A stretch of DNA of 64,000 nucleotides, from contig JACREQ010000105.1 in the NCBI GenBank assembly GCA_016218155.1, positions 62,001 through 126,000 of the forward strand, written 5' to 3'. Shown here piece by piece: positions 1-64,000 of the stretch; position 1 is the stretch's first letter, and each line of letters begins with the position of its first letter. Under the pieces are notes generated by a model that had not been told where the DNA came from, made no database searches, and was given only the letters and a program-made list of their open reading frames with translations. Origin of the DNA: Bacteroidia bacterium. Lineage in GTDB: Bacteria > Bacteroidota > Bacteroidia > Bacteroidales > GWA2-32-17. The position numbers were made by a program, and so were the translations under genes.

Positions 1-429
1 AAACACTTCATTTTCGCTAATTGATGAAGGTTTCTTTGGGTTATGAATATATCTTACTATTTTATCCGATCTCTGATATAATTTATTTAATCCATATTGA
101 GTTCCTATCCAAATAATTCCGGAAGTATCATCATCAATTGCATAGATCCAGTTACTTGAGATAGAATTAGTATCAAGCGGACTATGTTGATAATGTTTAA
201 ATTTATATCCGTCGTATTTATTTAGCCCATCTTGTGTTCCAAGCCATAAAAATCCAACCTTACCCTGAACTATGCAATTAACCGAACTTTGCGATAAACC
301 CTCATCAACAGTAAAATGTTCGAAAAAGGCTTCGGATACTTGAGCATTACTTAAACCGCTGATTAAAACCAACAACAACCCCGCAACAATATGTATAAAT
401 TTCTTTGATTTCATTAAAATAGTTCTCAT
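1..429 (-). CDS. two-component regulator propeller protein, N-terminal part (runs off left edge)
   Basis: Reading the minus strand from the ATG at 429 (a second in-frame ATG lies at 414) gives an open frame to base 1 with no stop, so the gene is cut by the window edge. The product starts with a signal peptide (a hydrophobic stretch ending in SGLSNAQ). It then shows the hallmark of Reg_prop beta-propeller repeats: VDEGLSQSSVNCIVQ, FLWLGTQDGLNKYDGY, and a second blade IIWIGTQYGLNKL. Proteins that begin this way in Bacteroidota are periplasmic sensors, usually hybrid histidine kinases or LytS-type kinases that respond to glycans or other ligands. The output domain is outside the window, so the type cannot be told. 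The gene follows ubiD on the same strand with a gap of about 70 bp. The start choice between 429 and 414 is unresolved. Confidence 0.8.
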   Translation of the reverse strand, partial: MRTILMKSKKFIHIVAGLLLVLISGLSNAQVSEAFFEHFTVDEGLSQSSVNCIVQGKVGFLWLGTQDGLNKYDGYKFKHYQHSPLDTNSISSNWIYAIDDDTSGIIWIGTQYGLNKLYQRSDKIVRYIHNPKKPSSISENEVF

Positions 430-498
430 GCTAAATTAATATTTCTTTATAATTAAGCATACAGAAATTTAAAATATTACAAACTATTTTAAATTAAA

Positions 499-2355
499 TC
501 ATGATTTCTTTTCAAAACCTTCGTTTGTAATCAGATTATGAATTATTTGTGATGGCGATTTCTCAAACTCAGAAAAACCATATTTTATCCATTTGGAATC
601 AACAACAGAAATTGTTTCCTTGTCAGAATAAACCGGATTTGGCCACGGACTTTTAATATGTGGTTTTGAAGTACAATCGATAATAACGATAGGTTTTAAA
701 TCAAATTGTTTTATTTTAATATCTCTGGTTGGGTCAATGTTAGCAAGACAATGCCACAAAATAAGTTCTTTAGTATCTGGTAATCCTTTATCACAAATTA
801 TTAAACTTGTTGGAGAAATATTATTTTCAATAATTTCCTTTAAAAACAATTCTGAATTAAAAACTTCAGAATTTTCAATCTGAACCAATAATATTCGGTA
901 TTTCAACAAAAATGAATTTACATTAATAATTTCCCTTTTTTCATTACAAAAATTTATTATAATCTTTTGTTGATCCTGGTTCCATCCTTCAATTAATTCG
1001 TAATTTGAATAAGTATTATCTATTGCCAATTTTCCACCAAATGCAAACTGATTTCCTGCATGTTCAAGTGCATCCATTGGTCCTGAAGAGAAAAACATGT
1101 TTTTTACAAAATCTGCATTTTCTAGAATTGACTTATAAATATCATCTTCGTTCTTAGGACTTTTATCAGTAATAATTAAAACTTTGTTTAGCATCATTTG
1201 TCCCATTCCCCAAAGCGAATGTGCTACTTTTTGAGCCTGTCCTCTATATTCATTTTTTATTTGAACAATAACCAAATTATGAGCTACACCGTAATCGGGC
1301 ATGCTCATATCAATAACTTCAGGCAAACCTGCCTTTTGCATTAATGGTAAAAAAACACGTTCGGATGCTTTAATTAACCAATAATCTTCTTGTGGTGGAA
1401 CACCAACAATTGTTGCAGGATAAACTGCATTTTTTCGGCTTGTTATACAGGTAACATGAAATTTCGGGTAGTTATCAGGTAACGAATAAAAACCTGTATG
1501 ATCACCAAAAGGACCTTCGTTTACAAGTGATTCCATCGGATCAACATAACCTTCAATAACAATATCTGCATCTGAAGGAACTTCAATATCCTGAGTTAAA
1601 CATTTAACAAGCTGCACCGATTTTTTTCTTAAAAATCCTGCAAGCATGTATTCGTCAATACCATCAGGCAATGGAGCTGATGCACAATATGCATAAACAG
1701 GATCCCCACCTAAAATTACAGCTATTGGAATTTTCTTTTTCTGCTTTAAATATTCTGCAAAATGTCTTGCACCTGTTTTGTGTAGATGCCAGTGCATACC
1801 AGTTTCCTTTGTTCCAAACACCTGCATTCTGTACATACCTGCATTTCTTATACCTGTTATAGGATCTTTTGTATTAACAACAGGTAAAGTAATAAATTTT
1901 CCACCATCAAAAGGCCAGCATTTTAATATTGGCAAAATAGATAAGTCAGGATTTGCATAAACAACTTCCTGACAAGGAGCTTTTCTTTTAGATTTTTTAG
2001 GAAAATATGAAGAAACTCTTTTTAATAATCCTAAAGTTTTAAGTTTGGCTTTAAAGCTATTTGCAGGCAATAACAAATTATCAATTATAGCATTTATTTC
2101 ATTTTCTATTGATAAAAACTTATCGGTATTTAATGCCATACAAACCCTCTCCTCACTTCCATATGCATTAATAAGAAGTGGGAAATTTGTCCCATTATTT
2201 TCAAAAAGCAGAGCCTTATTTTGTATTTTACTTTTAGATATTCTATCAGTAATTTCAGCTACTTCAAGCTCGGGATTTACAAATTCTTTAATCCGAACAA
2301 GTTGATTTTTTGACTCAAGAGCCAAAATAAATTCATTTAAACCATTATAAGCCAT
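499..2355 (-). CDS. UbiD family decarboxylase (menaquinone-type)
   Basis: The 618-residue protein belongs to the UbiD family of prenylated-FMN-dependent decarboxylases. It has the conserved blocks NAGMYRMQVFG (171-181), HLHKTGARHF (190-199), the DGIDEY segment (231-236) and EGPFGDHTGFY (280-290), which line the cofactor and metal site in this family. It is longer than the usual 490-residue enzymes because of a C-terminal extension, as is common in Bacteroidota members annotated for menaquinone biosynthesis. A UbiA-type prenyltransferase at 53.7-54.5 kb would fit the same pathway (futalosine route, MqnP/MqnL-like), but that assignment is inferred. UbiX, which makes the cofactor, is not in the window. 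The gene lies 21 bp after enolase on the same strand and is probably cotranscribed with it. Substrate is not proven. Confidence 0.88.
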   Translation of the reverse strand: MAYNGLNEFILALESKNQLVRIKEFVNPELEVAEITDRISKSKIQNKALLFENNGTNFPLLINAYGSEERVCMALNTDKFLSIENEINAIIDNLLLPANSFKAKLKTLGLLKRVSSYFPKKSKRKAPCQEVVYANPDLSILPILKCWPFDGGKFITLPVVNTKDPITGIRNAGMYRMQVFGTKETGMHWHLHKTGARHFAEYLKQKKKIPIAVILGGDPVYAYCASAPLPDGIDEYMLAGFLRKKSVQLVKCLTQDIEVPSDADIVIEGYVDPMESLVNEGPFGDHTGFYSLPDNYPKFHVTCITSRKNAVYPATIVGVPPQEDYWLIKASERVFLPLMQKAGLPEVIDMSMPDYGVAHNLVIVQIKNEYRGQAQKVAHSLWGMGQMMLNKVLIITDKSPKNEDDIYKSILENADFVKNMFFSSGPMDALEHAGNQFAFGGKLAIDNTYSNYELIEGWNQDQQKIIINFCNEKREIINVNSFLLKYRILLVQIENSEVFNSELFLKEIIENNISPTSLIICDKGLPDTKELILWHCLANIDPTRDIKIKQFDLKPIVIIDCTSKPHIKSPWPNPVYSDKETISVVDSKWIKYGFSEFEKSPSQIIHNLITNEGFEKKS

Positions 2356-2376
2356 GCTTTTTTCTGAAATATAATT

Positions 2377-3711
<1,335 letters not shown>

Positions 3712-3794
3712 TTACACTAAAAATAAGATTGTAAATCGATGTCAAAATAATGAAATTTTAAACAAACACTTTTCTACAATTTTAAACAAAATAA

Positions 3795-3825
3795 AAAAGG
3801 GACAATGCTATGCTTTGTCCCTTTT
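3795..3825 (-). terminator. rho-independent terminator after rplQ
   Basis: An 11-bp perfect stem (AAAAGGGACAA paired with TTGTCCCTTTT) closes a 9-nt loop. On the minus strand it is followed by a run of T. It lies 22 bp past the rplQ stop codon and ends the long ribosomal superoperon before enolase. Confidence 0.85.
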
Positions 3826-3846
3826 CTTAAAAATATTTGGTTTAGT

Positions 3847-4377
3847 TTATTCAGCAGCATCTGCTGATTTATCTTCAGCTTTTGGTTCTGATTTTGCTTT
3901 TGGAGCTTTTGCTTTTGGAGCTTTTGCAGCAACTTCACCTTCAACTTTTTTCTTAGCAGCACCACGACGAGTAGTTTTTGCTTTTTGTTTAGATTCGGTT
4001 TTAGCAGATAACATATTTTCGTTATAATCCACTAATTCTAATCTGCATAATTCAGCATTATCACCTTTACGATTTGCAATTCTCAGAATTCTTGTATAAC
4101 CACCTGGTCTTTGCGCAACTTTAACAGCTACATCGCGGAAAAGTTCAGAAACTGCACTTTTATCACTAATATAACTAAAAACAACACGACGATTGTGGGT
4201 TGAATCTTCTTTTGAACGACTGATTAAAGGTTCAATAAAAACTTTTAAAGCTTTTGCTTTTGCTACTGTAGTAACAATACCTTTGTGCATAATAAGCGAA
4301 CTTGCCATATTAGCAAATAACGCTTTACGATGAGAGCTCGTTCTGCTAAGGTGATTAAATTTCTTTCCGTGTCTCAT
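3847..4377 (-). CDS. rplQ: 50S ribosomal protein L17
   Basis: L17 is a large-subunit protein near the polypeptide exit tunnel. The first ~120 residues match the family ([20 protein letters not shown], then [11 protein letters not shown] and [11 protein letters not shown]). The 176-residue product is longer than typical bacterial L17 (about 120-130) because of a C-terminal tail rich in Ala, Lys and Pro with an AKAPK motif repeated, followed by an acidic end. Such tails are common in Bacteroidota L17. It is the last gene of the alpha-type cluster, 4 bp after rpoA, and is followed by a strong terminator. Confidence 0.97.
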
Positions 4378-4381
4378 TGTA

Positions 4382-5374
4382 CTATTCCTTATCTAATTTG
4401 TATTTTGAAATATCCATACCAAAGCTCAAATTCATATTGTTAAGAAGTTCGTCTAACTCGGTTAGAGATTTCTTACCAAAATTACGGAATTTGAGTAAAT
4501 CGCTACGATTGAAAACTACTAAGTCTGAAAGTGTTTCAACATCAGCAGCTTTTAAGCAATTTAGAGCGCGAACTGATAAATCGAGGTCTATAAGCTTATT
4601 TTTAAGAAGTTGACGCATATGAAGTATCTCTTCATCAAATTCTTCATTTTCTTGTTTTTCTTCTGAATCGATAGTAATTTTTTCATCAGAGAATAACATG
4701 AAATGATAAATAAGAATTTTAGCTGCTTCTTTTAATGCATCGGTTGGTGCAATTGAACCATCTGTAACGATTTCGAGAATTAGTTTTTCGAAGTCAGTTT
4801 TTTGTTCAACACGAATATTCTCAATTGCAAATTTCACATTTTTAATTGGAGTATATATTGAACTTACTGGAATAACACCGATTTCAAATTCGCCGGTTTT
4901 ATTTTCTTCAGCTGGTACATATCCTCTACCTTTATTAATATTTAAAACCATATGAAGTTTTACATTGTGCTCCATGTGGCATATTTCGAGGTCTGGATTT
5001 AATACTTTAAAGCCGGTAAGAAATTTACTGATATCTCCTGCTTTAAATGAATCTTGTCCGGTTATAGAAATTGATACTGTCTCATTTTCAACCTCGTCAA
5101 GTTGTCTTTTAAAACGAACCTGTTTCAGATTTAGAACAATTTCAGTAACATCTTCAACAACACCTTTTATTGCTGAAAATTCATGCTCAACTCCTTCAAT
5201 TTTGATACTATTAATAGCAAAACCTTCGAGAGAGGAAAGAAGAACCCTTCGGAGAGCATTTCCTACGGTTAATCCATACCCGGGTTCCAACGGACGGAAT
5301 TCAAATTTTCCGTGCGTGTCGGTTGACTCGAGCATTACAACCTTATCGGGTTTTTGAAAAGCTAAAATTGCCAT
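4382..5374 (-). CDS. rpoA: DNA-directed RNA polymerase subunit alpha
   Basis: The alpha subunit dimerises to nucleate RNA polymerase assembly, and its C-terminal domain contacts upstream promoter DNA and activators. The 330-residue protein has the standard two-domain layout. The N-terminal dimerisation domain contains [22 protein letters not shown] (residues ~27-48, broken here only by name) and the C-terminal helix-hairpin domain contains [19 protein letters not shown] and [11 protein letters not shown]. It sits between rpsD and rplQ as in most bacteria, so it is expressed with the ribosomal proteins. Confidence 0.98.
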
Positions 5375-5393
5375 ATATTGTTTCTTGCTGTTT

Positions 5394-5999
5394 TTATTTA
5401 GAATATAATTCTACTATAAGTTGTTCTTTGATATTTTCTGGAATATCAGAACGCTCTGGAATTGTAACAAATTTTCCTGTTAAAGATTCCTGTTCCCATT
5501 CTAACCAAGGATATCTTTTTCCTCTACCGTTTGAAAGTGAATTAGAAATAACTTCAAGGTTTTTTGATTTTTCTCTTACTGAAACAACATCTCCAGGATT
5601 TACCTGAAATGAAGGAATACTTGCAATTTTATTGTTCACAGTTATATGTCTGTGAGAAACAAGTTGTCTTGCAGCATCGCGTGTAGGAGCAATACCTAAT
5701 CTGAATACTACATTGTCAAGTCTTGATTCTAATAATTGAATAAGAATTTCACCAGTAATACCTTTTTTCCTTTGAGCGTGTTCAAAATATTTACGAAATT
5801 GTCTTTCAAGAACTCCATAAGTATATTTCGCTTTTTGTTTTTCTTTTAACTGAGTACCATACTCAGAAGTTTTACGACGTCTGTTTAGACCATGCATTCC
5901 AGGTAAATAGCTTTTTCTTTCAAAAACTTTATCTGGTCCGTAAATAGGTTCACCAAATTTTCTTGCAATACGGGTCTTTGGTCCTGTGTATCTTGCCAT
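5394..5999 (-). CDS. rpsD: 30S ribosomal protein S4
   Basis: S4 is a primary 16S rRNA-binding protein that starts assembly of the 30S body, and in many bacteria it also represses its own operon. The 201-residue protein has the family length, an N-terminal S4 domain ([19 protein letters not shown]) and the RNA-binding S4 alpha-L motif ([20 protein letters not shown], followed by [12 protein letters not shown]). No Cys4 zinc knuckle is visible at the N-terminus, so it is the zinc-free form. It lies between rpsK and rpoA in conserved order. Confidence 0.97.
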
Positions 6000-6026
6000 T
6001 TATACTTAATTTATTATTTTCAAAAA

Positions 6027-6419
6027 TTATACTCTTCTTCTTTTTGGTGGTCTGCAACCGTTATGTGGTAAAGGAGTAACATCAATAATTTCTGTTACTT
6101 CAATTCCAACTGATGCTACCGCGCGAATTGCTGATTCACGACCTGCTCCGGGTCCTTTAACATAAGCTTTTACTTTTCTTAGTCCAAGGTCGAATGCTGT
6201 TTGTGCACAATCTGCAGCTGCAACTTGTGCGGCATAAGGAGTATTCTTTTTTGATCCTCTGAATCCTTTTCTTCCAGCAGATGACCAAGAAATTACCTGA
6301 CCTTCACCATTAGTCATTGTAATAATAATATTGTTAAATGAGGAATGAACATGAGCTTGTCCAACTGCCTCTATTTTAACGTTTCTTTTACGTGCAACTT
6401 TTGTTGTCTTTTTTGCCAT
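6027..6419 (-). CDS. rpsK: 30S ribosomal protein S11
   Basis: S11 is part of the 30S platform and helps shape the mRNA exit region at the Shine-Dalgarno/anti-Shine-Dalgarno site. The 130-residue product has the standard length and shows [35 protein letters not shown] and the C-terminal signature [18 protein letters not shown]. Placement between rpsM and rpsD is the conserved order. Spacing to both neighbours is 9 to 27 bp, consistent with cotranscription. Confidence 0.98.
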
Positions 6420-6428
6420 AATTATTTA

Positions 6429-6806
6429 TTATTTAGTGGCTTTCTTCTTATTTGCAACTGTCTTTTTCTTTCCGCGACGAGTTCTGGCGTTTGTACGGGT
6501 ACGTTGTCCTCTAACAGGTAAACCACCTCTATGGCGAATACCTCTGTAACAACCGATATCCATAAGTCTCTTTATGTTTAACTGAGTTTCAGAACGAAGT
6601 TCACCTTCAATTTTCAAATTTTCAGAAATTATACTTCTGATTTTAGAAACCTGATCATCATTCCATTTTTCAACATGAAGATTGCAATCAATGCCCGCTT
6701 TTGTTAAAATCTTATGAGCTGTACTACGGCCAATTCCATAAATATATGTTAATGAAATTTCGCCTCTTTTCTTGTCAGGTATATCTACTCCTGCGATACG
6801 TGCCAT
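6429..6806 (-). CDS. rpsM: 30S ribosomal protein S13
   Basis: S13 lies in the 30S head and contacts the P-site tRNA and the intersubunit bridges. The 125-residue product begins [20 protein letters not shown] and carries the signature [19 protein letters not shown] followed by [12 protein letters not shown] and a basic tail, all typical of the family. It follows the tiny rpmJ gene and precedes rpsK by 9 bp, as in the conserved alpha cluster. Confidence 0.98.
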
Positions 6807-6847
6807 ATTGTTTTTTTAATTTTTTAAAAGGTTACAAAGTTAAGTAA

Positions 6848-6964
6848 TTATCCTTGACGTTGTTTGAATTTAGGATTTTTTTTGTTAATAACATAAAGGC
6901 GACCTTTTCTCCGGACAATTTTACATTCCGGGCTGCGCTTTTTAATGGATGTACGAACTTTCAT
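6848..6964 (-). CDS. rpmJ: 50S ribosomal protein L36 (zinc-free form)
   Basis: This 38-codon gene is read from the ATG at 6964 to a TAA at 6848. The product begins [20 protein letters not shown] and ends NPKFKQRQG, a clear L36. Zinc-binding L36 has three Cys and one His. Here only one Cys (residue 14) remains, the others being Ser, Asn and Phe, so it is the zinc-independent type usual in Bacteroidota. It lies between infA and rpsM, the conserved location. L36 binds 23S rRNA domains in the large subunit. It is easily missed because of its size. Confidence 0.95.
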
Positions 6965-6981
6965 TTTACTCAGTATTTCAA

Positions 6982-7200
6982 TTATTTATAACGGAAACTT
7001 ATTCTACCTTTTGATAAATCATATGGCGACATTTCTACTCTAACTTTATCTCCAGGAAGAATTTTAATGTAGTGCATTCTCATTTTTCCTGAAATATGAG
7101 CGGTAATAATATGTCCGTTTTGCAACTGAACGCGAAACATTGCATTTGACAAAGCTTCTATAATAGTACCATCTTGCTCAATAGAGGGCTGTTTAGCCAT
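6982..7200 (-). CDS. infA: translation initiation factor IF-1
   Basis: IF-1 is a 72-residue S1/OB-fold protein that occupies the A site during initiation and helps IF-2 and IF-3. The sequence shows the family pattern [20 protein letters not shown], then [33 protein letters not shown] and [13 protein letters not shown]. It lies between map and rpmJ, 17 bp from each, in the standard spc/alpha order, and is therefore coexpressed with ribosomal proteins. Confidence 0.98.
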
Positions 7201-7217
7201 ATATTTATTTTATTTTT

Positions 7218-7985
7218 TTACTTTTTACCTTCGATATAATCGAAAGTGGTTAATATTTCGGCCTTTCCATTAACTACTGCAATAGTATGTTCAAAGTGTG
7301 CTGAAGGTTTTCCGTCTCTTGTAGAGATTGTCCAACCATCTCGCCATTGCTTGATTTCTTTTTTTCCCATGTTTACCATAGGTTCAATTGCAATAACTAA
7401 TCCCTGACGAATCATCATGCCTCTGCCTTTTTTTCCGAAATTCGGAACTTCTGGTTCTTCATGAAGTTGCTTTCCTATTCCATGTCCGATTAATTCTCTA
7501 ACTAAAGAGTAACCATGATTTTCGGCATGAGTCTGTATAGCATTACTAATGTCGCCTATTCTGTTTCCTTCTGAAGCCATTGCAATCCCTTTATAAAGAG
7601 ATTCCTTTGTAACTTTAAGTAGTGCTTTATTTTCGGAACTCACTTCACCTGCTTCAAATGTATAAGCAGAATCGCCATGAAAACCATTCATATAAACACC
7701 ACAATCAACAGAAACAATATCCCCATCTTTAATTTCGTATTCAGAAGGAAATCCGTGTACAATCTGATCGTTTACCGATATGCAAAGTGTATATGGAAAA
7801 CCTCTGTAACCTTTAAAAGAAGGTTTTGCTCCATTGTCGAGAATAAACTCTTCAGCTTTTTTATCAATTGCTATCGTTTTTGTTCCTGGTACAATAAAAG
7901 GTTTAATGTATCCAAGAGTTTTTGAAAGCAGCTGACAACTTAGCTTAATAAGCTCAATCTCTTCATCAGTTTTATAAAAGACCAT
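7218..7985 (-). CDS. map: type I methionine aminopeptidase
   Basis: The enzyme removes the initiator methionine from nascent proteins. The product (about 255 residues) has the pita-bread metallopeptidase fold residues in the expected order: His near 78 (IVHGF), two Asp (VDCGVYMNGFHGDSA), His in ELIGHGIGKQLHEEP, and Glu residues in IEPMVNMG and HFEHTIAV. These form the substrate and dinuclear metal sites. The upstream codon in frame at 7986-7988 is TTG; the ATG at 7985 is preferred. It lies between secY and infA, a common arrangement, so protein maturation is coupled to ribosome synthesis. Confidence 0.97.
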   Translation of the reverse strand: MVFYKTDEEIELIKLSCQLLSKTLGYIKPFIVPGTKTIAIDKKAEEFILDNGAKPSFKGYRGFPYTLCISVNDQIVHGFPSEYEIKDGDIVSVDCGVYMNGFHGDSAYTFEAGEVSSENKALLKVTKESLYKGIAMASEGNRIGDISNAIQTHAENHGYSLVRELIGHGIGKQLHEEPEVPNFGKKGRGMMIRQGLVIAIEPMVNMGKKEIKQWRDGWTISTRDGKPSAHFEHTIAVVNGKAEILTTFDYIEGKK

Positions 7986-8004
7986 CAAAGAACGTTTTTT
8001 ACAA

Positions 8005-9339
8005 CTACATTGAAGCGCCAGCTCCTTGAGAACGACCCTTTATTCGGCCTGATTTCATCAAACCATCATAATGACGCATTAACAAGTGACTTTCAATTTG
8101 TTGTAAAGTATCTAATACTACACCTACTAAAATCAATAAGGATGTTCCTCCAAAGAACTGTGCAAATTGATTGTTAACTCCTAATAATCCGGCAAATGCA
8201 GGCATAATAGCTATAAATGCTAGGAATATAGAGCCAGGAAGTGTAATTCTTGACATTATCGAATCAATAAATTCAGATGTTTTCTTTCCGGGTTTTACAC
8301 CAGGAATGAATCCTCCGTTTTTCTTCATATCATCAGCCATTTGAACAGGATTCATAATAATGGCTGTATAAAAATAGGTAAATACAATTATTAGCATTCC
8401 AAAAACAAGATTATACCAGAAACTAGTATATCTTGAGAAAGCAGCTGCAAAACCAGATCCTGAATCAGTAAATCCGACAATAATTGTAGGAATAAACATT
8501 AATGCCTGAGCGAAAATAATTGGCATAACACCTGCTGCATTAACTTTCAAAGGAATATATTGACGAACCCCACCATATTGTTTATTTCCAACAATACGTT
8601 TAGCATATTGTACAGGAATTCTGCGAGTACCTTGAACAAGAAGTATACTTCCGGCTATTACTAATAATAATAATACAATTTCTACAAGTAATATTACAAG
8701 ACCTCCACCACCTTCTATACGTGAAGCAAATTCAGCACCAAACGCAAAAGGAAGTCGGGCAATAATACCAATCATAATTATTAATGAGATACCGTTACCA
8801 ATACCTTTATCAGTAATTTTTTCTCCTAACCACATTACGAATATAGTTCCTGCAGCTAAAATCAACATAGAACTAATAGTAAAGAAAGTTCCAGTTATTA
8901 CAAAAGCATCTGCTGGTAATTGAGCATGTAAGTTTGACAAATAACTTGGACCCTGTAAGAAAAGAATGATAACAGTTAAATACCTTGTAATTTGATTAAT
9001 CTTCTTTCTTCCACTTTCACCTTCGCGTTGTAATCTTTGAAAATAAGGGATTGCTATACCCATTAACTGAACAACAATAGAAGCGGAGATATATGGCATA
9101 ATTCCCAAAGCAAAAATAGATGCATTTGAGAAAGCACCACCAGAAAACATATCGAGTAAACCAAGAATACCTTCAGAAGTCTGTTTACTTAGATTTTCAA
9201 GTTTAGATGGATCAATACCTGGTAAAGATACATATGAACCCAGTCTGTAAACAAGTAAAATTCCTAAAGTATAAAGGATTCTTGTTCGAAGTTCCTCTAT
9301 CTTATAAATGTTCTTTATTGTCTCGATAAATCTTTTCAT
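8005..9339 (-). CDS. secY: preprotein translocase subunit SecY
   Basis: SecY forms the protein-conducting channel of the Sec translocon in the inner membrane. The 444-residue protein has about ten hydrophobic segments and the family motifs RILYTLGILLVYRLGSYVSL near the N-terminus, GIMPYISASIVVQL (TM2/plug region) and the C-terminal loop MRHYDGLMKSGRIKGR. It follows rplO by 13 bp and precedes map, the usual spc operon order. Its role here includes feeding the many signal-peptide-bearing T9SS cargo proteins of the window into the periplasm. Confidence 0.97.
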   Translation of the reverse strand: MKRFIETIKNIYKIEELRTRILYTLGILLVYRLGSYVSLPGIDPSKLENLSKQTSEGILGLLDMFSGGAFSNASIFALGIMPYISASIVVQLMGIAIPYFQRLQREGESGRKKINQITRYLTVIILFLQGPSYLSNLHAQLPADAFVITGTFFTISSMLILAAGTIFVMWLGEKITDKGIGNGISLIIMIGIIARLPFAFGAEFASRIEGGGGLVILLVEIVLLLLVIAGSILLVQGTRRIPVQYAKRIVGNKQYGGVRQYIPLKVNAAGVMPIIFAQALMFIPTIIVGFTDSGSGFAAAFSRYTSFWYNLVFGMLIIVFTYFYTAIIMNPVQMADDMKKNGGFIPGVKPGKKTSEFIDSIMSRITLPGSIFLAFIAIMPAFAGLLGVNNQFAQFFGGTSLLILVGVVLDTLQQIESHLLMRHYDGLMKSGRIKGRSQGAGASM

Positions 9340-9352
9340 TCACCAAAAATTC

Positions 9353-9802
9353 TTATAGTTTAGTAACAGTACCTTCTACAGCTTCTATAGCTTTTTGAGC
9401 AGTTGCACTAAATGCATGAGCTTTTACTTCTACTTTTTTAGTAATAGTTCCAACTCCCAGTATTTTTACCAGACAGTTTTTAGGAATCATACCAAATTCA
9501 TAAAGAGTTTCTGGATCAATTGAAACCAGATTATGATCTTCAACAAGACGCTGAATATCTTTTAAGTTTACTCCTTTATATTCAACTCTGTTTATATTTT
9601 TGAATCCGAATTTAGGTGATGTTCTTTGAATAGGCATCTGACCTCCTTCAAAACCACGTTTACGGCTATAACCAGAACGAGATTTTGCTCCTTTGTGACC
9701 ACGTGTGGATGTGCCGCCTTTTCCGGATCCTTGTCCACGTCCCAATCTCTTTTTTTCGTTCTTTACAGATCCTTCTGCAGGTTTTAGATTACTTAAATCC
9801 AT
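9353..9802 (-). CDS. rplO: 50S ribosomal protein L15
   Basis: L15 is a late-assembly large-subunit protein that contacts 23S rRNA. The 149-residue product starts MDLSNLKPAEGSVKNEKKRL and has the glycine-rich RLGRGQGSGKGGTSTRGHKG and GFEGGQMPIQRTSPKFGF blocks that identify the family. It is between rpmD and secY as in nearly all bacteria and is cotranscribed with them. Confidence 0.98.
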   Translation of the reverse strand: MDLSNLKPAEGSVKNEKKRLGRGQGSGKGGTSTRGHKGAKSRSGYSRKRGFEGGQMPIQRTSPKFGFKNINRVEYKGVNLKDIQRLVEDHNLVSIDPETLYEFGMIPKNCLVKILGVGTITKKVEVKAHAFSATAQKAIEAVEGTVTKL

Positions 9803-9826
9803 AACATTTAATCTATTATATATTTT

Positions 9827-10006
9827 TTACAATTGTTCTGATTTAACCAAATGATGAACTTTTCTAATCATTCCCATAATTTGAGGAGTAGCTTCGTGTT
9901 CAACTTTCTGGTTCATTTTCTTTAATCCCAAAGCATCAAGAGTTTTTCTTTGTCTTTGAGTGCAGCCACTTCTGCTACCGGTTTGAATAACTGTTATTTT
10001 TGCCAT
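9827..10006 (-). CDS. rpmD: 50S ribosomal protein L30
   Basis: A 59-codon frame runs from an ATG at 10006 to a TAA at 9827. The product starts MAKITVIQTGSRSGCTQRQR, then has KTLDALGLKKMN and ends in QIMGMIRKVHHLVKSEQL. This is the L30 pattern (I/V-x-x-TLxALGLxK and a C-terminal GMIxKVxHLV). The position between rpsE and rplO is the conserved one. The gap to rpsE is 12 bp. L30 is a small accessory protein of the 50S subunit. Confidence 0.95.
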   Translation of the reverse strand: MAKITVIQTGSRSGCTQRQRKTLDALGLKKMNQKVEHEATPQIMGMIRKVHHLVKSEQL

Positions 10007-10018
10007 TTTTCTTTAATT

Positions 10019-10534
10019 CTAGCCGTTAAATACTTTTTCCATAGGAATACCTCTTTGATTAGAGATAGTATATGCATCACGCATTTCGAGTAAAGCTACC
10101 ATAGTTGCTTTTACTAGATTATGAGGATTTGAACTTCCTTTAGATTTTGCAAGTACATCTTTAATACCTACGCTTTCTAAAACAGCACGCATAGCACCAC
10201 CAGCTTTAACTCCGGTACCACCAGATGCAGGTTTTAAAAATACCTGAGCACCACCAAATTTAGAAACTTGTTCGTGAGGAACTGTTCCTTTAAATACTGG
10301 CACTTTTATAAGGTTTTTCTTTGCATCTTCAACGCCTTTTGCAATAGCAGTTGTTACTTCATTAGCTTTACCTAAGCCATAACCTACTATTCCATTTTCA
10401 TTTCCAACAACAACTATTGCTGCAAAACTAAAATGACGTCCGCCTTTTGTTACTTTAGTAACTCTATTAATTGAAACCAGACGATCTTTTAATTCGAGGT
10501 CGGTTGTTTTTACTTTTCTAATGCTTGATGACAT
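10019..10534 (-). CDS. rpsE: 30S ribosomal protein S5
   Basis: S5 sits at the mRNA entry side of the 30S subunit and affects decoding accuracy. The 171-residue product has the N-terminal double-stranded-RNA-binding-like domain ([39 protein letters not shown]) and the C-terminal domain with [20 protein letters not shown]. It lies between rplR and rpmD in the standard spc order, with a 5-bp gap to rplR. Confidence 0.98.
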
Positions 10535-10539
10535 ATTTT

Positions 10540-10896
10540 TTAAAATTTAAGTCCACCTTCTCTAGCTGCATCGGCCAATGCTTTTACTCTGCCATGAAAC
10601 AGGTAGCCGTTACGATCAAAAACTACTTTTGTAATTCCGGCTTCAATAGCGCGTTCAGCAATAAGCTTACCTACCATTACAGCCATCTCAGTTTTATTAC
10701 CTTTTTTATCACTTAGTTCTTTTACAAGTGATGAAGCAGAAACAAGAGTTTTCTTGTTAAGGTCGTCAATTACCTGAACTGAAATCTGCTTATTGCTTCT
10801 AAAAACTGATAATCTTGGAGTTTCACTAGTTCCGTTTACTTTTTTACGTACACGTAACTTTATTTTTAATCTCCTGCCTAATTTAGTTTGTGCCAT
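10540..10896 (-). CDS. rplR: 50S ribosomal protein L18
   Basis: L18 binds 5S rRNA together with L5 and L25-type proteins and carries it into the central protuberance. The 118-residue sequence has [34 protein letters not shown] and the C-terminal [20 protein letters not shown] motif typical of the family. It follows rplF by 16 bp and precedes rpsE by 5 bp, the conserved arrangement. Confidence 0.98.
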
Positions 10897-10912
10897 AGTT
10901 CTTTTTATTCAA

Positions 10913-11467
10913 TTATTTAGCACTTGCTGATTTACCAGCTTTCTTGCGTAATTTTTCGCCAATAAACTTAATACCTTTACCTTTGTATGGTTCTGGTTTA
11001 CGTAATGAACGAATTTTTGCAGCAACCTGGCCAAGCAATTGCTTGTCAATACTTGTTAATGTAATTATTGGATTTGCTCTACGTTCTGTAACAGCAACAA
11101 CTGATACTTCTTTAGGCAATTCAAAAACAATTTCGTGGGAATAACCAAGAGTCATATTAAGCAATTGTCCTGCAGATTCAGCTTTGTAACCTACTCCAAC
11201 AACTTCTTGTTTTAATGTAAATCCTGTAGATACTCCAACAACCATGTTATTAATAAGAGCTCTGTATAATCCATGAAGAGCTTTGTGTTGTTTTTGTTCT
11301 GATGGTCTTTCAACAACTAAAGTAGTATCGGTAATGTTTAATTTAAATTCACTATCAATAACTTGTTTTAGTTCTCCAAGGGGACCTTTTACAACTACGA
11401 TTCCGTCGTTAAAATTAATTTTAACTCCTGAAGGTATGTTTATGGGTAATTTTCCAACTCGTGACAT
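10913..11467 (-). CDS. rplF: 50S ribosomal protein L6
   Basis: L6 lies near the sarcin-ricin loop and helps elongation factors bind. The 184-residue product starts MSRVGKLPINIPSGVKINF and ends with the L6 signature KPEPYKGKGIKFIGEKLRKK plus a short basic tail. Both internal L6 repeats are visible as GPLGELKQV and GYSHEIVFELP segments. It is between rpsH and rplR as expected for the spc operon. Confidence 0.98.
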   Translation of the reverse strand: MSRVGKLPINIPSGVKINFNDGIVVVKGPLGELKQVIDSEFKLNITDTTLVVERPSEQKQHKALHGLYRALINNMVVGVSTGFTLKQEVVGVGYKAESAGQLLNMTLGYSHEIVFELPKEVSVVAVTERRANPIITLTSIDKQLLGQVAAKIRSLRKPEPYKGKGIKFIGEKLRKKAGKSASAK

Positions 11468-11479
11468 TATCTTATCTGT

Positions 11480-11875
11480 TTAGTAGATGTAACATAAAAC
11501 TTCTCCGCCCAGTTTTCTAGCTTTTGCTTCTTTGTCGGTAATAATACCCTGTGGGGTCGACATAACAGCAATACCTAATCCATTCAATACACGTGGAAGA
11601 TCTTTTACTCCTACGTATTTACGATGTCCTGGACGACTAACTCGTTGAATGTTTTTAATAGCCGGTTTACGGGTTTCTGGATCATATTTAAGAGCTATCT
11701 TAATTATACCTTGATAAGCATCATCTTCAAATTTATAATTAAGGATATAGCCTTTCTCAAATAACACTTTTGTTATTTCTTTTTTAATATTGGAAGCTGG
11801 AATTTCAACTATCCTATGTTGTGCCATTACGGCATTTCTAACTCGGGTAAGATAATCTGCTATTGGATCAGTCAT
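11480..11875 (-). CDS. rpsH: 30S ribosomal protein S8
   Basis: S8 binds the central domain of 16S rRNA directly, and in several bacteria it is the repressor of the spc operon through binding its own mRNA. The 131-residue protein starts MTDPIADYLTRVRNAVMAQH and has the C-terminal signature VMSTPQGIITDKEAKARKLG followed by GEVLCYIY. It lies between rpsN and rplF. Whether it regulates this operon cannot be told; no S8-like site was identified by eye near rplE. Confidence 0.98.
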   Translation of the reverse strand: MTDPIADYLTRVRNAVMAQHRIVEIPASNIKKEITKVLFEKGYILNYKFEDDAYQGIIKIALKYDPETRKPAIKNIQRVSRPGHRKYVGVKDLPRVLNGLGIAVMSTPQGIITDKEAKARKLGGEVLCYIY

Positions 11876-11896
11876 TTTATTATTTCTTTTGAATTA

Positions 11897-12166
11897 TTAC
11901 CAACTTGCTTTTTTAACGCCAGGAATTAAACCATTAGATGCCATTTCACGGAAAGTAATACGGCTAATTCCAAAAATACGGATATATCCTTTTGGACGTC
12001 CGGTTAGACTACAACGATTATGTAATCTTGTTTTTGAAGAATTTTTTGGAAGTTTTTGCAAACCTACATAATCTCCTTCAGCTTTTAATTTGGCTCTTTT
12101 TGGTTCAAATTTATCGTACATTGCTTTCCGCTTTCTTTCGCGGGCTTTCATTGATTCCTTAGCCAT
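11897..12166 (-). CDS. rpsN: 30S ribosomal protein S14 (zinc-independent form)
   Basis: S14 is a 30S head protein. At 89 residues this is the long, zinc-free class: it contains a single Cys (in [11 protein letters not shown]) instead of the four Cys of the short zinc form. Other diagnostic segments are [16 protein letters not shown] and [20 protein letters not shown], ending KKASW. The gene is 2 bp after rplE and 21 bp before rpsH. Together with zinc-free L36 it suggests low zinc demand in the ribosome of this organism. Confidence 0.97.
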
Positions 12167-12168
12167 AA

Positions 12169-12726
12169 TTAATTCTTTTTATTGTTTTTAAAAGGCATTC
12201 CAAATTCTCTTAATAATGCATATGCTTCTTCATCTGTTTTTGCAGATGTAACGAATGTTATTTCCATTCCTTTCATTTTTGATATTTTATCGATATCAAT
12301 TTCAGGGAAAATAATTTGTTCAGTAATTCCTAATGTATAATTACCTCTACCATCGAATTTAAATTCTACTCCTCTGAAGTCACGAATACGAGGTAAAGAA
12401 ATATAAATAAGTCTTTCAAGGAATTCATACATTTTTTCGCGGCGTAAAGTTACCTTTATACCTATAGGCATTCCTTTTCTTAACTTAAAGTTAGAAATAT
12501 CTTTCTTAGACATTGTAGTAATAGGCTTTTGTCCAGAAATATTTGTTATTTCAGTAACAGAAGCATCAACTAATTTTTTGTCAGCAATAGCATCACCCAA
12601 ACCTTGATTAATTACTATTTTCTGCAATTTTGGTACCTGCATTACATTTTTGTAACTAAACTCTTTTTTAAGAGCTGGTATTACTTCTGCAGTATATTTT
12701 TTCTTAAGGGATGTATTATATTCCAT
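12169..12726 (-). CDS. rplE: 50S ribosomal protein L5
   Basis: L5 binds 5S rRNA and contacts the P-site tRNA. The 185-residue product has the family pattern [37 protein letters not shown] and [20 protein letters not shown]. Its ATG overlaps the rplX stop codon by one base (TAATG), indicating translational coupling. It precedes rpsN by 2 bp. Confidence 0.98.
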
Positions 12727-13049
12727 TATTTAATCTCCTCTCCTGATTTTTTGGCAAAACGCACAAGTTTGTTTTTATCATTCAATTTGCGTCCTACTCT
12801 TGTTGGTTTACCTGATGAAGGATCCACTAACATTAAGTTTGAAATATGAATAGATGCTTCTTTTTTAAGAATTCCACCCTGTGGACTTTTAGCATTTGGT
12901 TTTGTGTGTTTAGAAATAAGATTTACGCCTTCAACGATTGCGGTATCTTTTTCTTTATTTACACTTAATACGCGGCCCTGCTGTCCTTTAGAATCACCGG
13001 TAAGAACTATTACCGTATCCCCTTTTTTAATATTAAATTTCTTTGGCAT
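12726..13049 (-). CDS. rplX: 50S ribosomal protein L24
   Basis: L24 is one of the two assembly-initiator proteins of the 50S subunit and lies at the tunnel exit. The 107-residue product has a KOW motif near the N-terminus ([20 protein letters not shown]) and the segment [12 protein letters not shown] and [20 protein letters not shown] expected of the family. It follows rplN by 17 bp and overlaps rplE by one base. Confidence 0.98.
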
Positions 13050-13066
13050 AACTTATTATTTACAAA

Positions 13067-13435
13067 TTATAACACTTCAGGAGCCAGTGAAACAATTTTC
13101 ATATATTGTTTTTCGCGTAATTCTCTTGCAACCGGACCAAAGATACGAGTACCTCTAAGTTCATCTGATTCGGTTAAAAGAACTACTGCGTTATCGTCAA
13201 AACGAATATAAGATCCATCAGTTCTTCTAATTTCCTTACTTGTTCTTACTATAACTGCTTTAGAAACTGTTCCTTTTTTAGCATCAGATGAAGGAATAGC
13301 AGTTTTAATAGAAACAATTATTTTGTCTCCTACAGAAGCGTATCTTCTTCCTGTACCGCCTAGTACGCGAATACAAAGTACTTCCTTTGCTCCGCTGTTA
13401 TCGGCTACGGTTAATCTTGATTCTTGCTGTATCAT
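13067..13435 (-). CDS. rplN: 50S ribosomal protein L14
   Basis: L14 lies at the subunit interface and forms bridges to 16S rRNA. The 122-residue protein starts [20 protein letters not shown] and shows [20 protein letters not shown] and the C-terminal [20 protein letters not shown], all diagnostic. It lies 2 bp after rpsQ and 17 bp before rplX, in conserved order. Confidence 0.98.
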
Positions 13436-13437
13436 GG

Positions 13438-13695
13438 TTATTTAGCTCTTTCAATTATTTCCACTAATCTCCAACATTTATTTTTGCTTAGAGGGCGTGT
13501 TTCCATAATACGTACTTTATCGCCAACGTTACTTTCGTTTTTCTCGTCGTGAACGTAGTATTTGGAAGTTTTATTAATAAACTTTCCGTACTTAGGGTGT
13601 TTTACTTTTCTTTTTTCGGCAACCACGATAGATTTTTCCATCTTGCTGCTTACAACAACCCCAACGCGTTCTTTTCTAAAATTTCTCGTTTCCAT
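13438..13695 (-). CDS. rpsQ: 30S ribosomal protein S17
   Basis: S17 is an OB-fold primary binder of 16S rRNA, needed for early 30S assembly. The 85-residue product begins [20 protein letters not shown] and has [40 protein letters not shown] and [19 protein letters not shown], matching the family throughout. It follows rpmC by 11 bp. Confidence 0.98.
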
Positions 13696-13706
13696 TTAGT
13701 TGGATG

Positions 13707-13910
13707 CTATTTATTTTGTTCTTTAATTTCTCTTGAACGGAGTTCGGTAACCATAGTAGCTATTAATCTCCTGGTTCTTTTTATTTTTAATGGATTATCC
13801 AATGGTGAAATATGATGATTCAATTTCATTTTAACGAGCATACTTTTTTCGTCTTCGATACGCTCTTTAAGTTCCTTAGTGGATAAATCTTTTATTTCAG
13901 CAGTTTTCAT
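13707..13910 (-). CDS. rpmC: 50S ribosomal protein L29
   Basis: L29 is a small helical protein at the tunnel exit, where it helps dock trigger factor and SRP. With the start at 13910 the product is 67 residues, beginning MKTAEIKDLSTKELKERIED, with the family motif DNPLKIKRTRRLIATMVTEL. An upstream in-frame start at 13937 would add nine residues and overlap rplP by 20 bp; the shorter start gives normal family length and a 7-bp gap, so it is preferred. Confidence 0.95.
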   Translation of the reverse strand: MKTAEIKDLSTKELKERIEDEKSMLVKMKLNHHISPLDNPLKIKRTRRLIATMVTELRSREIKEQNK

Positions 13911-13917
13911 GGGTGCT

Positions 13918-14346
13918 TTAAATAGTGTTTTCGACAAAATCTCTTCTTACAATAAACTTAGTAGCTACTGGTAATTTTTGAGCTGCAAGGCGACATGCTT
14001 CACGAGCAATTTCTAATGAAACGCCTTCAACTTCAATAATTATTCTGCCAGGAGTAATAGGTGCAACAAAACCTTCTGGTGCTCCTTTTCCTTTACCCAT
14101 ACGTACTTCGGCAGGTTTTTTAGTTATAGGTTTATCGGGAAATATTCTGATCCAAATTTGACCTTCACGTTTCATATAACGTGTAACGGCCTGACGTGCA
14201 GCTTCGATCTGACGGCTGGTGATCCATTCTTTCTCTAAGGTTTTAATACCAAAAGAGCCAAATGCTAGCTGGTTTCCACGCTGTGCATTTCCTTTCATGC
14301 GGCCTTTTTGCTGCCTTCTGAATTTGGTTTTTTTCGGCTGTAACAT
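13918..14346 (-). CDS. rplP: 50S ribosomal protein L16
   Basis: L16 sits near the A-site tRNA elbow and organises the peptidyl transferase region. The 142-residue product starts [20 protein letters not shown] and shows [20 protein letters not shown], then [20 protein letters not shown] and [18 protein letters not shown]. It follows rpsC by 19 bp and precedes rpmC by 7 bp. Confidence 0.98.
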
Positions 14347-14365
14347 TTCTTAAAAATATTATTTA

Positions 14366-15070
14366 TTAGTTTCTTCTTCTTTTTGCAAATCCTTTTGGTT
14401 TTGCTTTTGAAGTTTTAGCTTCGATATTTGGACTAAGATCACGTTTACCGTAAACTTCACCTTTACATATCCAAACTTTAACTCCGATTTTACCAACTTT
14501 TGTTAATGCTTCACCTAATGCATAATCAATGTCAGCACGGAATGTATGTAAAGGTATTCTTCCTTCTTTATAAGTTTCACTACGAGCCATTTCAGCTCCG
14601 TTAATTCTACCAGCGATTCCAACTTTAATTCCTTCAGCTCCCATTCTCATTGCAGATGCTATTGCCATTTTTACAGCACGGCGATGTGCAATTTTTCCTT
14701 CAATCTGACGAGCAACATTACTTGCTACTAACATAGCATCAAGTTCTGGTCTCTTAATTTCAAAGATATTAATCTGAACCTCTTTGCTGGTAATTTTCTT
14801 TAATTCTTCTTTTAGCTTATCAACTTCCTGACCACCTTTTCCGATAATAATACCTGGACGAGCAGTGTTAACAGTTATAGTTATAAGCTTTAAAGTACGC
14901 TCTATAATAATTTTTGAAACACTAGCTTTTGCAAGACGTGCGTTCAAATACTTTCTGATTCTGTTATCTTCAACAAGCTTATCGCCAAAATTGCGTCCAC
15001 CAAACCAATTTGAATCCCATCCGTTGATGATTCCTAATCTATTGCTGATTGGATTAACTTTATTTCCCAT
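14366..15070 (-). CDS. rpsC: 30S ribosomal protein S3
   Basis: S3 lines the mRNA entry channel and contributes to helicase activity of the ribosome. The 234-residue protein contains the KH domain motif [20 protein letters not shown] and the C-terminal S3 signature [20 protein letters not shown] followed by [20 protein letters not shown]. The C-terminus ends in a basic [13 protein letters not shown] tail. Its start overlaps the rplV stop by one base, indicating translational coupling. Confidence 0.98.
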
Positions 15071-15489
15071 TAAGCTTCTTGATTTTGAGTTTCGTTAATA
15101 TTTGTTCCTAAAATTAAAGTAACATGATTCGATCTTTTACGAATTCTGTTTGCTCTGCCTTGTGGCGCAGGACGAAGTCTTTTTAATGCAACAGCTGAAT
15201 CAACAAATACTTCTTTAACAAATAAATTGCTGTCTTCGATACGAACACCCTGATTTTTATTTGTCCAATTTGCTATTGCAGAAAGTAAAAGTTTTTCAAG
15301 TGTATCTGAAGGCTGTTTTGCAGAAAATTTTAGCATATCTAAAGCTTTCTTTACTTCTACACCTCTAACCATGTCAGCAACCAAACGCATTTTACGAGGT
15401 GAGGTTGGGCAATTGTGAAGGTAAGCAAATGCTATTTGCTTTTTTTCTTCTTTTAACTTATCGGCACTAAGTCTTTTTCTGGCACCCAT
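15070..15489 (-). CDS. rplV: 50S ribosomal protein L22
   Basis: L22 lines the nascent-peptide exit tunnel with a long beta-hairpin. The 139-residue product has the L22 core: [32 protein letters not shown], and the hairpin region [20 protein letters not shown] with [13 protein letters not shown]. The position between rpsS and rpsC is conserved. Confidence 0.98.
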
Positions 15490-15515
15490 ATTATTTTATT
15501 CTTTTTCTTTATTAA

Positions 15516-15779
15516 TTATTTTTTACCTGCATGACCCCTGTATGTACGGGTAGGTGAAAATTCTCCTAATTTATGTCCAACCATATTCTCAGTTACATAT
15601 ACCGGAATAAATTTATTTCCATTATGTACTGCGATTGTCATTCCAACAAATTCTGGTGAAATTACAGATGCTCTTGACCAAGTTTTAATTGGCTGACGTT
15701 TGCCAGAAGCAATCATTTTTGTCACCTTACTCTCGAGTTTGAAGTGAATATATGGTCCCTTTTTTATGGATCGGCTCAT
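15516..15779 (-). CDS. rpsS: 30S ribosomal protein S19
   Basis: S19 forms a head complex with S13 that contacts tRNA and the large subunit. The 87-residue product starts [19 protein letters not shown] and shows [40 protein letters not shown] and [17 protein letters not shown], the family signature. It follows rplB by 17 bp. Confidence 0.98.
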
Positions 15780-15796
15780 AACGATTTACTTAATAA

Positions 15797-16621
15797 TTAT
15801 TTTTTTCTACGTTCTATGATCAATTTATTTGAAGCATTCTTTGGCTTACGGGTTTTATAACCTTTAGCTGGAATACCTTTACGTGAACGAGGATGACCTC
15901 CAGAAGCCTTACCTTCACCTCCACCCATTGGGTGGTCAACTGGGTTCATTGCAACACCACGATTTCTTGGTCTGCGACCTAACCAACGTGAGCGACCTGC
16001 TTTTCCAGATACTTCTAGGAAATGGTCAGGATTAGATGTCATACCAACAGTAGCTTTACAAGTAACAAGAATTTTTCTTGTTTCACCTGAAGGCATTTTA
16101 ATAATTGCATGACGACCTTCACGTGAAGTTAAAGTTGCATAGCAACCAGCGCTTCTAGCGATAGCAGCACCCTGACTAGGATAAAGTTCGATATTATGAA
16201 TACTTGTACCTAAAGGAATATCTGATAAGAAAAGTGTATTTCCAATTTCTGGAGCTGCATCTTTTCCTGATAAAATTGTTTGACCAACTTTAATTCCGTT
16301 TGGAGCAATAATATATCTTTTTTCGCCATCAGCATAATAAACTAATGCTATACGAGCACTGCGATTTGGATCGTATTCTACAGATTTTACTGTAGCAGGA
16401 ATTCCGTCTTTATCTCTTAAGAAATCGATAGTACGGAATTTCTTTTTATGTCCACCACCAATATAACGCATCGTCATTTTACCGGAATTATTTCTTCCGC
16501 CAGAATTTCTTACTGGTGACAATAATGATTTTTCGGGGGAACTAAATGTAATTTCCTCGAATGAGCTTATTACTTTTCTTCTCTGACCCGGGGTAACAGG
16601 TTTAAATTTTTTAACGGCCAT
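15797..16621 (-). CDS. rplB: 50S ribosomal protein L2
   Basis: L2 is needed for subunit association and peptidyl transferase activity. The 274-residue protein has the N-terminal RNA-binding domain ([34 protein letters not shown]) and the C-terminal signature [20 protein letters not shown], containing the functionally important His, followed by [19 protein letters not shown]. Length and order (rplW-rplB-rpsS) are standard. Confidence 0.98.
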
Positions 16622-16627
16622 TGTATA

Positions 16628-16918
16628 TTAAATGTTGCTGTAAAAATCAATTTTTTCTCCTTTAGCCAATGTAACGATTGCTTTCTTAAAAGCACTCGAC
16701 TTTCCGCGTAAAAGACCGGAACGTGTATTTCGGGTTTTATTTTTGCCACTATACTTTATAGTATTAATAGAAGCAACGTTAACGCTATATAGTTTTTCGA
16801 TTGCATTTTTAACCTGAAGTTTATTTGCAACGGTTGAAACCATAAATCCGTACTTGCCAAGTGAATCGCCCTGACGATTCATCTTTTCTGTTACTATTGG
16901 CCTGATAATGATATCCAT
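16628..16918 (-). CDS. rplW: 50S ribosomal protein L23
   Basis: L23 is the main docking site at the tunnel exit for trigger factor and SRP. The 96-residue product starts MDIIIRPIVTEKMNRQGDSL and has YGFMVSTVANKLQVKNAIEK and LYSVNVASINTIKYSGKN. These match the family (P-x-x-TEK and K-x-x-IKxAVExxxxVxVxxVN). It lies between rplD and rplB, 10 and 6 bp from them. Confidence 0.98.
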   Translation of the reverse strand: MDIIIRPIVTEKMNRQGDSLGKYGFMVSTVANKLQVKNAIEKLYSVNVASINTIKYSGKNKTRNTRSGLLRGKSSAFKKAIVTLAKGEKIDFYSNI

Positions 16919-16928
16919 TACTCTTTAA

Positions 16929-17558
16929 TTATTTAAGCATATTATTCTCTAAAACCGCAAGTGAACTCTCTACAAGAACTAAAGCCGAAGCTTTAACAAT
17001 TTCGTATGTAGTTAATTCTGAAATACTTATGACCTTAGAGTCTTTTAAATTTCGAGATGACAAATATACGTTTTTCTTTTGATCTGCTACCACTATTAAA
17101 GATTTTTTATCATCTATTTTTAAGTTTTTTCTTAAATCAACGATACTCTTTGTTTTAGGTGTCTCAAAATCAAAATCTTCCAAAATAATAATATTATTAT
17201 TTTTTGCTTTGGTTGACAACGCAGATTTTCGAGCTAGTTGCTTAACTTTTTTATTAAGCTTTATACTGTAATCGCGAGGCATTGGTCCAAAAGCACGTCC
17301 ACCACCAACAATAGTAGGTGATTTAATATTACCAGCACGTGCACCGCCAGTACCTTTTTGTTTTTTAATTTTTTTCGAGCTACCACGAATTTCAGCGCGT
17401 TGTTTAGATTTGTGAGTACCCTGGCGATTATTTGCCATAAATTGTTTCACATCTAAATAAATAGCATGATCGTTAGGTTCGATTCCGAAAATGGCATCAT
17501 TAAGGGCTACCTTACGGCCAGAATCTTTTCCGGTTATATTTAATACTGATAGTTCCAT
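16929..17558 (-). CDS. rplD: 50S ribosomal protein L4
   Basis: L4 binds 23S rRNA and reaches into the exit tunnel. In gamma-proteobacteria it also represses the S10 operon. The 209-residue product starts [20 protein letters not shown] and has the signature loop [20 protein letters not shown] and [20 protein letters not shown]. Its start codon overlaps the rplC stop by one base (translational coupling). Regulation by L4 in this phylum is not established and no leader structure for it was recognised. Confidence 0.98.
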
Positions 17559-18175
17559 TACTTCTCAACAATTATATATGATCCATTTGACCCGGGAACC
17601 GAGCCTTTAACAACTAAAATATTTTGTTCAGCAATAAGCTTTACAATTTCAAGATTCATTTGTTTCACTTTTACAGATCCAGTTTGTCCAGCCATACGCA
17701 TTCCTTTAAATACGCGTGAAGGGAATGAACTTGCACCAAGTGATCCAGGAGCTCTTAATCTGTTATGTTGTCCGTGAGTTGTTCCGCCAACACCACCAAA
17801 ACCATGACGTTTAATTACGCCCTGAAATCCTTTTCCTTTTGAAGTTCCGGTTACGTCAACAAAATTATCTTCTTTGTACATTTCAGCTGTAATAACATCA
17901 CCTGCTTTAACGTCAAAAGTGAAATTTTTGAATTCGCGAACAATTCTTTTAGGAGTTGTTCCGGTTTTTTTGAAATGCCCCACCAAAGGTTTTGGGGTAT
18001 TCTTTTCTTTTCTTTCGTCAAATGCTAACTGAATAGCATCGTAACCGTCTTTTTCTACGGTTTTCACCTGTGTAACTACACAGGGACCAACTTGTAAAAC
18101 AGTGCATGGAATATTTTTTCCCTCGGCGCTGAAAATCGAAGTCATTCCGATTTTTTTACCTATTAGTCCGGCCAT
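17558..18175 (-). CDS. rplC: 50S ribosomal protein L3
   Basis: L3 is an assembly-initiator protein whose loop approaches the peptidyl transferase centre. The 205-residue product starts [20 protein letters not shown] and contains the L3 signature [20 protein letters not shown] and [20 protein letters not shown], then [20 protein letters not shown]. It lies between rpsJ and rplD in S10-operon order. Confidence 0.98.
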
Positions 18176-18197
18176 TGTTTAATTATTATTTAAAAAA

Positions 18198-18503
18198 TTA
18201 CACTTTAATTTCTACTTCAACACCACTAGGAAGTTCTAGTTTCATAAGAGCATCAATAGTTTTGGATGTAGAACTATAAATATCCAATAATCTTTTGTGT
18301 GAACTCATCTGAAATTGCTCTCTAGATTTTTTGTTTACAAAAGGCGATTTTAAAACAGTAAATACTCTTTTGTGTGTTGGTAAAGGTATTGGTCCGTTTA
18401 CAACTGCGCCAGTTGATTTAACAGTCTTTACGATTTTCTCAGCTGACTTGTCAACCAAGTTGTGATCATAAGATTTTAATTTTATTCTAATTCTTTGGCT
18501 CAT
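18198..18503 (-). CDS. rpsJ: 30S ribosomal protein S10
   Basis: S10 is a 30S head protein and in many bacteria also the NusE partner of NusB in antitermination. The 101-residue product starts [20 protein letters not shown] and has [20 protein letters not shown] and [20 protein letters not shown], the family pattern. It begins only 2 bp downstream of the fusA stop, so str and S10 clusters are joined here without tuf between them, as is usual in Bacteroidota. Confidence 0.98.
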
Positions 18504-18504
18504 A

Positions 18505-20616
18505 TTATTGATTAATGAAAATTTGCTTTCCTGTAACTCGTTTAATAATTTCAGCAGCTAATTCAAAAGGCATTTTCTGATATTGAAAAAACTCCATTGA
18601 AGAAGATGCTCTGCCAGAAGTAATGGTACGTAAAATTGTAACATATCCAAAAACTTCTGCAAGTGGAACCTGAGCTTTTACAACTCTTGCTCCTAATCTG
18701 TTATCCATTCCTAGAATCTGGCCACGACGACGATTTAAATCGCTCATTACATCGCCCATATATTCTTCTGGCGTAACTATTTCAACATTCATAATGGGCT
18801 CTAGGAGTGTTGGATTTGCACTCATACAAGCATTACGATATGATAAATTTGCTGCAATTTCAAAAGATACTGCATCTGAATCTACCGGATGAAAAGCTGC
18901 ATCAGTTAACACAACTTTTAAATTATCCAATGTATATCCTGCAAGCGGACCATTATTCATGGCCATTTTAAATCCTTTTTCTACTGCTAAAATATATTCT
19001 TTAGGAAGATTATTTCCTTTAAGTTCATTAATAAATTGTAATCCAGAAACACCTTTATCGGCAGGACCAACTTTTACAGTAATTTCTGCAAATTTTCCTT
19101 TTCCGCCTGTTTGTTTCTTAAATATTTCGTGATGTTCAGTTTCAGTTGTCAATGTTTCTTTATATGCAACCATTGGAACACCCTGGTTAATCTGAACGTT
19201 ATGTTCTCTTTTTAATCTGTCAATCAAAATTTCCAAATGAAGTTCACCCATACCGTTAATTGTAGTTTGACCGGTATTCTCATCAATTTTTACTGTGAAA
19301 GTTGGATCTTCGTCGGAAAGTTTCTGAAGTGAAAGCACTAATTTATCAATATCTGCCTGACTTACTGGCTCAACTGCTACGCCTATTACAGGTTCAGGAA
19401 AAACCATAGTTTCAAGTACTATTGCTTTATGTTCGTCACAAAGAGTATCTCCAGTTTTTACATCTTTTAATCCAACTGCTGCACAAATATCGCCTGCTTC
19501 AATTTCGTCTTTTGGTAATTGTTTGTTCGCATGCATCTGAAAAAGCCTTGTAAGTCTTTCTTTTTTTCCGGTACGAACATTATAAATCATTGCTCCGGCT
19601 TTTAAAACTCCGGAATAAACTCTTAAATATGTTAATCTACCAACATAAGAGTCGGTAGCTATTTTAAATGCCAATGCTGAAAATGGTTCATCATTTTCAG
19701 GTTTTCTTTCAATTGCTTTTTCAGATTTTGGATCAACACCTTTTACGCTGCCAATATCAATCGGACTTGGTAAATAAGCAATGATGCCATCAAGTAAGCA
19801 CTGAATTCCTTTATTTTTAAATGCAGCTCCGCAAAACATCGGTACAATTTTCATTTTAATTGTAGCCTTACGAATTGCATTATAAATTTCTTCGGATGTA
19901 ATTAAAGTTTTATCGTTTAAAAATTTTTCTAAAATAACATCATCGTGTTCTGCTAATTTTTCTAACATAAATTCTCTCCATTCCTCAACAATTTCATTCA
20001 TTTCCTCAGGAACAGGAAGAGTTTCGTAAGTAGAACCTAATGATTCGTTATTCCAAACGATAGCTTTATTATTAATAAGGTCAATAACACCTTTAAAACT
20101 TTCTTCGTTTCCAATTGGAATTTGAACCGGAATCGGATTTGCTTTAAGTTTTTTCTGAATTTGTGTTATTACATTATAAAAATCAGCTCCCGGTCTATCC
20201 ATTTTATTTACAAATGCGATACGGGGAACATGATATTTTGTAGCCTGACGCCAAACAGTTTCGGATTGTGGTTCAACACCACCAACTGCACAAAAAACTG
20301 CTACTGCGCCATCAAGAACACGAAGTGACCTTTCTACCTCAACGGTAAAGTCAACGTGTCCGGGAGTATCAATAATGTTTATTTTGTAATCTTCATCAAG
20401 GTATTTCCAAAAGGTTGTTGTAGCTGCAGAAGTAATAGTAATACCTCTCTCCTGCTCTTGTACCATCCAGTCCATAGTAGCTGAACCTTCATGTACTTCC
20501 CCCATTCTGTGGTTAATACCTGTATAATATAATATACGCTCGGTGGTAGTGGTCTTACCTGCATCAATGTGAGCCATGATGCCAATGTTTCTGGTATATT
20601 TTAAATCTTTTGCCAT
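18505..20616 (-). CDS. fusA: elongation factor G (canonical)
   Basis: EF-G drives GTP-dependent translocation and, with RRF, ribosome recycling. The 703-residue protein has intact GTPase motifs: [19 protein letters not shown] (P-loop), [11 protein letters not shown] (switch I with its Thr), [17 protein letters not shown] (with the catalytic His) and NKMDRPGAD. Domain IV appears as [11 protein letters not shown] and the C-terminal domain as [20 protein letters not shown]. It is between rpsG and rpsJ. It is the clear housekeeping EF-G and contrasts with the divergent paralogue at 21877-24036. Confidence 0.98.
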
Positions 20617-20642
20617 TAATCCACTACCGTCAAAGAACTTTT

Positions 20643-21119
20643 TTAAAAGCGAAAATGTGAGAACGCTTTGTTTGCGTCTGCCATTCTATGTGTATCTTCT
20701 TTTCTTTTAAATGCTCCACCTTCTGAATTATAAGCTGCAACAATTTCTGCTGCGAGTTTTTCGCTCATTGATCTTCCGCTGCGTTTGCGTGCGAACTCGA
20801 TTAAGTTCTTAATGCTTATTGCAACTTTACGATCCTGACGAATTTCGGTTGGTACCTGAAATGTAGCACCACCAACTCTACGGCTTTTTACTTCAACGTT
20901 AGGAGTAATATTTTCTAATGCTCTCTTCCAATATTCCAAAGGTTCTAATCCAGATTCCTTAGTTTTTTTAGCAACCACATCCATAGCATCATAAAATGAT
21001 TTTAACGCTACGCTTTTTTTGCCTTCGTACATAAGGTCATTTACAAACCTGGTAACCAGTACATCATTAAATTTAGGATCGGGCAGAATGATGCGTTTTT
21101 TTGGTCTCGACTTTCTCAT
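20643..21119 (-). CDS. rpsG: 30S ribosomal protein S7
   Basis: S7 nucleates assembly of the 30S head and contacts the E-site tRNA. The 158-residue product has the S7 signature [40 protein letters not shown] and the C-terminal region [20 protein letters not shown]. It lies 12 bp after rpsL and 26 bp before fusA, the universal str order. Confidence 0.98.
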
Positions 21120-21131
21120 TTTGTCTTATAA

Positions 21132-21512
21132 TTATTTTTTAACTTTTGGTCTTTTTGTTCCGTATTTTGATCTTCTTTGTTTACGGCCTTCAACTCCGGC
21201 TGTATCTAAAGCTCCACGAATAATATGATAACGTACTCCCGGTAAATCCTTTACACGACCACCACGAATAAGTACTATTGAGTGCTCTTGCAAGTTATGA
21301 CCTTCACCTGGAATATAAGCAATAACTTCCTGTCCGTTTGTAATACGTACTTTAGCCACTTTGCGCATAGCAGAGTTAGGCTTTTTAGGGGTTGTTGTGT
21401 ATACACGGGTGCAAACGCCACGACGTTGCGGGCATGAATCAAGTGCTCTTGACTTACTTTTTTCAACGATTTTCTTTCGTCCTTTTCTAACCAATTGCTC
21501 TACAGTCGGCAT
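21132..21512 (-). CDS. rpsL: 30S ribosomal protein S12
   Basis: S12 monitors codon-anticodon pairing in the decoding centre and is the streptomycin-resistance target. The 126-residue product has the family core [40 protein letters not shown] and [20 protein letters not shown]. The residues corresponding to the classical resistance positions (the Lys of TPKKPNSA and that of RVKDLPGV) are wild type. It is the first gene of the superoperon and has a strong promoter 44-74 bp upstream. Confidence 0.98.
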
Positions 21513-21555
21513 AAATACTCACTTTTAATTAAATAAAGTTTTCCAAAATGGTTTG

Positions 21556-21586
21556 CAAAGGTAAAACAATATTTTTTTAAAACAAC
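21556..21586 (-). promoter_or_regulatory. promoter of the rpsL ribosomal superoperon
   Basis: On the minus strand GTTG (21583-21586) is followed after 19 bp by TACCTTTG (21556-21563). This is an excellent match to the Bacteroidota sigma-ABfr consensus (TTTG or TTG, 19-21 bp, TAnnTTTG). It predicts a 5' leader of about 35-40 nt before rpsL. Confidence 0.75.
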
Positions 21587-21793
21587 GATGTGAACAGAAA
21601 AAATATCTACAAATGTGTAAACAATTTCAATAAATACATTTTAATAACATAAAATGCACGCTTTAAATACCTTATTAGTTATAGATTAAGATGAAATAAA
21701 AGTAAGTTAATAAACTAATTTTATTGTGGTTATATAGATTGATTATTGCAAAATATTTATTAATGCATATATAAAATTAATTTTAGGTGATTA

Positions 21794-21824
21794 TTGTATT
21801 TTTTCCAAAATTCAATTAGGTTTG
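21794..21824 (+). promoter_or_regulatory. promoter of the EF-G paralogue gene
   Basis: TTG (21794-21796), a 20-bp spacer and TAGGTTTG (21817-21824) match the Bacteroidota promoter consensus. The predicted leader is roughly 45 nt. It fires away from the str promoter, so the two EF-G genes can be controlled separately. Confidence 0.65.
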
Positions 21825-21876
21825 TAACCTTTTTGAAAAAGAATGCGCGTAAAACAATTAATTTAATAAGAAGAAA

Positions 21877-24036
21877 ATGAAAGTTTATCAAACCGAGCAA
21901 ATCAGAAATATTGTATTTGTTGGTAATTCATCCTCAGGGAAAACCACACTTGGAGAGGCTATGCTATTTGAAGGTGGAACGATTAGCCGTCGTGGCGATA
22001 TAGGTAATAAAAGTACTGTTTCAGACTTTTATGATATTGAACATCACAATGGTTGCTCTATTTATTCAGCTTTACTTCAGACAGAATATCTTGATAAAAA
22101 GATAAACATTTTAGACACACCTGGTTTTGACGATTTTAACAACGCTATATTCTCATCATTTAAAGTTGCCGATACAGCTGTATTGTTAGTTAATGCACAA
22201 AACGGAATTGAGGTTGGCACTCAGATTCAAATGCGTTATGTTGAGAAAATGGAAAAACCATTAATTATTGTAATTAATCAGGTTGACCATGATAAAGCAA
22301 ATATTGAAGCAACATCTGAAGCTATAAAATCATTTTTCGGAAATAAAGCAGCATTGGTTCAATTTCCAGTAAACACCGGTAGTGGATTTAATTCAATTAT
22401 CGATGTATTGAAAATGAAAATGCTTAAATATGGTGCTGACGGTGGTAAAGCTGAATTAGTAGACATACCAGCAGAACATATGGCTCAGGCAGAAGAATTA
22501 CGCAATAAACTTATTGAAACTGCTGCTGAAAACGAAGAAGCATTAATGGAAAAATTCTTCGAAACTGGCACATTAGACGAAGCTGAAGTTGCTCGTGGTA
22601 TTAAACTTGGCATAATGAACCGTTCATTATATCCTGTTTTCTGCACATCTGCAAAAAAGAATATGGGTGTTGGAAGATTAATGGAATTTATCGGAACAAG
22701 CGGACCATCTCCTATTGATGTTCCTGCTCCAAAAACAACCGATGGAAAAGAAGTAAAAATTGATTCAAAAGGACCAATTTCTGTTTTTGTTTTCAAAACT
22801 TCTATTGAGCAACACATTGGTGAAATAAACTACTTTAAAGTAATATCAGGTGAATTAACTGAAGGTACCGATTTGGTAAATAACAATTCACTTAGTAAAG
22901 AAAGAATGGCACAGCTTTTAACAGTTGCCGGAAAAACAAGAAATAAAATTGAAAAGATTGTTGCCGGAGATTTAGGTGCTACTGTAAAATTAAAAAATAC
23001 AAAGTTTAACCAGACTATGTCTGCTTCAAACAACGATTTTACATTTGAACCTATTCCTTTTCCTGAGCCTCGTTTCCGCACCGCTATTAAGGCAGTAAGT
23101 GAAAACGATGATGAAAAATTAGGTGAAGCATTAAACAGAATGCATGTTGAAGATCCAAGTATTCAGATTGAATATTCAAAAGAGTTAAAACAAATTATTA
23201 TTTCCGGTCAGGGCGAATATCATTTAAATATCATGAAATGGCATTTAGATAATATTTATAAAATACCTACAGAATTTTTAGCTCCAAAAATTCCATACCG
23301 CGAAACTATTACTAAACCTGCTCAGGCAGACTACAGACATAAAAAACAATCAGGTGGTGCAGGACAATTTGGCGAAGTACATATTGTTATTGAACCATAC
23401 ACTGATGGAATGGCTAACCCAACTAAATACAAATTCGGCGCAAAAGAAATCAACATTTCAGTGAGAGGAAAAGAAGAGCACGATCTTGCTTGGGGTGGTA
23501 AATTAGTTTATTTAAACTGTATTGTTGGAGGTTCAATCGAAGCTCGTTTCTTACCTGCAATTTTAAAAGGTATTATGGAGAAAATGGAAGAAGGTCCACT
23601 TACAGGTTCTTATGCCCGTGATATCCGCGTAGCTGTTTACGACGGTAAGATGCACCCTGTTGATTCAAACGAAATCTCTTTCCGCCTAGCTGGTAGAAAC
23701 GCATTCAGAGAAGCATTTAAAAATGCCGGTCCAAGAATTATGGAACCTGTGTACGATGTTGAAGTATGGGTACCAAGCGAAAAAATGGGTGATGTTATGA
23801 GTGACCTTCAAACCCGTCGTGCAATTGTACAGGGAATGAGCAGCGAAAAAGGTTTTGAAGTTATTAAAGCTAAAGTTCCTTTGGCTGAAATGAACAAATA
23901 CTCCACTGCTTTAAGTTCTATTACAAGCGGACGTGCTATTTATACAATGAAATATGCTGAATACGCTCAGGTTCCTGGCGAATTACAGGACAAATTGCTT
24001 AAGGAATACGAAGCACAGGAAAAAGAAGAAGAATAG
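21877..24036 (+). CDS. EF-G paralogue with degenerate GTPase motifs (EF-G2-like)
   Basis: The 719-residue protein is colinear with EF-G across all domains, including domain IV (GQFGEVHIVIEPYTDGM) and domain V (PLAEMNKYSTALSSITSGRA). Its G domain is unusual. The P-loop GNSSSGKTT (16-24) is kept. Switch I, normally RGITI, reads NGCSI (59-63). The DTPGH motif reads DTPGF (80-84), replacing the catalytic His by Phe. NKxD reads NQVD (134-137). This points to nucleotide binding with poor or no GTP hydrolysis. Bacteroides thetaiotaomicron has an EF-G2 reported to act in translocation without GTPase activity and to matter under carbon starvation; this is likely the same family. A TetQ-like ribosomal protection protein is less likely because of its divergence and context. 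It has its own promoter and terminator. Confidence 0.85.
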   Translation: MKVYQTEQIRNIVFVGNSSSGKTTLGEAMLFEGGTISRRGDIGNKSTVSDFYDIEHHNGCSIYSALLQTEYLDKKINILDTPGFDDFNNAIFSSFKVADTAVLLVNAQNGIEVGTQIQMRYVEKMEKPLIIVINQVDHDKANIEATSEAIKSFFGNKAALVQFPVNTGSGFNSIIDVLKMKMLKYGADGGKAELVDIPAEHMAQAEELRNKLIETAAENEEALMEKFFETGTLDEAEVARGIKLGIMNRSLYPVFCTSAKKNMGVGRLMEFIGTSGPSPIDVPAPKTTDGKEVKIDSKGPISVFVFKTSIEQHIGEINYFKVISGELTEGTDLVNNNSLSKERMAQLLTVAGKTRNKIEKIVAGDLGATVKLKNTKFNQTMSASNNDFTFEPIPFPEPRFRTAIKAVSENDDEKLGEALNRMHVEDPSIQIEYSKELKQIIISGQGEYHLNIMKWHLDNIYKIPTEFLAPKIPYRETITKPAQADYRHKKQSGGAGQFGEVHIVIEPYTDGMANPTKYKFGAKEINISVRGKEEHDLAWGGKLVYLNCIVGGSIEARFLPAILKGIMEKMEEGPLTGSYARDIRVAVYDGKMHPVDSNEISFRLAGRNAFREAFKNAGPRIMEPVYDVEVWVPSEKMGDVMSDLQTRRAIVQGMSSEKGFEVIKAKVPLAEMNKYSTALSSITSGRAIYTMKYAEYAQVPGELQDKLLKEYEAQEKEEE

Positions 24037-24054
24037 ATTTCTGTTTATCATATC

Positions 24055-24079
24055 AAAACCCGGTCAAAAGCCGGGTTTT
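24055..24079 (+). terminator. terminator after the EF-G paralogue
   Basis: A 9-bp stem (AAAACCCGG with CCGGGTTTT) encloses a 7-nt loop 19 bp past the stop codon. The T-run is short but part of the stem end, so termination is plausible. Confidence 0.7.
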
Positions 24080-24166
24080 GTGATTTATATTTGTAAATAA
24101 AAATCTGCTAGGTTACAAACTAAGCTGAGAATTTGTATATTTATACATTATAAAAAAATATAGACT

Positions 24167-25039
24167 ATGAAAACAACTACAATTATTATATTATCATTAA
24201 TTATAAGTAATAGTCTTTTTTCTCAAACAGATAACAATAATCAGAACAAGAGAGAAACATGGTACGAAGCACAACCTAAGGGGATGTCGTTTATTGGTCA
24301 GGGAACATATAGCAGAACAGTAATTATTAAAAATGACACTGTAATTTATAAAGCTTCAGTAGCACCATTCTGGATGAGTAATGAAATTACGAATAAAGAA
24401 TTCAGAGAATTTATATCAGCATTAAGTCTCACACCTAATGATAGTCTGTGCTGGATTAATTATAATTCTAATAATAATCAATCAACAAATAACAAATCGC
24501 ACTCATGCATATCATATTCTGACGCTTCTAAAAATTTAATTGATACAACAATTTTTAAAAATGAGAATACTAGATACAAAAATTATTTTAGCAATAAAGA
24601 ATTTGACGACTATCCAATTGTTGGTGTATCATATAACGGAGCAAAATTTTATTGTATGTGGAAAACCCAAATTGAAATTGAAAAATTAAAGAAAGATGGC
24701 AAAACCCCTTATATGAATGACTATCGTGTTCCGGTCGAAGAAGAATGGTATTATGCGGCTTCAATGCCAATGTTAAAAGAAAAAACAAACAACAATAATT
24801 TGCAAAAAGTTAATTCCGGAGAAAGAAGTAAAAACAGTTTATATCATTTTTCTGATAATGTCTCAGAATGGACGAGCACTAATTCAGACAATGAACTTAA
24901 CAATTCAAATGTAGTATTAGGTGGATCTTGGAAAGACAATGCTGATGTAAATAATAGATTCTCTCTGGACAGAAATTCTAAAAATAATTATGTAGGATTT
25001 AGGATTGTTAGGACTTATATTTCAAATATAAAAAACTAA
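24167..25039 (+). CDS. secreted FGE/SUMF1-domain protein (GldJ/GldK-like)
   Basis: The 290-residue product has a signal peptide (hydrophobic to NSLFSQ) and no lipobox Cys. The remainder fits the formylglycine-generating-enzyme/SUMF1 fold: GMSFIGQGTY, APFWMSNEITNKEFREFI, YPIVGVSYNGAKFYCMW, YRVPVEEEWYYAA, DNVSEWTS, VLGGSWKD and the terminal VGFRIVRTY. In Bacteroidota this fold is shared by the gliding/T9SS lipoproteins GldJ and GldK, which are larger and lipid-anchored. The paired catalytic Cys of true FGE are not evident, so a structural rather than enzymatic role is more likely. It is followed by two more secreted proteins on the same strand, but gaps of 50-60 bp leave operon structure open. 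Confidence 0.75.
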   Translation: MKTTTIIILSLIISNSLFSQTDNNNQNKRETWYEAQPKGMSFIGQGTYSRTVIIKNDTVIYKASVAPFWMSNEITNKEFREFISALSLTPNDSLCWINYNSNNNQSTNNKSHSCISYSDASKNLIDTTIFKNENTRYKNYFSNKEFDDYPIVGVSYNGAKFYCMWKTQIEIEKLKKDGKTPYMNDYRVPVEEEWYYAASMPMLKEKTNNNNLQKVNSGERSKNSLYHFSDNVSEWTSTNSDNELNNSNVVLGGSWKDNADVNNRFSLDRNSKNNYVGFRIVRTYISNIKN

Positions 25040-25102
25040 AAGACCAGGCAACCTATTTCAGGCTTGTTTGTCTTATAATTAAATCCTTTAAATAATAATT
25101 CT

Positions 25103-25732
25103 ATGAAAAAGCCAGCATTTCTTTTTTTAGTAGCATTATTAGCAATAAGCATAAATGCCACATGCCAGACATTTTATTACGTTGGAGGTATACAGATTAT
25201 TCCAACAAATCCTACTACAGCCGATATTATTAAAGTAAAACTATTTGGGAATTTTGCCAGTACCGGATCATACATCGTTAACCATGACATTAATATTAAT
25301 AACTTTCAGGTTAACTTAACCATTAATTGCAATGATCAGGGTGGACTTACTGTAATTGTACCTCATGATACTGCATTCACAATCGGAATGCTTCCTGCAG
25401 GAACATATACTATTAATCTATCAGGAATAGGCATTGGTGATTACGCACCAGCAATAGATAAAACTTTTGTTGTTACCTCACCAAGTGTAATTGAAGAAAA
25501 TAATTTAATAAAACCATCATTTATTTATCCCAACCCATGCACAAATTATATTTCTGTAAAAAATAACAAATCATCAGATTTTGAATTATACAATTATAAT
25601 GGTGCTTTAATTCTTGAAAAGAAAATTGCAAACAATGGCATAATTGACTTAACAGATATGGAGCATGGCATTTATTTTATTAAAATAATTACGGATAACG
25701 GAATAGAATGTCAAAAAATAATTAAACAATAA
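25103..25732 (+). CDS. small secreted T9SS cargo protein of unknown function
   Basis: The 209-residue protein has a signal peptide (MKKPAFLFLVALLAISINAT, then CQTF). Its short middle domain is rich in Thr, Ile and Asn and I recognise no family in it. It ends in a type A sorting domain of the type IX secretion system: FIYPNPCTNYISVKN, ELYNYNGALI, LTDMEHGIYFIKI and a basic C-terminus IIKQ. It should therefore cross the outer membrane through T9SS. A Cys occurs just after the signal core (ATCQ), so a lipoprotein is conceivable though not typical. The middle may be a beta-sandwich. Function is not assigned. Confidence 0.75.
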   Translation: MKKPAFLFLVALLAISINATCQTFYYVGGIQIIPTNPTTADIIKVKLFGNFASTGSYIVNHDININNFQVNLTINCNDQGGLTVIVPHDTAFTIGMLPAGTYTINLSGIGIGDYAPAIDKTFVVTSPSVIEENNLIKPSFIYPNPCTNYISVKNNKSSDFELYNYNGALILEKKIANNGIIDLTDMEHGIYFIKIITDNGIECQKIIKQ

Positions 25733-25788
25733 CAATCGGTTTTTAAATAATGATGAGTTATATTTACTTATAATTAAATACAACAATT

Positions 25789-26934
25789 ATGAAAACAAAA
25801 CTTTTACTATTTTTAGCTTTCTCAATTATTATTTCGGTAACAGCAAAAGCACAGTGGATAAATAAATCGTTTACTTTTCAAACAAAGCTCAGACAATACA
25901 GAATATACAAACCTGCTATTTATAATGCTGCAAATCCGGCTTCTCTGGTTTTAACTTTACATGGTTTGGGCGATAACATGACAAACTTTAGTACAATTGG
26001 TATGAACTATGTTGCCGACACTGCAAATATTATAGTAATTGTTCCTCAGGCTTATACCGATCCATTTGCAGGAGCAGCCTGGAATTCAGGTGCAGGATCA
26101 TCTGGTTATTATCCAAATGCAACAATTAATGACATGGCTTTTTTAAATGCACTAATTGATACAGCTATTGCAAACTATGCTATAGACCAAAGCAGAATAT
26201 ATATTTGTGGATTCTCGATGGGTGGTTTTATGACTGAGCGTATGGCATGCGAATCAAACACAAGAATTGCTGCTTTTGCATCTGTTGCAGGAACAATTGG
26301 TATTGGCTTAACACAATGCAATCCCGGTCGTGCAATTCCAATAGCTCATTTTCATGGAACAGCAGATGGTACTGTTTCTTACTCTGCAAATACATATGGA
26401 ATAAATACCGATTCTCTTATAAATTTCTGGGTTGATAACAACCTTTGCAATACAACACCAACAACTACAACATTTCCAGATTTAGTTGCCGATGGCTTTA
26501 CTGTTGATCATTATGTTTACCCAAACGGACAACAAAATTCAATTGTAGAGCTTTTTAAAGCAAATGGTGCCGACCATCAATGGCTTTACCCACCTGCAAA
26601 CGATATTTCATATACAATTGAAATATGGAAATTTTTCAGAAGATATACGCTTTCCACAAGCAATGTAATGCCTGTAACAAATAATCAAAATATTTCTGTT
26701 TATCCCAGTCCTGCAAAAGATTTAATTAATATTATCCTTCCACAATCATGCATTGGAAATAACTATAACATTAAACTCATAAATATTTACGGGCAAACTG
26801 TTATTTCAAAATCATTCTCGGGTAACGAATACTCTTTATTGTTAAATAACAAAGCAGTTAAATCTGGTATTTATTTTTTGAAAGTAAATGGTAACGGGGT
26901 TAATAATTCGAAAAAAGTATTGATAGAAAAATAA
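25789..26934 (+). CDS. secreted CE1-like esterase with T9SS sorting domain
   Basis: The 381-residue protein starts with a signal peptide ending in AKAQ. It has an alpha/beta-hydrolase domain of the polyhydroxybutyrate depolymerase/feruloyl esterase type (CE1, LpqC). Visible elements are the oxyanion region LVLTLHGLGDN, the nucleophile elbow CGFSMGGFM (Ser143), HGTADGTV (Asp193) and GADHQW (His263), a complete catalytic triad. From about residue 295 it has a type A T9SS sorting domain (SVYPSPAKDLINI, GIYFLKVNGNG, KKVLIEK). It probably acts outside the cell on ester linkages of plant polysaccharides or polyesters; the substrate is inferred only. The 54-bp gap before it could allow an independent promoter. 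Confidence 0.85.
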   Translation: MKTKLLLFLAFSIIISVTAKAQWINKSFTFQTKLRQYRIYKPAIYNAANPASLVLTLHGLGDNMTNFSTIGMNYVADTANIIVIVPQAYTDPFAGAAWNSGAGSSGYYPNATINDMAFLNALIDTAIANYAIDQSRIYICGFSMGGFMTERMACESNTRIAAFASVAGTIGIGLTQCNPGRAIPIAHFHGTADGTVSYSANTYGINTDSLINFWVDNNLCNTTPTTTTFPDLVADGFTVDHYVYPNGQQNSIVELFKANGADHQWLYPPANDISYTIEIWKFFRRYTLSTSNVMPVTNNQNISVYPSPAKDLINIILPQSCIGNNYNIKLINIYGQTVISKSFSGNEYSLLLNNKAVKSGIYFLKVNGNGVNNSKKVLIEK

Positions 26935-26973
26935 AACAAATCAAATGAGTAATTATTTGCAAAGGGATAAATT

Positions 26974-27489
26974 TTAAACAATTCTCGTCATATTTATCTC
27001 TTGAATACAATTTTTCACTCTCTCCTCACCTTCGCCTTTTACAATAAAGTAAGGAATATTTAAAGCTTCTATTTCTTTTTTATACCAATCAAAAAAGTAT
27101 TCTCTTAGTTCAGGATTTTCGCGAACCGGATCAAATTCCCAGGGCAAATCGGGATAACATAATATGTATAAAGTGCGCGGAGTATTTTTAATTGCTTCGT
27201 TTATCCAATCGGGACAAGAATTATAAACATGCAGAAGCCAGACTTTAGTAATAATTAAATCGGTATCAATAAAAAGCACATCATTATTTTTCGCTAATTC
27301 TTCTTCTAAATCAATTTGTTTTTTAGCAATGTGCAAAACATCATCATTAGTATATGGTCGATTTAAGTTTTCAATATACGTACGTGCATATTCCGGCAAC
27401 CATTGTGTATTATAGTGTTCTGCCAGTTTCTGGCAAATAGTCGTTTTCCCTGTCGACTCAGGTCCTATTACTACTATTCGCTTTTGCAT
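26974..27489 (-). CDS. NadR-like nicotinamide riboside kinase (AAA_28 type)
   Basis: The product (171 residues from the ATG at 27489; an ATG at 27507 would add six) has a P-loop GPESTGKTT near the N-terminus, then LPEYARTYIENLNRPY, FIDTDLIITKVW and PWEFDPVRENPELREYFFDW. This pattern is the ribosylnicotinamide kinase domain of NadR. The family enzyme phosphorylates nicotinamide riboside to NMN. The NMN adenylyltransferase and HTH domains of full NadR are absent, so it is a kinase-only form. It overlaps the upstream pnuC by 16 bp, which strongly supports the function: uptake followed by phosphorylation trapping. Confidence 0.88.
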   Translation of the reverse strand: MQKRIVVIGPESTGKTTICQKLAEHYNTQWLPEYARTYIENLNRPYTNDDVLHIAKKQIDLEEELAKNNDVLFIDTDLIITKVWLLHVYNSCPDWINEAIKNTPRTLYILCYPDLPWEFDPVRENPELREYFFDWYKKEIEALNIPYFIVKGEGEERVKNCIQEINMTRIV

Positions 27490-28067
27490 AGCATAGATTT
27501 TTTCCATGAATTATAACCTACAAAAGCCAGAACGGTTAACACGGTAAATAAAACTATTGTTGGATATAATCCCTTGTAAATATACACTCCAACACATGCA
27601 GCATCAACTACTATCCACACTAACCAGTTCTCTATTTTCTTTTTAGCAAGTAACCAAGTTGCAATAAAACTAAGAGCTGTAACAAATGCATCAACATATG
27701 GCACGTCAGTATTTGTATATTTCTTTAAAACATATGCCATAGCAAAGAACAATGCAACAAATATCACAAAAAGCTTTATTATAAGACTTTTACTGCACAC
27801 TGTTATTTTAAGTTCGCTTCCTTTGTTCTTTATTTTACCTGATTGCCAGTAATACCATCCATAAATACTAACTACTAAATAATAAAGTTGCAAACTAACT
27901 TCAGCATATAACAGTGCATTAAAATAAACAAAAATATAAAGAATAACATTAATCAAACTAATTGGCCAGAAAATTACTTTTTCTTTAATCTGAAAATAGA
28001 TTGCAATTAATCCGGTTAATGCTCCAGCAACCTCAACCCAATTCTTAATAAGCCAATCTAAGATCAT
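27474..28067 (-). CDS. pnuC: PnuC-type nicotinamide riboside transporter
   Basis: The 197-residue protein is hydrophobic with about seven to eight membrane spans. It shows the PnuC pattern: a W-rich segment YGWYYWQSG, VDAFVTALSFIATWLLAKKK and ENWLVWIVVDAACVGVYIYK. PnuC carriers bring in nicotinamide riboside by facilitated diffusion, driven by phosphorylation by a NadR-type kinase. The following overlapping gene encodes just that kinase. Related PnuT carriers import thiamine and usually sit behind a TPP riboswitch; none is seen upstream here, so the NR role is preferred. Confidence 0.9.
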   Translation of the reverse strand: MILDWLIKNWVEVAGALTGLIAIYFQIKEKVIFWPISLINVILYIFVYFNALLYAEVSLQLYYLVVSIYGWYYWQSGKIKNKGSELKITVCSKSLIIKLFVIFVALFFAMAYVLKKYTNTDVPYVDAFVTALSFIATWLLAKKKIENWLVWIVVDAACVGVYIYKGLYPTIVLFTVLTVLAFVGYNSWKKSMLCKSE

Positions 28068-28117
28068 TATTGAATTAGGATTAAGAATTTATTCCACCGA
28101 GGCGGATTATGTTTTGT

Positions 28118-29713
28118 TTATGATTTTGAAAGTTTCTTAGAATACAATTTTTTATCATGAAGCACTTCAATAGCTTTCATATATTCTGGACGTGAAGGGT
28201 TAATAATTTCCCAGTATTCACTGTAGTTCCACAAATTATTTGCAATCATCCCTTTTACAAAAAGCTTCATATCATCTTTATTTTTTGCAATCTCGTCATC
28301 CTTTTTCTCAATACTATTTTTGGTAGCCATACTTACAAGACTATCAATCATAACATCGTCCACAATAAATTCGGTTTTAAACTTTGCAAAATCAGGATAT
28401 TTCTCTTTTAAGGTTGTACGATTATTGTCAATATAGGTAAGCACGTATTTATTAATGACTCCTTTTCTGATTAAACTTCTGTAATAATCAGAATATTGAT
28501 TGGTATCAAGCGGAATAAAGAAATCGGGCATAATACCACCACCACCATAAACATTACGTTTAGAATTCAAAGTTTGAAATTTTAAACTATCCGGAAAATG
28601 AATACTGTCTGCATGAATTAATTCTCCTTTGTTATATCTGTGAATAATATCTTTAGAATACTCCGAAAAGCCATTCTCATATGATTTTTGTATTAATCTG
28701 CCAGAAGGAGTATAATAACGTGCAACTGTAAGACGTATTAAGGAACCGTCAGGTAAGTTAAAAGGACGTTGAACCAATCCTTTCGCAAAAGTACGGCGAC
28801 CAATAATTACCCCCCTATCCCAGTCCTGTATTGCACCGGACACAATTTCACTTGCCGAAGCAGAGCCTTCATCAACCAATACAATTAAACGACCATCTGT
28901 CCACTCACCGGAATTTGTAGCTTTATAATCTGATCTTGGACTGTTGTTACCTTGTGTATAAACAACCATTTTCTTATCCTCAAGAAACTGATCGGCTAAA
29001 TCAACCGCAGTATTCAAATAACCCCCACCATTGCCGGTTAAATCTAAAACCAAATCCTTTGCACCAGCTTTTTTTAGTTTTGAAATTGCCTCGCCAAACT
29101 CAGTCATAGTTGTTGCAGAAAATCTGTCTAACTTAATATATCCAATTTCTTTATCAATCATGTATGATGCATTCAGGCTATAAATTGGAATTTTATCTCT
29201 TGAAATAGTATAATCGATTAGATCTTTTTCGTTTCTACGTGCAATAGAAACTGTTACAAGAGTTCCTTTTTTTCCTCTAAGCTTTTTAAAAACATCATTA
29301 TTTTTAATTTTAACACCAGCAACATTTACTCCATCTATTTGAATAATTCTGTCGCCTGCACGAATACCTAATTTTTCTGATGGTCCACCAGGAATAGGAT
29401 TTACAACCATAATAGTATCGTTATAAATATTAAACTGAACTCCTATTCCTTCAAAATTACCTTCCAAAGGTTCATTCATTTCTTTTACTTCATCAGCACT
29501 AACATAAACAGAGTGAGGATCAAGCTCTTTTAACATTTCAACAATTGCTGCTTCAACAAGTTTATCATTGCTAACAGTATCTACGTAAAACATATTTATT
29601 ACATCAAGTACCCTGCTTAACTTATATGAAGCTGCCTGATTGCCTACCTGAGAGAATCCGTTTAAGGAAACTAACAAAGCAAGAAAAGATATTATCAACT
29701 TAATTTTATGCAT
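28118..29713 (-). CDS. C-terminal processing protease, S41 family (CtpA/Prc-like)
   Basis: The 531-residue product (start at the ATG at 29713; a longer frame to 29785 lacks support) has a signal peptide ending near NGFSQ. A PDZ domain follows (IGVQFNIYNDTIMVVNPIPG to IQIDGVNV), then the S41 core with KDLVLDLTGNGGGYL, DEGSASASE (nucleophile Ser286) and RRTFAKGLVQRP (Lys311), 25 residues apart as in the Ser-Lys dyad of Prc/CtpA. Such tail-specific proteases work in the periplasm on envelope proteins. The C-terminal ~130 residues are the usual Bacteroidota extension. The gene has the same orientation as pnuC but lies upstream with a 50-bp gap. Confidence 0.93.
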   Translation of the reverse strand: MHKIKLIISFLALLVSLNGFSQVGNQAASYKLSRVLDVINMFYVDTVSNDKLVEAAIVEMLKELDPHSVYVSADEVKEMNEPLEGNFEGIGVQFNIYNDTIMVVNPIPGGPSEKLGIRAGDRIIQIDGVNVAGVKIKNNDVFKKLRGKKGTLVTVSIARRNEKDLIDYTISRDKIPIYSLNASYMIDKEIGYIKLDRFSATTMTEFGEAISKLKKAGAKDLVLDLTGNGGGYLNTAVDLADQFLEDKKMVVYTQGNNSPRSDYKATNSGEWTDGRLIVLVDEGSASASEIVSGAIQDWDRGVIIGRRTFAKGLVQRPFNLPDGSLIRLTVARYYTPSGRLIQKSYENGFSEYSKDIIHRYNKGELIHADSIHFPDSLKFQTLNSKRNVYGGGGIMPDFFIPLDTNQYSDYYRSLIRKGVINKYVLTYIDNNRTTLKEKYPDFAKFKTEFIVDDVMIDSLVSMATKNSIEKKDDEIAKNKDDMKLFVKGMIANNLWNYSEYWEIINPSRPEYMKAIEVLHDKKLYSKKLSKS

Positions 29714-29765
29714 ATTCAGAATTATATTAATTTTACAGAACGTAAAAATAATACATTTCTGCAAG

Positions 29766-29773
29766 TAAGTTTG
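29766..29773 (+). promoter_or_regulatory. possible -7 element for the 29813 gene pair
   Basis: TAAGTTTG matches the Bacteroidota -7 consensus and lies 40 bp before the ATG at 29813. No good TTG is found at the right distance upstream, so support is partial. Confidence 0.35.
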
Positions 29774-29812
29774 AGCTAAACACAAACAAATAACCTAATA
29801 AACTGATATGCT

Positions 29813-30013
29813 ATGAATTGCGATATCGAAAAAAATGTTAAAAACTGCAATTGCACTTATCCATGCAGCAGAAAAGGAAAATGTTGCGAATGTTTGGATT
29901 ATCACAGAAGTATGGGCGAATTACCGGCATGCTACTTTTCTTCAGGATATGAAAGAACCTATAATCGTTCAATTGACAACTATTTAAAATCAATTGGAAG
30001 AAAACAATTTTAA
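29813..30013 (+). CDS. small Cys-rich protein (DUF6485-like)
   Basis: The 66-residue product has a dense Cys pattern in the first half ([20 protein letters not shown]) and then [20 protein letters not shown]. Nine Cys in about 40 residues suggest a metal site, perhaps zinc or an iron-sulfur cluster. It resembles the small uncharacterised DUF6485 family found in Bacteroidota and Firmicutes. There is no signal peptide, so it is probably cytosolic. The next gene starts 3 bp after its stop, indicating cotranscription with the membrane zincin. Biological role unknown. Confidence 0.75.
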
Positions 30014-30015
30014 AA

Positions 30016-30615
30016 ATGGATGAGAAATTAATTGACGAAATACCTGAAGATAAAATTTTACAGGACTATAAAACCGATTATTCTTTTAGTTATACAGAAT
30101 CAAATACCTTCAGTTTAATACTTTTTGGGTTTTCAGTGGTTTTCTTTGTAGGGATTTTTGGCATGATATGGGGTTTTGGTCACACATGGACAATAACCGA
30201 AAGAATAATATTTGATGTTTATATTACTGTTCCTGTATTAATAGCAGGTATTTTCGTTCACGAATTATTACATGCAATTACTCTTTTAATTTTTGCAGAC
30301 ATAAAAATTTCTGATTTAAAAGCCGGAATAAATTGGATTAATTTTACACCTTACGTTCATTGCAAGCATCCTATAAGCGTTAAAACATACAGAATAAGCA
30401 CAGCAACACCAGCAATATTAATGGGTTTTATTCCAACATTTACATCTATTATTATTGATTCTGTTCCTTTGTTATTATCTGGAATTCTGTTTATTGTTAC
30501 AGCAGGCTCCGATTTATATTCAATCTGGAAATTAAGAAAAGTAAAAGGTAATTATCTTGCCTCAGATCATCCGGACAGAGCCGGTTGTGTAGTTTTTGAA
30601 AATCCATTCGCATAA
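30016..30615 (+). CDS. membrane zincin-like protein (DUF3267 family)
   Basis: The 199-residue protein has four or so membrane segments and the sequence VHELLHAITLL (HExxH at residues 82-86) at the end of a hydrophobic helix. This is typical of the DUF3267 putative zinc metallopeptidases related to membrane-embedded proteases. Other family features are YVHCKHPISVKTYRIS and GSDLYSIWKL. Substrate and function are not known. It is coupled to the Cys-rich gene upstream by a 2-bp gap. A bidirectional terminator follows. Confidence 0.8.
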   Translation: MDEKLIDEIPEDKILQDYKTDYSFSYTESNTFSLILFGFSVVFFVGIFGMIWGFGHTWTITERIIFDVYITVPVLIAGIFVHELLHAITLLIFADIKISDLKAGINWINFTPYVHCKHPISVKTYRISTATPAILMGFIPTFTSIIIDSVPLLLSGILFIVTAGSDLYSIWKLRKVKGNYLASDHPDRAGCVVFENPFA

Positions 30616-30623
30616 TAAATAAA

Positions 30624-30649
30624 AAAGGCATCCTTTTCAGAATGCCTTT
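30624..30649. terminator. bidirectional terminator between convergent genes
   Basis: An 8-bp stem (AAAGGCAT with ATGCCTTT) with a 10-nt loop lies between the ends of the zincin gene (plus) and the large metalloprotease gene (minus). A-rich and T-rich flanks allow termination from both sides. Confidence 0.7.
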
Positions 30650-30668
30650 AATAATTCATTAATTATCA

Positions 30669-33600
30669 CTATTTGTCTAAAATAATCTTATATCTCAAAT
30701 CAGTATTCTGATTCTTAATATTGATAAAATAAAGTCCCTTTGAGTAGGCACTTAAATCAATTGTCATAACTGAACCCATAGTCTGGCTTGATTTTCTTTC
30801 AAAAACTCTTTGGCCAATTACATTTTCAATCACAAAATCAACTTCATTCATTTCTTTTTCAAAAGCGATATTAATTATACCGTGACTAGGATTTGGATAA
30901 ATACTAATTAATCCATAATCCATATTTTCTGAAATTCCTGTAACAGTAATCTGAACACATGAAGAAGTTGAACTACATCCATTCTGATTAACAACAACTG
31001 CATAATTACCATTTACCATAGGTGAAAAATCAGTATTCGTTTCACCTGGAATATTAGCATTTCCATTATCACAGTCAATCCATTGATATGTTGCATTTAA
31101 TAATGATGTAACTGATGCAATAGGATCAATAACACTAACCGAATAGTTTTCTACTTCATTTACTGTAATTGTTACAACATCGTTTGCAGAACAACCATTT
31201 ATCGTACCTGTAACTGTATAATTTAAAGTTCCTGCTGAAGGTATAAATGAAACTCCATCTGTAATTCCATTATCCCAGGTATAAGATGTTGCTCCACTAC
31301 CTGATAATGTTACAGATGTGCCAACACAAACTGTCTGATCCAAACCAGCATTAACAACGGGCAATGAATTAACGGTTACAACAACCTGATCTGTATTAGA
31401 ACAACCATTTAATGTTCCTGTAACATTATAAGTAATTGATCCTGCTAAAGGAATAAATGCTATTCCATCAGTAACTCCGTTATCCCATGTATAAGTTGTT
31501 GCACCGCTTCCGGATAATGTTACAGTAGTTCCGGCACATACTTCCTGATCTATTCCGGCACTAACAACTGGCAATGAATTAACAATTACAACAACCTGAT
31601 CAGTATTTGAACAACCGTTTAAAGTGCCAGTAACATTATAAGTAATTGATCCTGCTAAAGGAATAAATGCTATTCCATCAGTAACTCCGTTATCCCATGT
31701 ATAAGTTGTTGCTCCATTTCCTGATAATGTTACAGCAGTTCCCTCACAAATTACCTGATCTGCACCTGCATCTACGGAAGGAATCGGATTCACTGTCATA
31801 ACTACGTTATTAGATGTCGCTGTAGGAGTAGCAGGACATGATACAGTAGATGTCATAACACAACTTACAACATCCGAATTTAATAATGCAGCATTTGTAT
31901 ATGTATCACCACCTGTTCCAACATTTGTTCCATTTAAAATCCATTGATATGTTGGAGTTCCACCATTAACAGGCGTTGCAGTAAAAACAACTGAGGTTCC
32001 TGAACAAATTGTTGAAGAACTTGGAGAGATTGACACGAGTGGAGTAACTGTTGGATTTACAGTTAGAGTAATCACATTAGAAGTAGCATTTACCGGAGCA
32101 GCACATGCCAAACCGGAAGTCATTATACAACTTACTGTATTTCCACTTAGCAAAGTACTACTTGTAAATGTTGAGCTATTAGTTCCCACTGGCAAGCCAT
32201 TAACCTGCCATTGATATACAGGTGTTCCTCCATTAACAGGAATAGCGGTAAAACTTGTTGAAGTTCCAGAACAAATGCTAGAATTCCCTATAATTGAGAC
32301 AGAAGGAGTAAAAGTTGAATTAACTGACATTGTTATAGAATTAGAAGTAGCAGGACTACCAGAAACACAGCTACCATTTGAAGTCATAACACAAGTTACA
32401 ATATCATTGTTGGCAAGAGTTGAATTAGAATATGTAGGACTATTTGTTCCCATTGGACTACCATTTACACTCCATTGATATATTGGTGTTGTTCCACCAT
32501 TTGTAGGCGATGCAGTAAATGTGACATTTGTACCAGAACAAATAGTAGAAGAACTTGCAGTTACATTAACACTTGCAGGTAATGCCGTATTAACAGTTGC
32601 AATTACAGGGACTCTTGCACTTACACAATCAGGTTCTTTAACCTCCCAATCAAAGAAGTAAGGAAACCTTGTGGTTCCTGCACTACTACCTGTAATACTT
32701 ACTAAGCCAGCAAGAGTATAAGGATATGAAACACCTGTGGTTTTCCTTGTTAAATTAGCACCTGTGCCAATATAAAGTTGTAAACCTGATGCAACAGGAA
32801 CATTAAAATTTAAATTAATTCTACTTGTACCTGCTGGAATATTAACCGTTGTAGTTTGCAATACTGCGCTTGCACTATTACGCAATTCAATTGTTCTGTT
32901 GCCAGCTGCACTTGCAGTTACACTAACTGAAACTAAAACTACAGGGACAGAACAATCAAAAGAAATATAATAACTGGTAGTATTATTCGCACCGGCTGCC
33001 ACTGGTCCTACATACTGGCTAGCCTGACTAATATGATTTTCTAAATAATATGTGGTAGTATTTGTAATGCTTGGTGTTGTAAATGTAGTTCCGATTCCAA
33101 GATCAGTACCAGCTGTTGCTGCATCAAACCAATGCAAAACACCTGTTCCGGTACCATTTAAAGTTGCTGTTCCTGCTCCACATATTGTTGCACCTGTTCC
33201 TGTAGGAATATCAGGTACATTTACAGTAACATAGTTTGTATTTACAATTTGATTATTACCACAATTATTTGCTGCTGTTAATGTAACAGAATACGTACCA
33301 CTAGAAAGATAATCATGTGAAGGACTTTGAGAAGTTGAAGACTGTCCATCACCAAAATTCCACAACCATGTTGATGGACTACCTGTAGAATTATCTGTAA
33401 ACTGAACAAATCCTGAACAAACAGTTGCAATTGGACTTGCATTAAAGTTTGCCACAGGCGAAGTATTCACTAAAATTGAAGTTGATCCAGGTGTACTTGG
33501 ACAGGCACCTTGCAGTACAGTAACAGAATAGGTTCCTGCCATGGCAGCAGTTGCAGACGGAATAACAGGATTCTGTTGTGTTGAAGTAAACCCATTTGGG

Positions 33601-36497
33601 CCTGTCCAGCTATATGTAGCACCAGAAACAGAAGGTGTTGTTAAATTAATTGCTGATGCTGAACAAACAGGCGAATTACTTGATGCTGTTGGCATAGCAG
33701 GTGCAGCAGTTACAGTCACTGTAGTTGAGCCTGGAAGACTGGTACAACCTGTTTGAGTTACTGAAACAGAATAAACACCTGCCATTGTTGTGGTTGCATT
33801 TGTTATAACAGGATTTTGAGAAGTAGATGTATAGGAGTTTGGTCCCGACCAAGAATACGATGCACCACTAACTAAAGGAGTAGTTAAATTAATTGAAGCC
33901 CCTGCACATACCGGTGAACTACTTGTAGCAACAGGAGTGGCAGGAATCGGATTAACTACCATTGTAATTGTATTCGAAGTTGCTAATGTAGGACTTGCAC
34001 ATGTTGCATTTGATGTCATAACACAAGATACAGTATTTCCGTTTGCTATAGCTCCGTTTGTGTAAGTTGGACTATTTGTCCCAACATTAGCTCCATTTAA
34101 CTTCCATTGATAAGAAGGAGTTCCACCATTTGTAGGAGCTGCTGTAAACGTTGTTGAAACACCTGCACATATTGTTGAGTTACCAGAAACAACAACTGAT
34201 GGAGTAAGGCTCGCATTAATTGTTAAATTTGTTCCGTTATCACTTCCGGTTGTTGCCGGAGTACTTGCAATAACTCTAATTCTGTATCCGGTTCCTGTTG
34301 CAGTTCCAGCAGGTATAGTAGCTGAAATTGTTCCCGATGTAGTACTTGTTAAAGTACCAATATTAACAGGTGTTGCAAAACTTCCAGTTGCATTAGATAG
34401 CTGAGCAGTAAAAACATTTCCTGCAGTAAACGAACCAGACATTGTAAAAGGAACACTAACTGCAACGCCGGCACAAAATGGACTTCCGGATATTGTTCCT
34501 GAAGTTATTGAATTTGTTGAACCTGTAATTGTAAAATTCGCATTAGAAATATCAAAGAATATATTATTAGCACCTTTAACCATCACCCTGCATGTTGTTG
34601 AAGGATTATTTGGAACAGTAATAGTTTCAGTACCATCATTTGGTGTATTTGTAAGTAATGCTACAGGATAAGTATAACCACCATCTGTTGATAAGAAAAT
34701 ATCAACATTAGCGCAACTTACCGGCGAAGCAGTAGTACCGGCAACATTCCAAGTTACAGTTTGTGTACTTCCAGCAGCCCAGGTAACCGCAGTATTTGGA
34801 GCAGAAACGGTAAATGGTCCAGCAGTGCCATTAACTGTAACAACCATTAAATCATTAGCTGTTTGACCACCACCTGTTTTATTATCTCTTGTTACTAAAG
34901 AAAAATTCATTGTTCTGCCAACTGATGGAACAACTTCGTACGCAGGAGTTAAATTATTAGCAATTATAGAAGCAATTGCAGGAAAATATCTTTTTGGATC
35001 TGTAGTTCCTTTTCTTGAACGAAACATTGGGCCTACAGTCCATGTAGCAATAGGTGCTGTTGCAGCAGGAGCCTGTGCGGGATCATTTTGTTCCCATGTA
35101 TAAGTAAGAGCATCACCATCAGGATCAGTTCCTGTTCCTGTTAATACAAAAGCAGTTGATTTTGGAATTGTATAGTCTGCGCCTGCATTTGCAGTTGGTG
35201 GGTTATTTGAAATATTTATTACTTGTGCACAACTCGAACTATTTCCTGATTGAACATTTGCAGATATATCTCTGATATTAACATATGCAAAATAATCATC
35301 GCTGTTTGCTTGTATATTGTAAGAACAAATACCTGCATAACCCATAATAGTGCTACCGCTTGTAGGTTCAACCTCTGTTGAACCACTTCCACTTCTGCTA
35401 CAGGTATTCATTGTATGATATCCTCCAAACTGATGTCCCATTTCATGCGCTACATAATCAATATCAAAAGCATCACCAGTTGGATTTGATCTACCTGTCA
35501 TTCCTCTACCTTTATGTGTTCCTGCCTGAGTTGATGTACTACCTAAGCAGACACATGCAATACACCCTGCATTTCCTCCACCTGAAGTATTAAAATTATG
35601 ACCAATATCGTAATTGGAAATTCCAATATTTGCATCAATAGTCTGAGCAGTTTTAGTATTAAACTCACCCGACCAAGGATCTGTTGTTGTACTTCCGAAC
35701 CATAAAATAATATCATTATTTGCAATAAGTTCCATAGTAATAGATAAATCTTTTTCGTAAACACCATTCACTCTTGTCATAGTAATATTCATCTGAGCAA
35801 GAATATTAGCTCTTTTTGCAGCATCTGTAGTTGCAGATCCAATAAATAAATTTCCATATTCAGCATTACAACAAAGGGCCAATCTGTATTTCCTAAGTTT
35901 TTTATCATTTGTAGCCTTAGTTGTAATATTCTCTTCATCCTCATGGTGACCATTAGCATCATCCATTGTACACTCAAAATCTGCAGCATCAGTTCTTATC
36001 ATATCCTTTTTTGAATAAACCATGTATTCTGTAAAATCTGTAGAATATGGATCAATAAAGCTGGTACCATCATCTTCATTAAAAATCATTCCATGTAATC
36101 CTCTTTGGTAAGAAACACTAAATCTTATAGATACTGCAGGATTATCAACACCATGACCAGCATAAGATTTAATACCCGGATATTTCGCTGCCAAATCAGG
36201 ATGCATTATCGGTGCCTCAACAACACTGTAGGTTACAAACTGACCATCTGAACCAGGAAAACTAACGAACAACTCATTTCCCTTAGAAAACTCTCCCCTC
36301 ATTGGTGCACTTTCCAATGCCTCGTTTAAACTCTCTAAATCAAGCGTATAAACACTATAATAATTAACAGCAACTCTGTTCGAAACTAATTCTTTACCTT
36401 TTGCTGATGAATTTGATTCAGTCCAGTAATTCTGACTTTGAGCAAAAAAGAAACTAGTAATTACTAGTATTGCCGTTAAAAGTGATTTTGTATTCAT
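30669..36497 (-). CDS. giant secreted M12B-like metalloprotease with PKD/Ig-like repeats and T9SS sorting domain
   Basis: The 1942-residue protein has a signal peptide (MNTKSLLTAILVITSFFFAQ) and a pro-region. A reprolysin-type zinc protease domain follows with HEMGHQFGGYH (His351, Glu352, His355, His361) and a Met-turn TIMGYAG (Met385). Next come Ig-like and fibronectin-like modules of about 90 residues, a PKD domain (STWLWNFGDGQSSTSQSPSH), and three nearly identical 70-residue modules (DQxVCxGTxVTLSGxGATxYTWDNG) close to the C-terminus. A type A sorting domain ends the protein (ISIYPNPSHGIINIAFEKEM, SKGLYFINI). Signal peptide and sorting domain imply export by T9SS and attachment to or release from the surface. 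It probably degrades proteins in the environment; the substrate is unknown. It has a strong promoter of its own. Confidence 0.88.
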   Translation of the reverse strand: MNTKSLLTAILVITSFFFAQSQNYWTESNSSAKGKELVSNRVAVNYYSVYTLDLESLNEALESAPMRGEFSKGNELFVSFPGSDGQFVTYSVVEAPIMHPDLAAKYPGIKSYAGHGVDNPAVSIRFSVSYQRGLHGMIFNEDDGTSFIDPYSTDFTEYMVYSKKDMIRTDAADFECTMDDANGHHEDEENITTKATNDKKLRKYRLALCCNAEYGNLFIGSATTDAAKRANILAQMNITMTRVNGVYEKDLSITMELIANNDIILWFGSTTTDPWSGEFNTKTAQTIDANIGISNYDIGHNFNTSGGGNAGCIACVCLGSTSTQAGTHKGRGMTGRSNPTGDAFDIDYVAHEMGHQFGGYHTMNTCSRSGSGSTEVEPTSGSTIMGYAGICSYNIQANSDDYFAYVNIRDISANVQSGNSSSCAQVINISNNPPTANAGADYTIPKSTAFVLTGTGTDPDGDALTYTWEQNDPAQAPAATAPIATWTVGPMFRSRKGTTDPKRYFPAIASIIANNLTPAYEVVPSVGRTMNFSLVTRDNKTGGGQTANDLMVVTVNGTAGPFTVSAPNTAVTWAAGSTQTVTWNVAGTTASPVSCANVDIFLSTDGGYTYPVALLTNTPNDGTETITVPNNPSTTCRVMVKGANNIFFDISNANFTITGSTNSITSGTISGSPFCAGVAVSVPFTMSGSFTAGNVFTAQLSNATGSFATPVNIGTLTSTTSGTISATIPAGTATGTGYRIRVIASTPATTGSDNGTNLTINASLTPSVVVSGNSTICAGVSTTFTAAPTNGGTPSYQWKLNGANVGTNSPTYTNGAIANGNTVSCVMTSNATCASPTLATSNTITMVVNPIPATPVATSSSPVCAGASINLTTPLVSGASYSWSGPNSYTSTSQNPVITNATTTMAGVYSVSVTQTGCTSLPGSTTVTVTAAPAMPTASSNSPVCSASAINLTTPSVSGATYSWTGPNGFTSTQQNPVIPSATAAMAGTYSVTVLQGACPSTPGSTSILVNTSPVANFNASPIATVCSGFVQFTDNSTGSPSTWLWNFGDGQSSTSQSPSHDYLSSGTYSVTLTAANNCGNNQIVNTNYVTVNVPDIPTGTGATICGAGTATLNGTGTGVLHWFDAATAGTDLGIGTTFTTPSITNTTTYYLENHISQASQYVGPVAAGANNTTSYYISFDCSVPVVLVSVSVTASAAGNRTIELRNSASAVLQTTTVNIPAGTSRINLNFNVPVASGLQLYIGTGANLTRKTTGVSYPYTLAGLVSITGSSAGTTRFPYFFDWEVKEPDCVSARVPVIATVNTALPASVNVTASSSTICSGTNVTFTASPTNGGTTPIYQWSVNGSPMGTNSPTYSNSTLANNDIVTCVMTSNGSCVSGSPATSNSITMSVNSTFTPSVSIIGNSSICSGTSTSFTAIPVNGGTPVYQWQVNGLPVGTNSSTFTSSTLLSGNTVSCIMTSGLACAAPVNATSNVITLTVNPTVTPLVSISPSSSTICSGTSVVFTATPVNGGTPTYQWILNGTNVGTGGDTYTNAALLNSDVVSCVMTSTVSCPATPTATSNNVVMTVNPIPSVDAGADQVICEGTAVTLSGNGATTYTWDNGVTDGIAFIPLAGSITYNVTGTLNGCSNTDQVVVIVNSLPVVSAGIDQEVCAGTTVTLSGSGATTYTWDNGVTDGIAFIPLAGSITYNVTGTLNGCSNTDQVVVTVNSLPVVNAGLDQTVCVGTSVTLSGSGATSYTWDNGITDGVSFIPSAGTLNYTVTGTINGCSANDVVTITVNEVENYSVSVIDPIASVTSLLNATYQWIDCDNGNANIPGETNTDFSPMVNGNYAVVVNQNGCSSTSSCVQITVTGISENMDYGLISIYPNPSHGIINIAFEKEMNEVDFVIENVIGQRVFERKSSQTMGSVMTIDLSAYSKGLYFINIKNQNTDLRYKIILDK
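31182..31800 (-). repeat. three tandem ~210-bp repeats within the metalloprotease gene
   Basis: Three consecutive copies encode the GxDQxVCxGTxVTLSGxGA module. The second and third copies (around 31381-31590 and 31591-31800) share long exact stretches at a spacing of 210 bp, for example bases 31444-31502 and 31654-31712. The first copy is more diverged. Such near-identity at DNA level points to recent expansion or conversion. Confidence 0.85.
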
Positions 36498-36537
36498 ACT
36501 TAAGTATTAAAATGGTTTATTTTTTGGCTTAATAAAA

Positions 36538-36569
36538 CAAATTTATTGAACAATTGAGTTAAAAACAAA
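36538..36569 (-). promoter_or_regulatory. promoter of the giant metalloprotease gene
   Basis: On the minus strand TTTG (36566-36569), a 20-bp spacer and TAAATTTG (36538-36545) match the Bacteroidota consensus exactly. The predicted leader is about 33 nt. Confidence 0.7.
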
Positions 36570-36620
36570 TGTTATTCATAATAATTACAATGCTTTTCAT
36601 GATTTTAAACAAAAACTCTA

Positions 36621-36650
36621 AATCCATTTAGTCGCAAATCTAAATGGATT
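36621..36650. repeat. perfect 11-bp inverted repeat upstream of the propeller kinase
   Basis: AATCCATTTAG and CTAAATGGATT flank an 8-base loop. There is no T-run right after it on either strand, and both adjacent genes diverge from here, so it is not a normal terminator. It could be an operator or a transcript structure. Confidence 0.5.
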
Positions 36651-36814
36651 AAGATTTTAAGATTTAAATAAAAATTTATCAACTTTTAGACTGAACATTT
36701 CCAAAAAAGGTTGTTTTATACAAAAACTGCCTATTTACTCTTAAATTAAAACATTGAAATGATTTTTTGCATTTCTCGAAGAAAATATGCAGGTTTGCAA
36801 GCAAATAAAAAAAG

Positions 36815-39790
36815 GTGAAAACAATAAAATCTATTTTAAATTTTAAAAAATCCCTTTGGTTTATTCTTTTTCTACTTGTTGTTAACATTTGTACTTACGC
36901 ACAATCCCCGGTATATAAACATTATTCTGTTGCAGATGGTCTTCCATCATCAGAAGTATATCATGTTTTTCAGGATTCAAAGGGCTATATCTGGTTTGCT
37001 ACTGTAAATGGTGTTTCGCGGTTTGATGGCTATGAATTCAAAAACTTTAGCTACGAAAATGGACTACCAGATAATTCTGTTTTTGAAATTTATGAAGATT
37101 ATAAAGGACGTATCTGGTTTATCCCATATTCATTTAAACTATCATATTTCGAAAATGATACTATTCATGAATATAAATATAACGATAAATTTATTTCACA
37201 GTTTAAAATATATGCTAGTCCCGCAAAAAGAGGTTTATATATTGACAAAAAAGACAATTTATATATAAGTGATATTTTAAACGGTATTTTTAAAATAAGC
37301 AATAATGGAATTTGTAAAAAAATAGTTTGCAAAACAGCCGGCATGGTTTATATTATTGACAATAAACCTCTTTTTAAAGTAACTTATGTAAATAATAATG
37401 AAATAAGTGTAATAAGAAGTAACAAAATAACCGGTTCTATCGAGACTAACGATTTTTATCCTAATCAAATCACTCCTCAGGTTCAATTATATGGCAATAA
37501 AATATATCTAACATCTGATAAACACCTTACTGTTTTAGAAAATGATTGCTTTAAACAAAAATTTGAATTTAAATCTACAATATATTGGATGTGTTTTGAC
37601 AACACAAAAAAACTTTGGATGGGATTTGCAGATAAAGGAGCATGTTATTTTGAAGACGGAAATCTTAACAAATGTTCAGATATTAAGTTTTTGCCGGGTA
37701 AATCTGTAACTTCAGTTTTAACTGATAAAGAAAATGGCATATGGTTTACTACAATAAACGACGGAGTATATTACCTTCCTTCATTATTTTTTCTTAGCTA
37801 TACTTTAAAGGATGGACTGACTTCAAATTATGCCGGTGCAATTGCTGCAAGCCATGATACTCTTTGGGCCGGTTTAAACGGAGGTAATATTATTCGAATC
37901 TCATCGAAATCAAAAAAACTATTTAATATTAAAAAAGAGCAACAGTTCTATTCTATGGTTTATAGCTCCAATTCTGGCAATTTGTATTTTGGTGGTAGGT
38001 ATTCTGCCGGAGTTATTTCAAAAGATTTAATTAATCAATATAGAAACGATCATCCGAGTTATTCAAACACACCCGATTTATGGCTTTCGTGTAGAAATAT
38101 ATTGCTTACTGGTGAAAACAGTTTCTGGTTTGGTTATTATAACAATTTAGCACATATTGAAAATGGGCATTTAACATATCACTCAAATGCTAATGATAAC
38201 ACTCAAATGAGAGTAGGAGCATTATGTTTAGATAATGATTCTACTCTTTGGATTGGCAGTTATAAAGGATTATGGAAATACATAAAACCAAAATCCGGAA
38301 TATCAGGTGGGGATTATATATATTTTGGGGATAAAAATCCATTACTTAAAACAAGAATATTAGACATAAAAAAAGACAAAGAAGGAACTTTCTGGATAGC
38401 CACAAAAGAAATGGGCATTATTGTTTATAACAAAGATACGATATACCAGATTACTACAAAAAACGGCCTATCAACAAATACAGTGTCCAAATTATTAATT
38501 GATAAAAATACTGTTTGGGCAGGTACTAATAATGGCCTTAATAAAATTACAATCAACGTCGGAAATAATAAGAAGTTTACTATCCAAAAGATTACTACAA
38601 CTTCAGGATTAGTCTCTAATGAGATAAACGATCTTGCAATGTCTGGTTCAATAATTTATGTAGCAACTCCTGAAGGAATAACTTTTTTTGACTCAAATAA
38701 CATTAAGCCCAATACTTCTTTTCCTCCAATTGTAATAAAATCTATAAAAATAAATTTTCACGATACTCTTATTCTTAACAATTACGAATTAAGTCACAAT
38801 TATAACAATATAGAAATAAATTTTGCCGGATTATCTTTTCATAATGCCGGAAAGATATTTTATAAATATAAAATGACAGGTGCCGGTAATGAGTTTAATT
38901 TTACTACAAGTCCCACTGTACAATACCCTGCATTAACACCCGGAAACTACTCATTCGAAGTATATGCGGCAAATGAAGAAGGCAATTGGAATAATAAACC
39001 TTTAAGAATTCAATTTATTATTAAACCACCATTTTATAATACCTGGTGGTTTATTGTGATTTCTATATTAGTTCTAATAACAATAATCTGGATGGCATTT
39101 GTAACAAGATTAAAAAGAATAAGAGAAAAAAACAAAACTCGTAACAGTCTATATCAATACATGTTAAAAGCACTTGGACAACAGATGAATCCGCATTTCA
39201 TTTTCAATTCTCTTAACTCATTACAATATTATATTTTACAAAATGATAAAACAAAATCATCCAGTTATCTCGAAAAATTTGCATCGTTAATGAGATTAAT
39301 ACTTGACAACTCACAAGAACAATTAATTTTATTAAGTAATGAATTAAAGGCTGTTGAATTATATCTTGAATTAGAACAAATCCGATTTAAAGAAAAATTT
39401 GATTTTGTAATTAATGCAAAAGAAGAAGATACTTTAAATTATAAAATTGCACCACTATTATTACAACCTTTTGTTGAGAATGCCATACATCATGGTTTTT
39501 TAACAAAGGAAGATAAAGGTCTTTTAACAATTACGATTGAAAAAAAAGAACAAGTTTTACATTGTATTATAGAAGATAATGGCATTGGAAGAGAAGCAAG
39601 TGAAGCACTTAAAGCAGGTAGAGTTATTAAGCGGCGCTCATTAGGCACAAGAATTACTGCAACAAGAATAGGAATAATTAACAATTTGTACGGAACAGAA
39701 ATGACAGTTAAATATATTGATTTAAAATCACATGATGGAAAAGCTATAGGAACTCGTGTTGAAATTTTGATACCAATTCTTGCACAATAA
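36815..39790 (+). CDS. propeller sensor histidine kinase, LytS type
   Basis: The 991-residue protein starts at a GTG (an in-frame stop lies just upstream and no ATG fits the signal peptide). After the signal peptide (ending TYAQ) come beta-propeller blades (VADGLPSSEVYHVFQDSKGY, IWFATVNGVSRFDGYEF and later IWFTTINDGVYYL, LWIGSYKGLWKY), then a Y_Y_Y domain and a membrane helix (about 745-768). The cytoplasmic part is a LytS-type His_kinase: QQMNPHFIFNSLNSLQYYI with phospho-acceptor His794, LLQPFVENAIHHGF (N box) and IIEDNGIGREA (G box). It should sense a periplasmic signal and phosphorylate the LytTR regulator encoded 51 bp downstream. Confidence 0.9.
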   Translation: MKTIKSILNFKKSLWFILFLLVVNICTYAQSPVYKHYSVADGLPSSEVYHVFQDSKGYIWFATVNGVSRFDGYEFKNFSYENGLPDNSVFEIYEDYKGRIWFIPYSFKLSYFENDTIHEYKYNDKFISQFKIYASPAKRGLYIDKKDNLYISDILNGIFKISNNGICKKIVCKTAGMVYIIDNKPLFKVTYVNNNEISVIRSNKITGSIETNDFYPNQITPQVQLYGNKIYLTSDKHLTVLENDCFKQKFEFKSTIYWMCFDNTKKLWMGFADKGACYFEDGNLNKCSDIKFLPGKSVTSVLTDKENGIWFTTINDGVYYLPSLFFLSYTLKDGLTSNYAGAIAASHDTLWAGLNGGNIIRISSKSKKLFNIKKEQQFYSMVYSSNSGNLYFGGRYSAGVISKDLINQYRNDHPSYSNTPDLWLSCRNILLTGENSFWFGYYNNLAHIENGHLTYHSNANDNTQMRVGALCLDNDSTLWIGSYKGLWKYIKPKSGISGGDYIYFGDKNPLLKTRILDIKKDKEGTFWIATKEMGIIVYNKDTIYQITTKNGLSTNTVSKLLIDKNTVWAGTNNGLNKITINVGNNKKFTIQKITTTSGLVSNEINDLAMSGSIIYVATPEGITFFDSNNIKPNTSFPPIVIKSIKINFHDTLILNNYELSHNYNNIEINFAGLSFHNAGKIFYKYKMTGAGNEFNFTTSPTVQYPALTPGNYSFEVYAANEEGNWNNKPLRIQFIIKPPFYNTWWFIVISILVLITIIWMAFVTRLKRIREKNKTRNSLYQYMLKALGQQMNPHFIFNSLNSLQYYILQNDKTKSSSYLEKFASLMRLILDNSQEQLILLSNELKAVELYLELEQIRFKEKFDFVINAKEEDTLNYKIAPLLLQPFVENAIHHGFLTKEDKGLLTITIEKKEQVLHCIIEDNGIGREASEALKAGRVIKRRSLGTRITATRIGIINNLYGTEMTVKYIDLKSHDGKAIGTRVEILIPILAQ

Positions 39791-39841
39791 AATATTTTAT
39801 TATAAGTTTAAAACTCAAAAATTTAATAATATCCTGAATTT

Positions 39842-40594
39842 ATGATTAGAGCTATAATAGTTGACGACGAACTAGACTCTATAAGTTCTACAAGATTAAT
39901 ACTTGAGGAGTTTTTTAAAGACAAAATAAAAATTACAGGAAGCTTTCTTGACCCAAAAAAAGCATTAGAAGAAATAAAACTTAATCCACCCGACTTATTG
40001 TTACTTGATATAGATATGCCCGGGATGAGTGGTTTTGAGCTTTTAAAAGCATTACCTGTCTGTAATTTTGAGGTTATTTTTATTACAGCTTACAACCAAT
40101 TTGCTATAGAAGCATTCAATGTTCATGCTGCCGATTATATATTAAAACCTGTTTTTCCCGAACGTTTAATTGACACTATTAACAAAATACTTAATCGCAT
40201 ACCACAACCTAAAAGCAAAAATGAAAAATACGACCAGATACTATGTTTTCTTGAAGGACAATTTATGAGGCGTATTTCTATTTCATCTACAGAAGGTGTG
40301 GAATACATTCCGGCAAGTGATATTTTATATGTTGAAGCCGATGAGGGTTACAGCTATATTTTTTTAAAAGATCGTAAAATTACAACAACAAAAAAACTTA
40401 ATCTGTTACTCGAAGAATTAGGTGAAGCTTGTTTTTATCGATGCCACCGTTCATTTCTGGTAAACATACAACATATTACAAAATATTCTGCAAAAGAAGG
40501 CGGCTATATACAAATGACTAATAATGCCCTAATCCCTTTAGCGCGCCGTAACAAAGATGAATTTTTAGAGCGCATGGTAAAGTTTTCTGTATAA
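39842..40594 (+). CDS. LytTR-family response regulator
   Basis: The 250-residue protein has an N-terminal receiver domain with the acidic pocket VDDE (8-9), phospho-acceptor Asp56 in LLLLDIDMPGMSGFELL, and the conserved FITAY and LKPV (Thr and Lys) segments. A LytTR DNA-binding domain follows from about residue 145 (ILYVEADEGYSYIFLKDR, YRCHRSFLVNIQHI, IPLARRNKDEF). It is the expected partner of the preceding LytS-type kinase. Targets are not known, but the two large secreted-protein genes directly downstream on the same strand are plausible. Confidence 0.93.
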   Translation: MIRAIIVDDELDSISSTRLILEEFFKDKIKITGSFLDPKKALEEIKLNPPDLLLLDIDMPGMSGFELLKALPVCNFEVIFITAYNQFAIEAFNVHAADYILKPVFPERLIDTINKILNRIPQPKSKNEKYDQILCFLEGQFMRRISISSTEGVEYIPASDILYVEADEGYSYIFLKDRKITTTKKLNLLLEELGEACFYRCHRSFLVNIQHITKYSAKEGGYIQMTNNALIPLARRNKDEFLERMVKFSV

Positions 40595-40627
40595 CAATAG
40601 TTGGTATATCCAAACAAATAGCCTTTT

Positions 40628-40654
40628 TGTCATACTGAGCGAAGTGAAGTATCT
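40628..40654. repeat. single copy of a dispersed TGTCATnCnGAG-type repeat
   Basis: The sequence starting TGTCATACTGAGCGAAGTGA and running into GTATCT resembles the half-units of the array at 47801-48285 (TGTCATCCAGAGTGAAG... GTATCT). It belongs to a class of short intergenic repeats seen in many Bacteroidota genomes. It lies in the 273-bp gap between the LytTR gene and the next secreted protein. Confidence 0.6.
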
Positions 40655-40867
40655 ATTATAACAATTCCTTTTACCGTTCAGAGTTAAAATCCTACCGCTC
40701 ATGAAACCGATTTAGGCTTTCATGAAATTACCCCTTATACCTATATAACCAATAACTATTTTCACACATCCCAAAATAATTTTTGGTGATAGCGAATGCC
40801 GAAAAGCTTAAAGAGTAGGCTGCTAATTAATGAAATTATAATCTAATAACAACCTAAATAAATTAAT

Positions 40868-43800
40868 ATGAAAATTAAAATCACATTTTTAGTTTTGTTT
40901 TTGTTAATAAATCTTATAATTAAAAGCCAAAACAATGATTTCAAAATCGGAATCCTTTTTTCAAATTCTATGATGAATCAATCACCGATTGTTAATGGTC
41001 CGTATTTGGGTTCTAATCAATTAAGTTTTAGTACTAAAACAACATATATTTTAGGACAAAATTATAATACTAGTCCCTTAAATATTATATCTGAAGACGG
41101 ATTTAACTCAGTATATTTTTTTGAACCTAATTCGTATCAAATGTCAGAAAATCAATACAGAAAAACGCTAGATCTTATTAAAGCAAATAATTTGACAACC
41201 TTTGCACATTCACAATTGTGGTATGTGCCTAATTATCCTAATTCTGGTGGTAGAAATGTTTATGATAATAATTTAAGTCTACCTTATAATCCCAATTCAG
41301 GATGTTCAAATTACCAGAACCAAGCTGAAAAATTAAATAAGGCTAGACCAAACTATTTAAGTTTTTCAAATATCTATAAAGATCCATTATACAGTAATGT
41401 TATTTGGGGTCATGATATAGCAAATGAGATGAATTTTGCACATCCGTATAATTATTCATGTGAACCTTTATATTTACAACAATATATGGCAAATGGTGAA
41501 ATTCCTCCAAGTAATGTTAGCGATGCTATAGCTTATTTTAAAAGTAATTTGATTCCTTCCTCACAAAAAACTGTAGTTGCAGTTGTAAATCACCTTAAGT
41601 CTATAAATAGCAACTCCAATGATGCAGAGTATAATGGAACTAATGAATATCAGAACTCTCCAATTGATTATGATCCTCAAGTATATCTCGATATTGAAAA
41701 CAAACCAGATATTTTAATGGATGGTTCATATTATCAATACCCGGTTTCTGATTGGTGGCAGAATTATTATCTATATAGTAATATTTATAATGTTCCAACA
41801 CCTAATACAAATTATGGTAAACACTATTTGGGAAAATTTGCAAGTTTTGATTTTTTTAGAAAAAAAGGTTATAATCAAATACAAACTTGGATTTCTTGTG
41901 AAAGATACTGGCCTCCTGATGAAGATCATCCCAATGGAACTGATTTAATTGCTGCATATAACACAACAAATATTTATAATGCAAACTATATATGGCTTCA
42001 ATCATATACATCGATAATTCATGGTTGCCAAGGTATCTGGCTTTATGTAATGGAGGATTATGATGCATCAACTTCAGAGCAAAACAATAAAATTTATATG
42101 TTTAATCAAATTGCAAATCCGCCGGCTGAAAGATTAGATAGGTATAATAGACAGTATTTTTCGAGTAATTATAAGGATTTTATCAGTAATTTAGGAAAAG
42201 AACTTAGATATCTTAAAAACCGTGGTTTTTTATCTACCGATCCAAATTCAATATTATATACTAAAACAAATCAGGTTGATCCTAATTGTATTGTTCCTCC
42301 TGCATCTTCTTATATCCCTACAAACTTTCCCACAGGTTACGGACCTGGTGGTGCGTTACCTACAGATTTGAGAACTGAAAATTATGGTCTGAGGTATACA
42401 ATTCGAACTAATGGCACCACTGCAGTAATGATAATCTCAAATCCTTTAAATATACCCATAACTGCGACATTAAATTTTGATAATATTTTAAATCCGATTA
42501 TTGACAATTCTACTGGTGTTAAAGTATTGTTTGAGAGTTTTAGATGGTCTCCTACTTCTTCTTCTTATAAAACAGCTCCCTATAGAAATTCTGGCATAAC
42601 TCTTAATAATGATCCAAATCTCAATACTGTTAATCTTTGGTATAATATCATGTATTCAGGCAATAAAAACTTAACTTTAACATTCGGCCCATCAGATGTA
42701 CATGTTCTTGAATTTATTACTTCACCAGTTGGTGATTATAAAAATGGATGGGATAAAGTGTGGTCAAATGAAAATTTATCTTTTATCGGTAGTTATCAAA
42801 ATGGATGGACAATTTCGGATAATGATAAATTTATTCCTGGTGATTTTGATGGTGATGGAGCTCAAGAATTACTCTGCATTCAGTATTTAAATAACAACGC
42901 ATATGCAGGGTTATATAAATTTCAAAATAACAATTGGAATTGGGTTTGGGATAATAGTGGAAATGGGAAAATAAATAGTCTTAATCAAGGCTGGTCAATT
43001 TTACAAACAGATAAGTACTATGTAGGTAAATTTTCCAATTCTGGTCGTGATGAAATCTTATGTGTTCAGACAGGAAATAATGCATATATAGGATTATATC
43101 AGTTTAATAATGGTAACTGGCAATGGATTTGGGACAATCCCACTGGCTCAAATTTAAATTCATATAGAGGTAACATAACAATTGGCGATTATGATCATGA
43201 TGGTTATTCTGAGTTATTTGGAGTTGGCAATTCTGATATGAAAATGTTCAACTATCAGTCAAATTCATGGGTAGCTGCTTTTACAGGTAGCACATCGCAT
43301 CCAATGTGGCCATACAGAAATAATCTTAAATCAGGTGATTTTGATGGTCAAGATGGTCAAGATGACCTACTGGGTATTGCATCTTGGGCTACAGTATTTT
43401 ATTATAACACATCAAATAACTCTTGGAATTGGGGTGAATCAAGTGGTGGAACAAATATGGGAGGATGGACCTTGCCCGCAGCATCAAATGATATCTGTTT
43501 GACAGGTAATATTGATGGTGACATTAAATCAGAAATATTATGGATTAGAAAGGGAGAACATCTTGCAAATTCTATGGAAGCAAAAACAGGTTCTTTTTAT
43601 TCAAATTGGTCTAATGGAAGTAATTTCATAATTAACGATTGGATTAATGAGGCAAATTCAAATTACTTGCTAATTAAAGCTGTTGCTAATGAACCAAAGT
43701 ATTTAATTGCTTACAAAAAAACTTCCTGCCAACAGAAATACTTATTATCAATGTTCAAATCAGTAAACGGCTCTAACAAATCTACAAATTATCAGTCTCA

Positions 43801-44065
43801 AACAACTGAGATATCAACAATTGAAGAGATGGTTCATTTTTATCCAAATCCAAGTGAAGGTAAAGTTTTTGTTAATTCAGAAAAAAGTGGAATCTTATCA
43901 GTTGAAATCTATAACAATCAAGGAAAGAGTATCTTCAGAAAAACATGCTATTCTGAAAGAGAAATTCTAATAGACATTTCTGATCAACCAGATGGTATAT
44001 ATTTAGCAAAACTCGTAGATGAAAAAGGTAAAATCTTTACAAAAAAATTAGTTCTCTCAAAATAA
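40868..44065 (+). CDS. large secreted protein: glycoside-hydrolase-like N-domain, FG-GAP-like module, T9SS sorting domain
   Basis: The 1065-residue protein starts with a signal peptide (ending LIIKSQ). Residues ~25-420 look like a TIM-barrel glycosidase of the GH-A clan type. IWGHDIANEMNF (Glu187) resembles the acid/base strand, QTWISCERYWPP (Glu345) could hold the nucleophile, and GCQGIWLYVMEDY resembles the last strand. I cannot name a family. A beta domain follows. From about 650 to 890 comes an FG-GAP/VCBS-like module with Asp-rich calcium loops (GDFDGDGAQELL, GDYDHDGYSELF, GDFDGQDGQDD). A type A sorting domain ends it (HFYPNPSEGKVFVNS, QPDGIYLAKLVDE). The C-terminal module is nearly the same as in the next protein, 8 bp away. 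The N-terminal function is an inference. Confidence 0.75.
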   Translation: MKIKITFLVLFLLINLIIKSQNNDFKIGILFSNSMMNQSPIVNGPYLGSNQLSFSTKTTYILGQNYNTSPLNIISEDGFNSVYFFEPNSYQMSENQYRKTLDLIKANNLTTFAHSQLWYVPNYPNSGGRNVYDNNLSLPYNPNSGCSNYQNQAEKLNKARPNYLSFSNIYKDPLYSNVIWGHDIANEMNFAHPYNYSCEPLYLQQYMANGEIPPSNVSDAIAYFKSNLIPSSQKTVVAVVNHLKSINSNSNDAEYNGTNEYQNSPIDYDPQVYLDIENKPDILMDGSYYQYPVSDWWQNYYLYSNIYNVPTPNTNYGKHYLGKFASFDFFRKKGYNQIQTWISCERYWPPDEDHPNGTDLIAAYNTTNIYNANYIWLQSYTSIIHGCQGIWLYVMEDYDASTSEQNNKIYMFNQIANPPAERLDRYNRQYFSSNYKDFISNLGKELRYLKNRGFLSTDPNSILYTKTNQVDPNCIVPPASSYIPTNFPTGYGPGGALPTDLRTENYGLRYTIRTNGTTAVMIISNPLNIPITATLNFDNILNPIIDNSTGVKVLFESFRWSPTSSSYKTAPYRNSGITLNNDPNLNTVNLWYNIMYSGNKNLTLTFGPSDVHVLEFITSPVGDYKNGWDKVWSNENLSFIGSYQNGWTISDNDKFIPGDFDGDGAQELLCIQYLNNNAYAGLYKFQNNNWNWVWDNSGNGKINSLNQGWSILQTDKYYVGKFSNSGRDEILCVQTGNNAYIGLYQFNNGNWQWIWDNPTGSNLNSYRGNITIGDYDHDGYSELFGVGNSDMKMFNYQSNSWVAAFTGSTSHPMWPYRNNLKSGDFDGQDGQDDLLGIASWATVFYYNTSNNSWNWGESSGGTNMGGWTLPAASNDICLTGNIDGDIKSEILWIRKGEHLANSMEAKTGSFYSNWSNGSNFIINDWINEANSNYLLIKAVANEPKYLIAYKKTSCQQKYLLSMFKSVNGSNKSTNYQSQTTEISTIEEMVHFYPNPSEGKVFVNSEKSGILSVEIYNNQGKSIFRKTCYSEREILIDISDQPDGIYLAKLVDEKGKIFTKKLVLSK
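42805..43520 (+). repeat. C-terminal FG-GAP-like module, copy 1 of an inter-gene duplication
   Basis: This coding segment is closely similar to 44924-45640 in the next gene (offset about 2.12 kb). Long stretches are identical apart from third-position changes, for example around the sequence encoding GKFSNSGRDEILCVQ and QWIWDNP. It shows duplication of a domain onto two different catalytic domains. Confidence 0.85.
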
Positions 44066-44072
44066 TATTGTT

Positions 44073-46208
44073 ATGAAAATAAACAAAATAATAAAACTTT
44101 TATTTATCAGTGGACTTCTGTTACCGGATCTTTTAATGGCCCAAACAAATATTGATTTATTCATACTAGCAGGGCAATCAAACGCTCAGGGATTAAAAGG
44201 CCTCGCTCAATATTATCCATCTAATCCTTCCTTAGATAGCCAAATAAAACTTTATTGGACAAATTGGTGGGCAAATCCTGTAACATCCGGCAATTGGGTT
44301 TCAATGCAAACTCAGCCAGGTGGTGTAAACGATAGTCTAATTTTTGGGCCAGAAGTAACATTTAGCAGAAGACTAAAATTAAATGGTTATAATCCTGCAA
44401 TTTATAAATGCGCTATCCCAGGCACTAATATTGGTTCAAATTGGGGTCAGCCAGGTAGCCAAGATTTTTATGATGACATGGTTAGTGATTTACAAGCTGC
44501 TATAGCTAGTTTACAAAGTCAAAAGAAAATTGTTACAATAAGGGGTTTAATATGGATTCAAGGTGAGTTTGATTCTGATAACCAAACTTACGCAATGCAG
44601 TATGAAACAAAATTAATTAATATCATCAATGATTTCCGAAATCATTTTGGCTCAAATCTTCCAATATTATTAGGTGTTGATGAACAATATTCGGGACCAT
44701 TTATTAATTCAATAATTCAAGCACAAATGTCAATTGCAAACACTCTTCCTAATGTAATATTTACAAGTATGTATGGATTACAAAAAGCTCCAAATGACGG
44801 CACACATCTTTCTCCAGAGGGATTGGAGGAGCATGGGGAAAGATTATATAATTATTACATGTCAATGTTAACAAATAAATGGGAAAATAAATGGTCAAAC
44901 TATGGTACTAGTCAAATTGCTGGCCATACTGTACTTTCTACTGATAATTTCTTCCAAGGTGATTTTGATGGCGATGGTTCACAAGAATTACTTTGTATTC
45001 AAAGTTTAAATAATAATGCATATGCGGGATTATATAAATATCAAAACAATGATTGGAATTGGGTATGGGATAATGGCGGAAATGGTAAAATAAATAGCCT
45101 TAATCAAGGTTGGACTATTTTGCAAACAGATAAATTCTATGTAGGTAAATTTTCCAATTCTGGTCGCGATGAAATCTTATGTGTTCAAGCGGGAAATAAC
45201 GCATATGTTGGCTTATATCAATTTAACAATGGCAACTGGCAATGGATTTGGGACAATCCAATTGGCTCAATCTTAAATCTGTATAGATCCAAACTAACAG
45301 TTGGTGATTACGATCATGATGGTTATTCAGAGTTATTTGGAGTAAGCAGTTCTGATATGAAAATGTTTAATTTTCAGACAAATTCATGGGTTGCTTCTTT
45401 TACTGGAAACTCCTCACATCCAATGTGGCCATATAGAAGTAATCTTAAATCTGGTGACTTTGATGGCCAAGATGGTCAAGATGATCTTATAGGTATCGTC
45501 TCGTCTTGGGCTACTGTATTCTACTATCATAATAATGACAATAGTTGGAATTGGGGTGAAAGTAACGGTGGAGCAAATAATGTTGCCGGTTGGACACTTC
45601 CTGCACTTACTTCTGATATTTGTTTAATTGGGAATATAGATAATTATGATTTAAAGGATGAACTCTTCTGGCTGCAGACCGGAACAAATGCAGCATGGGC
45701 AACAACTATGAACGCTGGAAACGGAAATTTTACTGCTGGATGGACAACCAATGCAACTCCCCCATTTATTGATGACTGGTCATTAGCAAATAATGGTGGA
45801 CTTAATTCAAAATATTTATTAATTAAAGCAAAAATAAATGAACCAGAATATTTAATGACAATGCGAAGTTTTAATTCAAATTATTTAATTAATATGTATA
45901 AAACGACAACTCCTTCTAATTACAAAACTCAAAATCTGGAAGTATCAAAAAATGAAGATTTAGAATATGACAATTTATGCATTTTTCCAAATCCAACAAA
46001 TGGTAAAATAAATTTTCTTATTAAAGACAAAGGCAACCAATTGGTCGAATTATTTAATAATCAAGGAACTCTTTTACATAAAAAGGAGTATAATTCAGAA
46101 TTGAATATTCAGCTTGATATTTCTGACCAGCCAAATGGAATTTACCTTATTAAAATAACAAATTGTAATGATAAGACAACAATGAGTAAAGTTCTTTTGC
46201 TTAAATAA
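44073..46208 (+). CDS. secreted SASA/CE6-like carbohydrate esterase with FG-GAP-like module and T9SS sorting domain
   Basis: The 711-residue protein has a signal peptide (ending LLMAQ) and an SGNH-type esterase domain of the sialate O-acetylesterase/CE6 class. Motifs are LFILAGQSNAQGLKGLA with nucleophile Ser36, LIWIQGEFDSD and NDGTHLSPEGLEEHGERLY with Asp242 and His245. It probably removes acetyl groups from a polysaccharide. Residues about 290-530 carry the same Asp-rich FG-GAP-like module as the previous protein. A type A sorting domain closes it (CIFPNPTNGKINFL, QPNGIYLIKI). The gap to the preceding gene is only 8 bp, so the two are almost certainly cotranscribed and may attack the same glycan. 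Confidence 0.85.
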   Translation: MKINKIIKLLFISGLLLPDLLMAQTNIDLFILAGQSNAQGLKGLAQYYPSNPSLDSQIKLYWTNWWANPVTSGNWVSMQTQPGGVNDSLIFGPEVTFSRRLKLNGYNPAIYKCAIPGTNIGSNWGQPGSQDFYDDMVSDLQAAIASLQSQKKIVTIRGLIWIQGEFDSDNQTYAMQYETKLINIINDFRNHFGSNLPILLGVDEQYSGPFINSIIQAQMSIANTLPNVIFTSMYGLQKAPNDGTHLSPEGLEEHGERLYNYYMSMLTNKWENKWSNYGTSQIAGHTVLSTDNFFQGDFDGDGSQELLCIQSLNNNAYAGLYKYQNNDWNWVWDNGGNGKINSLNQGWTILQTDKFYVGKFSNSGRDEILCVQAGNNAYVGLYQFNNGNWQWIWDNPIGSILNLYRSKLTVGDYDHDGYSELFGVSSSDMKMFNFQTNSWVASFTGNSSHPMWPYRSNLKSGDFDGQDGQDDLIGIVSSWATVFYYHNNDNSWNWGESNGGANNVAGWTLPALTSDICLIGNIDNYDLKDELFWLQTGTNAAWATTMNAGNGNFTAGWTTNATPPFIDDWSLANNGGLNSKYLLIKAKINEPEYLMTMRSFNSNYLINMYKTTTPSNYKTQNLEVSKNEDLEYDNLCIFPNPTNGKINFLIKDKGNQLVELFNNQGTLLHKKEYNSELNIQLDISDQPNGIYLIKITNCNDKTTMSKVLLLK
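44924..45640 (+). repeat. C-terminal FG-GAP-like module, copy 2 of an inter-gene duplication
   Basis: This is the counterpart of 42805-43520. Differences are mainly synonymous, plus small indels near the end of the module (for example one extra residue in IVSSWATVFYY versus IASWATVFYY). The pattern suggests duplication followed by purifying selection. Confidence 0.85.
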
Positions 46209-46352
46209 CTTTTTGGAAAACCATTGCACATTATTACCGACATCTGATCAGTTTGCAACAACGATTGATCACTCGTTGATTTAGCAATGTAATCTTAACA
46301 GCAACTTCCTGATGATAACACCATTAATCACACTGACTACAACACCTCATCA

Positions 46353-46427
46353 CACAAGTGTAAGCATATTTGTTTTCGCACAATGCTAATCTGCAAAACA
46401 AAGAAACGAATAAGCTTACATTTTGTG
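46353..46427. repeat. long imperfect inverted repeat
   Basis: The left arm begins CACAAGTGTAAGCATATTTG and the right arm read on the opposite strand begins CACAAAATGTAAGCTTATTC; the arms extend about 34 bases each with mismatches around a short centre. It could be a degenerate miniature mobile element or a transcript structure after the esterase gene. No T-run follows. Confidence 0.45.
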
Positions 46428-46806
46428 TCAACCACTGCTGAGAGCGGAACGATATTTTATTCCAAATATTATACACAGTCATGTTTAGAAAAGGTAATGG
46501 AAAATTTCTATAATAGCTAAATAAGGGATAATGATTTCATTTTAGAAGTTTTTACGATGTTCAGAATTACAAATGCGATACTATCATTTTGAGCACTACC
46601 ACTCCTTCTTCCTTGTTTGAAAAGAAGATGTAGGTTTTAAGAAAAAGAAACCCGATTAATGCGAAGTATTAAATTGTGCTTTTTTTAATATTTTAAATTT
46701 ATTATATAATAATTGATCCTTTTTATCTTATATTTTTTAATAGTGAATTTATACAATAACAAAGCTTATTGTAGCTAGAATAAAAAAACACACCTAAGAT
46801 AATTAA

Positions 46807-46995
46807 TTACTTTTTCGCCTCTTTTGGACTTGCCAACGAAAGTAAAACCCCCAATACTATACCCAAAAACGCAGCAATTACAACACGATATTCTGAGGCA
46901 ACTGAAAAAGTAATTGTTTGCATTGGAATCCAGAAAAAAGGAATAGTTTTTTTAAACACAAAACCCATTGCATTTTCCAGTTTATTTCTTTAAAA
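46807..46995 (-). pseudogene. frameshifted 3' fragment of the Mpv17-like membrane protein gene
   Basis: On the minus strand this segment matches the last ~63 codons of the intact gene at 49999-50730. It encodes NFKEINWKMQW, then after the loss of one G (ATGGGTTTTG here against GTGGGGTTTTA there) continues in the next frame as FVFKKTIPFFWIPMQ, SVASEYRVVIAAFLGIVLGV and PKEAKK with the same stop. Homology ends near 46995, and the 5' three quarters of the gene are missing. It is a truncated, frameshifted copy lying about 3.2 kb from its parent in the same orientation. Confidence 0.85.
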
Positions 46996-47158
46996 TTAAT
47001 TTGTTAATCCTATAAATCTATATAGAGGTGCAAATTTTAATTTTTACCATTATTATTTACACTTTGTTATTTTCACTACATTTATTTTATTAAATTATTT
47101 GTACTTGTGAACAAGTGAACACATGTTTTATAATAAGTTTTTGAAATCAAAATATTTG

Positions 47159-47166
47159 TATATTTG
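47159..47166 (+). promoter_or_regulatory. possible -7 element for the 47193 lipoprotein gene
   Basis: TATATTTG fits TAnnTTTG and lies 27 bp before the ATG. The nearest TTG upstream gives a spacer of 15 bp, shorter than usual, so the call is tentative. Confidence 0.4.
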
Positions 47167-47192
47167 TTTTAACAATAAAAAATTATAGCATT

Positions 47193-47771
47193 ATGAAAAC
47201 AAAAATGTCTTTATTATTAATATCATGTTTAATTAGTATTATTGCATGTAAAAAAGATAAAACTACCAGCCCGGGCAGCTCAACACCTGTAAATACAAGT
47301 GGTACCATGAATTTTAAAATTAACGGCACAAACTATTCTGCAACTTCATATAATAATACTTTAATTAATGCAAGTCAGGGAGGTCAGACTGGCAGGAGAT
47401 TAGATATCAGAGGTTCATTTGCTGGTAATAAAACTTTAGTTTTAACTGTTTCAAACTGGGATTGGCAAAACCCACCGGTAAATGGAATTGTTGTTAAAAA
47501 GTACGACACACAGACTATTGGTCCGAATACCGTTTGTCAGGATATAAGTGGTGGCACATACTGTGATGGTGCATTAGGCACTTATTTATTTGGCTCATCA
47601 TACCATATGACAGTTAGCGAGGTTGCAGAGGGTTATATACAAATTTCATCATGCGAAGCAACAAATAAAAAAGTTTCAGGAAGTTTTTATTTTATTACAT
47701 CTGATTTATCAGAAACGGTATTTGATACTATAGAAGGAACGTTTACAAATCAGGTGTATACTGTACAGTAG
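47193..47771 (+). CDS. putative lipoprotein, DUF6252-like
   Basis: The 192-residue product has a lipoprotein signal peptide with lipobox SIIAC (Cys19) followed by KKDKT. After a Ser/Pro/Thr linker comes a beta-rich domain starting MNFKINGTNYSATSYNNTLI, with RRLDIRGSFAGNKTLVLTVS, and ending in KVSGSFYFITSD and TIEGTFTNQVYTVQ. This arrangement resembles the DUF6252 family of Bacteroidota lipoproteins; the family call is tentative. It is likely anchored in the outer membrane. It stands alone between the pseudogene fragment and the repeat array, so the context gives no function. Confidence 0.7.
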   Translation: MKTKMSLLLISCLISIIACKKDKTTSPGSSTPVNTSGTMNFKINGTNYSATSYNNTLINASQGGQTGRRLDIRGSFAGNKTLVLTVSNWDWQNPPVNGIVVKKYDTQTIGPNTVCQDISGGTYCDGALGTYLFGSSYHMTVSEVAEGYIQISSCEATNKKVSGSFYFITSDLSETVFDTIEGTFTNQVYTVQ

Positions 47772-47800
47772 TTTTGTTAGTAAGAACGAGATAGTATACT

Positions 47801-48285
47801 CTACACTAGATTACCTTCGGTGAAATTGTTTCTCGCTACGTTCGAAATGACAATAGAGTGTTTTGTCATCCAGAGTGAAGTGTAACGTAAGGAAGGATCT
47901 GGTTCGAGATACTTTGTATACTACACTAGATTACCTTCGGTGAAAAAGTTCTTCGCTCTGCTCTGAATGACAGTCTGATTTTTGTCATCCAGAGTGAAGC
48001 GTAGCGAAACGAAGTATCTAGTCCGAGATACTTTGAATACTACACTAGATTACCTTTGGTGAAATTGTTTCTCCTTTCAGTCGAAATGACAAAAAAGGGT
48101 TGCTACAAAAATTAAGTACTGATTTTATTTCTAACACATTGGAGTTTTGTTACTCAGAGCGAAACAAGGTGAAGCGAAGAGTCTAGTTATTAAAAAATAT
48201 TATTTCTTTAAGAATAAATTACATTCTTGTATAATTAATATTGTGATTCTACACTAGATTTCTCGCTACGCTCGAAATGACAAGA
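47801..48285. repeat. array of ~120-bp palindrome-containing intergenic repeats
   Basis: Direct copies begin with CTACACTAGATTACCTT at 47801, 47921 and 48040 (spacing 120 and 119 bp), and a truncated copy starts at 48249 (CTACACTAGATTTCTCGCTA). Each unit carries a TCGCTACG...TCGAAATGACA half and an opposing TGTCATCCAGAGTGAAG half, forming an imperfect palindrome. A diverged half-unit lies at 48149-48185. They fill the 567-bp gap 47772-48338 and contain no open frame. They resemble dispersed REP-like elements of Bacteroidota. Confidence 0.85.
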
Positions 48286-48319
48286 AAAAAGGCTGCTTAA
48301 AAATTTAAGCAGCCTTTTT
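48286..48319 (-). terminator. strong terminator after the DUF2271/PKD gene
   Basis: A perfect stem (AAAAAGGCTGCTTAA with TTAAGCAGCCTTTTT) has a 4-base loop and A/T-runs on both sides. It lies 20 bp past the stop of the minus-strand gene ending at 48339. Confidence 0.85.
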
Positions 48320-48338
48320 AATCATTTAAAACCTAAGG

Positions 48339-49832
48339 TTATTTTTCTAAAACTACTTTGTATTTCGACACTTTGTTATCATCAGAAATATTTAAGAAAT
48401 AAACACCGTTTGGTAATTTGCTTAAATCAAGTTTTTTGCTAGTACCATTAATTTTTGAATCAAGAACTTTATCACCAACGATATTAATTACCTGAACTGA
48501 TGCATTAATTGTATTTTTACTTTCAATGTTTACAATACCTGTTGTTAAATTCGGGTAAACATTTATAGTATTTACTGTATTTTCAACAATACCTGAATAA
48601 GTAAATGCTATTGTATTTGAAGTGGCAGTACAACCATTTACATCTGTAACAATAGAATAATAATTTCCACTTGCAGTTGGAGTATAAGCTGCACCTGTAG
48701 CTGCAACGATAATTCCATTTGCATCATACCATTGATTACCGGTTGTTGCAGTAGAATTTAAAGTACCTGTTGCCTCGGTAATTGTTACAGGAGCTACTGT
48801 GTAAACACCTGTGTTAAATGTTGCAGAAGTTGCTGTTGTTGGGTTTGCACATGTTGCATTTGAAGTCATTGTACAAACAACCGCCTGACCGTTTGTGAAA
48901 ACTGCAGAATATGTATTATTTGTTCCAACAACTGATCCATCAACAGACCATGAGTAAGTTGGAGTACCGCCATTTGTTGGCACAGCTGTTAAAACTACTG
49001 TAGTACCAGGACAAACAGTTGCTGCACTTGGGTTAACAACTACAGAAGGAACAAGAGTTGGATTAACTGTAATATAATTTGTTTGTGTTGATGTATTATT
49101 ACCACTTGCATTTGTAGCAGTTAATGCTACAGTATAAGTTCCTGCTGCAGCATATGTATGTGTTGGATTCTGAACAGTAGATGTTTGACCATCACCAAAA
49201 TTCCATGCCCATGAAGTTGGAGTATTAGTACTTTGATCGGTAAAAGAAATATTTCCATTCTGGCAAATATTTGTTGTATTTGCAGCAAATGCTGCAACCG
49301 GAGCTGCTGCTGCAGGAATCCAATCCAATACCATATTTGTATATTCCGTTTGGTTAGCAGGTGTTAAATGTACAGAAGCAGGTCCCTTGGTAAAAGAAAC
49401 AGTTGTATTTGTTGTAGAAGTTGTGCCATGTTGCCATGTAAATTCAACTCTTACATTATATGTTCCGTCAGGAACAACATTACCAGCAACATCAGTTCCG
49501 TTCCATGAAATAGTCATTGGTGTAGTATAATTAGTTAAAGAAGCACCTGTAGTTGCATCAACAACATTAGAAGCTGAGCTTGCTTTCCATACTAAAAGAT
49601 GGCTATTTGTTCCATGGCCGTCAGCTCTTTTTAATTTGGTTTTCACAAAAGTATTAGAACTGTTTTCTAACCATATTGCACAATAATGATCCAGACCGTA
49701 ACTTCCGTTATGTGAAGTTAAATTAACCGAAAAAGTTAAAGTCCCCGGAGTTTGAGCTTTTGCAGGATTCAAAAAGCTTAATGCAATCATAACTATTGCA
49801 ATAGCACTAATTTTAAGTAGATTTCTTTTCAT
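48339..49832 (-). CDS. secreted DUF2271-PKD-Ig protein with T9SS sorting domain
   Basis: The product (497 residues from the ATG at 49832) has a signal peptide ending PAKAQ. Residues ~28-170 form a DUF2271 domain (YGLDHYCAIWLENSSNTFVK, TTPMTISWNGTDVAGNVVPD, GTYNVRVEFTWQHG). A PKD domain follows (PTSWAWNFGDGQTSTVQNPT), then an Ig-like module, and a type A sorting domain with INVYPNLTTGIVNIES, NGVYFLNISDDN and YKVVLEK. DUF2271 proteins are secreted and of unknown function; some lie next to flavin-transfer proteins. The longer frame to 49898 is rejected because a promoter-like box (49869-49876) falls inside it and the shorter start gives a clean signal peptide. Confidence 0.82.
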   Translation of the reverse strand: MKRNLLKISAIAIVMIALSFLNPAKAQTPGTLTFSVNLTSHNGSYGLDHYCAIWLENSSNTFVKTKLKRADGHGTNSHLLVWKASSASNVVDATTGASLTNYTTPMTISWNGTDVAGNVVPDGTYNVRVEFTWQHGTTSTTNTTVSFTKGPASVHLTPANQTEYTNMVLDWIPAAAAPVAAFAANTTNICQNGNISFTDQSTNTPTSWAWNFGDGQTSTVQNPTHTYAAAGTYTVALTATNASGNNTSTQTNYITVNPTLVPSVVVNPSAATVCPGTTVVLTAVPTNGGTPTYSWSVDGSVVGTNNTYSAVFTNGQAVVCTMTSNATCANPTTATSATFNTGVYTVAPVTITEATGTLNSTATTGNQWYDANGIIVAATGAAYTPTASGNYYSIVTDVNGCTATSNTIAFTYSGIVENTVNTINVYPNLTTGIVNIESKNTINASVQVINIVGDKVLDSKINGTSKKLDLSKLPNGVYFLNISDDNKVSKYKVVLEK

Positions 49833-49868
49833 ATTCTGATATTTAAATTTTTTACTTATTAGAATATG

Positions 49869-49895
49869 CAAATATACCAATACGATGCTATACAA
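49869..49895 (-). promoter_or_regulatory. probable promoter of the DUF2271/PKD gene
   Basis: On the minus strand TATATTTG (49869-49876) fits the -7 consensus. A TTG (49893-49895) lies 16 bp upstream, slightly closer than the usual 19-21 bp. The leader would be about 30 nt. Confidence 0.4.
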
Positions 49896-49998
49896 CATAA
49901 TTATTTAACATATTTTTCACCTTCTGAAATGTTAAAAGATACAAAATTTTAATTTTCAGAAAATTAGAAAGTCAAATTAAACTGTAAACAGAAAATAT

Positions 49999-50730
49999 TT
50001 ACTTTTTAGCTTCTTTTGGAGTAGCCAGAGAAAGAAGGACACCCAAAACTATACCCAGAAAAGCAGCAATAACAACTCTGTATTCCGAAGCAACCGAAAA
50101 AGTTACTGTTTGCATTGGTATCCAAAAGAAAGGAATAGTTTTTTTGAAAATAAAACCCCACTGCATTTTCCAGTTAATCTCTTTAAAGTTCTCTACAAAA
50201 TTTATTGGCCTTAAAAATCCACTTATTGTACCGCCATTTTTCACAATATGAAAATCAGTAATCTTATGAAAAGTCATCATAACCGGAGCATAAAACAAAT
50301 TCATAATTGCACTGATAAAAAAAGCAGAAATTAATCGGGTACCTCCGGCACCTGCAGTATGAGCTTCAAATACATCTTTAAAATTCATAGAGTCTTTTGC
50401 ACCTGCAACCCATAAACATTTTTCTAAAAATGCAGGAACACCGGCTGCAAAGACAACAAAAGCTACTTTAATTGTTAAACCTAAAAATCCCCAGACTATC
50501 ATTCTTGGAATTAATCCGAAACCTTTTTGCAAATACACACCAGCTTTAATACGTAAACCAATAACTTCACCTAATGTTGCTAATAAAGCAAATTTTAAAA
50601 AGCTTGTCCAAATCCAATGCGATTCATTATATAAAAAATTTGTTTGAAATTCTTTTAAAAATGTAAATGGTATGAACGGTGTTACAATAACACAGAAAAT
50701 TAAAATAAATATTAAATCAGCTTTTTTCAT
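49999..50730 (-). CDS. Mpv17/PMP22-like integral membrane protein
   Basis: The 243-residue protein has about five hydrophobic segments. The C-terminal part, FFWIPMQTVTFSVASEYRVV followed by IAAFLGIVLGVLLS, resembles the Mpv17/PMP22 signature (WP..Q..NF..VP...R followed by a last membrane span). The assignment is by pattern and moderately sure. Mpv17 proteins are poorly understood membrane proteins; bacterial roles are not established. The gene lies 57 bp downstream of the acyl-CoA synthetase on the same strand. A truncated, frameshifted copy of its 3' end is present at 46807-46995. Confidence 0.6.
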   Translation of the reverse strand: MKKADLIFILIFCVIVTPFIPFTFLKEFQTNFLYNESHWIWTSFLKFALLATLGEVIGLRIKAGVYLQKGFGLIPRMIVWGFLGLTIKVAFVVFAAGVPAFLEKCLWVAGAKDSMNFKDVFEAHTAGAGGTRLISAFFISAIMNLFYAPVMMTFHKITDFHIVKNGGTISGFLRPINFVENFKEINWKMQWGFIFKKTIPFFWIPMQTVTFSVASEYRVVIAAFLGIVLGVLLSLATPKEAKK

Positions 50731-50787
50731 AACAAATTGTTTAAACTTTAAATACTTTAGTACACTTTAGGCAATTAAGGCACTTTT

Positions 50788-52845
50788 TTACTTTTCTATT
50801 CGTATACGTGCATCCACTGCAACCACTTTATCTTTTTTACCCAAAAGAGGATTTAAATCCATTTCAAAAATTTCAGGAGCTACGCTAACTAAAACAGATA
50901 CCCGTGAAATAATCTCGGCAAACATTTCTTCGTTAACACCTTCCTGACCTCTTGCACCCTTAATAATGCCATAGCTTTTTAAACCCTTAATCATTAAAGA
51001 AGCTTCATTAACAGGTATTGTTGCTAATCCGGCTTTTACATCTTTCAGAACTTCGATAAATATTCCACCTAAACCACAAAGTACCATATGTCCGAATTTA
51101 TCCTCCTTTTTAGCACCTACAAAAAGCTCGGTTCCTGAAAGCATTGGCTGTATTAATATTGCAGTTGTATCTTTTATTTTAATCATTCTTTCGAATTCTT
51201 TTTCAACTGTTACAATATCTTTAACATTTAACACAACACCACCTACATCAGACTTATGAACTGGACCAACAACTTTCATAACAACAGGTAGTCCTAATTT
51301 ATTTGCAGCTTCTACAGCATCCTTTGAGGTTGTTACAACAGCCTCTCCTGCCCTACTTATTCCAGCAGCATCTAACATTTTTTGAATTTCAGCTGGTTTT
51401 AAATAACCATTTTCAGCATTATCGATTATATCTCTGATTTTCTTCTCATCAACCTTAGGCAATGTTAGGTTTTCTGAAATTGGCTTTGCTGTATTAAATA
51501 TTTTTGCAAGAGCATTTCCAAAAACCACCTCATCAGGAAAATTTAATCTTCCAAAAGAAATAAATTCATCTATTTCTTTACTAACATTTATTATTGACGG
51601 AAGTATAGGAAAAATAGGCTTTTTACAGGTTTTCATTTTTTCATTTAATAACCTGTACACATCATATACTTCAAATAAACCTGGGCTACCGAAAATAACT
51701 GCCATTGCATCTATTTCATGAAAATCATTTTCACAATAATCAATTATTTTTCCTAATTGCTCGGCAGTACCTGTTGCTAAAAAATCTATTGGGTTGGCAA
51801 CTGATGAGCCTGGATATAAATGAGTCAATAATTCTTTTGCTTTATCACCTTCGATATGCGGAACTTCAAGACCACCATTAGAAAGCGCATCTGTTAACAT
51901 TACTGCAGGTCCTCCGGCATGTGTAATAATAGCTACACGTTTACCCTGTAATTCAGGATGCATAAAAATTGATGCTACAGTTGTAAGTTCTTCTCTTCCA
52001 TAACAACGAACAATACCAGCTTTTTTAAATAAAGCATCAACAGCTAAATCCGGACTAGCTAATGCACCAGTATGTGAAGAAGCTGCTCTGCTTCCCGCTT
52101 CAGATGAACCGGATTTAATTGCAGCTATTTTACATCCTTTGCGAATCAACGAAGAAGCGTGTTTCAATATTAAATCTGGCTTCTTTACATTTTCGATATA
52201 AAGAAGTTTTACCCTTGAACTTGTTTTGGGGTCAAAACTTTCATCTAGATATTTCAAAACTTCTTCAACGCCCATCTGTGCACTGTTTCCTACAGAATAC
52301 ACACTTGAAAATGTTAAACCTTTTGGCATTCCGGCTTCCATAATAAAAACAGCTGTAGCACCCGATCCACTAATAAAATCACAGCCTTTAGTATCAAGTT
52401 TTGGAATTGGTGTAGTAAAAACACCCGCATAATTTGAATTTAAAAAGCCAACACAATTAGGTCCGATTAAAGAACCGTTTACACTATTTATAATATCTAC
52501 AATTTGTTTTTCGAGTAAAGCACCTTCATGATTCTCTTCACTAAAACCCGCAGAAAGAATAATAAAAGCACGAGTATTTTTTTCTCTTGCAAGAATTTCA
52601 ACAGCCTCAACACAATATTTTGCTGCAATTGCAAGAATTGCAAGATCTACCTGTGGTAAACTTTTTACATCCTGATATGATTTAATTCCCTGCACCTCAG
52701 CTTCCTTTTGGTTTACAACCATTAACTCACCCTTAAAATTAAAATCTATCAGATTTTTTAAGACTTTTCCGCCTGGTTTATTAATAGCATTTGAACCTCC
52801 TACTATTACAATACTTTTTGGATTTAACAACTGTTGATTTATCAT
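50788..52845 (-). CDS. ADP-forming acyl-CoA synthetase (acetate-CoA ligase, fused alpha-beta)
   Basis: The product (685 residues from the ATG at 52845) is a fusion of the alpha and beta parts of nucleoside-diphosphate-forming acyl-CoA synthetases. The CoA-binding Rossmann domain is SIVIVGGSNAINKPGGKVLK, and GPNCVGFLN follows. The phospho-His loop is SRAASSHTGALAS (His258). The C-terminal ATP-grasp domain includes GLPVVMKVVGPVHKSDVGGV and ILIQPMLSGTELFVGAKKED. The enzyme makes ATP from ADP while releasing acetate or another acid from acyl-CoA, or runs in reverse. The exact acyl substrate cannot be told. An ORF extension to 52851 begins at TTG and is not preferred. Confidence 0.9.
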   Translation of the reverse strand: MINQQLLNPKSIVIVGGSNAINKPGGKVLKNLIDFNFKGELMVVNQKEAEVQGIKSYQDVKSLPQVDLAILAIAAKYCVEAVEILAREKNTRAFIILSAGFSEENHEGALLEKQIVDIINSVNGSLIGPNCVGFLNSNYAGVFTTPIPKLDTKGCDFISGSGATAVFIMEAGMPKGLTFSSVYSVGNSAQMGVEEVLKYLDESFDPKTSSRVKLLYIENVKKPDLILKHASSLIRKGCKIAAIKSGSSEAGSRAASSHTGALASPDLAVDALFKKAGIVRCYGREELTTVASIFMHPELQGKRVAIITHAGGPAVMLTDALSNGGLEVPHIEGDKAKELLTHLYPGSSVANPIDFLATGTAEQLGKIIDYCENDFHEIDAMAVIFGSPGLFEVYDVYRLLNEKMKTCKKPIFPILPSIINVSKEIDEFISFGRLNFPDEVVFGNALAKIFNTAKPISENLTLPKVDEKKIRDIIDNAENGYLKPAEIQKMLDAAGISRAGEAVVTTSKDAVEAANKLGLPVVMKVVGPVHKSDVGGVVLNVKDIVTVEKEFERMIKIKDTTAILIQPMLSGTELFVGAKKEDKFGHMVLCGLGGIFIEVLKDVKAGLATIPVNEASLMIKGLKSYGIIKGARGQEGVNEEMFAEIISRVSVLVSVAPEIFEMDLNPLLGKKDKVVAVDARIRIEK

Positions 52846-52952
52846 AAACAATTAGGTTAATTTAATGAAATACAAATAAAAGGATTAAATAATCATTGCT
52901 TTATTAAGTTTTCAAAATTAATTAAATTATTAAAACTAAAAGCCTTTATAAT

Positions 52953-53122
52953 ATGAGTAAAATCATTTATTTTACATTAATATTTTAAAGCAAAATAAAG
53001 ATCGAATACTGCCTATTATGATATATGATTTTGCAAACAATAATGTAACAAAGCTTTCTAAAGGAAAACAAAAACCTACTACACGACGTGAAAATTTAGA
53101 ATTTGATTTCAGAATCTGGTAA
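52953..53122 (+). pseudogene. possible deletion remnant of a secreted beta-propeller protein
   Basis: An ATG at 52953 opens MSKIIYFTLIF and stops at once, like a truncated signal peptide. Overlapping it, another plus frame (stop-free from 52961 to TAA at 53120-53122) encodes DRILPIMIYDFANNNVTKLS and KGKQKPTTRRENLEFDFRIW. This has the look of a conserved protein C-terminus, perhaps the last blade of a propeller. The reading is that most of a gene was deleted, leaving its two ends. The alternative is a short chance frame; confidence is low. Confidence 0.35.
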
Positions 53123-53174
53123 ATTTTTAAAAATATTATTTTCTGACATTTATTTAAAATAAAAATATTTTAAG

Positions 53175-53182
53175 TATTTTTG
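53175..53182 (+). promoter_or_regulatory. possible -7 element for the 53223 gene
   Basis: TATTTTTG fits TAnnTTTG and lies 40 bp before the ATG at 53223. No clear TTG is present at the usual distance. Confidence 0.35.
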
Positions 53183-53222
53183 TGCTTAATTAATCATTTA
53201 TTTAAAAATTAAAACATAATTT

Positions 53223-53690
53223 ATGAGAAACATTGCAGTTATATTTGGCTTAATGTTAATGTTCAACTTTGGATTTGCTCAGACTTCAACTCTTGATAAC
53301 GAAAAGGGAACATCCATGCAACCTATTATTGACGGCCTTTCAGCTACAGTTAAGGCTGTTGAAGGCGAAGGAGCCGAAATAGTAAGAATGGAATTTGACC
53401 TTATTTTTAAAGACGGATCAAAAGAATCACAGCGTTGGCTATTTCCTGATTACACATATGGGATTATGGTTTGGGGCGATTACAGAATTAAAAAGATGGC
53501 GATAAATGTTTATAAACAAAATGCAAGTGGAGGTTGGGATTTTGTATCAACCGGTGAAATGAAAGATTTTATTTCAACTGCATTTATTACACCTACAGAA
53601 AAAGCACTTTATAAATTTGAAATTATTGCTCCTGAATTTTTTGAAGGATTTACCGCAGGTCACTACGGTCTTTTATTATTACACAACTAA
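53223..53690 (+). CDS. secreted protein of unknown function
   Basis: The 155-residue product has a clear signal peptide (MRNIAVIFGLMLMFNFGFAQ). The mature part, with QPIIDGLSATVKAVEGEGAE, EFDLIFKDGSKESQRWLFPD and YTYGIMVWGDYRIKKMAINV, is short and mixed alpha/beta. I recognise no family. There is no lipobox and no T9SS sorting domain, so it is probably periplasmic. It is convergent with the prenyltransferase gene, their stop codons overlapping by four bases. Its neighbours give no functional hint. Confidence 0.75.
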   Translation: MRNIAVIFGLMLMFNFGFAQTSTLDNEKGTSMQPIIDGLSATVKAVEGEGAEIVRMEFDLIFKDGSKESQRWLFPDYTYGIMVWGDYRIKKMAINVYKQNASGGWDFVSTGEMKDFISTAFITPTEKALYKFEIIAPEFFEGFTAGHYGLLLLHN

Positions 53691-54544
53691 AAATATAACG
53701 AGGAGATAACAAATCCTCCGAACAGCACTCCGGCAACGCCATTAACAACGGCAAATGCCATATTAACCCGGCTTAAATCACCGGGTTTTACAATTAAATG
53801 TTCATACAATAACATTCCTGAAAAAACAAAAAGACCTATCCAGAAAATTATCGAAAATGGTCCGGTAATCCCTGCATAAACAGCAATTCCTATTGTAACA
53901 ACATGGGCTAAAGAAGAAAATAAAAGTGCTGTTTTGCGTCCAAGACTTACAGGTAAAGAATGAAGTTTTTGACTTTTATCAAATTCATCATCCTGCAATG
54001 CATATATAATATCGAAACCTCCTACCCATAACAAAACAATAAAAGAAAAAAGTAAGGGTAAAATATCAAATCTGGCTGTTACAGACAAATAAGCACCAAT
54101 TGGCGCTAATGCGAGTCCAAGGCCCAAAACAAAATGACAAAGAGAAGTAAATCTTTTTGTAAAACTATAGCCAAAAATTACAATTAAAGCAACAGGTGAA
54201 AGATAAAACACCAAAGAATTAATAAACCATGTTGTAACAATAAACAATATAGAACTTAATGCAACAAAAACTGAAGCTGCAAAAAGAGAAATTTGCCCCG
54301 AAGGAATTTCGCGATTTACAGTTCTCGGATTTCTTCTGTCATACTGCACATCCACCATTCTGTTAAATGCCATTGCAGCACTTCGTGCAAGAACCATACA
54401 TAAAATCACAAGCAAAAACACTTTTAAATCAAAACCGAACCCAGCAGTTTTTATTCCTAAAAAATATCCTATTAATGCAAATGGCATTGCAAAAATAGTG
54501 TGACTAAATTTTACTAATGATAAATATTTTTTGACCTCACTCAT
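53687..54544 (-). CDS. UbiA-type prenyltransferase (menaquinone-pathway, MqnP-like)
   Basis: The 285-residue membrane protein (ATG at 54544; an extension to 54553 starts with TTG) has eight to nine hydrophobic segments. It has the two Asp-rich prenyl diphosphate/Mg motifs of the UbiA superfamily: NRMVDVQYDRRN (N61 to N72) and YALQDDEFDKSQ. The pattern AFNRMVDVQYDRRNPRT is that of the UbiA-like clade found in futalosine-pathway bacteria, where it prenylates a naphthoate precursor before UbiD-like decarboxylation. The UbiD-family gene at 499-2355 could act in the same pathway. Assignment to 4-hydroxybenzoate prenylation would be unlikely in this phylum, which uses menaquinone. Confidence 0.85.
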   Translation of the reverse strand: MSEVKKYLSLVKFSHTIFAMPFALIGYFLGIKTAGFGFDLKVFLLVILCMVLARSAAMAFNRMVDVQYDRRNPRTVNREIPSGQISLFAASVFVALSSILFIVTTWFINSLVFYLSPVALIVIFGYSFTKRFTSLCHFVLGLGLALAPIGAYLSVTARFDILPLLFSFIVLLWVGGFDIIYALQDDEFDKSQKLHSLPVSLGRKTALLFSSLAHVVTIGIAVYAGITGPFSIIFWIGLFVFSGMLLYEHLIVKPGDLSRVNMAFAVVNGVAGVLFGGFVISSLYF

Positions 54545-54586
54545 ATAAAACAAAAACCATATTTTTAAATAAACTACAAAGTTATT

Positions 54587-55090
54587 TTATTTTAATAGTT
54601 TTTCATAAATACTATAATTTTCATCATCAAAAGCAACAAAAATAACTTTATCAATCTGATTATGTTCTTTTAAAAATAATTCTACTGCATGAACAGCTAT
54701 TATAGCAGCACGATTTTTAGGGAAACCATATATACCGGTACTTATATTTGGGAAAGCAATTGTTTTAATATTATTCTTAATTGCAAGATCAAGACTATTC
54801 TTATAACAACTTGCCAGATATTTGTCTTCATTGTTTTTACCACCAACCCATACTGGTCCGACAGTATGAATAATATAATTTGCAGACAAATTATATCCTT
54901 TTGTTATTTTTGCTTCACCGGTATTACAACCATTCAGTTTTTTGCATTTCTCTAAAAGTTCTTCACCTGCGGCCTCATGAATTGCACCATCAACACCACC
55001 TCCACCAAGCAAACTGCTATTTGCTGCATTAACAATAGCATCAACATTTAACGTTGTTATATCCGATTTTATTAATTCGATTTTTTTCAT
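54587..55090 (-). CDS. macrodomain protein (ADP-ribose / O-acetyl-ADP-ribose hydrolase-like)
   Basis: The 167-residue protein is a single macrodomain of the YmdB/MacroD type. It shows [20 protein letters not shown] (with Asn21, Asn24, the glycine-rich loop and Asp34), [40 protein letters not shown] and the second loop [17 protein letters not shown]. Such proteins bind ADP-ribose and remove it from proteins or cleave O-acetyl-ADP-ribose. It lies 2 bp downstream of the alkyladenine glycosylase gene, so it is probably in an operon with it and with guanine deaminase. Confidence 0.92.
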
Positions 55091-55092
55091 TT

Positions 55093-55623
55093 TTATTGTT
55101 TTTGCAGCTTTTTACTTTCTAGAATAAATCTCCATGGTTTATTTTTCCATTCTTCTCCGGCATAATCAATTCCTATTCTGGTTGATGTAATAATATTTGA
55201 AGTTAATACATTATTTTCAATCCATAATCCATTTTCGGATTTTAATTTTTTGCCATAAAATTCTCCGCTTATTTGTAATGCTTTTGTGAGTTTACCCGGT
55301 CCGTTATATTTCTCAATCCCACGGATTAAAACTGCCTGTGGTTCATTTTCATCTCCTGTAACAATGTTTAACAACCAATACATTCCATAAATCAGATAAA
55401 CATAAATTTTCCCTCCTTCGTGATACATCACTTCGGTTCTTTTAGTACGACCTTTACTTGCATGACAAGCTAAATCCTCTTCTCCACGATAGGCTTCGGT
55501 TTCGGTAATAATAAATTTTTCCACTTTATCGTTTTCTAATCTTCTACACAAAATCTTGCCTATTAAAGCTGGAGCAACTTCTAGTACATCTTTCTTAAAG
55601 AATTCCTCTTCTAAAACCGCCAT
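55093..55623 (-). CDS. DNA-3-methyladenine glycosylase (AAG/MPG family)
   Basis: The 176-residue enzyme belongs to the alkyladenine DNA glycosylase fold family (human MPG, Bacillus subtilis Aag). Key segments are [20 protein letters not shown] with the catalytic-region Glu, [40 protein letters not shown] and [20 protein letters not shown]. It excises alkylated or deaminated purines from DNA as the first step of base excision repair. Its start overlaps the guaD stop by one base (TAATG), and the macrodomain gene follows 2 bp later. Confidence 0.92.
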
Positions 55624-56096
55624 TAATACTCTGTTTTATCTTCTTTTAATGACCATTTTTTAAAAGCCTCCAAGGCTTCTGTTTGCAATAATTGAGAGAT
55701 TGGTAATTTTCTGTTTTTTAAAGGAACAAGAATTTCATCATAAATAAACGCATCATCAAAACCAATATTTTTTGCATCAACCTTAGTATTTCCATAATAT
55801 ATTTTATCAAGTCGCGACCAGTAAATTGCACCTAAACACATAGGACATGGTTCACAGGAAGTATAAATTTCACAGCCACTCAAATCAAAATTATTTAAAA
55901 CTTTTGCAGCTTCGCGAATAGCAGTAACCTCGGCATGTGCAGTTGGATCGTTATTAACAGTAACTTTATTTACTCCCTTTGCTATAATTTTCCCATTTTT
56001 TACTATTACTGCACCAAATGGACCGCCACCATTGTCAATATTCTCTGTTGAAAGCCTGATTGCTTCCAACATAAATTCTTTATGTTCCTGACACAT
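55623..56096 (-). CDS. guaD: guanine deaminase, cytidine-deaminase fold
   Basis: The 157-residue protein closely follows the B. subtilis GuaD pattern. GGGPFGAVIVKNGKIIAKGV and NDPTAHAEVTAIREA carry the zinc ligand His54 and catalytic Glu56, YTSCEPCPMCLGAIYWSRLD carries Cys81 and Cys84, and IGFDDAFIYDEI is the C-terminal signature of this clade rather than of the tRNA adenosine deaminases. It turns guanine into xanthine in purine salvage. It is the first gene of the guaD-mpg-macro run and has a strong promoter lying partly within the preceding gene's 3' end. Confidence 0.88.
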   Translation of the reverse strand: MCQEHKEFMLEAIRLSTENIDNGGGPFGAVIVKNGKIIAKGVNKVTVNNDPTAHAEVTAIREAAKVLNNFDLSGCEIYTSCEPCPMCLGAIYWSRLDKIYYGNTKVDAKNIGFDDAFIYDEILVPLKNRKLPISQLLQTEALEAFKKWSLKEDKTEY

Positions 56097-56118
56097 TGTT
56101 TTATTTTTTTGTAATATG

Positions 56119-56150
56119 CAAAGATAATCTTATTGTTCTGTATGAACAAC
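56119..56150 (-). promoter_or_regulatory. promoter of the guaD-mpg-macrodomain run
   Basis: On the minus strand GTTG (56147-56150), a 20-bp spacer and TATCTTTG (56119-56126) match the Bacteroidota consensus fully. The TTG box is inside the last codons of the O-antigen ligase-like gene. Confidence 0.7.
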
Positions 56151-57716
56151 TTCTTGTTTTCCTGAAAAAAGAAATAAGCAGTAAAACAAAACGAAAAATG
56201 TTACTCCTGCCTGAGATTCTAAAGTATCTTCATTAAAAAATGACAAAAACATAATCAAGAACAATACAGAAAAAAGAAAATCTTTATAACCTTTTTCTTT
56301 TATTACAGGATAAAATAACATGAAAATGAAGAAAATAAAACCAAATACTCCAAAAGTAAGAAAGAAAGTCACAAGTTGATTATGTGCCCTTAATCTCCAC
56401 TCCTTATCAAGTTTACTTTGCATTATCTCATATTGCTTATCAAATGAATGCTGAACGTTTCCGGTGCCCACCCCAAAAAAGAAATTTGCTGAGATTATTT
56501 CTTTTGCTGCTTTTAAATATTCAATCCTTTGTGCTACTGAATGACCACTGGCCTGTTTATTATATTTATATTCATACAACTCCCAAATAACATTATATAC
56601 TATTGGATAAATTTTCCATTCGCTAAGAAACAAATAATTTGGAACACCATTTTCTATAGCATTTATTTCTTCAGAATTTAATCTGGAAATACCTGCAGAA
56701 TCTTTTCTTAAACCTTTAGATGTTAAAAATCTTATAAGAGTAAATCTAAGATCATTTCCATTTCTGTCTTTATCAAAATAATCAATTTTACTTCTTTTTT
56801 GCCACTCTGACATAAGTTCATTTTCGCAAACATAAATCCAAACTAGTTTCCCGTTTTCTACAGATTTTGCATCAGGAACGAACGTATAATATTTTCCCGA
56901 CTCTGTTCTTGTATCAACACTAGAAAAATCTATTTCTTCAATTTTTGTAAAATTTATCAGGACATTATATATATAAATGCTAGGAAGAACAGGCAAGACA
57001 ATCAAAAACAGAAAGATTACCCATTTAAGCCAATGCTTTATTTTAAAAGCTAAAAACCAAAAAATTAAATAAGAAATAATTCCAAAAATAACTATGCCTG
57101 TTAAACTTTTTAAAAGTATAAGAAAAACTATCAACCAAACAGATGCTATTAATGCACATATTTTCCATATACCTTTAAAAGCTGTTTCATTTTTATTAAA
57201 AGAATAATACATGAAAATAAAAATTGAAAAAGCTATCATTAAAGAAAACCTGATATGAGAAATAAATGGAGAAAGATCTCTATAGTTTGTAATATTTACA
57301 GATTGTTTAAAAATAAAGATTGTTATACTTATTAATGTACCAAGCAAAACCCCAGATGTAAAAAACAATAATATTGACTTTAACAGCTTTTTTGTCAATG
57401 CATACGAACTACCTATTAATATTGGTAAAACTAATATAGGTACCTTAACTTTCAAATCGTTAAAGGCATAATTATAATCTTGAGGTGGTAGCAACCAGAT
57501 AACATGAACAATAAAAATTGACGAAAAAAATAAAATCCCATTTTTAGATTTTAATTTTGAGAACTTTTCTTTAAAATTACCTTCAGCTATCCAATTGCCC
57601 AATAATATTAATTCTGAAATACTTGTTCCAAAAGAAGAAAGTGGTAATGAAAATGCAAGGAGAGCTAATCCAAACAAATAAATATAACGATGAATAGTTG
57701 GAGTAAATAAAGGCAT
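56130..57716 (-). CDS. O-antigen ligase/polymerase-like membrane protein (Wzy_C family)
   Basis: The 528-residue protein has about ten to twelve membrane spans and a large extracytoplasmic loop (about residues 255-400). It ends with the conserved patch FFGVGTGNVQHSFDKQYEIM followed by WRLRAHNQLVTFFLTFGVFG, where the G-x-G-x-x and H-N-Q are typical of O-antigen ligases/polymerases (WaaL/Wzy_C). Family members join or polymerise lipid-linked sugars at the outer face of the inner membrane. No other polysaccharide gene is adjacent, so it is an orphan here and the substrate is unknown. Confidence 0.78.
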   Translation of the reverse strand: MPLFTPTIHRYIYLFGLALLAFSLPLSSFGTSISELILLGNWIAEGNFKEKFSKLKSKNGILFFSSIFIVHVIWLLPPQDYNYAFNDLKVKVPILVLPILIGSSYALTKKLLKSILLFFTSGVLLGTLISITIFIFKQSVNITNYRDLSPFISHIRFSLMIAFSIFIFMYYSFNKNETAFKGIWKICALIASVWLIVFLILLKSLTGIVIFGIISYLIFWFLAFKIKHWLKWVIFLFLIVLPVLPSIYIYNVLINFTKIEEIDFSSVDTRTESGKYYTFVPDAKSVENGKLVWIYVCENELMSEWQKRSKIDYFDKDRNGNDLRFTLIRFLTSKGLRKDSAGISRLNSEEINAIENGVPNYLFLSEWKIYPIVYNVIWELYEYKYNKQASGHSVAQRIEYLKAAKEIISANFFFGVGTGNVQHSFDKQYEIMQSKLDKEWRLRAHNQLVTFFLTFGVFGFIFFIFMLFYPVIKEKGYKDFLFSVLFLIMFLSFFNEDTLESQAGVTFFVLFYCLFLFSGKQEVVHTEQ

Positions 57717-57885
57717 TAATAAATTTTAATAATGTTCGGAATAACGAAAAATGATTCTTTTTATTTCAAAAGGCAAAATTAATAATTTACATTTCATTAT
57801 ACATAAATTTTACACGCTGATTATCAGCCATTAACCAAGAGCCGCATTTTAACTGCAAATTATTTAAAAATTTAATCTCTCATTA

Positions 57886-57916
57886 TTGGCATATTATAAA
57901 AATAATTGTATTTTTG
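57886..57916 (+). promoter_or_regulatory. promoter of the rplM-rpsI-rpsB-tsf operon
   Basis: TTG (57886-57888), 20 bp and TATTTTTG (57909-57916) match the Bacteroidota consensus. The leader of about 52 nt begins with a small hairpin candidate (CCGT...ACGG, 57921-57936) just after the predicted start of transcription. Confidence 0.7.
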
Positions 57917-57974
57917 CAGTCCGTATTTTCAAACGGTTATCGTATAGTTAATAAAGTAATAATAAGTCAAGAAA

Positions 57975-58430
57975 GTGGACGCATTAAGCTACAAAACAGT
58001 ATCTTTAAATAAAGCAACTGTAAAAAAAGAATGGTTAGTTATTGATGCTACCGATTTGGTAGTTGGTAGACTTTGTTCAACCATTGCAGTAATTCTCAGA
58101 GGAAAACACAAAGCTGGATTTACTCCTCATGTTGATTGCGGTGATAACGTAATTTTATTGAACTCTGAAAAGATTCAATTTACAGGTGATAAATGGGCTA
58201 ACAAACGTTATGTTCGTCATACCGGATACCCTGGTGGTCAACGCCTTATTTCTCCAGAGAAACAAATGGCTAAAGATCCAAGAAAGATTATCGAGCATGG
58301 TGTAAAAGGTATGCTTCCTCGTAATCGATTATCAAGAAGATTAATTCATAACCTGTTCATTTATACAGGCACTGAGCATCCACATGAAGCTCAAAAACCA
58401 AAAGTAATAAATATTAATACAATTAAATAA
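57975..58430 (+). CDS. rplM: 50S ribosomal protein L13
   Basis: L13 is an early-assembly large-subunit protein. The 151-residue product begins at a GTG and starts MDALSYKTVSLNKATVKKEW, as other Bacteroidota L13 do, so the GTG start is credible. Further signatures are VVGRLCSTIAVILRGKHKAG, FTPHVDCGDNVILLNSEKIQ and KGMLPRNRLSRRLIHNLFIY. It is 5 bp before rpsI, the universal rplM-rpsI pair. Confidence 0.97.
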   Translation: MDALSYKTVSLNKATVKKEWLVIDATDLVVGRLCSTIAVILRGKHKAGFTPHVDCGDNVILLNSEKIQFTGDKWANKRYVRHTGYPGGQRLISPEKQMAKDPRKIIEHGVKGMLPRNRLSRRLIHNLFIYTGTEHPHEAQKPKVININTIK

Positions 58431-58435
58431 ATAGT

Positions 58436-58822
58436 ATGGGAATTGTAAACGCAATAGGTAGAAGAAAAGCTGCAATTGCACGCATATACTTAAAAGAAGG
58501 AACTGGAATAATAACTATCAATGATAGAGAATTTAAAAATTATTTTCCAACTCCTCAACTTCAGCATACCGTTATTCATCCACTTCTCACAATTCAGGCT
58601 GAAAACAAATTCGATATTAAAGTAAACCTTGATGGTGGTGGAATTAATGGTCAGGCAGAAGCGCTTCGTTTAGCAATTTCAAGAGCTATTGTAAAAGCAA
58701 CTCCTGAACTAAAACCAGCATTAAAAGTTAAAGGTTTCTTAACCCGCGACCCACGCGAAGTTGAACGTAAAAAACCAGGACAGAAAAAAGCACGTAAAAG
58801 ATTCCAGTTTAGCAAACGTTAA
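58436..58822 (+). CDS. rpsI: 30S ribosomal protein S9
   Basis: S9 lies in the 30S head with its C-terminal tail touching the P-site tRNA. The 128-residue product has the pattern AIGRRKAAIARIYLKEGTGI, VNLDGGGINGQAEALRLAIS and the C-terminal KKPGQKKARKRFQFSKR with the terminal basic SKR. It follows rplM by 5 bp and is followed by a 100-bp gap with a strong hairpin before rpsB. Confidence 0.98.
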   Translation: MGIVNAIGRRKAAIARIYLKEGTGIITINDREFKNYFPTPQLQHTVIHPLLTIQAENKFDIKVNLDGGGINGQAEALRLAISRAIVKATPELKPALKVKGFLTRDPREVERKKPGQKKARKRFQFSKR

Positions 58823-58848
58823 TGGATTCTATTATAGTTTAGTATCTA

Positions 58849-58886
58849 AATTGTCAGGACTTCTTTTTAAGAACTACCTGACAATT
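58849..58886 (+). promoter_or_regulatory. structured element between rpsI and rpsB
   Basis: A perfect 10-bp outer stem (AATTGTCAGG with CCTGACAATT) encloses an inner TTCTT/AAGAA stem. There is no T-run after it, so it is not a typical rho-independent terminator. It lies 26 bp past rpsI and 36 bp before the rpsB ATG, and may be an RNA processing site or an autoregulatory leader for S2. Confidence 0.55.
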
Positions 58887-58922
58887 GCATTAATAATAAG
58901 AAAGTAAACTAAAATAAATAAC

Positions 58923-59840
58923 ATGTCAAAAGTAACATTCGAACAATTATTAGAAGCAGGTGTACACTTTGGTCACCTTAAAAGAAAATGGAATCCAAAC
59001 ATGGCTCCTTATATTTTTATGGAGAAAAATGGAATTCACATTCTTGATTTACACAAAACCGTTGTAAAGCTTGATGAAGCTTGCAATGCATTAAAACAAA
59101 TTGCAAAATCTGGACGCAAAATTTTATTTGTAGCTACAAAAAAACAAGCAAAAGATATAGTTGCAGAAAAAGTAAGTAAAATTAATATGCCTTATGTAAC
59201 TGAGCGTTGGCCAGGTGGTATGTTAACAAATTTCCCTACAATTCGTAAAGCTGTTAAGAAAATGTCTACCATTGATAAAATGGCTACAGATGGCACTTTC
59301 GATAACCTTTCAAAAAGAGAAAAACTTCAGATTAGCCGTAAACGTGCTAAATTAGAAAAGAACTTAGGTAGTATTACAGACTTAACCCGTTTACCAGCTG
59401 CTCTTTTTATTATTGACGTTTCAAAAGAACATATTGCAGTAAGAGAAGCAAAACGTTTAAGTATTCCATTATTTGGAATGGTTGATACTAACTCAGATCC
59501 TAATAATATCGATTTCCCAATTCCTGCAAACGATGATGCATCAAATTCAATTGCATTAATTCTTGATACAGCAATAGCTGCTATTACAGCTGGTCTTGAA
59601 GAACGTAAATTTGATAAAGAAAAAGAAGTTGCTCAGCCAAAAGAGAAACCTTCACGTAACAGAACAAAACACGAAGAAACTGAGGAAGTTTCTAACGAAG
59701 AAGAAGTTGTTGCTGATGATTCAGTAGAACTAGTTGAAGCTACTGCTGAAGAAATTGCTGCTTTAGCTGCAAAAAAGAGTACTGAAGCAAAGAAATCTCC
59801 AGCAAAAAGAACAACAATAAAGAAAAACATTAAAGAATAA
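58923..59840 (+). CDS. rpsB: 30S ribosomal protein S2 with C-terminal extension
   Basis: S2 bridges the head and body of the 30S subunit and helps recruit S1. The first ~235 residues match the family (MSKVTFEQLLEAGVHFGHLK, RKWNPNMAPYIFMEKNGIHI, ERWPGGMLTNFPTIRKAVKK, AKRLSIPLFGMVDTNSDPNN). The 305-residue protein has an extra C-terminal tail, first acidic (EETEEVSNEEEVVADD) and then Lys/Ala-rich (STEAKKSPAKRTTIKKNIKE). Such tails are frequent in Bacteroidota S2. It is paired with tsf 19 bp downstream. Confidence 0.97.
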   Translation: MSKVTFEQLLEAGVHFGHLKRKWNPNMAPYIFMEKNGIHILDLHKTVVKLDEACNALKQIAKSGRKILFVATKKQAKDIVAEKVSKINMPYVTERWPGGMLTNFPTIRKAVKKMSTIDKMATDGTFDNLSKREKLQISRKRAKLEKNLGSITDLTRLPAALFIIDVSKEHIAVREAKRLSIPLFGMVDTNSDPNNIDFPIPANDDASNSIALILDTAIAAITAGLEERKFDKEKEVAQPKEKPSRNRTKHEETEEVSNEEEVVADDSVELVEATAEEIAALAAKKSTEAKKSPAKRTTIKKNIKE

Positions 59841-59859
59841 CAAAATAAGAATTTTTAAT

Positions 59860-60690
59860 ATGGCACAAATTACAACTGCAGATATTACAAAATTACGTCA
59901 ACTTACAGGTGCTGGAATGATGGATTGTAAAAATGCACTTACTGAATCAGAAGGTGATGTTAATATTGCAATAGAAATTATTCGTAAAAAAGGACAGGCT
60001 GTTTCGATGAAACGTGCTGATCGTCAAACTACCCAAGGTTTAGTAGTTGCTGAAATCAGTCCAAACGGAAAAGATGCTGCAATTATTGCTCTAAGTTGCG
60101 AAACTGACTTTGTTGCAAAAACTGATGGTTTTATCGAACTATCTAAAATTATTGCTCAAAAAGCTTTGGAGGCAAAACCTGCAAATATTGATGAATTAAA
60201 ACAAATTAATGTAAACAACCTTACTATTCAGGATATGATTATGGATAAGGTTGCTGCTATTGGCGAACGTATAGATGTTACATATTACGAGCATATTTCT
60301 GCTGAACATGTTTTCTCTTATATTCATCAGGGAAGTAAAATTGGAACTCTTGTTGGATTCAACAAAATGGTTTCAAACCAGCAAATAGGAAAAGATGTTG
60401 CAATGCAAATTGCAGCAATGAGTCCAATTGCTATTGACAAAGATGATATTTCAAAAGAAATGGTAGAGAAAGAAATTGAAATTGGTAAAGAACAAGCTCG
60501 TGCAGAAGGAAAACCAGAAGCAATGTTAGAGAAAATTGCAATGGGTAAACTTAATAAGTTTTACAATGAAAGCACTTTATTAAATCAGGAATTTGTTAAA
60601 GATAATAAAATGACCGTTCGTCAGTATATCCAAAATGGCGACAAAGATCTTTCTATTACAGTTTTTAAACGTTGTTCTATTACACTTTAA
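59860..60690 (+). CDS. tsf: elongation factor Ts
   Basis: EF-Ts recycles EF-Tu by exchanging GDP for GTP. The 276-residue product has the N-terminal UBA-like domain with LRQLTGAGMMDCKNALTESE and the core signature EISPNGKDAAIIALSCETDFVAKTD-type region (residues ~65-90), then GSKIGTLVGFNK and AMQIAAMSPIA. It ends with the helical hairpin region and LSITVFKRCSITL. It follows rpsB by 19 bp, the universal pair, and precedes a strong terminator. Confidence 0.97.
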   Translation: MAQITTADITKLRQLTGAGMMDCKNALTESEGDVNIAIEIIRKKGQAVSMKRADRQTTQGLVVAEISPNGKDAAIIALSCETDFVAKTDGFIELSKIIAQKALEAKPANIDELKQINVNNLTIQDMIMDKVAAIGERIDVTYYEHISAEHVFSYIHQGSKIGTLVGFNKMVSNQQIGKDVAMQIAAMSPIAIDKDDISKEMVEKEIEIGKEQARAEGKPEAMLEKIAMGKLNKFYNESTLLNQEFVKDNKMTVRQYIQNGDKDLSITVFKRCSITL

Positions 60691-60704
60691 AAATAGATTA
60701 ATCT

Positions 60705-60742
60705 AAAATAAAAAAAGCTGCTCACGCAGCTTTTTTTATTTT
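60705..60742. terminator. bidirectional terminator between tsf and the adhesin gene
   Basis: A perfect stem (AAAATAAAAAAAGCTGC with GCAGCTTTTTTTATTTT) has a TCAC loop. It works in both directions: T-runs are present on both sides. Its right arm reaches into the stop codon of the minus-strand adhesin gene at 60741-60743. Confidence 0.9.
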
Positions 60743-63700
60743 ATCTAATTACGGTTACAGGACCGGTTTCTTCATGTAAGGTTCCATTTACATCCTTCAC
60801 TTTAATATACCAGGAATAAGTCCCTACAGGTACTAATTTATTTACATTATTCTTAAATCCACCATTCCATCCACCTGGTAGCCATCCTGAATTTAGATTA
60901 GCCATATCCTGAACTTCATTTGGCGTTAATGCAGTTCCTTCGGGATAAGTAGTTGTTTCAAATATTATTTGACCCCATCTATCATAAATTGCCAAATAGT
61001 AATTACTCTTATCAAAGCCTCTTCCTTTTGGATAAAAATATCCGTCAGCTGAACCTGTTCCTGGATAGAATGCAGTAGGAACCCATATAGTATAAATTTC
61101 ATTTACTCTTAAAGTATGTTGAACTGTATCAATACACCCTTCTTCAGTTCTTACAAATAAAGTAATAGTATAAACCCCGGGATTTTCATAAATGTGAGTA
61201 GGAGTTAAAGTACCAGCAGCTGATTCACCATCACCTAAATCCCACACTGTTTGATTTGCAGGATCTGTTTCTGCATTAAATTGAACTTCACCTTGCAATG
61301 CATCTATCACATTAGGAGAATATGAAAAATCTGCAGTTGGTATCGGATAAACTTCAACAAGATCGTTAAATATCCGGGTCATTTCACAACCATAATTCGC
61401 TGATGATAAGGTTAATGTTATAGCATATGAACCTGGTAATCCATAAATATGAGATGTAATACTATCTGTTGATAAATTAGCATTACCTGTAGAAGGATCA
61501 CCAAAATTCCAGTTATAGCGAACAGAATCATTCGCAGGAACTGACACAACTGCATCAAAATTAGCTAATAATGGAACACATCCACTTTGATACCTTGGAT
61601 CGCGGATAAGGCGTGGCGCCTGTCGTACAAATATTGTCATTGTGGCTGTTCCAGGAGGAGTTCCACAACCGTCAAACACCTGAACAGTATATGTTGTAGT
61701 ATCTGTTGGTGTAACTGTATTCGGGTTTCCTGCCCCAATATTCCAAACATAATTATATGGAGGACCTATTCCACCAAATGCAGTAACATCAATATTGTAA
61801 TTATCTCCTTCACAAATAGTTGTATTCATAGAAGTACTTGCATAAATTGCAGGATAAACATATATACCAACAATACCTGGGTTTTGAGAAATACAACCAT
61901 TGGCATCATATGCATTTACAAAATAATTTGTAGTACTGTCAGGTGATACCATTTGAGTTTGAGCACTAGGATTGCCAAGTCCTGAACCAGTCCATAAATA
62001 AGTAAACGGTGGAGTTCCACCTGAAGCATTTGCTGTAATATTAACAGAATTATTACCTATACAAATTGAATCTACTCCATTAGCATAAACTATAATTGGG
62101 TTTGGTTGACCAACAATAGTAGAGTTTGCAATAGTACATAAGTTTGCATCAGTAACTGTAACTGTATATACACCGGCACCAACACCAGAAGCTATTTGAG
62201 TTGATTGCAAATCAGACCACAAATATGAATATGGCGCTAACCCACCAACTACGTTTGCTGTAATTGAACCGGTAAATGAACCAGGGCAAATTGCATTTGT
62301 AACATTAAATGTTAGTTGAGATGGTGGGGCTATTTCAGGCACATTAACATTTACAACTCCACCGCAACCCTGATTGTCTGTAACCTGAAGCTGATAATTA
62401 CCGCTAATTAGATTTGTTATTGATGTAGCAGTTGAATTTCCAGGAGACCAATGGTAAGTATAATCAGGAATTCCTCCAACAACAGAATCAACCTGAGCTG
62501 AACCGTTGTCAAATCCACAATGTGCAGGATTTGAAGAAGCATATACATAAATTAAAGAAGGTTGGTCTACAGTAAATGAAGATATTGCTGTACAACTCCA
62601 GATGTCGGTTACAATAACAGAGTAGGTTCCTGCTATCAAATTTGAGGTTATTGAACTTGACCCAACTGCAGGTAACTGCCAATTATATTGATATACCGGA
62701 GTACCACCAGATGCACTTACTGATATCATACCATCTGCATTTCCATAACAGTGAGCATCTGTAACAACTCCTGTAATGTCTAGTGCCGGTGGTTCAGTAA
62801 TAGTTACAACATTTACGCTTGTACATCCATGTGCATCTTCCGCAACAACAGTATATGGTCCTGCACATAAATTTGTAGCTGTTGCTCCTGTTTGACTGAT
62901 TCCTAACCAATCATATGTATATGGTAATATTCCTCCACCTGCAAGAACTGAAGCTGTTCCCAAACAATTACCAAAACAATGGTTATTAGTTGAATTACTA
63001 ATAACGGATACAAAGGCAGTTGGTTCGTGAACATTAATAAACCCTGACGATTGGCATCCGTTAGCATCAGAAACAGTTACATAATACATATCACCTTCTA
63101 GCCCACTAATTGTATCACCAGAGAAAGAACCTCCGCCTAGATTTGTCCAACTGGAAATATATGGTGGTGCTGCTGGACTTGAAGGTGTATAACTAACTAT
63201 TGCAACACCATCATTCATTCCGGCACAACTAACTGAGTCAGCTAACAATGTAGTAATTTGAGGACCAGCAAGATTTTGTATAGCAATTTGTTGAGTAGCT
63301 ATACACCCGTTTTGATCAATTAATGTAACTGTTGCAATACCTGCAGGCATACCTGTTTCATGTACACTATTTCCACCAGTTGTCCATGAAATTGAATACC
63401 CAGTTAAACCTCCTTGAATACCTATAGTAGCCTCACCATTAGCAACTCCACAAGTTGCTGGCACCACATTAAGTACATCAATTTGTAATAATGGGTTACC
63501 AGTTACAGTAGCGTTAGACGAAATTGTACAACCATTGTTATCAGTTATTGTTACCACATAATTACCGGGACACAAATTATTGATTAATGATGTATTTAAT
63601 ATATTTGACCACAAATATGTATATGGTATTTGACCTCCTGAAACATTTGCAGAAATACTCCCATCGCAAAATTGAAAACAGGTTTCATCTGTTTTTATTA

Positions 63701-64000
63701 AATTTAAATTAAGTTGAGGAGGTTGACTAATAATCTCAGAAGTTGTAATATTACACCCATTCTGGTCTGTAACAGTTAAAAAATATGTGTCCTGAGGTAA
63801 ATTACCAATATTTTGCGTATTAGCACTATAAGTTCCTAAAGCATTTGTCCATTGATATGTATAACTTGGGGTACCACCTGTAACATTTGTTGAAATACTT
63901 CCATCATTTGCTAAATAACAAGTCAAATGTGTTGGTATAACGCTATTAAACACCATTGGGTTAGGGGTGCCTACAGTAACAGATATTGTTTCAGTACAGT
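60741..64000 (-). CDS. giant SprB-repeat adhesin, C-terminal part (runs off right edge)
   Basis: The minus-strand frame is open to the right edge; the upstream residues ETISVTVGTPNP continue before the internal Met at 63956, so the true start lies outside. At least 1086 residues are visible. Most form ~80-residue SprB-type repeats (GGTPxYxYxW...YTVTVTDxNGC...xPxxL). They are followed by two PKD domains (RYNWNFGDPSTGNANL, VWDLGDGESAAGT). The protein ends with a gliding-motility-associated C-terminal (type B) domain: YTIWVPTAFYPGTGSADGYF, YYLAIYDRWGQIIFET, GGWNGGFKNN and PVGTYSWYIKVKD. It is therefore probably a T9SS-exported surface protein, of the class that includes the SprB gliding adhesin. 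Its exact role is not known. Confidence 0.85.
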   Translation of the reverse strand, partial: CTETISVTVGTPNPMVFNSVIPTHLTCYLANDGSISTNVTGGTPSYTYQWTNALGTYSANTQNIGNLPQDTYFLTVTDQNGCNITTSEIISQPPQLNLNLIKTDETCFQFCDGSISANVSGGQIPYTYLWSNILNTSLINNLCPGNYVVTITDNNGCTISSNATVTGNPLLQIDVLNVVPATCGVANGEATIGIQGGLTGYSISWTTGGNSVHETGMPAGIATVTLIDQNGCIATQQIAIQNLAGPQITTLLADSVSCAGMNDGVAIVSYTPSSPAAPPYISSWTNLGGGSFSGDTISGLEGDMYYVTVSDANGCQSSGFINVHEPTAFVSVISNSTNNHCFGNCLGTASVLAGGGILPYTYDWLGISQTGATATNLCAGPYTVVAEDAHGCTSVNVVTITEPPALDITGVVTDAHCYGNADGMISVSASGGTPVYQYNWQLPAVGSSSITSNLIAGTYSVIVTDIWSCTAISSFTVDQPSLIYVYASSNPAHCGFDNGSAQVDSVVGGIPDYTYHWSPGNSTATSITNLISGNYQLQVTDNQGCGGVVNVNVPEIAPPSQLTFNVTNAICPGSFTGSITANVVGGLAPYSYLWSDLQSTQIASGVGAGVYTVTVTDANLCTIANSTIVGQPNPIIVYANGVDSICIGNNSVNITANASGGTPPFTYLWTGSGLGNPSAQTQMVSPDSTTNYFVNAYDANGCISQNPGIVGIYVYPAIYASTSMNTTICEGDNYNIDVTAFGGIGPPYNYVWNIGAGNPNTVTPTDTTTYTVQVFDGCGTPPGTATMTIFVRQAPRLIRDPRYQSGCVPLLANFDAVVSVPANDSVRYNWNFGDPSTGNANLSTDSITSHIYGLPGSYAITLTLSSANYGCEMTRIFNDLVEVYPIPTADFSYSPNVIDALQGEVQFNAETDPANQTVWDLGDGESAAGTLTPTHIYENPGVYTITLFVRTEEGCIDTVQHTLRVNEIYTIWVPTAFYPGTGSADGYFYPKGRGFDKSNYYLAIYDRWGQIIFETTTYPEGTALTPNEVQDMANLNSGWLPGGWNGGFKNNVNKLVPVGTYSWYIKVKDVNGTLHEETGPVTVIR

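Follow-up and report, generated by a model that had tools for sequence, protein, structure and literature searches.

Two genes that lie side by side in a 64,000-nucleotide stretch of Bacteroidia DNA (the window) encode proteins with unrelated N-terminal halves and a similar C-terminal module, raising the question of how the module came to be shared and what it does for both. The two genes, A and B, are on the same strand with 7 bp between them. A first-pass annotation had described them as adjacent ORFs with unrelated N-termini and a common C-terminal module, and blastp bears this out: A 626–1065 and B 268–711 are 59% identical, while the N-terminus of B is a SASA domain and that of A has no Pfam match. 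The segments assigned to the module at that time (42805–43520 and 44924–45640) correspond to a high-identity core; the homologous module is longer, starting at A 626 and B 268 and ending near A 970 and B 618, and homology extends to the T9SS tails (about 39% identity). Both PF18962 and TIGR04183 score above cut-off at the C-terminus of each protein, which identifies A and B as T9SS cargo. At the level of sequence, the architecture, the homology and the sorting domains are clear (Table 1), and A and B are probably co-transcribed and probably encode carbohydrate-active proteins that are exported to the cell surface.

Table 1. Genes A and B, their domains and the regulatory genes upstream (positions in the window).
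Feature	Positions	Strand	Size	Basis or remarks
Sensor histidine kinase (Reg_prop, Y_Y_Y, His_kinase)	36815..39790	+		Pfam
Response regulator with LytTR DNA-binding domain	39842..40594	+		Pfam
Gene A	40868..44065	+	1065 aa	ORF
A N-domain, residues 22–620	40931..42727	+		GH-A-like barrel (model); no Pfam/NCBIfam model for the family; Glu187 invariant, position 285 acidic
A propeller module, residues 626–970 (end approximate)	42743..43777	+		Pfam FG-GAP_3, model, fold comparison
A high-identity tract, residues 658–883	42839..43516	+		about four blades
A type IX sorting domain, residues 992–1062	43841..44053	+		PF18962 5.8e-12; TIGR04183
Gene B	44073..46208	+	711 aa	ORF
B SASA esterase domain (predicted), residues 27–263	44151..44861	+		PF03629 5e-28; GQSN 34–37, DGTH 242–245
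B propeller module, residues 268–618 (end approximate)	44874..45926	+		Pfam, blastp, module profile search
B high-identity tract, residues 296–523	44958..45641	+		
B type IX sorting domain, residues 637–707	45981..46193	+		PF18962 2.5e-12

The FG-GAP/VCBS fold proposed in the first-pass annotation was recovered by Pfam, fold comparison and profile search alike. FG-GAP_3 matched at 28.0 and 35.5 bits against a Pfam cut-off of 26.9, placing the module with the VCBS/FG-GAP repeats (PF13517, PF01839), and the modelled module aligned to propellers with Z up to 20.5. The motifs GDFDGDG and GDYDHDG occur at A658/A773 and B296/B411. The DxDxDG loop of VCBS-type propellers binds calcium (PMC3123361), and the loops of A and B, to judge by their motifs, may do the same. 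The best fold match is the C-terminal beta-propeller of UmbA4 from Streptomyces umbrella particles (PDB 9oee; Z 20.5, rmsd 3.5, 281 aligned), which is also the sole strong PDB match of the module profile (1.1e-10) and binds a teichuronic-acid-like glycan (PMC13274773). The two have in common DxDxDG-type blades and a place in a secreted multidomain protein. They differ in phylum and partner domains and share 16% identity; moreover, UmbA4 belongs to an antibacterial particle. Among the other fold matches are PVL-type fungal lectins (PVL 2bwr, PAL 5mb4, AAL2 4tqm), VCBS-like propellers found at Foldseek E values of 8e-8 to 5e-7 and Z of about 14, with DxDxDG and GW motifs like those of A and B at about 10% identity. 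PVL has seven regular blades, whereas about five recognisable repeats and a closing segment can be seen in the A/B module. PVL-type lectins bind GlcNAc, and in PVL and tachylectin-2 the GW loop contributes to the pocket that receives the sugar (PMC8023676); the pocket of AAL2 has also been described (PMC4483166). GW motifs lie ahead of several blades in both A and B. By analogy with these proteins, the propeller is most likely a lectin-like accessory module that would bind glycan. Our literature search found no report combining FG-GAP with carbohydrate-binding modules or with T9SS.

Identity between the two modules is mosaic. They had been called nearly identical, which is true of A658–883/B296–523 (83% identical residues) and not of the remainder (about 40%); by codon alignment, protein identity was 42% over A626–655, 83% over A656–870, 45% over A871–975 and 39% in the tail. 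The similarity, said to extend down to long DNA stretches, amounts to 81% over 705 nt in blastn, with a longest exact run of 30 nt. A one-tract model with edges at A658/B296 and A883/B523 gained 32.3 log units of likelihood, compared with a maximum of 12.3 in 300 shuffles. Both edges are sharp and coincide with blade motifs, the first (GDFDGDG) and the last (GNIDGD/GNIDNYD), which gives the tract a length of about four blades. Three relatives stand at much the same distance from A over the core as over the late part (core/late: L024, 34/36%; L025, 38/33%; L029, 35/39%). The core is thus not merely the conserved part of the family, and these equal outgroup distances speak for gene conversion, covering about four blades, rather than for constraint alone. 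Codon usage was only suggestive in this respect: at identical residues the fraction of identical codons was 0.72 over A676–825, 0.59 outside and 0.54 by chance expectation (p 0.08), and the same test over the whole core gave p 0.19.

The wider distribution of the module supports the domain shuffling postulated earlier, because five or more kinds of N-terminal domain are joined to it. The A N-domain has relatives at twelve further loci in Bacteroidota; six of these run into the same module (L024, L025, L026, L027, L029 and L033) and four are without it (L028, L030, L031 and L035). L024, L031, L033 and L035 are apparently contigs of genomes G554, G433, G656 and G589 and are not independent of them. 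The module also follows GH16 in L068, and in L069, L070 and L013 it follows barrels with a carboxypeptidase-regulatory-like domain, which we label GH5-like from reading their sequences, Pfam having scored no hydrolase in them. A DUF5060 protein accompanies it in L067, a partial gene in L011 joins it to a regulatory-like domain, and L066 is a short form with the module and no catalytic head. Its partners (GH16, SASA, DUF5060 and the barrels) thus tie it to carbohydrate-active enzymes. B was the only SASA fusion found among the strong module matches. Scanning genome and viral contigs with the single module brought up no relative. Genes of other genera also place the module after A-type barrels, and a barrel gene of this kind is therefore the probable donor from which the esterase gene acquired it. 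Several irregularities were seen along the way. The N-family gene of L032 (7229 onward) runs into a different repeat that does not look like FG-GAP, and this gene and that of L026 carry an in-frame stop; in L067 (3558–6961) the DUF5060 protein and the module occupy two overlapping frames, as if they were one frameshifted gene. Methyltransf_24 proteins, all of one kind, directly follow the barrel-module genes of L013 (2970–3824) and L070 (8376–9236) and lie beside an N-family gene in L021 (4609–5511).

The N-terminal half of A had been termed glycosidase-like, a description that its modelled fold supports and its sequence does not. Its first 620 residues have no Pfam or NCBIfam match, profiles of the N-family have none in Pfam, NCBIfam or PDB, and a PDB search with the whole of A likewise returned nothing. 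The model of A was built from a 17-row alignment (mean pLDDT 71.5, with several barrel loops below 50); a fold computed without alignment had a pLDDT of 31 and was discarded. In fold comparison the N-domain matched GH164 (6t7g, Z 17.4), GH42 (5xb7, Z 17.2) and GH140 (5msy, Z 15.9), and it also aligned to GH30 and GH5 with Z of about 15; the glycosidase families compared with the A barrel are those in the fold-match list. The N-domain thus has the barrel fold of clan GH-A, best seen against GH164 and GH42, a likeness of fold that is not in itself proof of function. In A, as in GH164, GH42 and GH140 (Z 15–17), strand 4 of the barrel ends with a Glu, and a beta-sandwich comes after the barrel. 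This residue, Glu187 (strand 4 being model residues 158–164), stands where clan GH-A has its acid/base and is invariant in 11/11 relatives. Strand 6 carries an acidic residue at position 285 in 10/11, Asp in A and Glu in most relatives. A differs from clan GH-A in its low identity (8–12%) and in its family having no conserved strand-7 nucleophile: in alignment A3 no acid is conserved in the columns of strand 7, as assigned from a model of moderate confidence. We regard the A N-domain as a GH-A-like barrel and a putative glycosidase. The N-domain of B, with its PF03629 match and its GQSN and DGTH motifs, is a predicted SASA/SGNH-type esterase, CE6-like; it is the sole SASA protein in the host genome and differs from other SASA/CE6-like SGNH esterases (PF03629) in being fused to a propeller and a T9SS tail.

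The pair sits in an accessory block. In three genomes of the same genus (L094, L095 and L096), orthologs of the genes at 30669–36497 and 49999–50730 are separated by about 1.8–2.2 kb, whereas here the two genes flank 13.5 kb (36498–49998) with two further genes besides the kinase, the regulator, A and B. The kinase, the regulator, A and B are all absent at this site in the three relatives, and the block is therefore accessory. In same-genus genomes no match to the kinase exceeded 42% identity, and those found were partial or at 37%. The kinase/LytTR pair is a probable regulator of A and B. Upstream of A we found no clear regulator-type direct repeat and no Bacteroidota promoter pattern, which occurs 8 times in the window against 7.7 by chance. 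A scan of the ORFs from 21877 to 52851, all but two smaller ones, showed no SusC or SusD domain, and the scanned region does not qualify as a polysaccharide utilisation locus of the SusC/SusD type. Downstream of B, at 46801–46997, a 198-bp remnant is 82% identical to the 3' end of the gene at 49999–50730 in the same orientation and records an earlier rearrangement where the block ends. Further T9SS cargo nearby comprises a 1942-aa reprolysin/PKD protein and a DUF2271/PKD protein (30669–36497 and 48339–49898). The upstream two-component pair and the absence of the block from relatives, together with the T9SS tails and the mosaic edges at blade motifs, go beyond the first-pass annotation.

How the two modules came to be so alike admits of other explanations. 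That they are two of many copies of an ordinary dispersed repeat is very hard to credit. FG-GAP is indeed a very large superfamily, and a profile of seven modules run against 395 genomes of the class gave weaker FG-GAP matches in 23 genomes beyond the 10, host included, with strong ones (E <1e-30); these numbers describe a rare subfamily of a wide superfamily. The host genome holds exactly two copies rather than dozens, A and B being its sole FG-GAP_3 proteins, and we rejected the dispersed repeat on that copy number. There was, besides, no match at 1e-5 in four same-genus and five same-family genomes, and the module tree joins A and B as sisters with 100% support. A single duplication without any gene conversion, after which blades 1–4 were strongly constrained in the pair while the last blade and tail of A drifted, is a more serious contender, albeit a somewhat unlikely one. 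It would account for the long late-segment branch of A (0.93, versus 0.16 for B) and for the weak difference in codon identity between core and flanks at conserved residues, but it sits poorly with a core whose conservation across relatives does not exceed that of the late part, with lower synonymous divergence in the core (pS 0.56, versus 0.75 in the late part), and with sharp edges coinciding with blade motifs. Conversion or recombination between the neighbours A and B is therefore the favoured reading, with unequal drift as its rival.

The roles of the domains can be debated in the same way. VCBS-like propellers bind proteins too, and the module could be an integrin-like, calcium-stabilised structural or protein-binding unit that assembles both enzymes into one surface complex or keeps them at a distance from the membrane. 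Integrins and other protein-binding propellers are among its fold matches, and alignment A2 gave weak profile matches to CRTAC1, teneurin and ITFG2; the best match by both fold and profile is nevertheless a glycan-binding propeller, and the fusion partners are mostly carbohydrate-active, which makes this reading unlikely. The barrel of A, for its part, might be a non-catalytic glycan-binding pseudoenzyme, leaving all activity to B. We consider this quite doubtful, for although strand 7 lacks a conserved acid and A has Asp at position 285 where most relatives have Glu, the strand-4 Glu187 never varies among the relatives and position 285 is nearly always acidic. Those same residues could be read more boldly: the A N-domain would be the founding member of a glycoside hydrolase family, hitherto undescribed, whose catalytic acids are non-standard, namely Glu187 (strand 4) and Asp/Glu285 (strand 6). 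The propeller common to A and B would in turn represent a new family of carbohydrate-binding modules, passing from enzyme to enzyme and kept alike inside the operon by blade-register gene conversion. As a whole, this proposal is tentative and rather improbable.

The account towards which we lean, with slightly more confidence than doubt, is that of a regulated accessory pair in which lectin-like propellers would dock a putative glycosidase and an SGNH-type esterase on a single glycan. The adjacent two-component system would induce A and B, and the T9SS tails would export and anchor both proteins. The propellers would hold both activities on the same glycan, in keeping with the one-ligand targeting that the first-pass annotation had raised; there B would strip off O-acetyl groups or the like, and A, through its barrel, would cleave the chain. 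The central four blades would later have been homogenised between A and B by recombination at the repeated blade motifs.

The A N-domain points to an uncatalogued enzyme-like family, spread over those further Bacteroidota loci and lacking a Pfam or NCBIfam model. The module is one of a small set of enzyme-linked propellers, and its nearest solved relative recognises glycans. If it binds glycans as well, it would be a candidate new carbohydrate-binding module, and A and B would offer a natural test of whether copied binding blades tune neighbouring enzymes to one ligand.
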